Shown here: piece after piece, positions 1 to 64,000 of the stretch
Layout of the letters: each line of letters starts with the position of its first letter
How positions within the stretch are numbered: position 1 is the stretch's first letter
NCBI GenBank assembly: GCA_038380435.1
Contig: JAWZYU010000028.1
Coordinates: 43,087,095 to 43,151,094 of the forward strand
Direction: 5' to 3'
Origin: Ryuthela nishihirai
Lineage: Eukaryota > Arthropoda > Arachnida > Araneae > Heptathelidae
DNA: 64,000 bases
The notes under the pieces: generated by a model
Told to the model about the DNA's origin: nothing
Database searches by the model: none
What the model saw: the letters and a program-made list of their open reading frames with translations, nothing else
Position numbers and translations under genes: made by a program

Positions 1-239
1 ACTCCTCAAATCAAAACTATAACTAAAAAGAGGGAATCTTTTTAGCTAGAACTTGTTGAAGACTGCCTCGACATAAACTACATCATGGCAGAGTAGGTGC
101 TGTGACCTAGTTAATTGCTGATACATGCAGTCAAGTGGCTATACACTGGATTATTTACAGCATTTTTCTCACATATTGGATATTGTCACCATGCATCCAG
201 TTAGTATTTATACTTTTATAATTAAACCTTCATTTTTAT

Positions 240-445
240 TTCTGTAGATTTATTTTATTCCATAAGTTATCAATCTTTTGGTTGGTTGATCATAGAGTGT
301 TATCAATCTTTTGGAGTTATGCTACGTTGGATGGTCTGCTAACAAGTTGTGGATATTTTACTTAACATCATATTAACTTGTATGTTATTTTTTTTTTATT
401 TTTCATTGTTTTCCAGTAAAAAAAACTTGATCTTGTATTGCTTAC
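240..445. repeat. Unclassified dispersed repeat, copy A
   Basis: Shares GTAGATTTA, TATGCTA, ACAAGTTGTGGATATTTTA, TTAACTTGTATGTTA-like and CCAGTAAAAAAAACTTGATC with two copies at 26.5-27.0 kb. No head or coding motif is recognised. Confidence 0.6.
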
Positions 446-790
446 TGGATTACATAAGTAAAAGTAAAGGACATTATAGTTAAACATGACTTCATTCCAC
501 TTGATGATTAAATTGGCATATGAAAGATTGGCATATCTGTATATCTCCTAAATCAAATTTTAGTCAATCATATGTGAGTAGTCTCTTTTAAATCTTGTCT
601 TTTCTGTTTTTTAACCAAAATTATTGAACCCACAGAAGAAAAGATCCACTGATATAATCAGGGCATCAAAGAAGTCAATTTTCAAAATCACCAATCTTAT
701 TGTTGTTTGTCTGCCTGATATTCATTAAGTTGCCACATTATACACACTATTGAATTAGACATGATGATTTTGTCAGATGACCACTTTGGG

Positions 791-1147
791 TTGGATTGTT
801 TTACCTCTGAGCTGCACTTTTTTGCACACAATGGGCTAAATGGCCAGGTCACAAAGACCCCAATGGTTCAGAGATGGTTGAGGGGAGAGGACCACTAGAC
901 AGATGGTAGATCCCATCAAGGCCATTCAGCGTGTTCTTTAATGTGCATAGGGTCTCTCTCACACATGGAACCATGGCTTAATGTCCCATCCGATGGATGA
1001 CAGCCCTTCCAAGCCCATTGGTGTCCTCTATCGACTGAGGGCAGGGTCAAGAATGTTGCAGAAATAAATCTCAACACTGGCCCAGCTGAGACTTGGAACT
1101 GCAGATTACAAGCTTGGTGTGCTACTGACTGAGCCATCCCCGTCCCA
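791..1147 (-). mobile_element. SINE family 1 copy
   Basis: Minus-strand copy of a tRNA-derived SINE of about 370 bp. It is flanked by 12-bp target duplications GACCACTTTGGG (779-790 and 1148-1159). The family has a tRNA-like head (A box TGGCTCAGT, B box GGTTCGAGTCCC), a conserved body and a GAGGTAAAACAACCCAA end. Confidence 0.9.
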
Positions 1148-1317
1148 GACCACTTTGGGGCCCTACTTTCACATCAGTAGATCTTTCCATCTTGGATTAA
1201 TCCACAGGAATAAAGGATCTTGTTAATAAAGCAAATGCTGAAAATGCTAAAGGTTAAAAAAAACTCAGTAACTCAAAAAACTCAGTCGACTCAGTAAAAG
1301 TTGACATGGAACATAAC

Positions 1318-2073
1318 TACGTTGAAAAAAGTGTCCGGACACTTCCATGTTATGTGAATGGAAAGCCATTTTCGAAGCTCTTTTTCTCTTTTATCTTTCA
1401 CATTGAAAATAAACCTTTTACGCAAAAGCTGTTATTGGTGATAAATTGTAGATGTCACTCAAATCTCTAAATATATTTCCTGCAATATTTTCTTAATAAA
1501 GAATGAATGGAAGCTGAAACATTTATCTTCAACTTTTGACACTTGTGAAAAAATATTTCAATAGATAAAAATATAACTCTTGTAACAATTTGTTCACTAA
1601 CATAAATATCTGAAGTTTGTATGACGATTTTTTAAGATTTCATCAATTTTGAGGCAATGTGACAGTGTCAATTTTCAACAATCTTTGATCAATGTTTAAA
1701 GAGTCATTGAAGCAGGATCATCTAACAGCAGACGACACTGTCACATTGCCTCCAAATTGATGAAATCTTAAAAATCATCATACAAACTTCAGATATTTAA
1801 TTTGTTAGTGAACAAATTGTTACAAGAGTTGTGTTTTATCTATTGAAGTATTTTTCATGCGTGAAAAGTTGAAGATAAATGCTTCAGCTTTCATTCATTC
1901 TTTAAATATTAAATGAATATTGCGGGAAATATATTTTGAGAGATTTGAGTGACACTATAATTTATCACCAATAACAGTTTTTGCATAAAAGGTTTATTCT
2001 CAATGTTGGGAGCTTTGAAAGTGGCTTTCCATTCACATAACATGGAAATGTCTGGACACTTTTTTCAACATAG
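1318..2073. mobile_element. Large foldback (palindromic) element 1
   Basis: About 350-bp inverted arms (1318-1676 and 1727-2073) are separated by a 50-base loop. The left arm begins TACGTTGAAAAAAGTGTCC and the right arm ends with its complement. Arms are roughly 90 percent similar, and no coding frame is present. A decayed relative lies at 54000-54330. Confidence 0.88.
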
Positions 2074-2708
2074 TACATGTGTACACTATCAGATACCAAT
2101 ATAATTTATGAATGAAAGTTGAAGTCATGTCCAACATCTGTTGTGGCATCCTTCTTTGATTTTTTTCGTGATATGTATTTAATAACTTGTACTTTTTTGT
2201 CATGCTTCTCATCTATGGGTCTAAAAATGTAGTTGCTGTTTGGTTATTTTTACAGCCATTCCACCTGAATGTAATATGGAAGTGATGGCATGAATTATTA
2301 TATTATAGGCATTTTTCTCTAACATAGAATTCTGCTAATTTCGTGTTAAAAAAAAAGACTTATTTTATCTCTGGATTTAGCTGCCATTCTAGTGCACTTA
2401 TGTTTTTTGGAACTCTCCCTCTATATGAGTGAAAGGAAATAGTAAATATTAATTGTATTCCCAAGGTTAGAAGAAACCTTTAAATTTGTTCTTATGATTA
2501 AGCATTGATTAGGTACTTTCTATGCACTAACTGCTGAAATTAATATAGCCGTAGTTTTGGTTTCATTGAATAGGTATAGATAAATTTTTTTGAGAATTAA
2601 ATTATTTTTAAATTGTAAAAATTTACAAATAAACTAAATTACAGTTGGTTCCCACTTAATGTTAATTTGTTCTAAAAAAGGTGACATTAAATAGAACAAT
2701 AACATTAA

Positions 2709-2825
2709 CCCTTTCAGTACCATATTGGCCCAAAAGGCTGAGATTTTAAATGGACTCTTCCAATGAATGCTGTTCCTTCCTCTTCACTACCTCCTACCTG
2801 TAGTTTGGGCTGGTATGGTAAAGGG
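2709..2825. mobile_element. TTAA-flanked MITE, piggyBac type
   Basis: The 117-bp element has inverted ends CCCTTTCAGTACCATA and (complement) CCCTTTACCATACCAG and is flanked by TTAA at 2705-2708 and 2826-2829. TTAA duplication is typical of piggyBac. A related copy lies at 54489-54607. Confidence 0.85.
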
Positions 2826-2829
2826 TTAA

Positions 2830-4458
2830 ATGAAGCATAATTTCCCATAAGGAACAGTGTTATATTTGGTTCTGAAACCACAAAATAGCTGTTTGAAATA
2901 TAGAAATGCTCCTCAGCATTGTAATTCATATCTGAGCATAAACCCATGAAATAAAATATATGTATTTTTGCAGTAATTGTAAAAGTTTCTAAGAAAGTTG
3001 TTTTTTATACTAGGAGCATTCATCAACTCATCCCTCACCATTTACATAGCTATTGAGCTTTTGTGGTTCAGATGAATTTCAGGTTTGGGTGAGTTCATTA
3101 TCACACAATTGCTGGATGATTTGGGACTGCTGATCCCGAATTTTACATATGGGTTCATTCCTATGCAACACGTAATAGTGCATTAAAAACTGAGTCCAGA
3201 TCTAAAATGGAACTTGTATTTGATTCAAAAACTATTTTTATTTTTCCATGCAACATATTGACTATTGATATTGCCTACAAGGAACTTTGATTAATGTATA
3301 AGTGTTATATTTTTGACTGTGATGAAAGGGTAAAACTATTTAAATCCATTGTTATTATTTGCATCATACATGGAATAGTTTCAGCACTTTAGACTCTTGG
3401 TGTTCCCTCTAACATGTAGAGAACAGGGATTTCCTCTAGAGCAAAATAAATCACTCCAGAACATTTTCCCCAACCAAAATGGTGAACCAATGCTAATTAA
3501 CTGAATGTATATGTGACAGATATATGTATAAAGGTATTTACTCTATACAACACTAAGCCAAGTGATTTTAAGTTGAATTTGAGACATCTTAAAATAAATA
3601 ATGGTAGTATTTAGTGAATGACATTAAGTCAAAACAATGATAAATGATGCGATGTTAACCAAGGATTTATTGTATTCTGCTATTGAACCTAAAACTACTA
3701 TCAAAAATATCAACAGTAATTCAGATTAATTGCTGTTTTGTGTTACTTAAAAATTATAAATAAAATTTCTTACTGTACAAATGATCTGCTTGTTTCCTTT
3801 AACCTTACTGAAGTGAAATCACATTCAGTTTGTATTCTTTCTCCAGTAGGAGTGACAGTCACTGTTTCAGTTTATGCAGTTAACAATAAATTCACTCTAC
3901 GAACATTTATACATAATCTCCATATCATAAGTCTTGTTACATGTTTGATTAGAAAATAAGTCTTCTGCTTGAATTGGTTTACTTTGCCTAGTTTTCTTTT
4001 TTCATGTAAGATAGGCTAATTTATAACTTTTTGCCCCCCCCCCCCCTTCCCAAACTACATCTGGTCCTGCAACTACCCAACATATAAGCTGAATTTATTT
4101 AGATTTTGACATGATGCTGTCAGTAAAGTTCATTTAAAAAATTATTTGTTACATAACAATGCTTTCAGGAGCACTTTTATTAGTGTTGGCAGTCTCTTCT
4201 CTACAGAATATGTAACGTAATATGTATGAGATGGGAAAAAAATGAGACTGCATATATAGCTTACATACAGATACTCCCTCACCAATCAAACAGCTTCAAT
4301 ACATGTTTAAATAAATAGTTAGTCTTTTTTTATTTTACAATCATTTACATGTTCAAATTTGGTGATTAGCATGTGTTACTCCCAATCAGTTTTACCTACC
4401 AAGTAAGGCATGTTATCACCCTTGCCAGAAAATTCGATCAAACACAATGTGTTCATCA
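2830..4458. other. Gene-free interval upstream of the first MIER exon in the window
   Basis: AT-rich, with scattered short open frames only. It holds a run of 14 C at 4036-4049. I recognise no exon or element. Confidence 0.5.
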
Positions 4459-4966
4459 TGCTCTTCAGCATTATCAATGAAGCAGTTTTTGTCCCAAACC
4501 AAATCATGATGATAAAACACATGATTTTATGAAAGGGATCCATTTTGAAAATGTAGATCACATAAAGAGGTGTACAACAGAGCATCTAAAAAGCATTTCC
4601 AAAAGAAGACATCCAAAACTGTTTCAAAGCATGGAAGGCAAAAATTATCAATTACAATGCTCCTTCAGCATTATCAATGAAGCAGTTTTTGTCCCAAAAC
4701 CAAATCATGATGATAAAACACATGATTTTATGAAAGGGATCCATTTTGAAAATGTAGATCACATAAAGAGGTGTACAACAGAGCATCTAAAAAGCATTTC
4801 CAAAAGAAGACATCCAAAACTGTTTCAAAGCATGGAAGGCAAAAATTGAGAAGTGTGTTAGGACCAATTGAGGAGTACTTTGACGGGAATGAACTTTGAT
4901 TTCAGTAATTTTTTAGTAATAACAATTTTATTGACATAGTCATTTATTTTTGCCACACCTCATATA
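4459..4966 (+). pseudogene. Mariner transposase C-terminus with a 200-bp tandem duplication
   Basis: FENVDHIKRCTTEHLKSISK, then an EKCVRTN-like stretch near 4850, match the mariner C-terminal region. It ends with CCACACCTCAT, like a mariner 3' terminus. A 200-base unit (about 4459-4658 and 4659-4859) is duplicated in tandem and almost identical, which produces a 106-codon open frame at 4529-4849. The 5' half of the element is absent. Confidence 0.75.
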
Positions 4967-6291
4967 TATGTTAAATAATTTAAACATAATACTCTTACAG
5001 AATACTTACCACGACCAATACTTACTGGTGATATGATTCAAGTCAAGGAGTTGTAAGAAACATGGTGAAATTAGTCTCCAATGGTATGCTTCCTACACCA
5101 GTCACAATAGGAGGTTGAGATAGCAGAGGCAGAAGAAACTGCCTTTCAGCTATCTCTCAAAACTATTAACTATACTAATCTTGTTAAAGTAATAAAAGAC
5201 ATTAGACCTTGCAGAAGAGGCCAATGTTTTGAAAGGAATCAATGACCAGTCTCGTGCGAGTTTGCTGCAGTTTCGTATTCTGGTGGTTACCAAGAAGGGA
5301 GGTGATGGAATAGTCGGTGGTTCCGATAGCATGAAGCTCTCAGAACAAAGCTTCTCTTTCGGCATTGTAGTGGGAGCAGCTGAGCAGTACATGAGATAAT
5401 ATCTCAGATGTGCTTCATGTGGTACAGTAGGACTGTACACTCTACCAAAAATGTGAAGCATAGAGTTGCTATAGATGACACCAACTTGGAGATGATGCAG
5501 GAGGGGACTTGTGAGAAGTCATGCTAATCCGTGTTTTTATTAAACACTCTTCGTCAAATTCTACATTCGAATTGTGCTTCTTAGGCATTCAACTATGGCC
5601 ATAGCCATCAATACCATCTACCAGATGTCTAGAGTATGGTGACAAAGAACTTGCAGATAATAATGTATGTGGCCACTATGGGGGGGGGGGGGGAATACTA
5701 GTAACCAGAATGAAGGTGAAAATTTTTAAACATGTATTTTATGCAATTTTCAAGAATTTTTTAAAGACCACTGAAATGAAAGGAAAATTTTATATTGGAA
5801 TGGTAATCTCGTCTTCCCCCCTATTTTTTCTTATAGATCCAGGCTGTGGTAGTTGGGATTTTACACTTCATGTAGTCTCTGTACCATTTTAATTTATCAT
5901 AAGCCTTTATATTTTAAACTTTAGCTTTGTATCAGCCATTGGACATTACTCCTTCCTTTAAACTCACTTTTTAAATATAGACCACTATAAATGAAAAAAA
6001 AATTCTCTTTTCTTCTTCCAACCCTTCTCTCTCCCCCTCCCCTTTTAGCCTATCTCTCTTCTCTGATGTGGATGTGCCTCCCACTTCATGCATTTTATTC
6101 TATTGATGATGCTACCACATCAGTGGAATCTCAATGGGATAAAACTCCTCCTTTTTTAAATGCTTATATTTTAAACACAAAATAGCAAAATAATTTCCCT
6201 CTTTGTCATTTTTTTAGTTACAACTAGCATCAGCTTAGTTTCATATGACAATTACTCTAAATATTAATTTTATTGTTATGCCCTACTGCAG
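4967..6291. other. Interval with a small hairpin and an unrecognised ORF
   Basis: GAGATAGCAGAGGCAGAAGA (5117) and CTGCCTTTCAGCTATCTCTC form a short hairpin. The 103-codon minus frame at 5461-5150 and the open + frame across it match nothing I know. A run of 14 G lies at 5680-5693. The last 90 bases are the intron end before exon 6292. Confidence 0.4.
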
Positions 6292-6392
6292 AACTTCTGA
6301 TGAAAGTTTTTGATAAAGAACAAAGTGTAGAAGAGGAAGAAGCCACAGAAAATATAAATATTGTCACAAATGAGCTGGATGACTTTACAAGG
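6292..6392 (+). CDS. MIER1: MIER-family co-repressor, exon with N-terminal acidic motif
   Basis: Seen: the segment follows a polypyrimidine-poor but usable acceptor (ctgcag) and ends at a good donor (AGG|gtgagt). Only one frame is open; it reads LLMKVFDKEQSVEEEEATEN and then a short acidic stretch. Known: MIER proteins carry an N-terminal motif of the form MLVxDFDDExTxEEEE, and this exon matches it in order and spacing. MIER proteins are nuclear co-repressors that recruit HDAC1/2 through an ELM2 domain. The exon starts with two bases of a split codon and ends in phase 0, so an upstream coding exon must exist, probably before the window. MIER1, 2 and 3 cannot be told apart here; the symbol means the family. 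Confidence 0.78.
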
Positions 6393-6431
6393 GTGAGTTT
6401 TATTCTTAAAATAAGATTCCCTTCTTGCTCG

Positions 6432-7263
6432 GAAATTAATTACAAATAATTAAAATTTGCTGTCATTGAGCAATAAAATTTTAAAGTTTATCCTTCAAAC
6501 TATTTGCAAGTTAAAAGTTTTTAGGAGAAAACTCGGAAGCTTTTTGGAGCAAGGACAGCACTCTGTCTTCAGTGAAGTGACACTCTGTGGTGACGTTAGG
6601 GCTGTTTAGAGCTTCTTTCCATATGTCGTGAACAGCAATTTCAGTGTCTCAGTTGCACGTGGGGGCAGGCGAGGTCATTATTTCAATAGTCTTGCGAGCT
6701 ATGGTTTCATAGAAAGTGGATGTATATGCAAGCAGTGTGGCGTGCTCTTAGTCTATTGTTACTGCATGTTGTATTACTGGATCAGCAGTGGCCATTGTTA
6801 GCTTGTTTTGGCTGACATCAGTTTGATGCTCTGCGAACCTCTTATGAAGAACATAGTAGAGAGAGGTTCGCAGAGCATCAAATAGATGTAAGCCAAAATA
6901 AGTTGAAGACTGCCATTGCCGAGCTAGCAGTACAACACGCGGCAACAATAGACTAGAAGCACATCACACTGCTTACACATACATCCACTTTCTACAGAAC
7001 CATAGCTCACAAGGCTATTGAAATAATGACCTTGCACATCCCCACCTACAACTGAGACACTGGAATCGCCCTTCACAACATGTGGAAAGAAGTTCTACGG
7101 CCCTAACGTCATCACATAGTGTCACTTCACTGAAGACGGAGCACTGTCCTTGCTCTGAAAAGTTTTCTCCAAAAAACTTTTAACATGCAAATAGTTTGAA
7201 GGATAAACTTTAAAATTTTATTGCTCAACAACAGAGAATTTTAAGTTATTTTTAATTAATTTC
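6432..7263. mobile_element. Large foldback element 2 in MIER intron
   Basis: 832-bp inverted repeat. The left arm starts GAAATTAATTACAAATAATT and the arms meet at CTCTGCGAACCTCTTATGAA near 6831-6877. Nearby direct copies of TAAGATTCCCT (6412-6422 and 7264-7274) look like an 11-bp target duplication, with 9 extra bases at the left. It starts only 40 bases after the donor of exon 6292-6392. It is noncoding; open frames inside are palindrome artefacts. Confidence 0.88.
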
Positions 7264-8930
7264 TAAGATTCCCTATTTACATAAAATAAACAATCTTTTG
7301 GGAATGTATATTAAATAACTTGACTTATGTATATAATTTGAGTATTAAATGTAGATGACAATGAGACATGCTACTTGCATTTATAGTAAAAAGGAAAATG
7401 GCCTATTTCAGTTGATGGCTGCAACATTTTTTGTGTCCACAAAATTGCAGTTTCAGCAACATTTAAAATAAAACAATTTCAGCTAAAAGAAATTAGGTAA
7501 CATCTTGTAAATATTTCAAGTAGAATAGAGCAAAAGGTATATTAATGAATTTTGAAATAACCAAAGCTGTGGGGATTGATTCTATTTTCAATTCCTTTTC
7601 TGAATATGTCTCAGGCAAGACTGCAATATTCTACTGCAGAGAAAAAGTTATAACGATCCTTTTTAATATTGTCTGCCCAGTTTGTTTTTGATGATGTAAT
7701 TATCATTTAAATGTAACATATAAAGTTATTCATATATTTTTTCCACTATGTTTAATTTATTTTTTTACAATGTCACTTTATTTTGTAGTTTATCATTTTT
7801 AAGCAAAAAAAAGAAAGAAAAAAAAATCCCTTAAAATTACACTTGAATTACTCTTAAGTGATTTTTTTTTATTTTAAAGTTAATGTAGAAGCACAAGTTT
7901 TTTGGTGTTACAATATTTCAATACTATACTGTTTAAGTGGATGCTCTTATATACTTTAAAATTGATAATGAGGTAAAGAGGATTTGAATAGAAGATTGTG
8001 TTAAAACAGGGTCAGATCTAGAGGATTGGAACATCTCACGTTCATTCATATTTAAGGGATTTTTTGTAATAGTTGTAGACATTTTTCAAGTGATATGTGA
8101 AAATATGCAAGGATTAGAGCTGATATTCTAGTATGTTCTTCTACATGTAAATAGAGTAGGCCCTTGCCAGTTGCAGTTTTGCCATATGCAGAAAAGTTTT
8201 CGAGACCCTGATTCACTGATTATAGGTCAGAATTTTGACCATTTACTGATTGTCCAAGATATTGTGGCAGAAAATAGACCTTGAAATTTTTTAAACCTTC
8301 ACTGAAGTTTTCATCAAACTTAGTAGTTAACCAAACTACTTAATACATAAGAACTTTCATTATTCCGTTTGTGTGTTAAAAAGAGGCATGATTTACATAA
8401 AACTTGTTTTTACTATACATAATACGAATATGAAACTGTATTTTTCTGGTTTAATTGAGAAATAAGGCAATCACAGATGGAAAAGTTCTGCATTTATTAT
8501 TGCATACCTGCATATACTTTTATTACTGTACAGTAATATTTTTGAAACAGTCATTTATCACACTAGATAACAATAAACATAAAGCTAATGTGAAACAACT
8601 GTGTTCATATCTGAATGCAAAACTACACAGTTACGCTGATTGAAGGTTAGACTAAAATATTTTATTTAAAATTATGATTCAAAACTTATCTCTGTACATT
8701 TATAATTCTTGTATATCTTTGATGGGTTTTTGCTGCTAGAAACATTACTGTTGTTAAATAAATTCTTTATGTTCATGCCACCAGGGAAATTAGTCATAAC
8801 CTATGAAGGTAGCAACTATGGAATGCTTTTGTTCTTTGCAATGAAGGCTGGTTCTCACCAAACCTTGCAGAAATGGAACAACTTGTGAGATTTATGCACT
8901 AAATAATGAAAGTCCCTCACTTCTGTGGAG
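7264..8930. other. MIER intron sequence, nothing recognised
   Basis: Low-complexity AT-rich DNA between foldback element 2 and SINE family 2 tail fragments. No conserved frame or repeat ends seen. Confidence 0.5.
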
Positions 8931-8934
8931 ATCT

Positions 8935-9105
8935 TGCCTTCCTCATAGATCTTCTCAGTGGTGTATTTGACAGGCTGTTCTTTTTACAGAATAAAAAATA
9001 AAAATAAATACTTCCTCAAGCAGCTGCTTGCCACAGAGGTCTGACAGAAGCCTGTCATAAACTCAGATCTCTGTCACAAGCAGTTGCTTGAGGGGTAATT
9101 TTTTT
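8935..9105. mobile_element. SINE family 2 tail fragments in opposite orientations
   Basis: CCTCAAGCAGCTGCTTGCCA (from 9013) is the family 2 end on the minus strand. About 55 bases later CAAGCAGTTGCTTGAGG (9079-9095) is the same end on the + strand. Body-like sequence (CCTCATAGATCTTCTCAG) precedes them at 8941. Confidence 0.65.
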
Positions 9106-9463
9106 GTATACAAAATCATCTGTAGACTTTGAACAATCTTGAATATAAAGAAAAATTATCTTGAACCAGATTGGATATGAACCCACAAACTCCTGTATAT
9201 ACAAGGTTGTAATACTATTTTTATTGGTTTCAGTAATTATGTATGCAGTATAATTATTTTGGAAATAAATGTGAAACTTTTTTATATTAACATGTATGTG
9301 TTAATCAGTTTTTCTCAATTGTTTTTAAAAAAAGTAGTGGACAAGTGAGTTCAAAAAAATAAATAGTTCAATTGAAGCTCTCACTATATTTTTAAAAATA
9401 TGTTAATAATAATAGTTTAATTGCATGATGTTTGAACTTAAATTTTTATAATCTGAAAATTAG

Positions 9464-9539
9464 GAGGAAGCCGTTGCTGTCTTAAACATACCAAGTGATT
9501 CGTTTGATTCCGAAGAAATTGACAGTTCTTCCGCTGAAT
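9464..9539 (+). CDS. MIER1: MIER-family co-repressor, acidic/serine exon
   Basis: Seen: a phase-0 exon of 25 codons plus one base, reading EEAVAVLNIPSDSFDSEEID and then SSSAE. The acceptor is AAATTAG with a weak pyrimidine tract, and the donor is AAT|GTATTA. It continues the preceding exon in frame and is rich in Ser, Asp and Glu, as is the linker between the N-terminal motif and ELM2 in MIER proteins. The sequence itself is not strongly conserved, so the call rests on phase, position and composition. It is separated from its neighbours by introns of about 3 kb and 11 kb that are full of repeats. Confidence 0.65.
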
Positions 9540-9689
9540 GTATTAAGTATTTTAGATTTATTCTTTTAAATGTAATTAATTTAGTATGCATTCTTTTTTT
9601 AGTTAACTTTTCTACTAAAAAAAAATAAGCTATATCTATAATTTACACTGTTTGCAATAACTTCAAAACAGCTTGAATTCAACATGATA

Positions 9690-10580
9690 AAGATTGTCAA
9701 TGCTTGGAATGTGCCTGGTGTAATGTGCAGCCATTCCTGGTACAATGCAGTATGTAGATCCTTCAGAGTCAAGGACAGTGGAGTGCTTTCTTGTAATATT
9801 TCAATATCACAAATTTTGTGTGGGGTTCATATCAGGTGATTGGGTGGGCAGAGAAAATGACTGAATTTTCCATTGTGTTTCTGAAATAACTCAAGCAAAT
9901 TTTGCATTATCATCCTGAAATTGTTTGCTTCCATCAGGGAAGAAATGAAACATGTAGTATATTCATAAGTGGATATGTTTAATTATGCTGTGGCATTTTA
10001 AAACAATCCATCAGGTATATTAGATTCAATTCATGCTATGTTAACATTTTCCACATGTCAGTTGGGACATTAAGCCATGGCCCTGTGTGTGGGAGAGCCA
10101 TACCCTGTGCACATTAAAGAACATGCTGGATGGCCTTGATGGAAGGCTACCAATTGTCTCCTAACAGCTGTCTAGTGGTCCTCTCCCCCCAACTGTGTCT
10201 GAACTATTGGGGTCCTTGTGACCTGGCCATTTAGCCCATTGTGTGGAAAAAAAGTGCCACTCAGAGGTAAAACAACCCAAGCTCTTCACCAGCTTGTGCA
10301 CTGGATGTGACACATAAGGGATGGCACCTTATGTGGTTAGTGAAACACTAGTTTTGCCATCTATGCAAAAGAGCACATCTTATTCATCTGACAACACAAC
10401 CTATTTCAGTCCTCAAAAGTCCACTCATTATTCTGCTGACACCACTGAAACTTTGTTTTGTGCCTGACACTAAAGAGTGTAGTGACTACCAAACTACATA
10501 TATCTAAGTTCTCTATGCATTGTTTGACTTGAATGGGATGATTTTGGTCCATGTTGAAAAAGAGTGGTCATTTGGTACAT
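9690..10580 (-). pseudogene. Tc1-like transposase relic, split by a SINE
   Basis: Minus strand. EWTFED lies near 10430-10390, right of the SINE. PTQSPDMNPTQNL, the Tc1 Ser-Pro-Asp-x-Asn-Pro-Ile-Glu box, lies near 9862-9822 and is followed by stops. The SINE at 10056-10280 interrupts it. It is thoroughly decayed. Confidence 0.75.
10056..10280 (+). mobile_element. SINE family 1 copy, 5' truncated, inside a Tc1 relic
   Basis: Only the 3' 225 bases are present, from GGGACATTAAGCC to ACAACCCAA. It splits a minus-strand Tc1 transposase relic (9690-10580). Confidence 0.88.
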
Positions 10581-11753
10581 AGTTGAATATTGAGTTAATG
10601 TCAAATGCTTCTGTAATAAATCAAATCTGTCAAAAGCAATCTGTCAAATGCTTCTGTAATGTTCTGTTTCCCTCTCCTTTAATATTGAATGTCTGCCACA
10701 ATTACTCTGTTCTTAAAGACTCTGCATACCATCTTGTATGCACTTTACAGATGTAACTTGCATGATTCTGTGTTTTCCATTGTTTGTCTATGATTACACC
10801 AGCTTGTTGAGCACATGAATAGCAACTTTTTGTAATTGATTATATTTTTATTTATTATATATATATGATTCTGAGATGTGAACTTCTCTTTGCAATCCTT
10901 GCTTTGCATCAGAGTTGTAGTAAATAGTAAGCAGATTCTAATTTATTATTGAATTTTCTCTATATCACTGTGATTAGTGTAAAAGTTGAGACAATTGGAT
11001 GGAATTATCATCTAGATATTTACCTTGGTTTCTTCCTTGCAATGATTTCTGATGGGTAGATGAGTTTATTGTCCTGTGGTGGGAAGTATAATCCAGATAT
11101 GCATTCACTTATATTCTTTATTTTTTGCTCTTTGAGAGAATGCTGGTGCCGGTTTGACGTCAATTTGGTGCTCACATCAACCGATGTATTTTTAAATTCA
11201 CAGCTTATGTCTCAACTTTTCCGGGAGTGTGAATATTATATGCTACTGCATACTCGCTACACATTTTGCATTGTTGCTCCAATGTCGTCAGGCGAAGTAG
11301 TTATTTTGCAACAGGCACAGATGGTAACTGCTGTGGTCGGTGTTTGTTTACATTAGGTTTGGAGCACGTTGTGTGGAGGGAGGGTGGTAGTACATGTGGT
11401 GCTCTCTATTGAAGGGTTTGAGGGGATTAAAATTTTGAAATTTGGGATATAGAATTTTAGGGTTTTTGTTGGGGCTTTATTTACACATAGTTGTGGGAAC
11501 TTTTGTGTGGTGCTGTTATGTTTTTGTGTGCATGTAGGAAGTGTGTGGAAACAGGTGTGTCTGTTGGGGGGGGTGCTTAATTTGATGTTTGGGAAATTAT
11601 TGAAGAGTAGTTTCCATGCTGAAGGTGGGGTTATGTCATTATTACATATTTTATTTCGGTTTAAGATTTTTGGCAAATTTAGTTGAAATTTCCTGGGGGG
11701 AGGGGGATAGTATTCTTGCGTCATTGAATTTTGGTGTTAGGTTGTGGGGGATG

Positions 11754-11978
11754 TCAGCTTGGGTTAGGGCTGTCTTTTGGTTGGGTTGAGAATTGTCTAA
11801 AGGTTTTTCCTACATATTTATTTTTCTGCTGGAGTTCTTCATATGGGTCTTCAATATGGATGACATAAATGCCACCTGAAGGCATTTGTTGGTCTTGGTC
11901 ATTTTTAATTAATTTTGAGATGGTGCTTTGGACTTTTATGGGCATAGTGTAATTAAATTTTTTCGTAATTTTTGTCAA
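11754..11978 (-). pseudogene. GIY-YIG endonuclease fragment
   Basis: 74-aa open piece with SGGIYVIHIEDP and NKYVGKTFRQF, the GIY and YIG halves of the nuclease fold used by Penelope-like elements to nick target DNA. The Cys pair common between the two halves is not present. The rest of the domain is lost in frameshifts towards 11353. Confidence 0.65.
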
Positions 11979-11982
11979 AGAG

Positions 11983-12345
11983 TCAGGTGTGAGATAAAAG
12001 GGAATGGTGTGGTAATTTTTTTACGAGAGTTTGTGTTGGTGGTACAGGTAAGGAAGTGTTTTGTTGTGATTGTGCATTGTAGAGCAGTATCTGTGAGCTC
12101 AGAAATGTGTGGAATGAAGATTTTTGGTAATTTATGGGGTGGGCAGAATCCTTAGGGATGAAGTTAGGGACAAAAGAAGGTTTTTGGTGTATTGAGGTTT
12201 TGACAGATTGGGGCGTGCCTCTGGATAGGACACCAAGGAAATTTATTGATCCATTTTTCTCTGCTTCGTGTGTAAATTGAATGGTTGGGAAAACAGTACC
12301 GAGTTCCGCTAGTAATTTAACCAGCTGTTTTTGGTTTCCAGCCAA
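11983..12345 (-). pseudogene. Penelope-like reverse transcriptase thumb fragment
   Basis: 120-aa open piece starting after the YMDD box. It has LVKLLAELGTVFPTIQFTHE and NGSINFLGV, matching the thumb region in which families read Ile-Gln-Phe-Thr and Asn-Phe-Leu-Asp. It ends 5 bases before the endonuclease piece, in another frame. Confidence 0.72.
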
Positions 12346-12925
12346 GATTAAAAAATATCATCCATGTATCTTTTCTAAAGTATAGGGGTCCATGTCTTCT
12401 GTATGTCTGAGTATAACATCTGCTAGAAATCCTGATAGGGGAGATCACATGGGGGACACCTGTTTGATAATAAATTTGCTGATTAACCTGGAAATAATTA
12501 TCGGTTGTGGCAAGGTCTAAAGCATCATGCATGCTAAAGTATTCAGTTGAGATGGGTCTTGCAGTTTCCAACCATTTGGTCTTTTTTAGTCTTATATTAG
12601 CATCCAAAACAGGTGTGTTGGGGTACAGGGCTATGACATCAAAAGAGTGGAAAGTATAATGGGATAAGATAGTAGTGTCATGCAAAATTTGGACAAATTC
12701 ATGGGCTGAGGTTATGGTATATTGGTTATTATCATACAGTAGTTTAAAGAAATTGTATAGGGCACGTTCTAAGTTGTAGGTTAGAGCTTTAGATTTATTA
12801 ACAAGGCAATGGAAAGGTCGGTTCTCCTTTTGTAATTTAATTTTGACAAATAGTTGGGGGGGGGGGTTTGGGATAAATGGGGGCTCTTCATGCTTTCCTA
12901 ATAGGGAGGTGCAGGAAGGGGTCAT
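12317..12925 (-). pseudogene. Penelope-like reverse transcriptase fragment
   Basis: 202-aa open piece. It contains the reverse transcriptase fingers and the first catalytic Asp in FDVIALYPNTP, then NYFQVNQQIYYQTGVP. The next box (Met-Gly-Ser-Pro-Leu-Ser in the family) is scrambled by small indels, and the YMDD box lies in another frame at the end of the piece. It is clearly of this family but broken. Confidence 0.78.
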
Positions 12926-13479
12926 TCTTTAAATATTCAGCTTAAGCATCATTTTAGGTAGTGACTCAGAATCAATAGATGTGGCTTTAATTTCTTTTAA
13001 TGCTTGCTTTATTTTCGTGTTGTATTCTTCATTAATGAGAACCAATTGGTCATTTTATCTGCCAGCAAAGTTTTAATGTTATTTTTCTTCTTAATACACT
13101 TTAGAGATTTTTGTTGCAGTTTTGTTACTTGTTTACTGTGCATAATTTATAGATCAAAACAGTTTAAACCAATATTTGTCTTTCTGTATATCCGGTATGG
13201 GATTGATTACTTGTTTGATGTGTGGGATGACATTGTGCAAAGATGGCACGGGTGAAGGTATGGCAAATTTAGGGCCTCTTTCCAACAGTTCCATTTCTTC
13301 TTTGCTTAGATCTCAACTTTTCCACTAATTACAGTGATATAGAGAAATTCAATAATTTTTTATCAACACTGACTTAAACATCTGTCTTTTAGATTCTAAT
13401 TTTTTCGGTTAGGAGTGTGAGCTAGTGTTGACATAAACCTAGCAACTTAGCACTATGGAAAAATTATTTTACCTTTAAA

Positions 13480-13925
13480 AATTATAATTTTATAAAAATT
13501 ATAATTTTATAAAAATGATCTGTAAATTTTAAAGAAAAATTTTTATCTCAAAATAAACTATTGGAGATCAATAAATTGATTTATTGATGTTAAAGTTAAC
13601 AGTAACTCAGTGGGTATTATTTATTTATTAAATCATTAATAACGCTAATAGCTTGAAGTGACTTATTTATTTACATCTTACTGAGCGCAACATAAAAAAA
13701 TAGTTGCCCTACCAGACCATAGATGGCACCAAATCATGGAAAGAGTGATAAGTCATATTAGTGGAGAAAAGACAATGCTAATGTTAATTTAGTGGTCTTA
13801 GAACACTCTAGTATGTTTCTGAAGAGATGTGGGTCAAAATGTTGCCAAAACTTTTTTCCAGAAAACCATTGATGTTAAAGTCAACAGGTAACTCTGTGAA
13901 TATTATTTATTTATTGAACTATTGG
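13480..13925. repeat. AT-rich repeats: short tandem and a 50-bp dispersed pair
   Basis: AAAATTATAATTTTAT occurs about 2.5 times at 13485-13516. TTGATGTTAAAGTTAACAGT at 13584 recurs as TTGATGTTAAAGTCAACAGG at 13870, each followed by ATTATTTATTTATTGAA-like sequence. Confidence 0.6.
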
Positions 13926-14673
13926 AATCTGTTTGCTATTTTAGGTAAGCAGTAAGTAGGTTTAGGTAAGGCAGTAAATTTAATTCCATTGTATCAAGTC
14001 TGAAATATTACTACAGACAAATTTGCATAAAAGTTATATTTATCTAAAGTACTAAAAGGAATTGAAAGTGATTGAAAATATCATTATGACTAACCATATC
14101 TGTTCAAGTTATTATTTTAAGCATGATAATACGATAGCAGACAATTCAATGCAAAGCTCAATAATTTTAACAGGAAACTGTGACCTGACAGCTGATTTCA
14201 AATACAGTTAAAAGGAAAAATAATCATTCTTTGAAGATTATAGAATAGAAAACAGACATCAAAGTATGCGTTAAATGCTTTACTTTCCATATCATAAAAA
14301 TCTATTTTGTCTATTTATGGAAATTTTTGAAATTAATTTACAAAATATATGGTGGATACTTAAAATTAAATTTGTAACCACTAAAATTTAGATGAAAGCA
14401 ATCCATTTGAAGTATCAAGGAGGATGATTATATCGTTTTGTTTTGTAATGATGTCACAGATTGTTTATGCCATTATCTTTCAGATTTTCTAATGAACCTG
14501 CTGGTGGTATGATAAAAATTAAATAGAGCAATTTTAAAATGCACAATGCTTATGGAAGCAAATGTTGGTCATGGTTTGGTTTTTAACTAAATAAACTTAT
14601 CAGGATTGTAAGAATATTCTGAATTTAGCATCACTGAGTCTAATGCCAAATAATACTCTAGTATTCAGTGCAA

Positions 14674-15046
14674 GGGCGGGGGTGGCTCAGTCGGTAGCGC
14701 GCCAGGCTCGTAATCTGTAGTTCCCAGGTTCGAGTCCCAGCTGGGTCAGCGTTGAGATTTATCTCCGCAAAAATTCCCCGCCCTGCCCACGGTCAGTAGC
14801 GGACACTGATGGGCTTGGAAAGGCCGCCGTCCGTCGGATGGGATGTTAGCCGTGTGCAGGAGAGCCATACCCTGTGCACGTTAAAGAACACGCTGGATGG
14901 CCTTGACGGGAGGCTACCATCTGTCTCCCAACAGCTGTTCCAGTGGGTCCCCTCCCCCAACCTTCTCTGAGCCTTCGGGGTCCATGTGACCTGGCCATTT
15001 AGCCCATGGTGTGCAAAAAAGTGCCGCTCAGAGGTAAAGCAACCCA
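14674..15046 (+). mobile_element. SINE family 1 copy, full length, best preserved
   Basis: The 373-bp copy is flanked by an exact 14-bp duplication AGTATTCAGTGCAA (14660-14673 and 15047-15060). The head has TGGCTCAGTCGGTAGCGCG and GGTTCGAGTCCCAGC, RNA polymerase III A and B boxes. The anticodon-like loop reads CTCGTAA here and CTCATAA in the copies at 38342 and 40791, pointing to an elongator tRNA-Met ancestor. It is the closest to consensus in the window. Confidence 0.95.
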
Positions 15047-15479
15047 AGTATTCAGTGCAATGCCCAAGTGTATATATAATTTCTAAGAAAGTTTTAGATT
15101 AAATAGATACATGATAATTTCAAATTAATACCAGATCATTTCACACGGTCAATTTCAGATCAAAGTTATATGGACAATCAATCCTCATAAAGTATTGAGA
15201 GATTATTAGGTTTGCACCTTTATTTAGATATTTCATGTTTACCCATTTGAGATATTTAGGAATATGGCAACCAGATAGATCATTGATCTTAAGTCTAAAT
15301 AATATTAAAGCAAAGCATGAATATTGCAATTTCAATTACAGACAAATGATGGGTCGTGTTATTGACTTACTCATTTAGTATGAGTTGATAGCATTGATGA
15401 AGGGATATTTTGATGGTTTTGCTAATTTACTTAGCATCACTAAGCTCAAAGCTTCTTCCCCCCCCCCCCTTCAATTGTA

Positions 15480-15942
15480 AACACTTAACCACGAATGAAA
15501 TAAATGGAAACTGTCTACTCATAAGCATTACAAACTGCCCTGTATATCAGTAAACTGAAATACATATATATTAATACAGAAAAACAAAACATCATGCAAC
15601 AAGGAAATTGCAACACCACCAAGTTAATGAGAGAATCCATAAAACTGAATACATATATGAGGGACATCATGAGAAGTAAATTATTGAAGTTAAGAGGCAG
15701 GAATGTGCAGAACACTAACCTTTATCCAGTAAGCAGTATGCCCACCTTTATCAGTGATATAAGCATTGATACAGCCAAAAATACTCTTAATCAAACTGTC
15801 AGTCATGCCTGGGATTTCATCCTTGCATCATAAATATGTTTTTGTAAGATGTGTGCACAGTGTCCTTATGGAATTAGTCCTAATATGGTCCCAGACATGT
15901 TTGATGGAGGACAGCTGCCTAATCATCAGTGTCATGGTAGTG
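15480..15942. repeat. Probable unclassified repeat interrupted by a SINE
   Basis: Complex sequence with GCAACAAGGAAATTGCAACA at 15597 is higher in GC than its surroundings. It continues after the SINE (16300-16480), so the SINE seems inserted in an older element of unknown class. Overlapping open frames show no known motif. Confidence 0.4.
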
Positions 15943-16289
15943 TTGTTTTATTTCTGAGCAGCACTTTTTTTTTTTGCATACAGTGGGATGAATGGCCAGA
16001 TCACAAGGACCCCAAGGGTTCAGAGAAGGTTGGGGGAAGGGGACCTACTGGGCAGCTGTTAGGAGACAGATGGTAGTCTCCTGTCAAGGCCATCCAGCAT
16101 GTTCTTTAATGTGCACCACAGTTTTATATCCTATCTAACAGATGGTAGCCTTTCCAAGGCTGTCAGTGTCCCCTTCTGACCAAAGGCAGGGAGTTGTACA
16201 GAGAAAAATATCAGCAGTGGCCCAGCTGGGACTCGAACCCAGGAAATGCAATACATGAGCTTGGCCCATTACCAACTAGACACCCCAGC
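15943..16289 (-). mobile_element. SINE family 1 copy
   Basis: Minus strand; the head is at the right (GACTCGAACCC at 16230). Approximate 10-bp duplications CATGGTAGTG and CATGGTACTG flank it. It is moderately decayed, with a deletion in the body. Confidence 0.88.
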
Positions 16290-16526
16290 CATGGTACTGT
16301 ATCCACACCAAGTAAGCTCTCTGGGTAACATGCAGTTTGTGGGCAGGCATTTTTGTGCTGCAAAAATACTACCCAAAACATTGCAGAGAAATAGTAGGAG
16401 TATGAATTGCACATCCAGGTTGACACATACTGGGTTGAACCTAAAGTTCATTCAGATTTTAGGAAAAATTTCAAACTCAAATATTGAATATTAAAAAATA
16501 CCTTTAATCAATCATGTATTTTTAGC

Positions 16527-16722
16527 CGTCCCATGGCTGAGTGGTTAGCGTGCTTGGCTACTGATCTAAGGGACCTGGGTTCGAGCCCCGGGTAAGGCAT
16601 GTATGTTTGTGTCGTTTTTTCTGCTGAGGTATTGCCATCCTCTCAGATCTTCTACTGTGGCATATAAACTGACAGGCTCATGTCAGACCTCTTGTGGCAA
16701 GCAGCTGCTTGAGGGGGTTTTT
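16527..16722 (+). mobile_element. SINE family 2 copy
   Basis: A different tRNA-like head (A box TGGCTGAGTGGTTAGCG, B box GGTTCGAGCCCC) is followed by a body with TTTTTCTGCTGAGGTATTGC and an end GGCAAGCAGCTGCTTGAGG. The end resembles the 3' end of the RTE-like LINE in this window. Confidence 0.85.
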
Positions 16723-16789
16723 AATTTTAATCCACCATTTTGTTTGATTATCTTAAGTCAGGCAGCTTCATTATTCCATCAGTGTAGAA

Positions 16790-17960
16790 CTTGGTTGGTT
16801 TTTTCATTGAAGAATTGATTAAAGTGGTTTTTAAGGGCCTCCAAAGATTGAAACTCTACCGTTCAAACAGTTTTGCAGCAACCAGAATAAATGACAATTC
16901 AGGAGTGTAATGTCAGGCGAATATGGTGGGTGACACAAAACATCCCAACTGCAACAATTTTTGCCTGGAGATCAAAGATACGTGGTCTCACATTGTCATG
17001 TGGAACAATACTTCTTTGTGATTTGCTAATTCTGGATATTTTTCATCAATTGCTGTTTTCATTCAATCCAATTTTCAGCTCATCAAAATCTAATTTTCAA
17101 ACCAATCCAATTCAACCAGTAATGTAACTGGTATAGTAGTTAGGGAGCTAGCGACTGTTTCAACAAGGCAAACTTTGTGTGAACTCTGAGGCAATAGTCA
17201 GCACAGCAGTAACTTAGGGTATGTCCTTGTATGAGAAGGCCCGTAAAAGCTAGGAGTGGCTTCTAGCATTCTTCTCTGTCCTATATGTCGCAAATAAAAA
17301 AAAAAAATTGCAAGCAATACTGATATGAATCATAGCTTCTTTGGATGCAGACCAGCCTTTGGTTGCCGTAATGGAGGCTCACTTGCTTGATCCAGAATCT
17401 TTTTCTTTGGACATTGTTGTAAAGGATCCATTTTTCATTAACTGCTTCAAAAATGGTTTGTTTTCGTTGTGTGCAGGAGTGAATAACAAGCAGAGATGCA
17501 CTCATTAAATGTTTTTCGCTGAATCAATGCAGCACCCACACGATACTGATTCACATATCCAGGCTGCTCCAAATGCCTTTCAACTAATGTTTGCGATATT
17601 TTTAGTCTCAGCAATTTTCTCTCGTGGCTGGATAGCTTGAATTAATGTGCTAATTTTGTCATTGTCAACCATGCAGGGCCTTCTGCATGTGGGGCATCTT
17701 ACAGAGAGAAATTCCTGGTTTAGAACTTTTCGAACCACTTTTTACGTGTTTGGTCATTTGCAACATTGTCTCCCTACACTGCACAATTTTTTTTTTGGGG
17801 GGGAGGCAGGGTTGTGTTGTATTTTTATCCTTCTGAAAAAAAAAGAGCATAAGGTGGTGAAAATGCATCTTTGTTCTTCCATTTTCAAATTAATCCTACC
17901 TGAATATCACTCACTCAGTCTGCACAGTTTGTTTTCCAAAACACAGTAGCAACTATCTCC
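16790..17960 (-). pseudogene. Mariner transposase relic
   Basis: Minus strand. Seen in family order: KWFEKF near 17740, NEKWILYNNVQRKR within 17505-17281 (the first catalytic Asp region, with Val-Asn-Glu in place of the usual Gly-Asp-Glu), and a C-terminal KNHFNQFF near 16820. Stops and indels are frequent. Identity as mariner is firm. Confidence 0.85.
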
Positions 17961-18022
17961 TTTCAAAAGCACGCATTATTTATACCCTCTAATGCATGTG
18001 GTTGTGCAGATCATGTCCAGTG

Positions 18023-18377
18023 TTTGTAGTGTGCCAGGCTTGTAATCAGCAGTTTCCAGGTTCAAGTCTTGTCTGGGCCAGCATAGAGATTTATCTCTGC
18101 AAAATCTCCCCACCCTGCACTCGGTCAGTAGGAGACACCATTGGGCTTCGAAAGGCTGCCATCCATTGGATGTGATGTAAAGCTGTGGCCTTGTGCAGTA
18201 GAGCTATACCCTTCACATTAAAGAACACAGTGGATGGCCTTGATGGGAAGCTAATATCTGTCTCTCAACAGCTGTTCAGTGGGTCCCCTACCCTCAACCT
18301 TCTCTGAGTCCTTGGGGCCAGGCCATTTATTCTATTGTGTGCCAAAATGTGCTGCTCAGAGGTAAATTAACCCAACC
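18023..18377 (+). mobile_element. SINE family 1 copy, head truncated
   Basis: Flanked by exact CATGTCCAGTG (18012-18022 and 18378-18388). The first 20 bases of the tRNA head are missing, which fits incomplete reverse transcription. Confidence 0.9.
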
Positions 18378-18806
18378 CATGTCCAGTGGCATCTCTTTGG
18401 AAAAATCCAAAGAAACTTTTAACCCAGTACTATCAGGCAGTTTCAGTTCCTGGAATGTGTACCAGGAGTGTGCACCTGCTGTACATGATACCATCTCACA
18501 CCAATATACCAGGAGCTGGACTGAGATGTTATTAGATGATGCATACTTTTTTCAAATCTCTCATGTGCATGCCTCCAAATACACGTATCCCACTTGTCAT
18601 TCTTCCATCAAAGACTGAACTCATTGGTGAACAATATGGATCTCCATTTGTGCTACCACTGTTTCTGTTGGCCTTGATGGTATTCCATCTGACTGATGTG
18701 CCCATTTCTAGCTCACTACTCCAATCCCACCATTTTTCTGTAGCAATAGTGATGGGCATTGGAGTGGTCTTTGTTTCTGAAGATTGCCATTGTGTTAACA
18801 GTGTTG

Positions 18807-18942
18807 GATCTACTAATAAATTAGCACTTTGACGTCAACTTAAATTTTAGAGGAAAAATTGTTTTGAACTGGGTGGAATACGAACCCACAACCTCCTGAT
18901 AACATGTTAGGTGCTCTGGGCCACTGAGCTATTGGCCACCAA
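18807..18942 (-). mobile_element. SINE family 3 copy
   Basis: On the minus strand the head reads AATAGCTCAGTGGCC (A box) and GGGTTCGTATTCC (B box) with an anticodon arm CCTAACATGTTATCAGG. A short tail ends near CTAATTTATTAGTAG. It is embedded in a Tc1 relic. Confidence 0.75.
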
Positions 18943-19085
18943 TCAAGATCTCCTCTAAATCACGCTATGAATATTTCTATTATGTCACATATAGGCACTA
19001 TTCAGTCAATTTTAGTCACAAGCACCTTTCTATTTGCCATATAGATGGAAAGCATGTCTTACAAGTATGTTAATGATAAATAATT

Positions 19086-19316
19086 AAATAAACTCAACTA
19101 TTCAATATCTACTAATAAATCAGCATTTTGACATTGATTCAAATTTAGAGGAAAAATTGTCTTGAGCTGGGTGGGATAAGAACCCAGAGCACCTGACATG
19201 TTATCAGGATGTCTTGGGTTCGTATCCCACCCAGCTCAAGACAATATTTCCTCTAAAATTTGAATCGACGTCAAAGTGCTGATTTATTAGTAGATATTGA
19301 ATGGTCGAGTTTATTT
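19086..19316. repeat. Palindrome made of two SINE family 3 copies, head to head
   Basis: Arms 19086-19186 and 19215-19316 are inverted copies with few mismatches. The 28-base centre contains CCTGACATGTTATCAGG, the tRNA anticodon arm of the SINE. Each arm contains the B box (GGGTTCGTATCC or its complement) and the tail of family 3. Confidence 0.85.
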
Positions 19317-19575
19317 CATTATTTAGTTTTAGATCATTCGGATAGACACAGTTGTATCACTGGTTCTCTGAAAGTCATCCCTGAACTGGCTCACTATAGT
19401 GAAATGGACCCATAACCGTTCACTGAAGATGGTAATTATCATGAGCTGTGGTCTTGCATTTTGGCCCAGTCTATGCCACTGTGTGTTCTAACTCAACAGC
19501 TCCAATGGTATTGTACATTTCTGATATTATAACCAATCCATACAGTGATACTCTCATGGATAATCCTACCTGTCA

Positions 19576-19957
19576 GGGGTGGGGGTGGCTCAGTTGGTAG
19601 TATGCCAGACTTGTAATCTGCAGTTTCCAGGTTCAAGTCCCAGCTGGATTAGCATTGAGATTTATCTCTGCAAAACTCCTCACCCTACCCTCTGTCAGTA
19701 GGGAACACTGATGTGCTTGAAAAGTCCACCATCCATCAGATGGGACATTAAGCATTGCCCAGTGTGCGGGAGAGCCATACTCTGCACACGCTAAAGAACA
19801 CACTGGATGGCCTTGACAGAAGGCTACCATCTGTCTCCCAACAGCTGTTCCAGTGGGTCTCCTTTCACAACCTTCTCTGAGCCTTCAGGGTCCATGTGAC
19901 CTGGTCATTTAGCCCATTTCGTGAAAAAAGTGCCGCTCAGAGGTAAAACAACCCAAC
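19576..19957 (+). mobile_element. SINE family 1 copy
   Basis: Full-length copy with duplications CCTACCTGTCA and CCTACCCGTCA, one difference apart. The head and end are both intact, with scattered substitutions. Confidence 0.9.
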
Positions 19958-20116
19958 CCTACCCGTCATTGTTTAGTGATCTGCACATATTTGGTATTTG
20001 TCATTTAGACATATAAACAGTATTGTGATTCACTGCTAAGCACTTATAGGGTTAAACAGTTACTATCAGGCATTCATACATCAATCTGAATGATGTGTTG
20101 CAGGGCTAGACCTTTT

Positions 20117-20492
20117 GATTATCATATGTTAGTCTATCACTTGACAAAGAGTTATTGTCAGCAATGTGGATTTAGTAAGTAGGTCTATGATATTTATCAT
20201 ATCTAATAAATACGATTATAACAACTGTGTCAACTCTTCTCCACTGATGATATTTTAACAATTGATTTTTTACAGTCTGAATTTGGCAACTTGCCTGCAG
20301 CTACCTAAAATATATATGAACTTTACCTGAACTTTTTAGCTACTTACCATCTTATGCATGTATAGCACTTTAATGCATCTGTTCTTTGCTAAATTTTGCA
20401 CATATTAGATATATTTTAAGTAGTAAAGCTACTAAATCCACATTGCTACAGTGATTCTTTGTCAAGTGATTGACTAACACTTGACAGAGTCA
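20117..20492. mobile_element. Foldback element 4
   Basis: Inverted arms of about 95 bp (20117-20212 and 20395-20492) share GTTAGTCTATCACTTGACAA and AGCAATGTGGATTTAGTA with the opposite strand. The 180-base middle has no match. It is AT-rich and noncoding. Confidence 0.75.
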
Positions 20493-20847
20493 AAAAAAAA
20501 ACACATCACTCATCTTGATATATGAATACCTCACCAGCCTAATAATATGTTTCTTTAATCTTGCAGGTGCTTAGTATGAAATTTCAACTTTTATATGGCT
20601 TTAGCACCATATAAAAAAAAAATCCACTTCATCTGAAAGTATTGTTTTAACTGAATATAAATAGTTTTAAATACTCATTGGCCTTAATTTTTGACAATAT
20701 TAAAACATTTTATTATTATAGTGATGTTTAAAGTTTCTGCACTAAGTGGAAAGTTTTAATGCAGTTGCCATTTAATTTATATGCTACTTTTTCCATCACT
20801 TATGCAATATTATTTTCATTTAAAACTATTTTAAAAAATATTTTCAG

Positions 20848-20891
20848 CTGACAGAGGAACAGATGAACAACCTGATTATGACTGGGAAAAA
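20848..20891 (+). CDS. MIER1: MIER-family co-repressor, exon leading into ELM2
   Basis: Seen: acceptor TTTTCAG and donor AAA|gtaagt. The split codon from the previous exon completes as Ser, then 14 codons read DRGTDEQPDYDWEK. Known: in MIER proteins the ELM2 domain is preceded by an acidic DYxPxxDWKK-like stretch, which DYDWEK resembles. Phase 0 at the 3' end fits the next exon exactly. Confidence 0.75.
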
Positions 20892-21511
20892 GTAAGTTTC
20901 ACTTTATGTAAGGAAAAGCTGGAAGGAGTTATTACTATATGTTCCAATGTGAACACATAAATAATATAAATACTGAAGCATTTGTGTGTGTCCTCAAAAT
21001 ATTGGCATTTCCAAAAATTGAAGTTATGGCTTTCAAACTTTGAGGAAACAGATAGTACTAACATATTGCTCACAAGGAAACAGTACTGTTTTTTTTTAAA
21101 TAATTACTAATTTTTTTTAGCTATTTGTTTACAGTAGATAATTTTAAATTAGCAGCTTCAATGTATATGAATGTGGCAACTAAAATTAATAAAGTGTTTT
21201 TTTTATTTAGACTTATTTTAGACCTAGTTTTGCAGGTGTGGAGGAAAAATAAAATATTAAGCAAGAATATTTAATTTAAGTGAAGATAACTCAATTCTTT
21301 GTTGCCTTCAAATTCTAAGATTGTCACTCGTTCATTTATGCTAAGAACTGTGGGTATCTGTAATTACAATGCAGGTATTGCTTTACTGAAGTGTTGGGGA
21401 GTAAAGAATAAAACTTCCAATGTAGTTGTTTCTTTTGAATAATTCATATTAAATTTTCATTTTTTTAAAAGTCAGAATGGTATCATTAGGGTTTCTGGAC
21501 TCGACTCAGAC

Positions 21512-21814
21512 TTGTCGAATATTTGGGTAGTTACTCGGATTCGGGACTCAACTCTAATACTCGACAAGTTCACAAAATTTTATCAATTGTACCTCAATCG
21601 TGGAGTACATCTTGGAGTGTGCGATACTTTATATAAGAAAAAATCAAACCGCGAAAAAGAGGAGGAATTAATTGATACTGCAGATGAGAATGAAGATGTT
21701 TTTGCTGATGGAGCAGATATTGAAATAAGAACAACAACAGAGGAGGGTATGGAAGAAGTTGTTAGTATCCATCAAATAATTAACAAAGTTCGAAAAGTGG
21801 TTAAGTTTTTTTAA
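21512..21814 (+). pseudogene. hAT transposase middle fragment
   Basis: 100-aa open frame. The acidic stretch followed by IHQIINKVRKVVKFF matches the hAT region in which a helix ending in Arg-Lys-x-Val leads to a Ser-Pro motif. The sequence after the stop continues in another frame (SSIKNGILQEKIRA), so a frameshift has broken it. The N-terminal BED finger and the first catalytic Asp are absent. Confidence 0.65.
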
Positions 21815-22049
21815 TTGTCTTCCATTAAAAATGGAATATTACAAGAAAAAATCAGAGCTAAACTGGCCACAATCATGAGTTAGTTTTAGATTTGTTCAAA
21901 GCGCTTAAAGATCCAAAATTTGTACCTACTAAACAGGCTTTAGACTTAGCCACACAATTATTAAAAAGACTTTACCAAAAAGAAGATAATAATGAATCAA
22001 TGGAAGCTTCACAAGACCAAGAATTAATAATAGTTGAAAATCAAAAAAT

Positions 22050-22370
22050 TTGACAATGGAGGAAGAACTTGATTTAATTTTGAAAAACGCAGCTGAACCT
22101 TCAACTCCAAAAGAATCTGAGATTTATAGCAAACTTAAACAAGAATTTTTGCCTTTCAGAAATACTGGAAAACGAACAAGTAATCTTGATGACCTGTACA
22201 ATGCACTTTCCTCCATAAAACCAACTTCAACTTCTAATGAAAGAACATTTTCAATAAGTGGCAGCTTCTGTACTACAATCAGATCGAGACTTGCTGACAA
22301 GTCTCTTTATTCGTTAGTATTTCTCAAATATTTCTACCTGAAGACCAAAAAAGCAATTGAATTTAAATAA
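22050..22370 (+). pseudogene. hAT transposase C-terminal dimerisation domain
   Basis: 106-aa open frame. Residues 60-100 contain TSTSNERTFSISGSF and RSRLADKSLYSLVFLKYF, the signature of the hAT C-terminal domain (Ser-x-x-Glu-Arg-x-Phe-Ser, then Arg-Leu and a Leu-Phe-Leu-Lys helix). The domain looks intact although upstream parts are broken. Confidence 0.82.
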
Positions 22371-22667
22371 ATAAATGTTCAAATAGTTATATCTAGTTTT
22401 AAAGTTTAATTTTTGAAAATAAATGAATTGATTAATAAATAAATTTGACTACATTTTCTTTATAATTTCTTGGCATGACCACAAATCTCAGTTGAAAATC
22501 TTGCAATATAATAAATAATTCTAATTTTAACAAATTTTAGTAATTTTATTTTGTTACAAAGACTTCAGCTATGAGAATTGTTATTGAACTCCAAAATATT
22601 AAACGTTTTTGCTTATTGATTTGAGTTTAGATTTAGATTCGGACTCGACAGAAACCCTAGGTATCAT

Positions 22668-23549
22668 TATATTGCAAATAGATAAACATACTTCTATTTT
22701 TTATAGATGACAGTTATCAGTGGTTATTTTGATTACAGAAAATATTTGAATTAGTTTCATTTTATTGCAAGTGATCAATCAGTAATTCTTCCCTGAGAGC
22801 TTAATGTTTCTAAAATATCAGTTGAGATATTTCTCAATGATATAATCTGATATAAATAAGTTATATCTGGGTGGACACCACTCAATAATGCATGTCTTCC
22901 ATGATATTGAGCTGTAACTTTTGGCAGCTCTTCAACATGTATGCCAGTGGCTTTTGGTGAGAGTGTAATTTCACCACACACTGTTGAAAACAATTTATCT
23001 CTTTTAAACACAATTTTGACCTCTTGTAATTTTCTGTATACTCTCATGTTGTGTTTAAAATTAAAATCCCTGCCTAGAGTAGAATGTGATTTAAAACCTT
23101 GAAAACTGTTTCAAGGTTTTTAATCTCTTTTTCTACCATTTAAAAACCAATGAAGTTTTGAATTTAATACCTGTCAACCCCCCTCCCCCCCCACGCACAC
23201 ACACAGAGAGAGAACTATACTCCACCATCCAGTCTCAGATTTTTCCTATGTGTTCTGCCCTTGCCACCCTGTGTTGTTAAAAATTGAAATCTCTGCTTAT
23301 GATAGAACTTGAGCTTTAATGTAAAACAATTCTTATTTTTCCACTTACTAATGGAGAGGGGAATCAAGGAAGCTATTGAATTTCAACTGAGAAAAATGTT
23401 ACATTAACCTTTCTAGTGACTCCATCAACTATATACCTTAACAGAATGCCAAATGAATGACCAATGAAACCCCAGAAACAACTGTATCCATTTTTAGTGC
23501 AATGCATGAAACTTAAATTAAAAAAAAAGGAAATTGCCTATTGAAAGTT
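22668..23549. other. MIER intron with an unrecognised minus-strand ORF
   Basis: A 90-codon minus frame (23047-22775; contains HVEELPKVTAQYHGRHALL) is not recognised. A CA/GA-rich stretch with a C run lies at 23178-23215. The pieces 23045-23100 and 23275-23330 resemble each other loosely. Confidence 0.35.
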
Positions 23550-23710
23550 ACCTTACATATATCTTATAATATATAATTCAAGCTTTATAAATAATTTGTT
23601 CAAGTGATCTGATTGCCATTTCTTAGAAATGCAATATACTCAAAGCCAAAATAGTTAGTTTCTCTTTTTCTATATCGAAGCATCCTTCTGATTTTAATTT
23701 ATAGCATTTA
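23550..23710. repeat. Dispersed repeat shared with 25905-26115
   Basis: ATATAATTCAAGCTTTATAA and GATTGCCATTTCTTAGAA, then CCTTCTGATTT, occur in the same order at 25920-26100. No class assigned. Confidence 0.5.
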
Positions 23711-24214
23711 AAGCAGGGGTTCTTAGGCCCTGCACTATTTGCAGTGATGTATGCAAGCCTCACACCACTATCAATTCTCCTCAAGCCATTAGTTTATTTT
23801 TGGAATTAAAATGAGAAAATCTGATTTCTAAATGTTCTTTTCACACCCCAGGTTAGCAACCACTGATTTAAAGGATTTAATTGCTGCAGTTGTAAGTGGT
23901 ACACCACACATGTTAAACTGAATTTTAAACAGAAGTTGGAAGTCTAGTGGATTGGTGCCACACATTGAAGATTGTTGAGCACAAAGCAAAACTGAGAGTT
24001 GATGCTTTGTACACACAGTTGTTTTTATTACTTAATTATTTAATAAAATATAGCACTGAGAAATATGGGTATTATTTTATAATGACCTTCTAATACTACT
24101 TAAGCTATTTTAAAAATAACATTGTTTTGATCTGAATGATTTGAAGTAAAATTATTCTGGAATACAATCTATTTTTTCATCTGAACATAATCTATTTTTT
24201 TTCTATCCAAACAG

Positions 24215-24278
24215 ACTATAGAAGTAGGCTCTGATTATGAAGCTGTTATTCCAGAAGATGCCCCAAGTGAGCTTAGCG
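24215..24278 (+). CDS. MIER1: MIER-family co-repressor, start of ELM2 domain
   Basis: Seen: acceptor CCAAACAG and donor GCG|gtaaat. The exon reads TIEVGSDYEAVIPEDAPSEL and ends with one base of a split codon. Known: ELM2 domains of MIER proteins begin with a hydrophobic-VGSxxQAxIP motif, matched here by IEVGSDYEAVIP. ELM2 binds class I histone deacetylases. The family identity is firm because the following exon continues the domain with the expected spacing. Confidence 0.85.
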
Positions 24279-24344
24279 GTAAATGCATTCTATATTATTT
24301 AAATTGCAGATTAAGATATGATAACAGTTTTAATGATTTATTTT

Positions 24345-24535
24345 TCATATAGTTAGTGTGTTCTAGCTACTAATCAAAGGGACTTGGGTTTAAATTCTGA
24401 ATAAGGAATGGTTGTTTCTTTCTGTGTTGTCTTTCTGATGAGGTCTTGGCTTCCTTGAAGTTTTTTTGTTTATATTATTAAACTGACAGACACCTTTGTG
24501 ACTTCTATGGCAAGTAGCTACTTGAGGAGGAAGTT
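24345..24535 (+). mobile_element. SINE family 2 copy, decayed
   Basis: Head partly lost (TAGTTAGTGTGTTCTAGCTA, then GGGACTTGGGTTTAAATTC). The body TTTCTGATGAGGTCTTGGC and end GGCAAGTAGCTACTTGAGG match the copy at 16527. It lies about 70 bases after the MIER exon 24215-24278. Confidence 0.75.
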
Positions 24536-24559
24536 TTTTTTTACCATATTAAACACAAC

Positions 24560-25260
24560 TGAAATGTACATAGGTAGTTCAAGGTTGACATGGACTGTTC
24601 TTTGTAAAAAAAAAATGAATAGGAATTTGTTTACTAAACTATGGGTTCTTCTCTATTTACTCTCCCTAACATTAATACACTTGTCCCATCTCCATGAAAG
24701 ACTATATTCCAGCCATGTAGAAGGATTTGGGTTGCCCTCATAGTCACTGTAAGACACATTCCTTTATTTGTTCATCTGTAATGAATTTCTTCCTAAATGC
24801 TCCTTAAGTGGGCCAAACAGGTGGAAATCACTTGGAGGACTGTAGGGGGGGGGGGGATGGCTGAGTATATCCCAGTCCATTGATGCTTATGTTGTCATCA
24901 CATGAGCCACGTGACCTAGTGTTGTCGTACAACAGGATGACTTGTTTCAACAATTTTCCTGACCTCTTCTTGCATATGGTGGGTCAGAGCTTCTCTTTTA
25001 TGAGGGTAACATAATACTGTGCATTCATCGTTGCTCCCTGTGGAAGAAAATCCACCAGGAGTACCCTGTTTGCATTCCAGAATACAGTAGCCATTAGCTT
25101 TCCTGCAGGCAACACTGCCTGGAATTTCTTCAGCCATGGGGACCCTTGTGACACCATTTACAGCTGCTCCCATGGTTTCTGAAATAAAATAATGAACCCA
25201 ATTCCATCACTGCTCATGATATGCTGCAGAAATGCATCTCCCTCAGACTTAAGTAACTAA
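24560..25260 (-). pseudogene. Mariner transposase relic, second lineage
   Basis: Minus strand. ATVFWNANRVLLVDFLPQGA near 25095-25035 and LLYDNTRSR near 24930 match the mariner stretch around the second catalytic Asp. A FHLFGPLKEHLG piece at about 24830 follows. The start and ends are lost. Confidence 0.82.
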
Positions 25261-25904
25261 GACTAAGTAAACAGCTCATAATCCACAGTAAAAGGCAAAA
25301 TGATTTACAACATGTATCTTTGCTATGCTAGCTCTGTTATATAAGAAGTTTCAAACTTTCTCTACAGTAAATAATTGTTGACAACACCATTAAAGCTAAA
25401 TTCATGTGCCTCTGTGGAAATATCCACTAACTCATTATTATAGAGATTACACTGCAGAATAACATTGATGATCACAAGGGGGAAAAGTATGGAACCACTG
25501 GTATAAATATTTAAGTACTGCACATACTTAAATACATGTCAAAAAAGCATTTGATGAAACAAGTCTCAAGACTAATCTTTTATTTTTCAATAAGTTATTG
25601 TTTCATATGACAATAATTCATAAGAAAACATTTTACAGGAATGTGCTGTGGAAAGTTTTACTGCAGATTTTTAAAATTAACATAAACTGAGTAGGGATAG
25701 TTTACAAAGAGGAAGATTTTCAAACCTCAAATAATTTAGTTCACAAACAACATCAGGGATTTTAACAAATATGCTTACTCTTTCAGTGTCCACGTCTTCT
25801 GTATATGTTCGCAGAATCCGAAATGAGGGGCTAAGGATGTATGTATCCATTTTAGTACAACAAAAAGAACCCGATTTTTTTCTAAAATAGAAATTGCCAC
25901 TGTA

Positions 25905-26115
25905 ATTTATATATATATATATCTTATAAAAATATATAATTCAGGTTTGAAAAATAATGTTTTTTAATTTGATGCATATTTTATTAAATTACAATATAAA
26001 TAATTTTATAAAGCCATCTATTGCCATTTCTTAGAAGCACTAAATGGTATTGCTGATTTGCTTGTTAATGTTCCTATTTGCTGAAGCAACCTTCTGATTT
26101 AAGCTCACAAGTGTG
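25905..26115. repeat. Dispersed repeat shared with 23550-23710
   Basis: ATATAATTCAGGTTTGAAAA, TATTGCCATTTCTTAGAA and CAACCTTCTGATTT match the other copy. It includes a short (TA)n run at 25910. Confidence 0.5.
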
Positions 26116-26544
26116 ATTTGAACTATTATCAACAAAGTTTTCCTTAAATTTTCGAAAATCTCCTAAAAATTAACAAAAAAACACTGCTATTTTTAAAAAT
26201 GATAGATTTTTGGAAGTAATTACAAAGTACATACTGCCATTTTTTTTCCTGTTTCACACTCTTTTTCTGTCATAAATCTATTTCAGTATTCCCAAAATTA
26301 TTTTTATCATCATTCCCACTCTTAAAATCAAAACTGAAAGTAAACATATCCTTCTCAGAAATTCTGGGTGCAGCTGCATTTAATTACTTATGGCTCACTG
26401 AGGCAAACCATAGGCAGATGGCTGACACATGCTATCTCCGTTCCATGTGCTATAAGTGTTTTTTATAGTTTTGGTCCAGCATATTGGATGTGCTTTGCAA
26501 AGTTAGTATCTTTTTTAATATTTAAACCATAGTTTTCATTTCAG

Positions 26545-26990
26545 TAGATTTTTTTTTGTAAATTAGTGGTAAAAAAAAAACACCAGGCCAATCGATAACT
26601 ATTGATTTTTCATAGTTATGCTATATCAGATGGCTGGCCTACAACTTGTTGCTGTGGATATTTTAACATTGCATTAGGCTATATGTTAATTTTTATTTTA
26701 TTATTTATTACTTTTCCAATAAAACTTTGATCTATTATTATTTTCTGAAAATAAATGAGGTTTTGGATATGGAAGCAAATTCGTTTCTGTAGATTTACTT
26801 CCATCAGTTAGCGATCTTTCAATCGGCTGATTAATCGATCTTTCCGAGTTATCAGAGGCAGACTTAAAAGTTCTTGCAGATATTTTATTTAACATCCCAT
26901 TAGGTTATATGTAATTTTTCTTTTATTATTTCTTGTTTCTTTAGTAAAAAAAACTTTGAGCTTGTACTATTTTTTGAAAATGAATGTCTT
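26545..26990. repeat. Unclassified dispersed repeat, copies B and C in tandem
   Basis: Copy B (about 26545-26755) and copy C (about 26790-26990) are in the same orientation. Both contain GATATTTTA, CAT(C/T)CCATTAGG(T/C)TATATG-like sequence and an AATAAAACTTTGA or AAAAAAACTTTGA end. Confidence 0.6.
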
Positions 26991-27539
26991 GGATACAGAA
27001 GCAAAATAGACTTCCTTGCTACGGAAATCAGGTGTCGTGAGAGGGCAATTTCAGAAGGCATCCCCTCTTCTAAATCACAGTGAAAGTTTCATCCCCCCCA
27101 CAAAATATAATTTTTTTTTAAATTACGAGTTTTTATGTTTATATTGAATGATTTTAAAGCCCCCCCCCCCCTTCATCAGTGTCTTGACTGTGTCACACAG
27201 GTGATATAACCTTGTTTTTTTGCTTTGGTGCATAAATCTTTCTGCACTTCACCAAGATTGCCAAACTTGAACACCCAAAGAGAAAAATTCATGATGTTTA
27301 GCAAAAATGCTCATGAATGTGAGAAGTCCAAGTCACTTTGTATAACACTGGCCATGTTTAAAATATATGATACTGAAAAGAATCATTAAAAGAAATAAAA
27401 ATCATATTTCAGGTTGAATATTATATTATTCTGGAGGAAATTTCCTTTCGATTAATATATAATTTAACTATTTTTATTCTTCAGGTTTTCCAAAATGAAG
27501 CCTTAATTATATAGTGTGATTTTTTTTTCACCATATCAC

Positions 27540-28090
27540 ATTGAAAAAGGCTTATTAAAATCAATATACTTGTAAATTTGGTTATATTATTTATTTTCAT
27601 AAAATTCAAAATTAAATTCTGTTTAATTTGTTATATAACATGACCTATTTCCATTGATTGGTTATTTTTTAAAAAAATTCTAAAATTTACTTGTTTATCT
27701 GACTCAGCACAATTGGCTAAAAGCCTGGAATTTTTCTCATAGTATGGTACCAAGAAAAAAGTTTGAAAAGAAAAACGAGAGAAATATTTACTTGAAACCA
27801 CAAAGTAATTTTTTCGTTTTTCAGAAATAGCCTTTCTGTTCATGTGCATTATAATCATTTCTGTCTATTAGTATTTTTTTTAAATAAATTTTTATTTGTG
27901 TTGCTGGATGCATTTTTTTACTACATGACTCTAAAAAAAGTCCTATTAAAATAAAACAGCATCTTTTTTTGTTAAATACTTTATTTTCAAAAAATCCAGA
28001 ATTAAATGCTGATTAATTTGGCATATAACATGCCATAATTTCTTTCATTAGTTATTTGGCAAAAAAGTTCTAAAGTAAATTTTTTTTGGA
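27540..28090. repeat. Diverged tandem duplication of about 390 bp
   Basis: Sequence around 27550-27690 (AAAATTCAAAATTAAATTCT, TATAACATGACC) recurs at 27935-28085 (AAAATCCAGAATTAAATGCT, TATAACATGCC). No coding content. Confidence 0.6.
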
Positions 28091-28829
28091 TGAGCATAGG
28101 GAGAAAATAGCTTGTCCTCTGGATGGAAGCCAGTTTTTCAGGCTGGACACTGGAAGGATTAATAATGCTGCCAAAATGGTATTAGTGCTGTTGCCAATGT
28201 GTGATTTAGCCAATATGTATATGCAGTTGTGTTATAAAAAGTAAAATTAGTATATTGTAATATTTGATCAGGCATTCATGGATTTAAAAGGAAAATGTTA
28301 AAAGCATAAATTCAAGAACTAAATGAATACTTCCATCAGAGTATAAAATCTTGTTAAGTGCAGAGAAAAAGGAAATAGATAACAGGGTAGGTAATGGGAT
28401 TTAGAACAGAGGCCTACCTGTCATTAGCTTGTTTCTAAGATATGTTTAGATTTCTGAAATAAACTGGTTTTATACTAAAATTCTGTTTCTTGCATGAATA
28501 TGATTTAACAAGAAATTTCTTGTATGATACTTGATCCCATATTGTGATCTGACAAATTAGCTAATTCAACTATAAAGCAAGGTGTTTTCATATTGTATAC
28601 AATGAAATAGAAGGGCTCAGTAGTTATTGTTACATGAAATTTTAGCATATTAAATTTGGGCCTTGTTTAATAGTGTAATATAGAACAGATGTTTTTCTTC
28701 AATTTGTCCAGAAAGTTGTAGTGAAATTTTATTACATTTTTTTGTTTCAAATGATTCCAATAAGTAGAGCACATATTAATTTATGTGAATGTAAAACTGA
28801 TTAAATGTGAAATATCCAAATTTTTTTAG

Positions 28830-28886
28830 CATATGAAAATGAAGATCGATTGTTGTGGGACCCTGCTAAACTGCCAGACCAAGAAG
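28830..28886 (+). CDS. MIER1: MIER-family co-repressor, ELM2 core exon with GA donor
   Basis: Seen: after acceptor TTTTTTTAG the frame reads AYENEDRLLWDPAKLPDQE. Known: MIER proteins have YENxDxLLWxPxxLPxxKVxxFL here. Family spacing requires the exon to end at 28886, in phase 1, to join VEDYL of the next exon. The bases there are AAG|GAAAAT, one substitution away from a consensus AAG|GTAAAT donor. No GT lies nearby except a poor site at 28908 that would insert seven unrelated residues. Without splicing the frame adds KLIMNICLLE and stops beside an AATAAA, so a truncated product is possible. The donor may be a real GA-AG intron, an allele or a sequencing error. Confidence 0.8.
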
Positions 28887-29875
28887 GAAAATTAATCATG
28901 AATATATGTCTCTTGGAATAAATTTGAAATTATGAAATGCAGTGTAGATTTATGTAAAGAAAAATATAGAAATGTTTTCAGTATTATTAATATGTTCAGT
29001 ATTATTATATAACAGATAGGGCATACCTGTCAACTCTTTTGATTTACCCAGTAGATTCCTGAATTTTGAATTATTTCTGGGTGGAATTTTTTTCTTGGTT
29101 TTTCAACTTAATACTAAATCAGCTTTTTTTTGCCATTTTTGTCAGAAAGTTAAATGCAGTAAAAGTTTTGTGCAACAGACTGAAGGGACTATGAATAAAC
29201 TTTTTCTCTAATGGACATCTTGTATAGGATAAGTCCTTAATTTTCATTTGAATGAATAAAAACAAAAAGAAATATCTATTAGAAACATCCACATTGTTAA
29301 TAAATCATGAAATATCACCCAGTGTAGTCTTTTTAAAGAGGTATTGTAAAAAAACTGAAGCAAGAAGCAGTCACTGATTATGCACTGCCCAACAAAAAAT
29401 AATAGTGAATTTTCATGTTATGTAAATTGGAATCTAACTTCAAAGCTTATAACTTCTAAAACATGCATTTAATGTAAAAATGTGACTAAAGATGAATTAA
29501 AGATCATAATCATATGTACATCTTAATTTTCAGTGTTGATTGTTTAAAGTGTTATGGAAACTGGAATATTTTACAACAGTAATGTGTCATAAGAATTTAT
29601 CTCGATAATTAATTAAAACTTAAATAATAAGTATTGTTTCAAACCATTTAATAAGCTATACATTTTAGAAGTTCAAATAATTATATCAAAATTTCTAGTA
29701 TAACGTTGAAGAATAATATATATTATAGAATGATTTGTATAAAACAAGATAATTGTTAAATATTTCAGCTTCCATAAGTCTTTAAATACTGAATGAATAT
29801 TGTTGAAAATCGAAATTAATTTAATTATGATCTTTAATTTATCTTCAGTCATATTTTTCCATTAACCCTTTAATG

Positions 29876-29987
29876 CCCATAACAGCCAAATAAATCGAAT
29901 TTTGAAATTGACTAGTCCAAATATTGCTGTTCCTTTGTATTTACCATTTTCTTACCCTTTTCTGAGATTTCTTTAGTATTTAAAGGG
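29876..29987. mobile_element. TTAA-flanked MITE inside a foldback element
   Basis: The 112-bp element runs from CCCTTTAATGCCC to AGTATTTAAAGGG, flanked by TTAA at 29872-29875 and 29988-29991. The interior differs from the copies at 2.7 and 54.5 kb, so it may be a second subfamily. Confidence 0.8.
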
Positions 29988-30014
29988 TTAATATATATTT
30001 GAGAAGTTATAGAG

Positions 30015-30332
30015 CAGACCTGTCCAACCTGTAGCTCGTAAAGCAAATAATCAGTACACTGAATCTGGCTCATTTTTCCCAATTTTTTTAGCAAACATTA
30101 TTAGGTGCATAATTAAACAATTTAGCCAATTCGTAGTACTTATTAAAAATGGATATTTTTGCCTTTTAATCAATATATTTTCTTGATTCCTTTAAAATAA
30201 AGTTGGTTTTTTTTTTTGTCAAATTCATTACTCATTAGAAATGTATGTTTTTAAGTAGAGAATTTTTCCTGCTGCTCTTTGAGAATATGGTTTTTCCTAG
30301 TGGCTCTTCATTAAGTGGGTTGAATGAGCCTG
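30015..30332. mobile_element. hAT-like MITE nested in a foldback element
   Basis: Ends read CAGACCTGTCCAACC and (complement) CAGGCTCATTCAACC, flanked by TTATAGAG and TTATGGAG, an 8-bp duplication with one difference. It is AT-rich and noncoding. Removing it restores an uninterrupted foldback arm around it. Confidence 0.85.
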
Positions 30333-31102
30333 TTATGGAGCTTCAAAGTTAGATTCCCATTGATGTAATTTGGAAAAATCTATGTTTTGGTAGGGCAGTG
30401 TACAATACGAAGCAGTCACACCAATCTTGCACCTGCAAAATATGAGCATTGACCGACAATTCTCAAATGTTGTGTGGTTTAGCGACAATTCTCAAAAAGG
30501 TGTGGGTTTAGTGAAAACAAAGGTCAATCTTACACTGTTGAGTCAGTCTTGGTTTAAAAACGAATCTAAATGAATTCAGTCTGAAAGTTAACAAATGTTA
30601 TGAATAAATTATTGTTGATTTATTCATGCCTTTAATTGACAAAATTTCTTAAATCATCTAATAACAAGTTGTCATTGGCCATTTCAGTGAACTGACTATC
30701 GGTTTTTTCTACATAATGCAGATTTTAAGAATGAAATGCATTTCGAATTGTTGCCTTAATAATTTATTTGTTAATTGATTGATCAGAATGAATTTAATTG
30801 GTGTTCTTTATGTGCTTTTACCACTTCATCAGGTAGGCATGGTCAGGTCTCCTGATTCTCCCATCCTGTTTTACTGGCCATCTGAAAATTTATGCAACCA
30901 TTGATATTTAACTGTCTGGGGTGTGATATATATGCCAAAAAATGAGATATTTGCCTATGAATAAGCTATCAAAACTTGTTGCAAATTTTATATTAAGCTA
31001 GTGTTTGAGAACTTTGCCACATTGAGTTTGGCAGTGAGTGTATTAAGTTAGTATTATATTTTGAAGGCATCTTTATTTCATTTATGAAATATGTTTTTAC
31101 AG

Positions 31103-31200
31103 TTGAAGACTACCTGAGACAAACGCAGCAACCATTTGTAATAAATTCCCCAGGTGTAAATGCTATTCCTATTGGAAGCCACATCAGAGATGATGAGCAA
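31103..31200 (+). CDS. MIER1: MIER-family co-repressor, ELM2 second half
   Basis: Seen: acceptor TTTTTACAG and donor CAA|gtgagt. The exon reads VEDYLRQTQQPFVINSPGVN and then AIPIGSHIRDDEQ, the first Val being completed by the base carried from the previous exon. Known: MIER ELM2 domains contain a VxxFLxxxxRxxG stretch and the motif IPxGSHIxDNEQ just before the ALYxLxxC helix. The exon ends exactly at that family exon boundary. The following ALY and SANT exons were not found in this window. Confidence 0.85.
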
Positions 31201-31719
31201 GTGAGTTGGTTTTTGGTTCATTATTATAACTTTGTAAATTAATACATTCATCTAATTTAATGTGTGCATTGTATACATTTAGATATTTGTTCAGAACTGT
31301 ATATTTCTGTAGCACATGTAAATCTTAAAACTGTTGATCTGCTTTGTTAGGAGAGGCCAGGTAACAATCATTTTACCTGGCACTTGAGAATTTTCTCTCA
31401 TCTGTGAATTCTTATGTTTTGAGGTCATAGGGGCATTGAACATTATTTCTCATATCTAGAGTTGCTGCCTTTTCAAATCGAGCATCCTGGAGATATTTGA
31501 AACCTGTTGCTCCTAGTCTGGAGATATTTCAATCAGGTAGATGTGCTGACAGTAACATCGAATTAAAACAGATGCTATTAATGAAAATGCTCATTTTTTT
31601 TAAATGAAAAATTAGCATCTACGTGTATTTCTGTTTGTAACTATGCAAATTATTCAATTACTTTATAGTAACACGAATAACAATAACACAGTTATAATAT
31701 AGAAATTATAAATTATATT

Positions 31720-31915
31720 GGGTATTAAAGGGTTAAATGTATATTTTAGAATTATAGAGCAGGCCTGTCCAACCTGTAGCTTGTAAAGCAAATAATCAGT
31801 ACACTAAATGTGGCTCATTTCTCCCATTTTTTTTTGCCAAACATTATTAGGTGCATAATCAAACAATTTGGTCAATTCGTAGTACTTGTTAAATATGGAT
31901 ATTTTTGCCTTTTTG
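31720..31915. repeat. Second copy of the TTAA-MITE end plus hAT MITE start
   Basis: Aligns with 29975-30172 at about 90 percent by eye. It includes the flanking AAAGGGTTAA and TTATAGAG as well as the first 150 bases of the hAT MITE. Because flanks match too, it is a copy of the nested composite, not an independent hAT insertion. Confidence 0.8.
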
Positions 31916-32324
31916 GAAATGCTCGTTAAAATTCCATTAAAGCACCACTTTTATACTTGATTAACAAAACTGCAAATAATTTGGCTAATAATTATTGTGA
32001 TGCAAACAATTATTGCCACTGAAGTTGCATTGGGTAGACATCAGCAGTAATTGACCAGAATTTAAATACTCATAGTATATGTACATATTATACTTGTATA
32101 TAATGAACTAGTTCATTATACACAATATTTCATTGCATATCCATTTTTCATTGCATGTGAAGAATTGATCCATGAATTGTTAATTAATATGACAAGCACA
32201 TCTGCAAGCTTTCAGCTTATCATAATGATGAATCATCATACTTATCTGGTTTCATTTTGAAGCATTTCATCACTAAAAAACAGTTTTTTTTAGTTATATG
32301 CTATAACTGCACAATCTCAAAATG

Positions 32325-32706
32325 GTGGGGTTGGGATTGCTCAGTCGGTAGTACTCCAAGCTCGTAATCTGCATTTCCCAAGTTTGAATTCTAGCTGGGA
32401 CAGCATTGAGATTTATCTCCGCACAACTCTCTACCCTGCCCCTGGTCAGAAAGGGGTCACCTATGGGTTTGGAAAGACTGCTGTCCTTCAGATGGAATGT
32501 TAAGCCATAGCTCTGTGTGGGGGAGAGCCATATCTTGTGCATGTTAAAAAACACACTAGATGGCCTTGCAGAAGGTTACTATCTCCTAACAACTGTTCAG
32601 TTGGTCCCCTTTCCCCAACCTTCTCTGAACACTTGAGGTCTTTGTGACCTGGTCATTTTGTCTATTGTATGCAAAAAAAGTTTCGTTCAGAGGTGAAACA
32701 GCCCAA
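32325..32706 (+). mobile_element. SINE family 1 copy
   Basis: Full-length copy flanked by exact CTCAAAATG (32316-32324 and 32707-32715). It is 103 bases upstream of another copy in the same orientation. Confidence 0.9.
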
Positions 32707-32809
32707 CTCAAAATGCTTTCTTCTAAATAAACTGATTTGCACATTCCCAGTGCATACCTTTCAAACAGCATGTTTACAAACACTAGCACCATCTCTTCTT
32801 CATATAAAA

Positions 32810-33148
32810 TTCCCAGGTTCGAGTCACAGCTGGGTCAGCGTTGAGATTTATCTCCGCAAAATTTCCCCGCCCTGCCCACGGTCAGTAGGGGACACCAATG
32901 GGCTTGGAAAGGCCGTTGTCCGTCAGATGGGACGTTAAGCAATGGTCCCGTGTGTGGGAGAGCCATACCTTGTGCACGTTAAAGAACACGCTGGATGGCC
33001 TTGACGGGAGGCTACCATCTGTCTCCCAACAGCTGTTTCAGTGTGTCCCCTCCCCCAACCTTCTCTGAGCCTTCGGGGTCCATGTGACCTGGCCATTTAG
33101 CCCATTTAGCCCAAAAAGTGCCGCTCAGAGGTAAAACAACAACCCAAA
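32810..33148 (+). mobile_element. SINE family 1 copy, starts at the B box
   Basis: Begins TTCCCAGGTTCGAGTC, so the A box half of the head is lost. The exact 13-bp duplication TCTTCATATAAAA (32797-32809 and 33149-33161) shows that it inserted in this truncated form. Confidence 0.92.
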
Positions 33149-33997
33149 TCTTCATATAAAACATTTTCAAAATGATTATTAAAAAAAAATTATTTTTTGG
33201 AGGAGGCAAATGATATGTCAACTCTAGGAATCACTTGAAACTATATGATTTTTTGTAGCTGCTACAGTCACCACTACTGACAAAGACGATAGAAGGCTGA
33301 AGCTTAATATCAATGGTATATCCAGAGGAGGAAAAGGTTTATGAGGTTAACCTTCCCTTATTAAAGGTCTGAATGGTACATATTTTTTCTGAAAATTGAA
33401 AATTCAGAAAAATTATGGCACCTGTCAATATGCCAATCTCACTTTCTTATTGGACTTCAATTGGACTTTATGGGTATGCAACATATTTTCTATTCAAAAT
33501 ATGAAATACGCGAGACTACTTACATAACTGTAATATTCATAGCCATTAAAAAAAAGATCCTTGATGATGAGAAACACTAACAATTTGATGAAAGAGAAAT
33601 GTTAAACGTGAAATAGTTTATATTTTTTCAGATGCCAAAGTAATTGGCGGCGAAAGTGAGGTCATGTTTGATACTGAACAGTAATGGACCCATCCACATA
33701 TTAGTTTCTTTGTGTGTTCTTCCAGTTACAGCCAAATGTGCATTATCCAGTACACCTTTCATATTGTTAAAGATTATTGAATTTTGTTGAAGTAATCTGA
33801 TTCTTCTCTTTTTTTAAGAATGATACTTTTTATTTTGCCAAAGAGTTGTAAAAGGAGTTTTTAGAAAAGTACATATCTGTTTTTTAAATCTGAATTTACC
33901 TAAAATTAGATATTTTCATTTATCCTTTTTATAACATGATTGTATTGAAATGCTTGAAACTGTTGCTTCATCATCATCATCCTCAAGCAGCCATGGG

Positions 33998-34399
33998 CTA
34001 CGGAGGTCCAACCAGACCGTGCAGTTTAATTCTCCAAGCATATCTGTCCTGAGCTACATCTGCTGCATCCAGCCACTGTACACCAATTCTAATAAGGTCT
34101 TCTTTGACATTGTCAGCCCACCGCATCCTAGGTTTCCCCCTCCTTCTGAGGCCTCTAGGCACACCGTTCATAACCCTATTCGCCAATCTATAATTATCCA
34201 TACGGGCAACATGGCCAAACCAGCGGAGTCTCTCTCTGCACAATATGCTGCTTAAAGGAGGTTGCAAACTCCTTTGCCTAACCTCATCATTAGTTACAAA
34301 GTTGAATCTTCTAATGCCCAAGATACTACATAAGCATCTAGGATCAAAAGCATTGTTTCCTGTTATCTTGTTTGCACAGTGTCCAAGTTTCACTACCAT
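33998..34399 (-). CDS. LINE C-terminal region
   Basis: 133-aa open frame. Seen: RLRWFGHVARMDNYRLANRV and KPRMRWADNVKEDL, the C-terminal signature of RTE-like reverse transcriptase proteins. The function of the region is not well known; it may bind the RNA 3' end. Its first residues are read from a shifted frame, and the true junction lies near 34400. Confidence 0.8.
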   Translation of the reverse strand: MVVKLGHCANKITGNNAFDPRCLCSILGIRRFNFVTNDEVRQRSLQPPLSSILCRERLRWFGHVARMDNYRLANRVMNGVPRGLRRRGKPRMRWADNVKEDLIRIGVQWLDAADVAQDRYAWRIKLHGLVGPP

Positions 34400-34425
34400 A
34401 ACTAACCCTAGAAAGAACCAAACTA

Positions 34426-35025
34426 TTACTCTCTCATTTTAGTCTTTAGGTGTATACGCCTATTTCTCCACAATCTCCATAGATTCTTAAAAGTCCCGGC
34501 AGCAATCCCTATTCGTCTGTTAATCTCATGCCGCTCATCACCAGTATCTGTTACGTAGCTCCCAAGGTAATTAAACTGTGACACCTGCTCAAGACTGCAA
34601 CCATTCAGATTAACTGAATCACAGCCTGCCTGACCAATTTTCATCACTTTAGTTTTCTCTCTGTTTATAACCAAACCTACTCTACTACCAGTCTCATCAA
34701 CAGCTCGAATGAAAGAGTTCATCTCATCAACATCATTTGCCAAAAGGGCTAAATCATCAGCATAATCTAAATCAGAAATTTTCGTATCTCCAGCCCATTG
34801 AAGGCCAAAAGCTTTCCCTTGAAGTGAATTTCGCATAACATAATCAACAACCAAACTAAAGAGAAAGGGAGACAAAATGCACCCTTGTCGAACACCAGAC
34901 GTAATGCTAAACCAATTGCTACAAGACTTACCAACTCTCACACATGACTCAGTGTTATTATAGAGAGCTTTCATTATGTAAACTAACTTGTCTGGTATAC
35001 CATATGATCCCACAATCAACCACAA
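34426..35025 (-). CDS. LINE reverse transcriptase, catalytic part
   Basis: 199-aa open frame that continues the preceding one after a frameshift. Seen: SGVRQGCILSPFLFSLVVDY and then DLDYADDLALLAND, the catalytic Tyr-Ala-Asp-Asp box, followed by GLVINREKTKVM and QFNYLGSYVTDTGD of the thumb. It ends at a premature stop after KTKMRE, and the protein resumes in another frame at 34399. The YADD box is intact. Confidence 0.87.
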   Translation of the reverse strand: MWLIVGSYGIPDKLVYIMKALYNNTESCVRVGKSCSNWFSITSGVRQGCILSPFLFSLVVDYVMRNSLQGKAFGLQWAGDTKISDLDYADDLALLANDVDEMNSFIRAVDETGSRVGLVINREKTKVMKIGQAGCDSVNLNGCSLEQVSQFNYLGSYVTDTGDERHEINRRIGIAAGTFKNLWRLWRNRRIHLKTKMRE

Positions 35026-36173
35026 ATTATGACGATCAACAGAGTCGAAAGCCTTTCTGAAATCAACAAGCTAGCAACCAAAGGTTTCTGAAACTCTAAA
35101 CATTTCTCAAGAATCTGCCTAAGTGAAAATATCTGATCAACACATCCACTACCACTTCTGAATCCACATTGCTCATCACGCAATTGCCTGTCAACCACAT
35201 TCTTAATTCTATCGAGCACAATCATGGAAAGAACTTTACCTGGAACAGAGAGTAGGCTGATACCTCTATAGTTATCACAAGAACTGTGATCACCTTTTTT
35301 GAAAATAGGGATAATAATAGCTCTGGTAAAATCCTTAGGAACCATGTCTTTATCATAAAAGTTATTCAAAATTTCAGTCATCCAAATGGTAACTGAAACA
35401 TTCCCAGCTCTAAACATTTCCGTAGTAATTTCATCCACCCCTGGGGATTTATGTAGTTTAAGTTTAGAAACAGCCAAAATAACTTCAGATTGTGTTATAG
35501 GGACAATATGAAAGCCACCAATGCATCTATCATCATTGCAAACAATGGGAGTAGAACTAACTACATTGTTTAGAACATCACTGAAATGCTCAGCCCATCT
35601 AGCCATGACAGAATCCTCACCTTCTATAACCTTACCTTGTTTATCCTTCAATCCCTGTATACCTGTTCGTTTTCTGCCACACAAAACATTAACTATCTGG
35701 TACAGCTCTCTGCTGTTGTGCTGTCTAACTGCTTCCTCAGCTTTGTCAGCCAGGCCATCAAGCCAAAGATTCTTATCAGTAGCTAACTGATCCTTTATAC
35801 GTTTATTAAGTTCTTTGTAATGCTTTCTATTAGGACTAGTAGGGTACTGATTAAGGACATTCCTGCCGTTCCTTCTTTCTGAAATAAGCTCAAGTGCCTT
35901 ATCACTTAAATAATTCTGCCTCCTCTGCTCCTTTTTCCCTAGAAGAGTACTGTTAGTTTCCAAAAAAGCCTGTTTAAAATGGCCCCATTCTTCCTCAACT
36001 TCAGTATTAAGCAAACTATGACTGTCATAATGACTAAGTAACCTATCATGGTAAGCTTTAGCTATAACTGGGTCTTTCAGAGCTTCAGTATGAAAGGTAA
36101 ATTTTTTAACCCTAGCACAACTTTTTAAGTTTAAGTTGCAAGACACTTTTAACAAGGTAATGGTCAGATCCAA
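35016..36173 (-). CDS. LINE reverse transcriptase, N-terminal part
   Basis: 385-aa open frame in the LINE. Seen: a Lys/Glu-rich linker, then reverse transcriptase boxes including SPGVDEITTEMF, IIPIFKKGDHSSCDNYRGIS and LRDEQCGFRSGSGCVDQIF. The frame is lost just before the first catalytic Asp region (expected Asp-Phe-x-Lys-Ala-Phe), where the open reading shifts to the next frame at 35025. This single-base break makes the present copy a pseudogene in practice. Confidence 0.85.
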   Translation of the reverse strand: MDLTITLLKVSCNLNLKSCARVKKFTFHTEALKDPVIAKAYHDRLLSHYDSHSLLNTEVEEEWGHFKQAFLETNSTLLGKKEQRRQNYLSDKALELISERRNGRNVLNQYPTSPNRKHYKELNKRIKDQLATDKNLWLDGLADKAEEAVRQHNSRELYQIVNVLCGRKRTGIQGLKDKQGKVIEGEDSVMARWAEHFSDVLNNVVSSTPIVCNDDRCIGGFHIVPITQSEVILAVSKLKLHKSPGVDEITTEMFRAGNVSVTIWMTEILNNFYDKDMVPKDFTRAIIIPIFKKGDHSSCDNYRGISLLSVPGKVLSMIVLDRIKNVVDRQLRDEQCGFRSGSGCVDQIFSLRQILEKCLEFQKPLVASLLISERLSTLLIVIICG

Positions 36174-37161
36174 TTTCAGCTCCCCTATATGCCCTGGTAT
36201 TTCTAACAGAACTAGCCCATTTGCTGTTAATTAATATATAATCAATTATATTCCTATGCAGCCCATCAGGTGAAACCCATGTGTATTTATGTATGTCGCG
36301 GTGTTTGTAATATGTGTTAGTTATTCTGAAACCATTGAGTTTACTTACCTGTAGGAAACGTTGCCCATTGCCATTGCAGCTACCAATACCAAAAGGGCCA
36401 ATTACTCCTCCCCAAAGGTCAGAGTCGGTACCAACTTTGGCATTGAAGTCACCAAGAACAAGGGTAATATCTCCTTTCTTGACAGAATTCAAAATATCCT
36501 GAAGTTGTCCGTAAAACCTATCCTTCTCATCCTCATCAGAATCCTCAGTGGGGGCATAACAGCAGATAACATTCAAGTCTTTAATGCTTGTCTGAAATTT
36601 TGCTGTAAGAAACCTTTCATTAATGCATTCATATCCTAGAAGAGCATCACTAGCATGTCTGCTGAGCAGCAGACCCACGCCTTGGTGATGCTTTCCATCC
36701 TCCCTCCCTGTAAAGAGAAATTTAATGTTATTTTTAAGTATCTCACCTTTACCTGTCCATCTGGTCTCTTGCAAGCCTAGAATATCTAGGTTATAGCGCT
36801 GGAATTCCTGCATGAGGACATCAAGAGAATAATCTCTATGTAATGTCCTCACATTCCACGTTCCTGCAGAGAGAAAATGATTAGTAGGATTTTTAAAGAA
36901 ATTAGGTTTATTGAGATTGGTAGGGCCAACAATATCAAACAGCCCCCTGATCGCAGGCATGGGGCAAAGACCTGTTCCTCCTCCGCTAAAGGCTGAAGTC
37001 ACCGATGCTGGTAGGAACTTCAGGCACCATCTTTTCAAGTGGACTTTTTCAAGAGCCATATGGCCTGCCTGAGACACATTACTCCAGTTTAGGCTTGACG
37101 ATGCCCAAGTAGCAAAGTAAGGTTCAGGTACCTGCGATGGCCTCTGATTAGGATTATCCAC
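36112..37161 (-). CDS. LINE apurinic-type endonuclease domain
   Basis: 349-aa open frame. Seen: GTWNVRTLHRDYS near residue 95, then LDILGLQETRW (catalytic Glu), YAPTED, LVLGDFNAKVGTD (Asp and Asn), YTWVSPDG, IDYILIN and a final GSDHYLV (catalytic Asp-His). Known: these are the conserved boxes of the exonuclease-endonuclease-phosphatase fold that nicks target DNA for target-primed reverse transcription. All catalytic boxes are present. It overlaps the next frame by 62 bases, so one indel separates endonuclease from reverse transcriptase, or the proteins are joined by a frameshift. Confidence 0.88.
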   Translation of the reverse strand: MDNPNQRPSQVPEPYFATWASSSLNWSNVSQAGHMALEKVHLKRWCLKFLPASVTSAFSGGGTGLCPMPAIRGLFDIVGPTNLNKPNFFKNPTNHFLSAGTWNVRTLHRDYSLDVLMQEFQRYNLDILGLQETRWTGKGEILKNNIKFLFTGREDGKHHQGVGLLLSRHASDALLGYECINERFLTAKFQTSIKDLNVICCYAPTEDSDEDEKDRFYGQLQDILNSVKKGDITLVLGDFNAKVGTDSDLWGGVIGPFGIGSCNGNGQRFLQVSKLNGFRITNTYYKHRDIHKYTWVSPDGLHRNIIDYILINSKWASSVRNTRAYRGAEIGSDHYLVKSVLQLKLKKLC

Positions 37162-38341
37162 CAGCTGATATAAGGTATCCCATGCCTCTGTTCACTTAGA
37201 GCTGGCAACCCAGAAGCAAACAGAAAACAGCATTGATGCTTCATATTGCATTCAACAGCAGCAGACTCTCCCTCAACAGAGGCCCACTAGTGCAGCAATT
37301 CCAGGATCCATAATCAAGCTCAAATCCATAAACAAGTCGTCTAGTAGGTATAGATGGTCAGGACCCTGTGAAGTTGACCACTCCTCAGCAGGGTTGAAAA
37401 AGAAGAAAAAACTGGCCATTGATGACCAGATCAGTAGGCCATACTGAACTGGCAGCCCTCCCCTTCCATTCCCTTCCAAAAGAGAATATCTCTTTTGAAA
37501 GGTACTAACGGCCTGCACCACGAGAAGGCGGGGTCGGACAATAGGTGCTAGACCTGGCCGGTTCTGTGCATCACAGTACATTATTAAGTAATAAATTATT
37601 CAAGCCAGTTTCTCTAATCATCCATAGTAATGTATTTCAGTTAATAGTAAATAGTACATATCTGTTGAAAAAAAAAGTATGTTTTGAGCCAGCAAAAGTT
37701 GTCTAATCCTTAAAGTGTCAGGTTTCCCCACAAGGCATGCAACGTGGCAAAGATAATTTTTAACCTTTTTTCCGCAGAAAATTACAACTTTGGAGCATTA
37801 TCTTGCACTGACTGACAGATATATATTTTACATACCAAATGAAAAAGCATTTCATTCTGAACAATAGAATAACAAATTCAAATTAAAATGAAGGCTACCT
37901 ATGCCTAATTAGAAAAAAAGGGTAACTCCCTTTTGAAACTTTTAAGAGTTAAGAATTCAGATATCATTAGAATTTGACCTATTGTATTTTGTTTTTCAAT
38001 ATTTAGGATAAAAGAGAAATTTTTTAGTGTGTTTTTCAATGTATATTCTCCCATCTTCTTGCTAACAGTTATACAGTAAAATGTGGATATAATGAATGCC
38101 AGAATAATGAAATATTCAGTATCATGAATTTTTTTTCCCAACCCAAGCCTATTTACTAATATCTTTATGTGAAATTGCTTAATTTTAACAAATACCATTG
38201 TAACAAAATAAAAATTTATCACAATGGGAAAAAAATAAGCAATATAACAAAATTTGTAAATAGATCCTTAAACAATAGGTAAAACATACATTTTTCCATC
38301 TTTATGTGCTTTGGTTTAAATGCAATGATTTAAATGCTGTG

Positions 38342-38718
38342 GGGCGGGGGTGGCTCAGTCGGTAGCGCGCCAGGCTCATAATCTGTAGTTCCCAGGTTCG
38401 AGTCCCAGCTGGGTCAGCGTTGAGATTTATCTCCGCAAAACTCCCTGCCCTCCCCATAGTCAGTGGGGGAAACCAATGGTCTTGGAAAGGGACGTCAGAT
38501 GGGACGTTAAGCTGTGGCCCCGTGTGTGGGAGAGCTATACTCTGTGCATGTTAAAGAACACGTGGGATGGCCTTGACGGGAGGCTACCATCTGTCTCCCA
38601 ACAGCTGTTCCAGTGGGTCCCCTCCCCCAACCTTCTCTGAGCCTTCGGGGTCCTTGTGACCTGGCCATTTAGCCCATGGTGTGCCAAAAAGTGCCGCTCA
38701 GAGGTAAAACAACCCAAC
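38342..38718 (+). mobile_element. SINE family 1 copy, young
   Basis: Head GGCGGGGGTGGCTCAGTCGG is followed by a CTCATAA anticodon-like loop. Duplications are TTAAATGCTGTG and TTAAACGCTGTG. The body is close to the 14674 copy. Confidence 0.92.
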
Positions 38719-39520
38719 TTAAACGCTGTGAAAAATAACCAATCACAGTGATCACCTATGAATCGTGCTATTGTGTATCACCCGGCAAGTATGTTTGGTA
38801 ATCTCACTGTCACATAGATTCTCTTTATACTGCCTAGCATAATGCTTTAAAGCCATGTTGTCACATTATCCTAGCATAAAAAGGGATGATAAAAAAGCAT
38901 CAATGAAAATTTCTTTCAAAGCAGTTCCAGTTCACATGTTTTATCTGTTAAATTTAAATTATTGTTATATTTGTTAAATATTATTATTGTTTTAGTTAAG
39001 TTCATTAATTAGTTTAGTTTTTTTATTAGCAGCCATTATAATGACATGGAAAGATATTCTGAACAGTGTATTTCAGAGCTGAGACACTATTTATGAATTC
39101 AGTGAGAGATACTTTTTGATTAATGACTTTTTTTCATAGTAAACTCTTCAAGAAGTAAACTCTATAATTAATGGTACATTTCTTTCATAAATATTTTGTA
39201 GTACATATGGACCATGGTCTGGACCATTATTGATAATAAACTGCCCAGTTCTATTACAGAGGGTAAAATAATTATCTCCCCTCCCACTAAGTTCCAATTA
39301 TCTTGCATGAAAACTTGGATCATTGACATAAATGAGCTTATCCTCTGTAACATGGAAATTCAGCCATTTCCATCACCATGGAAACTACTACTCTGAGACT
39401 ATCTGCTCCCTCTTGAAACCACCTCTGACACATATGTAAATTGACACAGCGCCAGCCTTATATAAGTTGATATCACCTTTTCTTCACTTTCCTACTGAAA
39501 ATGTGGTCAAACTAATAGAC

Positions 39521-39714
39521 CAGGCGTCGGCAACCTATGACCCGCGGGTCACTAAGTGACCAATTTAATAATTTCAAGTGACCCACTTGAGTTCTGCAAA
39601 TAACGTATAATTTATTTTTATGTATTATACTTTATTTGCGGAACTCAAGTGGGTCACTTGAAATTATTAAATTGGTCACTTAGTGACCCGCGGGTCATAG
39701 GTTGCCGACGCCTG
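39521..39714. mobile_element. Palindromic hAT MITE with perfect 8-bp target duplication
   Basis: The 194-bp element is an almost perfect palindrome. It starts CAGGCGTCGGCAACCTATG, ends with the complement, and is flanked by TAATAGAC on both sides (39513-39520, 39715-39722). CAGGNGTCGGCAACC ends are typical of hAT elements. There is no coding capacity. The near-perfect arms suggest recent movement. Confidence 0.93.
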
Positions 39715-40790
39715 TAATAGACCACGAAACATGTCTAGGACAAAGCAGAACAGATACATCTAGCAGCAAAATGATAATACATAAAATCTTTTTAACTAAA
39801 TATCTTAAACTATTACAATAAGCATTAATTTTAGTAAAAAGAAAATATATTGTAATGCATTGCTGGGTGTCTGCATAAGCTCCAATAATCAGCCACTAAT
39901 CTAGTCTTGTAAAAATTGATAGTGTGTGAGGAATTGGATAAAATCAGGTAATCAAACCTTGATAAGTAAGATAATTTGGTCAGGTAAAGTAGACCACCAA
40001 CTTAGAATAGTTCTGTGCACTAGAAATTAAACACTGAAAAGAAGAAATTGAAATGCAAAATCATCGAATATGTAACAACTCTCCTTGCATGGTGTTTACC
40101 TTTACCTACAAATTCCAAATTTTGTTATCTTTCATAAAGAATTTCATTCTACAGAGGTATAGAAATGTTTATTCTATGTCAAGGAGATATCCCTCTACCT
40201 GAAATATAGGCAGATACATCTTACATGCCATTTTGGCATCCATCTTGTAAATTTTTGTTGTTATATATCCTGATATGCCATTGTTACCATTACTGCTGAA
40301 TTATACTACTTCTGCTATGTTTCATTTATATATATATCATAAACTGTTTCATAGAGTTCTGTTAAATTTATGATACATATACTGTGATTTTATTATATTG
40401 TAATATTGAAATGAAATGAAAAGGCTATGATAGTTAGGTACTACAAAAATAATCATTATGAAAGAAATTTATCACGTTAATAGTTTTATTAAATTTTTCA
40501 TTTCAGTTTATCAAAATTTCAATATAATGAATATATTTTGGTCACCTACTTAATTTTGTTATACTGACATTTTGCTGTATTTAGCCTTTTGACTCTTCTT
40601 TATCAATCATGACAGTTTTTAACGAGTTGTTTAAAGCCATTAAAGTGGACAGGATTGATATTACATGGAATTGTATCTCACAGACTGTCCCATCTAGAAA
40701 ACAGTTCTTTCAAGTTTTTCGTCTGTATAAGAAACAATGTTTTGTTTTATTCTTTGTTTTAATTTTCATAACTGTTACTTTACAGTTATG

Positions 40791-41189
40791 TGGAGTGAGA
40801 GTGACTCAGTCGGTACATGCCAGGCTCATAATCTGCAGTTCCCAGGTTCGAGTCCCTCCGTGGCCAGCATTGAGATTTATCACCACAAAACTCTCTGCCC
40901 CTCCCCTTGGTCATTGGGGGACACCCATAGGCTTGGAAATGATGCTGTCTGTTGGACGGGATGTTAAGCCATGGCCCTGTGTGTGGGAGAGGCATACCCT
41001 GTGCACATTAAAGAACATTTTTTTTTTCACTCGATGGTCTTGACAGGAGGTTGCCAACTGTTTCCCAACAGCTGTCTGGTGGGTCCCCCCCCCCCTCAAC
41101 CTTCTCTGAGACTTCAGGGTCCTTGTGACCTGGCCATTTAGCTCATTGTGTGCAAAAAAAGTGCTGCTTAGAGGTAAAACAATCTAATA
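40791..41189 (+). mobile_element. SINE family 1 copy
   Basis: Flanked by exact TTACAGTTATG (40780-40790 and 41190-41200). The head has a CTCATAA loop. A C-run and a T-run are expanded inside. Confidence 0.92.
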
Positions 41190-41200
41190 TTACAGTTATG

Positions 41201-42247
41201 AATTTTTGAACATAAAGAAAGCAGTTCTTTTGGCATTTAAAGGTTCTCATTAAGCTAAAAGAGTAGTTCTAAATAAAGAAAAAAATAAAAAGTCGGAGAT
41301 TACTTTCAATATTTGAATATCAATTCTTTGCTCAGTAATTTCCTTGACATTGCATGTTTACTATTTTTTTCCCTGATATTAGATAAATTGCCTTCATGAT
41401 TCTTTCCTCTGGAAAGGAAATGACATTTTTTCCCCACACTTACCTAATTGTTGATACTTTCCCCCCTGTTCTTACTTCCCCTTGTGACTTGCAACTGCTT
41501 AACAGTTTTAAACTCTTTATCTGTTGAATATCTTTTTTCCACTACATGATTCAGGACGCATCCAACAAGATATGCACTGCTTAATTTATTGTTGAAAGAT
41601 TATTCTCTTTTTTAACATATTTGGACCCCTGTAATTTCCAAAATATGTCATCTAAAATTCTTAGATTAATTCTTAAGGTAATTCTTAAATTCAGTCACAT
41701 TGAATTAAAGATTCAAGTCCCTAGCTGTAATAAAACCAATTTTGAACCTTAGATCAGTTTTTTTTTATCAATTTTTATAAAATTCATCAGTCGAAATCGC
41801 TTATTTTTCCTTATATTTTCAGAATTTTTAACAGGATTGGAAAAAAAGACTATACCAACTGTATTTGGATCTCTCCAACCCACAGCTGCATTAAGCTTAT
41901 GTATATACACTTAAATATGCCGGATCCTGATTGTCACGTGTACTGTTTCAAGCCTGAGCCAACCAGGCTTGAATTCAGTTCTGATCCTATATTAAAGCCT
42001 AAAATTATTATTGTGTAGTTGTGCTCAAAATTGTTTTATTATGGCAAAACAAAAGTAATGTAAAATATGTGCAGTTCTGCATTGACCTTTCAATTTATAC
42101 AGTTTGTTAACATGCTTTTTATGGGTAATCTTAGCATCAATAATTAAACCACTGAATAGGAGTGGGTTAAATTGTTGTTTGCCTAGGACAGCACAAGTAA
42201 TTAAAGAGCCTCCAGACAGACATTCCTAATGTTACTTTGAAATGTAT
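41201..42247. other. Interval between a SINE and the old Gypsy
   Basis: No gene or element recognised. It contains ordinary AT-rich DNA, T-runs and several C-runs. Confidence 0.5.
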
Positions 42248-42704
42248 TGTTGCAAATTAAAATGGATGAGCACTGAGCATCAGTTAAAGTAAAAATATGT
42301 CAATGAAAATTACAATACAATGCAATTTATTACAAAAGCATGGATGAAATTATTTATAAACAAACTAAGTCAACTGGCATGAACCTCTGTAATAATAAAA
42401 GATAAACTTTCAGAAGAATCATTATCTCAATTCTACCAATACGATCCATACCAATAAACTAATCAACCTTTTGCACACTCACCGTATAAAATGTGTTTTC
42501 GCTTTTTACCCCCATCGTGCACATACTGAAACTAATGCCTACTTTCGGATATCCACAACTCCAACAATAATTCTATCCTTTCTGTTTTTTAGATCGGTTC
42601 TGTATTCCAATTCATTGGTTACATAATTCTCACACAGAAACATACGTGAGCATTCATGACACATTTATCATAAATTCACAGTAGCACGTTTATCTGTCGT
42701 AACA
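42248..42704 (-). repeat. 3' LTR of the old Gypsy
   Basis: On the + strand it begins TGTTGCAAATTAAAATGG and ends TGTCGTAACA. It is about 457 bp and roughly 90 percent similar by eye to the copy at 47703. The element's polypurine tract lies just to its right, at 42705-42720. Confidence 0.9.
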
Positions 42705-42719
42705 CTGCCCCCTCAGGTT

Positions 42720-43720
42720 TTGTTCATCCCGAACAATTCTGGATTCCAAAGCTTCTTCAGTTCTTTGATGAAACAGGGGGACACGATCCACATGAACCTC
42801 TTGCACTCTGTAGTTGGACGTCGACGAATGCGATACACCATGTCATTAATCCTGTTAACTACTGTATATGAACCTTCCCAAGGTTTCTGAAGTTTTGGAG
42901 AAAGTCTCTTCTTGCTATGTGAATTGTACAGCCAGACAAGACCTCCATGATTGAAAACAGTTCCATTTGTTTTACTGTCGTGTCTCGTTTTGGTTCTCTT
43001 GCTTGCTAAGTTGATGTTATGTCAGACGGAGTGATTGATTTCTTCTAGTTGTTGTTGTAATTCTTGTACGTATTGTGGAGTGGATATAGGCATTGCTTTG
43101 GGCCAACCATATAAAAGGTCACAGGTAAGATGTAACTTTCTTCCAAAGAGCATCATGGAAGGTGTCTGTCTAGTTATCTCGTGCACTGCTGTTCTGTATG
43201 CCAACAAAAGGAGTGGTATATGACGATCCCAGTCATGTTGATGGTCATCGACAAACAATGCTAGATGTTGTGCAATTGTCCTATTAAATCTCTCAACCAT
43301 ACCATCTGACTGAGAGTGTAGGAGAGTTGTTCTGGTTTTCTGAATGCCTAATAGTTGACATATGCCTTTAAACACATTAGATTCAAAATTCCATCGTTGG
43401 TCAGAGTGGAGTTGCAAAGGTACTCCATACCTACTAATCAAGTTATTTACTGTCATCTCTGCAACTGTTGTTGCTTTCTGATCATGGATGTGATAGACCT
43501 CAGGCTACTTTGTGAAATAATCCATTACCACTAATAAATAGTGATTTCCATCATCAGTCCTAGGAAACGGACCCATTACATCAATAGCTATTCTCTCAAA
43601 AGAGACACCAATGTTATATGTCTGCAGCCTACCCTGACTCCTAGTCTTAGGGCCTTTCTTTGCTGCACAGGCTTCACATTGCCTACATCATCTTTCAACA
43701 TCTACCCTACTTTTCAGCCA
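42720..43720 (-). pseudogene. Gypsy integrase, partly open
   Basis: Seen on the minus strand: a CRQCEACAAKKGP part of the HHCC zinc site near 43690-43650. The catalytic core follows, with its longest open piece at 43456-43022 containing LQLHSDQ and MVERFNRT, the second Asp and the Glu of the DDE triad. The C-terminus near 42840-42760 reads MVYRIRRRP and is almost identical in bases to the end of the young element's ORF. A stop at 43508 and further breaks inactivate it. Confidence 0.85.
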
Positions 43721-43894
43721 ATGAAATCATTCCCTGGCTTTAGCTAATGTCTTATTAACACTGAAGTGTGTCATCCAGTGACACTATCATGCACATTTTT
43801 CATCACTAGTTCCACTCGGGAGTGAGGAAGGATTAATTGCCAATGGATCAGCCGTCCAGTGGGATTCTCCCATCTTCTGTATAATACACTGTCT

Positions 43895-43978
43895 TTTCCT
43901 TCTAAGGAGTCCTTCTAAGGAGTAGGACTCCTTAGAAGTTTCACTTCTAAGGAGTCCTACTCCTTAGAAGTGAAACTG
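43895..43978. repeat. Short inverted duplications inside Gypsy pol
   Basis: CTTCTAAGGAGT and its complement alternate four times or more around AGTTTCACTTCTAAGG, forming two nested hairpins. The run interrupts the reading frame of the element. Confidence 0.8.
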
Positions 43979-44299
43979 TACTGGGCACACTAGGAAGAAG
44001 AAGGTTTCCTACTGTACCCAGTAACTTTTGGTAGTTGAACTATACCTCGAGATTTGCTCCCAGTTAGGTCTCATACCAGATTTTTCAATCAAATCTATTA
44101 TTGACCTTATATATTCATCGTCTAGTTGGGCCTTTCTAATTTCTATTAGACTTCAGATGTTAGGAGTATCACTGTTCGTTTGTGTTGATGTTATTTGTCT
44201 TATAGGCTCTTTAGTACCAAACCTCAATTCTGCATTATAGCAATGCTTACAGTTGTCAATATATGGAAGTCTGGAAAAGGCATCTGCATTCTTATGCAT

Positions 44300-46429
44300 T
44301 TTGCCACTTTGATGCTCGATGGAGAAATTGTACTCTTGTAACTGCTGTATTCACCTAGCGATTTGTCCATCGGGATTTTTAAAGTTTAGTAACCACCTGA
44401 GTGCAGCATGATCAGTGCATATAAAAAATTTCTGGCCATGGAGATAATAATGAAAATGTTCTATTGCTTTTACTATTGCTAACAGTTCTTTTCATGTGAC
44501 ACAATAATTTCATTCTGGTTTGGATATAGTTTTGCTAAAGTATGCAGTAACCTTTTCTTGTCTGTCTTGTTGTTGTGAAAGTACAGCACCAACTCCTATG
44601 TTACTTGCATCAATATCTATTATGAACTGTTTTCCAGTTTGTGGATATGCTAACACTGAGGCTGTGAAAAGAGCCTGTTTCAACTGTTGGAAGGCTACTT
44701 CTCATTTGGTGGTCCATATGAACTGCTGACCCTCCTCTGTCAGACGATCTGGTTTACTTGGATGACATCATCATTCTTGGAAAAATAATGGAGTGCCTTA
44801 CCGTATGATGTAATGGCCTTGTGCTGTTGGAGAAACCCTTTACAAATTTTCTATAGGTGCAAAGTCCAATAAAACTTCGAAGTTGATGAACATTTTGGGG
44901 AGGCCAGTCTCTTATAGCTTCTATCTTACTAGGATCAGTCTTAATCTCTGATGTAGTGATGACATGACCAGGGTAATGAACTTCTTGCTGGAACAGTTTA
45001 TACTTAGTCGGTCCCAGTTTTAGCTTGGCTGTCCTAAGTTTTTCACACTTGACAAAGATTTCTCAAATGTTTTTCAAAAGTCTTTCGAAGAACGATGATG
45101 TCGTCCGAAGTAAACCAGGCAGACCTTCCAAGACAAACTTTTGAGCACCGATTCTATTAGTCGTTCAAATGTTGCAGGTGTGTTGCAAAGTCCAAATGGC
45201 ATCACTTTAAACTGCCAAAGTCAATTTCCTGTAGTGAAAGTTGTTTTCTCGCGGTCTTTAGGATGTATTCCAACTTGCCAATAGTCACTCTTCAAGTCTA
45301 ATGTCGAGAGCCATTTTGACCCAGATAGAGTGTCCAGTGTTATCATCAATCCTGGGTAAGGGAAAGCAGTCTTTCTTTGTTATATCATTCAATCTGTGGT
45401 AATCCACACAAAATCGGGTAGATCCATCCTTTTTCTTGACAAGAACCACTGGTGATGTCCAGGGACTCTGTGATGGTTCAATAATGTCTTGAGCTTCCAC
45501 GTCCCTTATGAGTTGTTCTGTCTCCTACTGTTTTGCCAATGGAAGCCTTCTTGCTGGTAGATGACTGGAGGAGAATCACCAGTGTTAATCTTATGTTCTG
45601 TCAGGTTAGTACGGCCATAATCATTTGATGTAGCAGAAAAAATGTCAGAAAACTCAATAGGTTCTCGGCCTTAGCAGCTTGGTCTTCAGTTAATATTATT
45701 GTTTCTCTCTATAAGTCAGTAAGATGAGATGGGATGTCTGTATGGTGTTGGTTTGAGTCAGTAACTTCTATTTTTCTTATACTTGTTACCCAGGTAACAG
45801 GTTCCCATATTGCTAATTCTTCACCCTTTTCGAATATTCTATTGGATTTGTTACAATTCATCACTCTGATAGGAATCTGTTCTTTATCATTCTGACTAAA
45901 GTCCTTGCAACCAGGATACCATGAGCCAAAGCTCCTTTACCAGAGGCATCAGTGACTGTCAATCGGAAGGCCCCAGAAGTCTGCCCGATGTCCAAATACT
46001 ATAATTTCACTTTGTGCTGGGATTTCTGTTTCTTCCATCACTAATATTGTGGTCACACTTGATAAAAGGATGAGATGTTCAGCTAAGCAGAGGGATCTCT
46101 TCTGTCTTGTAGATGAGTAGGCTGTCACTGGGTCTAATGCTGAATCCATGCTTCTTTAGGAATCTAGGCCTAATATGCATTTATCGTAGATGTCAGCGAT
46201 GTAAATAGGATGATGTACCAGACAGCTGCCAACTCTGATGTTGAGTTCTATCTTTCCATGAACTTTAGCACGATCTCCAGTGGCTGTAGGGTTATATTAG
46301 ACTGTGTAGCATTCTAGTTTGGGTGAGGTTTTATATTCTTTATCATGTCTGTTCTGAGTTAAGTTACATTTGCACCAGTGACTACTATCATATGGCAAGG
46401 CACTCCATTCATGGTTCCATCAGCCATTA
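44300..46429 (-). pseudogene. Gypsy protease, reverse transcriptase and RNase H, broken
   Basis: Seen on the minus strand: a protease-like VTGANVT near 46375. The start of reverse transcriptase at 45500-45285 ([20 protein letters not shown]) is the best preserved piece. The active-site YFDD segment near 45110 carries a one-base insertion. RNase H-like sequence lies around 44730-44380 (EEGQQFIWT, then ICTDHAALRWLL). Known: this order and these motifs are those of Ty3/Gypsy pol. Multiple stops and frameshifts are present. Confidence 0.82.
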
Positions 46430-47690
46430 TTCTCACCATGTAGTGCTGAAATGTGGGTGACTTCCCTTGGGGCCAGCCAATCAACAGCCAGCCTTTGCCT
46501 TTCACATTGCTTGAGCTTTGTACCCACCATTTTTTGCAGTTGGCTCAAATGTGTCCAGTCTTGCCACAATTCCAACATTGAAGGTCTGTGGAAGTTTTTG
46601 AAGAGGAACCTTTTATCTCTTTCAAAACGGATAATATGACTTTGGTTAGTTCTTGCATTTTACTGTCCTTTTCTACAGTTTCTTCTGCATTCACAAATCT
46701 CACTGTGCGTTTGTTCGCTCAGGAGGATTGCCTGGAGCACTCGTAATTCATTGCATGTACCATAGCTGACTTTAAGGTTCCACCTTCCAACATCCTCAGA
46801 GATCATTGAGTGTCAGGGTCAGCAATAGCATCAATAAATTGTAATTGAGCTAAGTTATCTTGAATTTCTGGTGGACAGTTACTGTAAGCCATTCTAGCTA
46901 GATGCTCAATATCACTAGCTAGTTTTTGCAAAATTTCACCACTCTTCTGCATACGATGTTTAAATTGAGTCATATAGTATTGTTTTAAATAACTATTGCT
47001 GAGCCTGAGTTCTAATGTAGAAACCCGACTTTGATAATCAAGTCATTTTTCTTCTGGAAAAGACTGTAAAACTTCTGCGGCAGAAATTCGTAAGGAACCC
47101 ACAAGAAAATTGGCCTTCTGGAGTTCATTCCACTCATTAGCTCTAGTGATAACTTTAAACTGTGTTTTAAATACTGTCCAAGATGATTGACCATCATATG
47201 TAGAAGGTTTAGTTGCATTCTAGCGATATGTGTAGAAACATTATTGTCACAAGAAGAAGGTAACCTTTTGTTTCCTGAAATCTGAAACTGACGTTCACAA
47301 TCAGTTTTTATACTTTTAATTTGATGCTTAACACTATCAAGTGTTGTATTAAAATCACTAGTGATTTTATTAACATTACACCAACCCCATCAATATCATT
47401 TTTACATTGTCAATTTCAACCTTTAAATTATCACACTACCTCTTCAGTTTGGTTTTAATGTCCTTACACTGATCAGTGATTTTACCAATTTGAAAAGCTA
47501 CTTCAGCTCTCAACTCAACTCTCAATTTGTTACCTCGTGCAGCCATTTGGCTTTCAAGTCATCACTTTGTCTAGCAAGGTCATCAAATTTACTGCTTTGA
47601 GCAGCTAATATCACCTTTAATATCAGTCATCAGCTTTACTAACTCATCCATTCTTTTAGTAAAAAGGCATTCAAAATAATATCTACACTA
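46430..47690 (-). pseudogene. Gypsy gag, broken
   Basis: On the minus strand the reading starts near 47655 with a MDELVKL motif identical to that of the young element. It continues through a coiled-coil-like stretch (GKITDQCKDIKTKLKR) and a capsid-like region (47218-47012, FLWVPYEFLPQKFYS in the longest open piece). It ends with a zinc knuckle CWNCGKTGHI near 46580-46550; its final Cys lies two residues beyond a stop. Several stops and frameshifts make it nonfunctional. Confidence 0.8.
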
Positions 47691-47702
47691 CTGGCATCAA
47701 TT

Positions 47703-48158
47703 TGTTGCAAATTAAAATGGATGAGCACTGAGCATCAGTTGAAGTAAAAATATGTCAATGAAAATTACAATACAATGCAATTTATTACAAAAGCATGGAT
47801 GAAATTATAAACAAACTAGGTCAACCAGCACGAAACTCTATAATAATGCAAAGATAAACTTTCAGAAGAATCGTATCTCAATTCTACCATCACGATCCAT
47901 GCTAATAAACCAATCAACCTTCCGCGCACTCACCATATAAAATGCTTCTTCACTTTTTACACCCATCACATACATACTGAAACTAAGTATGCCTACTTTC
48001 AGATATCCACAACTCCAACAACAATTCTATCCTTTCTAGTTTTCAGATTGGTTCTGTATTTCAATTTGTTGGTTACATAATTCTCATGCAGAAGCATATG
48101 CGAGCATTCTTGACACATTTATCATAAATTCATTGTAGCACGTTCATCTGTCATAACA
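47703..48158 (-). repeat. 5' LTR of the old Gypsy
   Basis: 456-bp copy of the LTR, ending TGTCATAACA on the + strand and followed by GTAT. Just inside it, on the minus strand, lies a mutated leucine-type primer site (TTGATGCCAGTAGTG). Confidence 0.9.
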
Positions 48159-49149
48159 GTATTTTTGTAACAAAGTTGTAGCAGATGAATTGATTCAAAC
48201 TTTAGTTTGTTAGGTACATTCTTGGGAATACAATTGAACCTATTTGTAATGAATTTGAAAGGACAGCCAAAAACTTATGTATAAATTTGCTCTAAGAAAT
48301 ATCAGTTGAAAAGTTACCTAGAAGAGGAAATGTACTATGTATTTAAGCAAATAAAAACTAAAAGTGTAAAAATAATAAGATTACATAAACACAGATAAAT
48401 TGTTTAATGAGCTATGCATCTAATGAACAATTTTTTTTCTTTTCACTTGAAGAACTATACTGCTAAGTTAGTGGTAAATTTTGAGCTCTGACTCCTGGTA
48501 TAAAGCTGATCTCCATTTCTTAATTTTTTAATCTCTGCCTGTGTTTGCTCTTTATTTTTTGAAATTGTAGATAATGAACTTGGTTGAAATGATAAAATGC
48601 TTTTCTTAACATGACTCCCTGAATTCACAATATACAAAGAAGAAAAGCCTTGTGCTTCATTGTTTTCTTGCACTACGACCTCCACAATGAAATTCTTACA
48701 TGAGTTTGTCCCCTTAGCCCCTAATTATTCATCAGTCCCCCAAGAATGCACCCTGGCTCTTTTGCAGTCAGCTGACTGAAAAATTTCATTGTGTAATATT
48801 TGTTGACACAGCATATTCTTTTTCATGTAATTTTATGTTATCTAGTGCCTGGGGTATTATGTAGAGCTTCATTGACTTAATTCAAAATATTAACTTCCTA
48901 GGTCTGCAAATATTCCCCCATCTTGAGAAGGTGACAGAACATGCTTTTCTGCTTTACAGACAAATCAGAACCCCCAGAGGTCAGAAGGTCTTAAGAAAAA
49001 AGGCCAAGAAAGTGATCAATTTTGAGTATTCTATATGTTCTGACTAAAGAACCCTTACAAACGAAAAAAGGACATATTTTACCAGTTGGAAGTGAAACAA
49101 TTCATAATTAAAAGTATGTATAACAATTGAAACTTAGATTGAAAGGAAA
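48159..49149. other. Interval between the old Gypsy and Tc1 relics
   Basis: AT-rich with no exon seen. The 76-codon minus frame at 48685-48455 is not recognised. Confidence 0.45.
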
Positions 49150-49540
49150 ATATACTGCCTGGCCAAATTAAAATGAACACTGCATCATGCATGGAGTACC
49201 ACGAAACATAAAAATGTATGAAAAATTTCTTACCGACATAAGCATTATACATCACTATGAAGTTCTATAAAAACCATAAAGACATCGTGGAAAGCAATAA
49301 TCAAGTGCAACATGGGTAAAATGGTTGATTTTGACCTTCTTCAAAGGGGGGCTTGTCATTAGAGGGCAATAGGCAGGAGCATCCATAACAGTTGATAGAT
49401 AGTGAAAAATCATGGTGCACAATATCCCAAATGTATGGAGGATAGCAATGGTTTCAAAAAGTATTCAACAGTCATGCCATTAGCAGGAAGAAAAGGCTCT
49501 GAAAGGCAGAGTCAGGTGTTTGTTGGCACAAAATGTACAG
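49150..49540 (+). pseudogene. Tc1-like element, 5' fragment
   Basis: Begins with a terminal-repeat-like TACTGCCTGGCCAAATTAAA. It continues with MVDFDLLQRGLVIREGN and AGRKGSERQ, the helix-turn-helix start of a Tc1 transposase. It is broken and truncated. Confidence 0.65.
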
Positions 49541-50593
49541 CAAATTGGAGCTGCTGCTGTACATAAGGAGAATTATTATTTAGATGTTCATAATAATTTG
49601 GCCAACTTTGCTTCATTATAGACAAATTGTTATTACTGACTTCATTATAAACTAATTTGATTGCATTTCCATAGCATACTAAATATGCCAGATTTAACAT
49701 AAGAAAAAAAGATCAAACAGCTCATCCTTAAGGATACTAATTTTGTCAGTATAAAAGTTTTTACCTTTTTTCTTCATGTCAAATTACAAAAATTTGCAGT
49801 TCACACTGTTTTTGGTGCAACTTTCATTAAATCTGATAGAAATTATTCTTCTCATACTACAAAATTTAAATATCAAATTAAGCTTAATTTTAATTATAAG
49901 AAATTTTAAACAGTATCTTCAGATCTGCTAAAAATGTGTTTGTAGGAAAGGAATGTAACAACCAATGGATTTGAGTTAAATGTTCTACATTTTGCCAGAA
50001 TGCTCCACCAAAATTTTTGGAATGAGTTACCATTGAATATTAGTATAAAAAAATCAAACAGAAATTTTTTTAGGGTGCCATCAATTTCTGCTTTGGGTTA
50101 TCTTCCATCTATTGGGACTAAAGTGTCACATAGTACTTTTATATCAGCCACAACGTTGCCATGTTTATCATGCCATGTTATCAGTGGTCATTAAGGTAGT
50201 GGTCCATATTTTTTAACTGAAATTTTCGATGATACTTTCGTTTCAACACTTTTGATCATGTGATGTAACACGTATCTTCCAACTAATTACGTATACTGGG
50301 AACAAATGTACAGCGTGTTGTTTACTTCCTTATCTAAACACAATGCCATTTGATTAGTTAATTTCTTAAAATTCTAGAAAAGAATAAATAGCAAATATAG
50401 TAACTCTCAAAGACAAATCAAACAATTTTATATGAAATTTACCAATATGATTAGATTTCCACATAAAAATTAGAAAAACCAAATAGACTAATTTGAAAAG
50501 TTACTTTAAAAAGTCCTGAACCATCCGTCCTAAAAATAGCATTCTGAATTTAAAATGAAAATTTTAAATTCAGAAATCTATTTTCTATATATA

Positions 50594-51448
50594 CACTGCT
50601 GGCCATTAAAAGTGCAACACCAGGAAGAACTCATCAGATTGTCCCAAAATATGCAAGATAGCTAGCCCATGGGAGAACATGTAAATGATTCAAAGTGCAG
50701 CACATAGACACATCGTGTGTTACAGTAATGCCACCTGGAAATGGTTTTAGAGGAGATTACAAAGAGTCGGTGTAAAGTACTGGAATTGTGTTTGCTCACA
50801 GTTCTTGCGCACTAAAGGATCAAGAATGCCCCATCGAAGAACATAGCATCCATACGACCAGGTTTCCGACTCTGATGGAGAGAGAATTGTGGATTACAGA
50901 TAGGCGGATTATCGTACCAAGACATTGGTGTTCATGTTGGACAGAATGCTGCCATAGTGATGAGAATATGGTGTCAGTGGGTAGTGGAGGAACGAACTTA
51001 CTGACGCGAGGAATCTCAATGGCTCTGTCACACGAACTAGATGACAGACATCTTGTGCGCATGGCTATGAAAAATCGTACAGCCACATCAAGCACCTTAG
51101 CTCAACAGAGTGTGTTGCATATCAACCAGTGTCCACATGTATGGTTCAACGTCATCTGCAGCATTGGGGCATCTTTGCTAGGCGGCCATTGGTTTGGCTA
51201 CCACTGACTCTACAACACAGGTGTATGAGACTGTAATGGTGCCAAGAATGTTGGATGTGCGAAAGGCATCGCATCGTTTCTTCAGACAAATCCTGCTTCA
51301 GTATACAGCATAATGATGGATGAATCCGTATCTGGTGGTACCGCAGCGATAGGCTCAGTGAGACATGCATGATGCAGCGCCATACAGGTCCGGCCCCTGG
51401 TGTTATGGTATTGGGTGCCATTGGACTCCACTCATGCATATGCATTAC
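50594..51448 (+). pseudogene. Tc1-like element, truncated by a SINE
   Basis: Begins CACTGCTGGCCATTAAAAGT, a Tc1 end. Later frames show RPLVWLPLTL-like sequence at about 51180 and a RHTGPAPGVMV box at about 51380, both typical of Tc1. It stops at the SINE at 51449. There are many stops. Confidence 0.75.
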
Positions 51449-51799
51449 TGGGGAGTGGCTCAGTCGGTAGCGCACCAGACTTGTAATATGCAGTTCCCAG
51501 GTTCGAGTCCCAGCTGGGTCAGCATTGAGACATCTCTGTAAAACTCCCCGCCCTGCCCACAATCGGTAGGGGACACCGATGGTCTTGGAAAGGGACATTA
51601 AGCTGTGGCCCCATGTGTGGGAGAGCTATACTCTGTGCTTGTTAAAGAACATGCGGGATGGCCTTGACAGGAGGCTACCATCTGTCCCCAAACAGCTGTT
51701 CCAGTGGGTCTCCTTCCCCAACCTTCTCGGGGTCCATGTGACCTGGCCATTTAGCCCATGGTGTGCAAAAAAGTGTCGCTCAGAGGTAAAACGACCCAA
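51449..51799 (+). mobile_element. SINE family 1 copy, truncating a Tc1 relic
   Basis: Well preserved from GGGAGTGGCTCAGTCGGTAG to ACGACCCAA. It follows directly on a Tc1 transposase relic (50594-51448) that does not resume after it. No clear target duplication was found. Confidence 0.9.
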
Positions 51800-52056
51800 C
51801 CTAATATTCTTTGGTACCTTTGAATTTTTATTCAACCCAGATCATAGTTAATTTCCTTTTGCTACTAAGTTACACATGCCTGGCAGATTTTATCCAAGGA
51901 ACTCTGGTGGGTATGAAGCGATTTGAAAAGTTCAATTACCTGAGCGAGGAAATTCCAGTTTTTGGTTTAGAGACTGCTGATATGGGGAATGATAACGTGT
52001 ACCTTCAGCTATGTCCATTTGTTTTCCTCCCCTAAAAGGGAAGAAAATTTCAACCA

Positions 52057-52427
52057 GAGGGGGTGGTTGGGTTGTTTTACCTCTGAACTGCACTTTTTTT
52101 TTTGCACACAATGGCGCTAAATGGCCAGGTCACAAGGACCCCAAAGATTGCGGGAGGGAACCCAATGGAACAGCTGTCGGGAGACTGCAGTTAAAGCTAC
52201 CCAGTGTGTTCTTTAATGTGCACAGGTATGGCTCTCCCACTCATGCAGCCACGAATTAACGTCCCATCAGATAGACAGCAGCATTTCCAAGTCCATGTGT
52301 CCCCTACTAACTGTGGTAATGGTGGGGTGTTTTGCAGAGATAAATCCCAATGCTGACTCCTGTGACTCAAACTTGGGAACTACAGATTATGTGTCTGGCA
52401 ATGGTACCAACTGAGCTTCCCTCTGTG
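52057..52427 (-). mobile_element. SINE family 1 copy
   Basis: Minus strand, full length but diverged, running from TTGGGTTGTTTTACCTCTGA to a head near 52400. A poly-C run at 52430 adjoins it. Confidence 0.88.
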
Positions 52428-52716
52428 CCCTCCCCCCCCCCCTGAATGGAGAACAGATCGAATCTAATAATATTTATGCTAAATGAAAGCTTGCGACGTG
52501 GGGAGGGCCAACTGCTCTACATTTTAGAAAGTTTCATATCCAAGCAACACTGAGTAAATCTGCTAGAGTTGAATATTTATGTGATTAAGTTAGTATTCAT
52601 TTCAAAAAAGCTTTTTTTGCTGGTTAAAGGTAATTTTATATGTAGGTGAAATGTGTATATGTTGCTTTATTACTTTTAGTAGCTACAATCATTTCTTTGT
52701 ATGTATAATCTTGCAG

Positions 52717-52762
52717 GAAAGTAGTTCTTGTAGTTCTTCAAAATCAGTTTCTGCATCCACTG
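52717..52762 (+). CDS. Putative small Ser-rich exon downstream of the MIER exons
   Basis: Seen: a good acceptor (ATAATCTTGCAG) and donor (CTG|gtaagt) enclose 46 bases. In the phase left by the last ELM2 exon they read ESSSCSSSKSVSAST plus one base. The phase fits, but nothing in it resembles the ALY helix expected next in MIER. It could be an alternative or lineage-specific exon, an exon of another gene, or a chance splice-site pair. Confidence 0.4.
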
Positions 52763-52816
52763 GTAAGTGTTATATTTAATAGTTTTTTATAAGGGGTGGT
52801 ATTTTCATGTTTGACT

Positions 52817-52925
52817 GATTTATGTTTTGCAAGTCAATACTTAAAAGTCGAAGACTGAGTCTATATCTTAATTCAAAGTATTTACCTTCAACTTTTAAAT
52901 ATTGACTTGCAACACCTAAGTCAGT
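52817..52925. repeat. Inverted repeat of about 110 bp
   Basis: TTTTGCAAGTCAATACTTAA at 52832 pairs with TTTAAATATTGACTTGCAA at 52896. Arms of about 45 bp with several mismatches suggest a small decayed MITE. It lies 55 bases after the exon-like segment at 52717-52762. Confidence 0.65.
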
Positions 52926-53070
52926 AGGTGCTCGTAGGTAAACATCCATTTTCATGTTGGAAAAATTTTTAACAAAATATAGTTTTTGTGAGCCAAAGCA
53001 ATTTGAAAGTTTTCAATTTTTATCTAATACTAATACTTAAAACTAAATTGAATTAGCCTTAGCTGATATT

Positions 53071-53252
53071 GACCTCCCTGTGGCTGAATGGTTAGTATGT
53101 TTGGATACTCATTTACAGGGTAATGGATGTTTCCTTTCTTGTGTTGCTCTTCTGCTGAGTTCTTACCATCCTCACAGATCTATAATGTATTATACTGACA
53201 TGCTACTGTCGGACTTTCTAGGCAAGCAGATGCTTGAAGGGTAATTTTTTTA
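53071..53252 (+). mobile_element. SINE family 2 copy, decayed
   Basis: Head GTGGCTGAATGGTTAGTATG, body CTTCTGCTGAGTTCTTACCA and end GGCAAGCAGATGCTTGAAGG. The B-box region is deleted. Confidence 0.75.
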
Positions 53253-53589
53253 TTTGGCAAATATTTTGCTTTTATTGTGAAATCTTACTGTGCATAAATC
53301 ATGATATAATTAATCAGTACTACTATATCACCATCTTATTCACCAAAATATTGTAGCTTTTCAAGTGGAATGGTCATGATCCAGCTCTGCTATATGGCCT
53401 TGGGTTGAAGGAGTAAATAGTATTATTTATAGAAGATAAAACAATGGTTGAGTATATTTTCTTTTATATAGTAGTAGGGGGTTTTTTTACTTTTTTTTTT
53501 GGCACATATTGACATTTTGTAAAAATTTGTTACATTTACAGCAGCTGTTCAAGTGGCAAAAAAACACCTCTATACACAAGATGCAATGG

Positions 53590-53700
53590 CACATTGATAT
53601 TTATCTCCACTAACCCTCAGCTTGTTCTTAGGATAGCAACACCAGTGGGTTGGAAATGCTACTACCATCTGTTGGATGTAATATGCTGTCACTGCATGAT
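53590..53700 (+). mobile_element. SINE family 1 fragment, very old
   Basis: ATTGATATTTATCTCCACTA, CACCAGTGGGTTGGAAATG and CATCTGTTGGATGTAATAT follow the order of the family body at low similarity. Head and end are not recognisable. Confidence 0.55.
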
Positions 53701-53999
53701 TGAATCACCAGGGACAAGGTTTTAAGCTGACAGAATGGATAACTTCATTACACATAGCAAGAAATATTTGTGATTATGTTAAAAAATGGTGCATTGGGTG
53801 AGGTTTCACTTTGTATTGTTGGTTGTGTACATTAAAGATATTGGGTATGACATATCAACCTTGTACCCTTTTTGATTCTCCCACATAGAAGAAAAGATGG
53901 TCAGTGTCAAGCCAATTAAGTTAGATTACTTAACATGTCTTGAATGTCCTCCATACTCTGGAAACAATTTCAGCTGTAGGTGATGTCATTATATTTGGG

Positions 54000-54330
54000 T
54001 GTACACTATATTTAAAAAAGAAATCAAATTCTTTCATATTATATGAATGGAAAACCACATTCAAAGTTCCATAACTATGAAAATAAGCTGTTTATGTAAA
54101 TATGTCACTAGAGATAAACTGAAGATCTCACTGAAATTATAAACTTTTATAATATTTTTCAATAGTATGCACTTTAATATTTAAAGAGTTATTAAAGTTG
54201 GAACATTTAACAGTAAGTAGACACCACTGTCATTAACACATTGCAAAATTCTCCACCCCAAAATTGATGAAAACTGAAAAAAAAAAATCATTCAAATATA
54301 CCTATACATTAATGAACAATTTTTTATATA
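54000..54330. repeat. Decayed relative of foldback element 1
   Basis: ATATGAATGGAAAACCACAT, TTTAAAGAGTTATTAAAG and AAAATTGATGAAAACTG follow the same order as motifs in 1318-1770. Similarity is moderate and the second arm is largely lost. Confidence 0.55.
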
Positions 54331-54488
54331 GCTGAATTTATGTTTATAAGTAAATTTTCATGAGTAACAAAATATACACTTAAATGTTTCAGATTCCAGA
54401 ATTCTTCAAATATTTAGAAATATGAGCGAGATTTTCAATTTACCTAATATTTCATTAAAAACATGTTTTAAAAGTAAGGGAGCATTAG

Positions 54489-54607
54489 CCCTTTTTCTAC
54501 CATACCAGCCCAAAGTGGCTGAGATCTTAAATGGACTCATCCAATCAATTCTATTCCTTTTTTGCTACTTCCTACCTGCAGTTTGTGTCAGTATGGTAGT
54601 GAAAATG
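54489..54607. mobile_element. TTAA MITE, older copy
   Basis: Shares its interior with 2709-2825 (for example CTGAGAT, AAATGGACTC, CAATGAAT/CAATCAAT and CTACCTGCAGTTTG). The left TTAA has changed to TTAG; the right TTAA (54608-54611) is kept. Confidence 0.8.
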
Positions 54608-54893
54608 TTAAAAATGGGTTTCAATTTACTTAACATGGAATATTTTAGTTTTTGTAATATAGTGTACATGGTTATAGTACAAAAATGTACTTTTTCCTCA
54701 TTCGTCAGTTTTACGTAAAATTGATTAGTTCCAAGATTATGATTTCTATAATAGGGGCTGCATTCATACCATCTCATCTGCAGTGGTGCAGGGAGAGTGT
54801 GTTTGGGGACAACTGGTGTCATGTTTAATGATGAATCAGGATTCTTTTTCTGATCCAGTGATGGTTGCATGCAAGTCTGGAGACTTGCTGGGG

Positions 54894-55312
54894 TTGGGTT
54901 GTTTTACCTCTGAGCGGCACTTTTTTTTTTGCACCATGTACTAAATGGCCAGGTCACATGTACACATGTACTAAATGGCCAGGTCACATGGACCTCTAAG
55001 GCTCAGAGAAGGTTGGGGGGAAGGGACCCATTGAAACAGCTGTTGGGAGACAGATGGTAGCCTCCCGTCAAGGCCATCCAGCGTGTTCTTTAACATGCAC
55101 AAGGTATGGCTCTCCCACACACGGGGCCACGGCTTAACCTCCCATCCGAGGGACGGCGACCTTTTTCAAGCCCATTGGTGTCCCCTACTGACCATGGGCA
55201 GGGCGGGGAAATTTTGTGGAGATAAATCTCAATGCTGACCCAGCTGGGACTCGAACCTGGGAACTACAGATTACGAGCCTGGTGCGATACCGACTGAACC
55301 ACCCCCTCCCCC
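54894..55312 (-). mobile_element. SINE family 1 copy with an internal tandem duplication
   Basis: Minus strand; approximate duplications ACTTGCTGGGG (54883-54893) and ACTTGCAGGGG (55313-55323). Inside, ATGTACTAAATGGCCAGGTC occurs twice in a row (54935-54990), a tandem duplication of about 32 bp not seen in other copies. Confidence 0.9.
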
Positions 55313-55351
55313 ACTTGCAGGGGACAAAGGAAATACAACCTGCATCAAGGA

Positions 55352-55800
55352 GCATTATACACTGCTCAACATAGAAAATGCCACATCAGGAAGTATTGTT
55401 GAAACTTCCTGTCGACAAATGGAAATGAGAGTGCAGTTGTGAACCAATCACTTGAGAGGTACAAAATGGCTTGGTGTAGTTAAGAATGCCAGGGTGACAT
55501 CATCAGGAATTCTACCATCACACAGATACCTTTACCAGAAGCATCATCATAGGGCTACATAAGGCTGGTTGGTCCCTGCATTGCATCTTGGTGGAAACAC
55601 GTCAGGATGTAACAATTATCAGCCAAATTTGGTGACAATGGTTGGAGGAAGATAACTGCGCTGATGTAGTGGGACTGGTGAATTTCAGTGGATGTTCAAT
55701 TGGTGTATTCAGTGACAAGCCTTAGCAGCCCTAAATCTATAGTGGACAGCATTTGATGATGTATACAGGTAGCTTTGACATCCCCTTACTGACATAGACT
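55352..55800 (+). pseudogene. Tc1-like element, 5' fragment
   Basis: Begins ACACTGCTCAACATAGAAAA, similar to the Tc1 end at 50594, followed by a decayed N-terminal transposase region. The next part of the same or a similar element resumes at 56236. Confidence 0.55.
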
Positions 55801-55867
55801 GAATTGCAGATTGACTGAGGCAGGTTTCTGCTCTCACCAGCCATTGTGATGACTGCACTCACTGTAA

Positions 55868-56218
55868 TTTTGTGACACCGTTTTAAGTATTAAACATATT
55901 TTAATCGAATGTCCTTGTTTTAATATTGAACGATGTTTGTATTTTAACTCTCATAATTTTATGTCTGAGCCTCTTACATTTGGACATCTTTTTCCTGATC
56001 ATTGTTTTTTACCACCGGTTTTTTCCTTTTTAAAATATTGTGGTTATTTTAATGGACTGATTTTACCCTATCTTTGTGTATCATATAACCCAGGTCTCTT
56101 ACATGTGGGATTATTTTGTATTTCTCAAGTTGTTTTACTCTTTACTTGTACACTTGTTATTTGTTTTACCACTTTACAATATAGTATTTTTTATTTAAAA
56201 TTTTGGTTGTGGGGATAA
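55868..56218 (+). pseudogene. 3' end of a non-LTR retrotransposon protein
   Basis: The open frame reads VLSIKHILIECPCFNIERCL at its start. Known: many LINE proteins end with a Cys and His-x-Leu-x-x-Cys-Pro motif after reverse transcriptase. The frame stays open for about 110 codons into a hydrophobic tail. It is inserted between two Tc1 pieces, and its clade differs from the RTE-like LINE. Confidence 0.55.
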
Positions 56219-56235
56219 ACGTCTTTTATATTGTC

Positions 56236-56640
56236 TTTTGTTTGACACATTATGGCCTAGTTGCCCATATGCCACAAAACCCCAACAGCCACTCACTGGT
56301 AGCACATTGTCGAGCATGGTTGCAGTGGTGCTGTACCAAATGCATGGTGGGATGAGTGGAACCATGTTGTATTCAGTGCCGACTATCACCAATCGAGAAT
56401 CTGGAGACAATGTGGTCACGGTTGATCTTGTTGCCATTCGTGAGGTCCTATGGCTCAGCCTGGTGCCATGGCTTGGGCTTGTAAGCATAGTGGATACAAT
56501 GGCAACATGATGATGTGATATTCCTGCTGCTCAATTTCAAAATGATAATGCCTGCCCACACACTGCCAGCATCAGCTGACAATGCCTACAAGGTGTCCAA
56601 GTGCTGCTTTGACTAGCACAATTCCATTACTAGCAGATCC
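56236..56640 (+). pseudogene. Tc1-like transposase, middle fragment
   Basis: An EWNHVVFSADYHQSRIW frame near 56360-56410 matches the Tc1 box Val-x-Phe-Ser-Asp-Glu-Ser-x-Phe. FQNDNACPHTA near 56535-56570 matches the Asp-Asn-Ala-x-Pro-His box. It is interrupted on the right by another Tc1. Confidence 0.72.
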
Positions 56641-57745
56641 TTTAACTCTTGTAAGTTACATGGTTGAGCTACCACAGATCAGATATGCTGTTCCAACACA
56701 AACCACAGATGCTCGAGTAGATTAATGTCTGGGGAATTTGGAGGCCAGGGCAATATCTGGAAGTCTTCCTCATGTTTTGGGAACCATTCTTGAACAATCT
56801 GGGCATTGTGGCATGGCACATTATCCTGCTGTAAAAAGGCACTACTAGAGGAGAATGCCATTACCATGAAATGATGTACCTGGTCTGCAATGATGTTTAA
56901 GTAGGTGGTAGACATCATAGTTTCCTGCACATGAATGACTGGACCCAGGGTTTCCCAGCAGAACATTGCCTAAAGCATTGCACTTCCTCCACTGGCTGTT
57001 TTCATTCCATGGTGCATCCTGGTGCCAACACTTCTCCAGGTGAATGATGCATACATACCTGGCCGTCTATGAGGTGCAACAGGAAACGAGCTTCATTGAA
57101 CCAGATGACCTTCTTCCAATCATTCAAGGTCCAGTTTTGATGCTCCATGCCATTGTAGACACTTTAAATGGTGAACCAAGGTTAGCATGGGCACTCAGAG
57201 CAGCCTGCTGCTACGCAGCCCCATTTTCAGCAAGGTTTGATGTTCTGTGTGTTGTGACATATTACTCCCATTACCAGCATTCAAATTACAGGTAAGTTGA
57301 GCCACAGTATCCCTTCTGTTGGCTCATACCATACAGGAAAATCTTCACTCACCTCTAGCATTGATGAGCCATGGTCGGCCCACAAGTGTAGTGGTTTGTG
57401 ATTTTTACCTCCTTGGACAATTTTTTGAAGGTAATAACCACTGCTGACCGTGAACACTCCACAAGCCTTGCTGTTTTGGAAATGCCTGACCCAGTTGTCT
57501 GGCCATTACAATTTGGCCTTTGTCAAATTCATTTAATTCCGCTGCCTTTCCCATCTGAAGAAGTAGACACCAGAATTGAACACCTGATAATGAGCTCTGT
57601 TAATAGTGTTACTATTAACAGAGCTCAGTATCAGGTGTTACTATACAATTTCTTGAACTTCATACGTGTCGTTTACCTGCAGTTACTTCAATTTTCATAA
57701 AAACACACTGGTCATAATGTTTTGGCCATTCTGTGTATGTGTGTA
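56640..57745 (-). pseudogene. Tc1-like element inserted in reverse among Tc1 pieces
   Basis: Minus strand; starts at a terminal repeat ACACAGAATGGCCAAAACAT (complement near 57725). WTLNDWKKVIWFNEARFLLH near 57140-57080 and FLQQDNVPCHNAQ, then WPPNSPDINLLEHLW within 56966-56679, are Tc1 boxes. Asn replaces the first catalytic Asp. A 66-bp hairpin lies at 57579-57644. Confidence 0.82.
57579..57644. repeat. Hairpin of about 30-bp arms
   Basis: AACACCTGATAATGAGCTCT through TTAATAGT is followed, after GTT, by an almost perfect complement ending CAGTATCAGGTGTT. It lies inside the minus-strand Tc1. Confidence 0.85.
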
Positions 57746-57749
57746 AGTT

Positions 57750-58090
57750 TAGTCTCATTTCATGCATTCTGTCATGGTGTGGCATTTTCCATGTTGATCT
57801 GTGTATGGTATGGCAAACCATCAGTTACAGCAATTGTTCGCATATGATCATTACTTGGTAGTACTTTGACAGACCTATTGAAACCATTCTGGAACAAAGA
57901 CTTTTCTTTTCAAAGACCTTTCTACACTCCCATAATATTTTTCAGTAGTGCAGTGACCACATACATCTCTCATACAGACCATATGCTTTCTTGACCTGTG
58001 CATTCTCCAGATCTGTCACCCATTGAATACATTTGCAGTATGATGGGGGACACCATACTTCATATTGATGTAAACTACCTTTTGGTAAGT
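57750..58090 (+). pseudogene. Tc1-like transposase, C-terminal fragment
   Basis: MVWQTISYSNC near 57810 and a PVHSPDLSPIEYICSMMGDT frame near 58000-58050 match late Tc1 boxes. It overlaps in content with the fragment at 56236, so it is a different copy. Confidence 0.7.
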
Positions 58091-58404
58091 AAATACTCTT
58101 GATATACTAGATTATCATTTCTTATCTACTTTGCTGTCTGTCACTACTTATTTTCAGCTCAAGGTGAGCACTCCTTCAATGTAAACAATTTCGGTAATAA
58201 TAGTATATGTCTAAAATATATAAATACTTAAAAATTGGATTGGCAATGGGGAAATTTCAGTTTAACTTATATCTCATTCTGTTTTTATTATTCTGTGTCT
58301 AATGAAATCTTGTGGGAATATTGAAATTTAACACTATTTCTTTGAGAAATAAAAAAATTATATTTTTTTACACTTCCCTAAAGCAGCTTTTTCATTTTAT
58401 TTAG

Positions 58405-58441
58405 GAAAAAAAGGAAAAGACCAGGAAGGAGCGAAGAAAAG
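58405..58441 (+). CDS. Putative small Lys-rich exon
   Basis: Seen: acceptor TTTTATTTAG and donor AAG|gtaaat enclose 37 bases. In the phase left by 52717-52762 they read GKKGKDQEGAKK, which looks like a basic linker or nuclear localisation stretch. The segment ends 100 bases before the LTR retrotransposon at 58542. It rests on splice sites and phase only. Confidence 0.4.
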
Positions 58442-58541
58442 GTAAATTTTCTTGTCAAAAATTATATTTTTTGTTTTCTGCATGTAAGAGTTGCAATAAC
58501 GTGTTTTTCCTGGTGTATTGTAATGCTAACTTTTGAAATAT

Positions 58542-59180
58542 TGTTACGACAGAAGAATCTGGCAACCGAAAGCAAAGTTTCAGCCAACGAATAAGAACTT
58601 TGGGAGAATTTGGAGAAGAAGAGTGGAGCGTTAACGGTCGTTGTATTGTAACGGTCGTTGTGTATTGTAACGGTCGGTGAGTTCGAAAATGGACGGTGAG
58701 CTGTTCTGAGACAGTGCGCGTAAGTATCAAGAAGTAACTTGATGTGTTGTGTATACGCGGAAGGATAAAAGTGGGATCTTTTATCGTTAAGTATCAAGAA
58801 GTAACTTGATGTGTTGTGTATACGCGGAAGTATAAAAGTGGGAACTTTTATGGCTAACTTCGAATGTCTACACGGACTGTCTTTTTGTTCGGCTAGTGTG
58901 TGAAAAGTTATTAGCACAGGACGAGAATTGGTTTACGAGTGAAGATCTTCGGGTGACCTGGTAAATCAAGTAAAAGGTAGTATTTAGTAAAATACACAGA
59001 GCTGATATTGTGTGCTCTACGCAGGAAGATTGATGACTTGTGCATGTTAATAGTTGATTTGTTAATAAGATACTTCATCCATATTTCCTTTGTAACAATT
59101 TACCTTGTATTGAATTTGGTTTTGAAATATAGCTTTTAATACTCACGCTCAGCGGCTATCCATTTTTGTGATCCGCAACA
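58542..59180 (+). repeat. 5' LTR of the thymidine phosphorylase element
   Basis: The 639-bp LTR is bounded by TG and CA. The first 80 bases contain a short repeat based on ACGGTCGTTGT and ACGGTCG. It looks identical along its length to 62079-62717; the antisense open frames of the two copies translate identically. Base composition is richer in CpG than the surrounding intron, another sign of youth. Confidence 0.95.
58722..58855 (+). promoter_or_regulatory. Duplicated promoter-like block in U3 of the 5' LTR
   Basis: Two direct copies of a 67-bp unit (58722-58788 and 58789-58855) each begin AAGTATCAAGAAGTAACTTG. Each ends with an A/T-rich core, GGATAAAAG in the first and GTATAAAAG in the second (near 58764 and 58830). 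The second is a good TATA box. Duplicated enhancer or promoter units are common in LTRs. The same pair occurs in the 3' LTR at 62259-62392. Confidence 0.6.
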
Positions 59181-59182
59181 TT

Positions 59183-59200
59183 TGGTGTCAGAAGTGGGAT
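59183..59200 (+). other. Primer-binding site, tRNA-Leu type
   Basis: TGGTGTCAGAAGTGGGAT begins two bases after the 5' LTR. It is complementary to the usual 3' end of many animal leucine tRNAs (CCCACTTCTGACA plus CCA). The old Gypsy has a related but mutated site just inside its 5' LTR. Confidence 0.75.
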
Positions 59201-59210
59201 AATTTATTGA

Positions 59211-62171
59211 ATGCCGTTAACTAGAAGTATGGATGAATTGGTAAAGTTGTTGAATGACATTAAAAGTCAAAATAATGATATGAAAGCCGAAATAGCGACA
59301 CAAAATAGTACATTGGATGAAATGATAGCCGCAATGGCCGCACAAAATAATGAGTTGAGGACTGAGATAGTTTCTCAAAAAGATGACTTGAAAGCCGAAA
59401 TGGCCGCACAAAATAATGAGTTGAGAACGGAGATAGTTTCTCAAAAAGATGATTTGAAAGCCGAAATAGCCGCACAAAATACTGAGATGAGAGCTGAAGT
59501 GGCTTCTCGAGTTGGTAAGATTATTGATCACTTCAAGGATCATAAAACCGAACTCAATAGACAATGCAATAGTTTAAATGTTGAATTTGTCAGTGAAAAA
59601 GATGATCTTGATAGTGTTAAGTTAGATTGTAAACATGGAAAAGAAAAAGAGAAAGGCAACGCATATAAAAATGTGGATCTGCTACTGGAAATCAAGAATT
59701 GTAGAGATAGCGCAGATGATGCCTTTGACCACGCAACTACTGGTAATGCATGGCAGAGTGTCTATGTCGCTGGTGACATGTCTAGGAACTGTGAAGAACA
59801 ATCACACAGATCAGAGAGCTGTGAGACTATACAGTACGCTTTGCACTTCAAAATACCTAGGTATACAAGTCTGGCACGATCTGAAGAGAGATCCACACGA
59901 AAGGTATTCTATTCCTCGCCGTCAGCAAAATGTGTCATGGACATTTATCGCAAAGGCAGAGTAACGAGTGGTAATGAGGGGGAACGAAACAGAGTTTACG
60001 TTTCGCAGAGTGGTCCGAGTAAAGAAGAGGCGTCCATTCATCATAGATACAAAGTGCCATTCGACGTTACTGGGGAAGTCGGAGAGATTTTTCCGAAACA
60101 TATAGCCACACTCGAATCGTTTATAGAAAGTGGGGATTTAAGGAAGAGGAATTCCGAAGAATGGCTTAGAAGCATAACAGGTAATGCTGGTAAAGGAGCT
60201 TCAGGCAGAGACAGTACTTCAAAGACTGACTTAGATATTCCTTTTTCTATGAGTAATAAATTGTGCTCGGATAACAGTAACTTTCTGGATGAAACTAAGC
60301 CTCAGAGTTACGATCAGAGAGAAGTGAAGCCCTCAGATAATCTCAACGTAGCCATGCTGAATTTCTTTTCTGAACAGTCAATGCGCAGATTTGGACATTA
60401 TAACCATTTAGATTATAAGGATATAGAAAAGTTTTATCACGACTACAAGAGCTCTAAAGTGGACAATATCATGTTACAGAACTCGTCGCTGATCTCCAGA
60501 ATGAACAATTTGGCAATCATGACTGATATTTCCCTGGCTAATTACAATGAGAGCTCCAAGAAAGTGAATTCCGAAGAAACAGCAACTATGACCTCCTCGG
60601 GTCATGTGTTTTGCTGGAGACCCGAGTGGCGCCATCGGATGGTAGATGAAAACAGCACAGGAGGTGTCGGCAACAAAGTGAGTCTTGTCTTGGCTCCTGC
60701 ACTTGCTGCTTTAGGTCTCAAGGTCCCTATGATCTCCGGTCGTGCTCTCCAATTGACGGGAGATACTCTGTACAAATTGGAATCCATCCCTGGCTTCACA
60801 GTCGACTGCACTAAAGATAAAATCGAGCAGATGATGGAAGACGTCGGATGCTGCATCGTAGGACAGACAGTGGAGCTGGTGCCAACAGATAAGGAGATTT
60901 ACCGCTGCAAGGATCTGACGGCTACCGTAGATAGCGTTCCTCTAATGAGATGCTCAATTGTGTCCAAAAAGCTGGCTGAAGGAGTGTGCGCTTTGGCTTA
61001 TGATGTTGAATTCGGAAAAGGAGCTATTGATCTCATCAGTACAGAAGACGCTGTTGATTTAGTTAAGAAAATGGTTGCAGCATCACAAGCTCGTGGAATG
61101 AAGAGTTCAGCTGTTATCAGCAACATGGATTCACTTCTTAAAAACTCTGTTGACAACTCTCTGGAAGTGATGGAAGCTGTTCAGTGTTTCCTTGGTAACG
61201 GATCCTTGGAACTGCAAGAGCTCGTCGAAGAGTTAGGAGGAGAACTTATGCGTTTGGTGAACATTGTGGATAATAGGGTAGATGAAGCATCACGTGTCTG
61301 CAAGGTTCTGCATAACGGCAATGCTTTGAACAAGTTTCGTAACATGTTAATAGAACAAGGAGTATCTGAAGATGTTGCAAGCTGGCTATGTGAAGGTAAA
61401 ACAGAAAAAATATTGCTAGCAGCCCGACACATCACTGATTTCATTTATACAGGAGAAACAGGTAAGGTTGTCGGATTAGAAGCTGCAGTTCTAGCAAGAG
61501 TATGGAAGGAGGAGATGGACCGAAGCGCTAAAAAGAATTATGGAGCTGATGTTATATTTGTGAAGCACCTTGGGGATCAAATTGAATCAGGTGAAATATG
61601 GCTGAAGGTTCATCACGACAGTTCTGAATTAAGTGAAAGTCAACTGACAAAAGGGTCAGACTGGAGGATGAAACTCCTCCCTAGATTTTATGTCACTAAT
61701 GACTTTCATTCCTTGTTACTGTTGATAGAAGTAAAAATCCAAAGAAGAAAACTTTCGACAAAGAAGAAAACTTTTTACAGGTTTTGCACGAAAACTCTTA
61801 GTCGATTCTTCTCCCTGCGGAGACATAAACGTGTTCACAAGGGCTATAGGCCTTACACGTATTATATTTGTGGACGAGGCTTCAGTCAGAAAAGAAATCT
61901 ACGTCATAATGAGATTCGCTTTCATTTTGACACAGACGTGGTATATCGCATTCGTCGACGTCCAGCTACAAAGTGCAAGGTGGTTCACGTGGATCGTTTG
62001 GCTCCGTTTCATCGAAGAACTGAAGAAGCTTTGGAATCCAGAATTGTTCGGGACGAACAAGACCTAGGAAGGGGGCAGTGTTACGACAGAAGAATCTGGC
62101 AACCGAAAGCAAAGTTTCAGCCAACGAATAAGAACTTTGGGAGAATTTGGAGAAGAAGAGTGGAGCGTTAA
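59211..62171 (+). CDS. Chimeric 986-aa ORF: Gag-like start, thymidine phosphorylase-like domain, zinc-finger remnant, integrase tail
   Basis: Seen: residues 1-140 match the Gag start of the Gypsy at 42-48 kb and contain tandem 22-residue units (from residue 42) typical of coiled coil. Residues about 140-455 are unrecognised, Ser/Lys/Asp-rich and without Cys-His knuckles. Residues about 457-818 follow thymidine phosphorylase from the STGGVG phosphate loop (482-487) through KVPMISG, KLESIPGF, CCIVGQ and TATVDS to the C-terminal domain. The family's N-terminal helical domain is missing. By E. coli numbering Lys84, His85 and Arg171 are replaced by Glu480, Asn481 and Lys567; Ser186 and Lys190 are kept (Ser582, Lys586). 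Residues 855-905 are two C2H2 fingers, each with its first Cys changed to Tyr (856, 884). Residues 909-946 are a Gypsy integrase end (VVYRIRRRP, VVHVDRLAPF). The last 30 residues read into the 3' LTR. Inference: a captured, intronless host sequence, probably inactive as an enzyme. Confidence 0.9.
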   Translation: MPLTRSMDELVKLLNDIKSQNNDMKAEIATQNSTLDEMIAAMAAQNNELRTEIVSQKDDLKAEMAAQNNELRTEIVSQKDDLKAEIAAQNTEMRAEVASRVGKIIDHFKDHKTELNRQCNSLNVEFVSEKDDLDSVKLDCKHGKEKEKGNAYKNVDLLLEIKNCRDSADDAFDHATTGNAWQSVYVAGDMSRNCEEQSHRSESCETIQYALHFKIPRYTSLARSEERSTRKVFYSSPSAKCVMDIYRKGRVTSGNEGERNRVYVSQSGPSKEEASIHHRYKVPFDVTGEVGEIFPKHIATLESFIESGDLRKRNSEEWLRSITGNAGKGASGRDSTSKTDLDIPFSMSNKLCSDNSNFLDETKPQSYDQREVKPSDNLNVAMLNFFSEQSMRRFGHYNHLDYKDIEKFYHDYKSSKVDNIMLQNSSLISRMNNLAIMTDISLANYNESSKKVNSEETATMTSSGHVFCWRPEWRHRMVDENSTGGVGNKVSLVLAPALAALGLKVPMISGRALQLTGDTLYKLESIPGFTVDCTKDKIEQMMEDVGCCIVGQTVELVPTDKEIYRCKDLTATVDSVPLMRCSIVSKKLAEGVCALAYDVEFGKGAIDLISTEDAVDLVKKMVAASQARGMKSSAVISNMDSLLKNSVDNSLEVMEAVQCFLGNGSLELQELVEELGGELMRLVNIVDNRVDEASRVCKVLHNGNALNKFRNMLIEQGVSEDVASWLCEGKTEKILLAARHITDFIYTGETGKVVGLEAAVLARVWKEEMDRSAKKNYGADVIFVKHLGDQIESGEIWLKVHHDSSELSESQLTKGSDWRMKLLPRFYVTNDFHSLLLLIEVKIQRRKLSTKKKTFYRFCTKTLSRFFSLRRHKRVHKGYRPYTYYICGRGFSQKRNLRHNEIRFHFDTDVVYRIRRRPATKCKVVHVDRLAPFHRRTEEALESRIVRDEQDLGRGQCYDRRIWQPKAKFQPTNKNFGRIWRRRVER
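62064..62078 (+). other. Polypurine tract of the thymidine phosphorylase element
   Basis: AGGAAGGGGGCAG directly precedes the TGTTACG start of the 3' LTR. The old Gypsy has GAGGGGGCAG in the same position (minus strand), which supports common descent. Confidence 0.7.
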
Positions 62172-62717
62172 CGGTCGTTGTATTGTAACGGTCGTTGTGT
62201 ATTGTAACGGTCGGTGAGTTCGAAAATGGACGGTGAGCTGTTCTGAGACAGTGCGCGTAAGTATCAAGAAGTAACTTGATGTGTTGTGTATACGCGGAAG
62301 GATAAAAGTGGGATCTTTTATCGTTAAGTATCAAGAAGTAACTTGATGTGTTGTGTATACGCGGAAGTATAAAAGTGGGAACTTTTATGGCTAACTTCGA
62401 ATGTCTACACGGACTGTCTTTTTGTTCGGCTAGTGTGTGAAAAGTTATTAGCACAGGACGAGAATTGGTTTACGAGTGAAGATCTTCGGGTGACCTGGTA
62501 AATCAAGTAAAAGGTAGTATTTAGTAAAATACACAGAGCTGATATTGTGTGCTCTACGCAGGAAGATTGATGACTTGTGCATGTTAATAGTTGATTTGTT
62601 AATAAGATACTTCATCCATATTTCCTTTGTAACAATTTACCTTGTATTGAATTTGGTTTTGAAATATAGCTTTTAATACTCACGCTCAGCGGCTATCCAT
62701 TTTTGTGATCCGCAACA
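62079..62717 (+). repeat. 3' LTR of the thymidine phosphorylase element
   Basis: Second 639-bp LTR, TGTTACG to GCAACA, followed by the 4-bp duplication ATAT. I found no difference from the 5' LTR by eye. The end of the 986-codon ORF overlaps its first 93 bases. Confidence 0.95.
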
Positions 62718-63010
62718 ATATATTGATTAGAAAATAATACATATTGAATATTAATTATTAACAATTAAGTTAAATTTCATGAATATCAAAAAGTACACAC
62801 CAAAAATGTAACTAAATTGAATTATGTGTTTTGTCTTAAATTTTGTATTTTATAAGACAGGAAACAATTTGTAATTACTTAATGGGTACTATAAATTATA
62901 TAGCTAAACCCATATTGTTTGAATGAGAAGGCTAATTCGTTTTCACCTGTAACTTATCAAGGCTCACAAAGTGCTAGGTTTTTTTATAATGTGTAAATTT
63001 ATTTTAATCC

Positions 63011-64000
63011 CTAATCATCATTATCATCCTCAAGCAGCCATGGGCTACAGAGGTCCAACCAGATCACACAATTTAGTTCTCCAAGCATATCTGTCCTGAT
63101 CTGCATCTGACCACTGAACATCAATTCTAACAGTCCTGTTTGACAGTGTCTGCCCATTTCATCCTAGGTCTCCCCCTCTTTCTGAGGCTTTTAGGCACAT
63201 TGTTCATAACCCTATATGCTATTCTATAGTTATGCATACAGGTAACTGGCCAAACCAACAGAGTCTCTGCACAATATGCTATTCAAAGGAGGTTGATGAT
63301 TCCTTTCCCTAACCTCATCATTACTTACAAATTTGAACCACCTAATGCCCAAGATACTGTGTAAGTATCTAGAATTAAAATCACGTTTCCTGTTAGCTTG
63401 TTTAAAAATGATCCAAGTTTCATTACCATAACTAGAAAGAACCCAACAATTATAATCTAATTTTAGTCTTTTAGGTGTATATGCCTATTTCTCTACACTC
63501 TCCATAGATTCTTAAAAGTCCCAGCAGCAAATCCCTATTCGTCTATTAATCTCATGCTGCACATCACCAGTATCTGTTACATAACTCCCAAAATAATTAA
63601 ACTGTGACACCTGCTCAAGACTGCAACCATTCAGATTAACTGAATCACAACCTGCCTGACCAATTTTCATCACTTTAGTTTCATCTCTGTTTATAGCCAA
63701 ACCTACTCTACTACCAGTTTCATCAACAGCTCTAATGAAAGAGTTCATCTCATCAACATCATTTGCCAAAAGGGCTAAATCATCAGCATAATCTAAATCA
63801 GAAATTTTCGTATCTCCAGTTCATTTAAGGCCAAAATCTTTCCCTTGCAGTGAATTTCACATAACATAAATCAATAACCAAACTAAAGAGAAAAGGAGAC
63901 AAAATGCACCCTTGTCAAACATCAGAAGTAATGCTAAACCAATTGCTACAAGTCTTACCAACTCTCACACACAACTCAGTGTTATTATAGAGAGCTCTGA
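63011..64000 (-). mobile_element. Second copy of the RTE-like LINE, 3' part, truncated by the window end
   Basis: On the + strand it begins with an (ATC)n-like tail and CCTCAAGCAGCCATGGGCTA, exactly as at 33967, and stays alignable to the first copy up to position 64000. The longest open piece is 63769-63512 (GLAINRDETKVMKIGQ). Many substitutions, small indels and lost stops relative to copy one show that it is older and inactive. Confidence 0.88.

Follow-up and report, generated by a model that had tools for sequence, protein, structure and literature searches.

The window, the 64,000-nucleotide stretch of DNA analysed here, contains a non-autonomous Ty3/Gypsy-type long terminal repeat (LTR) retrotransposon of 4,176 bp (positions 58542–62717; Table 1). 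Its two LTRs are identical, so the element transposed recently. A 4-bp ATAT duplication lies on both sides; being short and AT-rich, it is weak evidence taken alone. Within the 5′ LTR, 67 bp are duplicated in tandem, and a TATAAA motif lies at position 58831. The primer-binding site presumably complements the 3′ end of tRNA-Leu; a tRNA scan of the window returned only one tRNA-Val, which did not help with this assignment. An Rfam search gave nothing at gathering score, and a bacterial-type promoter scan of the LTR was uninformative for an animal element. A single reading frame starts 30 bp downstream of the 5′ LTR. The first-pass annotation had described intact LTRs, a continuous 986-codon frame and recent movement, and our analysis agrees on all three.

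Table 1 Features of the hybrid element and of its relative in the window
Feature	Position	Strand	Basis or remark
Target site duplication, left copy (ATAT)	58538..58541	.	Left flank ends ...AATAT
5′ LTR, 639 bp, TG...CA	58542..59180	+	Identical to the 3′ LTR
Primer-binding site, TGGTGTCAGAAGTGGGA	59183..59199	+	Read from the sequence
Single hybrid ORF, 986 aa, ATG to stop	59211..62171	+	Stop falls within the 3′ LTR
Gypsy Gag N terminus, aa 1–136, coiled coil with 22-residue repeats	59211..59618	+	blastn/tblastn against the relative at 47.8–47.4 kb
Foreign segment without known relatives, aa 137–452 (~316 residues)	59619..60566	+	Searches without match
Thymidine phosphorylase (TP)-like segment, aa 453–814	60567..61652	+	Profile, Pfam, NCBIfam and PDB matches
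Short segment without assigned origin, aa 815–856	61653..61778	+	TP profile match stops at aa 814
Two decayed C2H2 zinc fingers, aa 857–905	61779..61925	+	Profile; zinc-finger proteins in PDB
C-terminal end of Gypsy integrase, aa 909 onwards	61935..62065	+	PF22938; relative
Polypurine tract, AGGAAGGGGGCAG	62066..62078	+	Last nine bases shared with the relative in the window
3′ LTR, 639 bp	62079..62717	+	100% match to the 5′ LTR across 639 bp
Target site duplication, right copy (ATAT)	62718..62721	.	Right flank starts ATATATT
Degraded relative with the usual Gypsy layout: gag, zinc knuckle, RNase H, integrase, polypurine tract, LTR parts	42307..47815	-	Same window

Gypsy remnants and foreign segments

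Comparison with the degraded relative indicates that only about 136 N-terminal Gag residues and the last 48 or so integrase codons of Gypsy are left in the element. From the end of the LTR to position 59618 the two share 68–77% DNA identity, varying with the stretch and the scoring; homology then stops and resumes at 61935, which leaves an insert of 2,316 bp. At the 3′ junction, where microhomology might mark a template switch, it resumes at GAC. The integrase end is 88% identical to the relative over 156 bp extending into the LTR, and it matches PF22938 at the Pfam cut-off (E = 4.9e-6; 27 bits against 27). By codon position, the element and the relative differ at 6, 3 and 5 sites in the integrase end and at 9, 11 and 18 in Gag, which are too few to gauge selection; moreover, the relative is a pseudogene.

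The ordinary Gypsy order of the relative reveals what the element has lost. In the relative, RNase H matches, pieces of the integrase core and zinc knuckle match below cut-off, and reverse transcriptase is recognizable by eye only. A Pfam search of the 986-aa frame detected no protease, reverse transcriptase, RNase H or integrase core, which fits a non-autonomous member. The initial description of a frame that starts as Gypsy Gag and ends as Gypsy integrase thus applies to the two extremities and to nothing more of either protein. Likewise, pol has been lost as proposed, but most of gag was replaced as well, and the TP-like sequence shares the insert with zinc fingers and other pieces. A search of IMG/VR with the integrase of the relative yielded no related loci. 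A protein search with the whole frame returned five TPs and no copy of the element among 7,995 scored candidates, for which only proteins of about 540–1,725 aa were eligible.

Besides pieces that have no match, the insert holds two or more of host type, among them TP and C2H2 zinc fingers. Codon-position bias is coding-like at aa 127–380, weak at aa 381–450 and absent at aa 839–908. For aa 127–395, no Pfam family scored above cut-off (PANTS-like, E = 0.0017; 19.1 bits against 27) and the PDB offered nothing convincing (three matches at E = 0.39–1.5). None of the 378 candidate proteins, about 150–475 aa long, matched aa 119–389 at E = 0.1, and aa 396–452, searched only as part of the whole frame, had no match. 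The zinc fingers match zf-H2C2_2 below its cut-off (E = 2.3e-5; 24.9 bits against 40); judged by eye, the first Cys is Tyr in both, and the Cys2-His2 ligand set is incomplete.

The thymidine phosphorylase-like segment

The TP-like segment comprises 362 colinear, intron-free residues that are homologous to animal TP. A profile built from 14 homologs matches it as one colinear stretch at 460.6 bits. Pfam PF00591 (E = 7.6e-32) and the PDB entry for human TP (E = 3.2e-71) also match. The NCBIfam thymidine phosphorylase model NF004490, with a cut-off of 269 bits, scores 272.8, and the six other phosphorylase models match under their own cut-offs. The first-pass annotation had put the intronless TP homology at about 360 residues and had named a profile search as a possible refutation; the profiles match TP far above chance.

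In our tree, the segment falls within a chelicerate group of 14, as sister to nine sequences (four from named spiders, five without a name) with support of 96/90. The phylogeny suggested at first pass therefore places these residues with chelicerate TPs, and the donor may have been of arachnid type. The end branch of the segment is 1.21 in length against a median of 0.4, and among the 37 remaining rows P0123 alone has a longer one (1.29). Among the 120 matches listed of 3,568, no chelicerate-type TP is closer than 49% identity, in a database that may not include the host. Searching IMG/VR for TP gave five stretches that fit a pattern, none of which was confirmed.

The element shares these colinear residues and the chelicerate grouping with the animal TYMP family, and it differs from that family in having no detectable N-terminal domain and in carrying K115E, H116N and R202K (human TP numbering, taken from the PDB alignment). 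These three residues are fixed in 122 of 122 homologs, as are the equivalents of human S117, S217 and K221, which the segment retains; we take all six to be active-site residues of TP. In the core, 16 of the 62 positions that are invariant in the 14 homologs differ in the segment, and 9 of these are fixed in 122 of 122 homologs; the count excludes 10 N-terminal sites, 8 of which are changed. The homologs themselves depart at 0–8 of 62–70 such sites (P0123 at 8 of 70, P0006 at 7 of 69). Of 73 conserved sites, 10 are altered in the segment and 8 in P0017, a chelicerate-type TP.

A profile of the TP N-terminal domain gave no match to aa 340–462 of the frame with E up to 50, while it matched 420 of 999 shuffles of that stretch. 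MAFFT had set aa 382–452 opposite this domain, as in a near full-length TP copy; the profile test did not support that arrangement. We also discarded the His of GRGLGHTGG as a candidate for H116, which the alignment numbering places in DKHSTGG. The GHTGG His varies among other TPs, so its loss in the element is meaningless.

Because catalytic residues fixed in all 122 homologs are lost and the N-terminal domain is undetectable, the segment is very probably not a working enzyme. The earlier proposal that the captured sequence had been mobilized is borne out for TP-like sequence, which sits in a recently moved element, but probably not for an active phosphorylase.

Origin of the hybrid element

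We consider it very probable that this non-autonomous Gypsy retrotransposon was formed by LTR-mediated retroposition through template switching onto host mRNAs. While a Gypsy RNA was being reverse transcribed inside a virus-like particle, the reverse transcriptase would have switched onto packaged, spliced host mRNAs—for TP, a C2H2 zinc-finger protein and probably a third product—before returning to the Gypsy RNA close to the integrase end. Everything from the Gag core through the integrase core was replaced. The LTRs, primer-binding site and polypurine tract were retained, so the hybrid RNA could have been packaged, copied and integrated in trans by proteins that full-length relatives supply. 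Such switching between the RNA of an LTR element and a cellular mRNA is a published model (PMC5408686), and an animal case has been proposed (PMC9674220). The roughly 316 residues that matched nothing in our searches and the missing codon-position bias at aa 839–908 count against this account. The capture of TP may have preceded the last move by a long time, so the identical LTRs give no date for it.

A possible but doubtful alternative is that the element, a lone and recent insertion, took its sequence from an already diverged, catalytically dead host paralog of TP. The intact frame and the long end branch are consistent with this, and conserved residues have also been lost from other chelicerate-type TPs such as P0017. 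However, P0123 shows that the branch length is not unique, and the listed matches contain no close chelicerate-type TP that could represent such a paralog, although the host itself may be missing from the database.

We regard it as unlikely that the element comes from an older non-autonomous family, present in multiple copies, whose hybrid frame selection has held open for a structural or packaging protein, with the dead TP core as a folded module. The codon-position bias across aa 127–380 points in this direction, as does the finding that the element moved recently, yet has changed at so many invariant core positions. We simulated neutral point mutation over aa 455–814, with 2,000 runs at each of the transition weights 1, 2, 4 and 8. 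If all 16 changes were neutral, this stretch stayed free of stops in 9, 26, 44 and 55 runs, respectively. With only 8 neutral changes, 204 of 2,000 runs stayed open, and with only 4, 639 of 2,000, which weakens the case for selection. Some changes may be ordinary divergence, given the departures of the homologs themselves, or may predate capture in a host paralog, as the similar count for P0017 suggests. Moreover, a single copy was seen, too few for a dN/dS estimate, and metal ligands are missing from the zinc fingers when these are read by eye. It is decidedly unlikely that a lasting non-autonomous family has been selected for the 986-aa hybrid protein, with the TP core recruited, without catalysis, as a structural or RNA-packaging module. 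If true, an enzyme would have been turned into part of the coat or control protein of a mobile element.

An assembly chimera or cloning artefact that joined a Gypsy element to host cDNA is very improbable, given the target duplication, the identical LTRs, the flanking primer-binding site and polypurine tract and the frame that runs unbroken through the junctions. A domesticated host gene that lies between two LTRs by chance would fit the long, intact frame, but is just as improbable: the frame begins 30 bp past one LTR with Gypsy Gag and closes with Gypsy integrase inside the other, the TP catalytic residues are lost and the identical LTRs imply a recent insertion.

Host-gene capture by LTR elements

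The element clearly adds to the known cases in which jumping genes have picked up host genes. Bs1 of maize is likewise an LTR element that carries pieces of host genes, and Elrouby and Bureau reportedly described a hybrid open reading frame in it in 2001. It differs in its plant host and in its donors, which are a membrane ATPase, a xylan endohydrolase and a beta-1,3-glucanase. The segments of three host genes in Bs1, none of which is described as having a full-length open reading frame, form a chimeric gene that is reported to be transcribed and translated (PMC13317346).

The metazoan LTR-mediated retrocopies of Tan et al. 2016 are described as intronless copies of host mRNA between LTRs that arose by template switching (PMC5408686, PMC8232201). 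The element has the same intronless host-type copy between LTRs; here, at least two donor-type pieces lie in one fused frame of 986 codons, although their set may hold such cases too. Pxyfem of Plutella xylostella, for which a template switch is proposed, joins a piece of mRNA to the gag of an LTR retrotransposon (PMC9674220). Its authors are described as finding no LTRs, whereas both are intact and identical here; Pxyfem also produces silencing RNAs (PMC9674220). The first-pass view that such capture is known chiefly from retroviral oncogenes and plant elements is incomplete in view of these published cases of animal LTR-mediated retroposition (PMC5408686, PMC8232201, PMC9674220). The first-pass annotation also knew of no TP case in an animal Gypsy element; titles and the beginnings of abstracts revealed none either, which does not prove absence.

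This young animal LTR element clearly illustrates how pieces of more than one host-type gene can share a single open frame while the cis signals are kept. Given the source genome, the switch points could be read, the capture could be dated apart from the last move, and passive carriage of the captured host sequence could be tested against its selective retention.

The LTR elements of bdelloid rotifers are also animal elements that have acquired enzyme-like genes. As described, they have ORF3, a third open reading frame for a GDSL esterase/lipase or a DEDDy exonuclease, alongside gag and pol (PMC5408684), whereas in the element reported here the captured piece replaces both and looks inactive.

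An LTR element with a foreign interior

The element, best explained as a non-autonomous Gypsy LTR retrotransposon, is a well-supported structural case. Its 5′ and 3′ LTRs show zero differences over 639 bp, ATAT lies on each flank, a primer-binding site (presumably of the tRNA-Leu type) follows the 5′ LTR and a polypurine tract lies just before the 3′ LTR. This full identity puts the 95% upper bound on LTR divergence at around 0.5%, which, if rates of 1e-8 to 2.8e-9 are assumed, would make the insertion younger than roughly 0.2–0.8 million years. The LTRs contain a tandem duplication, as if the promoter region were doubled, and the Gag coiled coil is lengthened by repeats.

Coordinates of the element and of other features in the window
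Feature	Position	Strand	Remarks
Element	58542–62717	+	LTR to LTR
LTR tandem duplication	58720–58853		67 bp, 4 mismatches; likewise in 3′ LTR
TATAAA	58831		Second copy of the 67-bp repeat
Single frame	59211–62171	+	986 codons; stop within 3′ LTR
Gag coiled-coil repeats	59316–59513		66 nt each, in frame
Thymidine phosphorylase piece	60567–61652	+	aa 453–814
Degraded relative	~47815 to at least 42307	−	Pfam pieces and reading by eye
Non-LTR retrotransposon	33998–37191	−	Endonuclease (PF03372) and reverse transcriptase (PF00078) frames
Frame adjoining the element	63512–63748	−	By eye
hAT transposase C-terminal dimerisation region	22038–22370	+	PF05699, E = 1.4e-4
Penelope-like frames	11983–12928	−	By eye; no Pfam match at 0.01
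Inverted repeat	57579–57639		Arms 29 nt, spacer 3 nt

Elsewhere in the window lies a decayed Gypsy element with the usual layout (the relative), which carries many stops and frameshifts. Pfam recognises its RNase H pieces (E = 1.4e-19 and 6.8e-13), with the integrase core (4e-5) and zinc knuckle (0.0012) under the cut-off; its Gag core and reverse transcriptase were identified by eye only, the submitted pieces giving no Pfam match at 0.01. The element matches the relative at 68–77% identity, depending on stretch and scoring, across the LTR end, the primer-binding-site region and Gag to 59618, and at 88% over 156 bp that begin at 61935, span the polypurine tract and enter the LTR. Because homology ends at 59618 and resumes at 61935, the intervening 2,316 bp (59619–61934) are foreign to the relative and stand in place of most of gag and almost the whole of pol. 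The first-pass annotation had described a replaced pol, which is right for nearly all of pol but too narrow, as most of gag is gone too. The higher identity of the 3′ end suggests that the two ends may derive from different Gypsy subfamilies, making the element a mosaic.

Affinity and decay of the thymidine phosphorylase piece

Searched with a profile built from 14 animal homologs, the captured segment gave a single colinear match (aa 453–814, 460.6 bits), bearing out its first-pass identification as thymidine phosphorylase (TP); human TP matches at E = 3.2e-71. The 1,086 bp contain no intron-size insertion; the source was therefore either RNA or a copy lacking introns. Of 7,995 candidates scored in the protein search, 3,568 reached E ≤ 0.001; the best 10 among the 120 matches listed (44–49% identity) are two horseshoe-crab TPs, four spider TPs and four further sequences. 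A tree of 38 rows (the element and 37 chosen from 124 proteins found) places the piece as sister to nine sequences including four spiders (support 96/90), within a group of 14 that also contains both horseshoe crabs (100/99). The end branch of the piece measures 1.21, where the median is 0.4; one row is longer (cricket P0123, 1.29) and no row was marked over-long by the tree program. Its precise placement is best held loosely.

The piece appears to have decayed as an enzyme. It is changed at 16 of the 62 core positions invariant across the 14 homologs of alignment A1, each of which departs from the other 13 at 0–8 of 62–70 such sites. In a set of 122 homologs (two of 124 were dropped for gaps), 73 core positions reach at least 97% conservation; the piece departs at 10 of them, compared with 8 for homolog P0017, 5 for homolog P0012 and a median of 0, in a comparison that favours the homologs because the sites were defined without the element. 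Of the ten changed sites, nine show no variation in any of the 122 homologs and the tenth is fixed in 121. The nine include the counterparts of human K115, H116 and R202, now E, N and K; those of S117, S217 and K221 are retained. Because these changed residues belong to the established TP active site, activity has probably been lost. The TP N-terminal domain is undetectable: with matches accepted to E = 50, its profile picked up 420 of 999 shuffled versions and never the real sequence. P0017, an arachnid-type TP with the STGGVG loop among its changed sites, may itself be a decayed paralog.

The open frame and its other segments

The hybrid frame is free of stops and frameshifts although constraint on TP is relaxed. 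Random point mutations were simulated over aa 455–814, each run ending once changes had hit 16 of the 62 invariant sites; 9, 26, 44 and 55 of 2,000 runs were stop-free at transition weights 1, 2, 4 and 8 (0.45–2.75%; 0.6–2.4% over aa 455–838), figures that indels would reduce. At weight 2, 204 of 2,000 runs were stop-free with only 8 of the 16 changes neutral, and 639 with only 4. Homologs, too, differ at as many as 8 of these sites, so the simulation does not establish selection. On the one copy seen, the open frame may reflect selection within a mobile family, decay that preceded capture in a host paralog, or chance.

Residues 857–905 match two C2H2 zinc fingers by profile (zf-H2C2_2, E = 2.3e-5, under the curated cut-off), both with Tyr in place of the first Cys. 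A PDB search gave 171 sequences at E ≤ 1; the best value among the matches listed, 2.3e-25, is a total over several fingers of a single chain (4.4e-4 for its best individual stretch), and CTCF chain 5t0u_A matches in one stretch at 3.5e-8. For aa 137–452 no relative was found in Pfam or PDB (aa 127–395) or among 378 candidate proteins of about 150–475 aa (aa 119–389), with aa 396–452 searched only as part of the whole frame. Codon-position composition points to coding in this frame over aa 127–380 (RNY 0.33 versus 0.16 and 0.17); aa 381–450 show only a weak bias (0.31, 0.25, 0.22) and aa 839–908 none (0.19, 0.23, 0.14).

Origin, precedents and neighbouring elements

The element most likely arose by template switching during reverse transcription, because this accounts for unrelated, truncated, intron-free pieces between intact cis signals. 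Reverse transcription of LTR RNA would have switched onto packaged host mRNAs, repeatedly, leaving two or more such pieces and sparing the signals on both sides; a published model describes such switching between LTR RNA and packaged mRNA as repeatable in theory (PMC5408686). Pfam recognised no polymerase or integrase core in the 986-codon frame, so the element would have been moved in trans by proteins of related full-length elements; remains of one such relative exist in the window.

The nearest kind is maize Bs1, an LTR element carrying segments of three host genes (PMC13317346); animal precedents include LTR-mediated retrocopies (reviewed in PMC8232201 and PMC5408686), Pxyfem (PMC9674220) and LTR elements of rotifers that gained enzyme ORFs (PMC5408684). 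No TP capture was found in the titles and abstract openings covered by the literature search, which takes in few subscription papers, or in passages of the papers cited here.

The window also holds a non-LTR retrotransposon, and the frame adjoining the element looks by eye like its truncated kin. Other features are part of a hAT transposase, frames that by eye resemble Penelope-type reverse transcriptase, and a hairpin-like inverted repeat.
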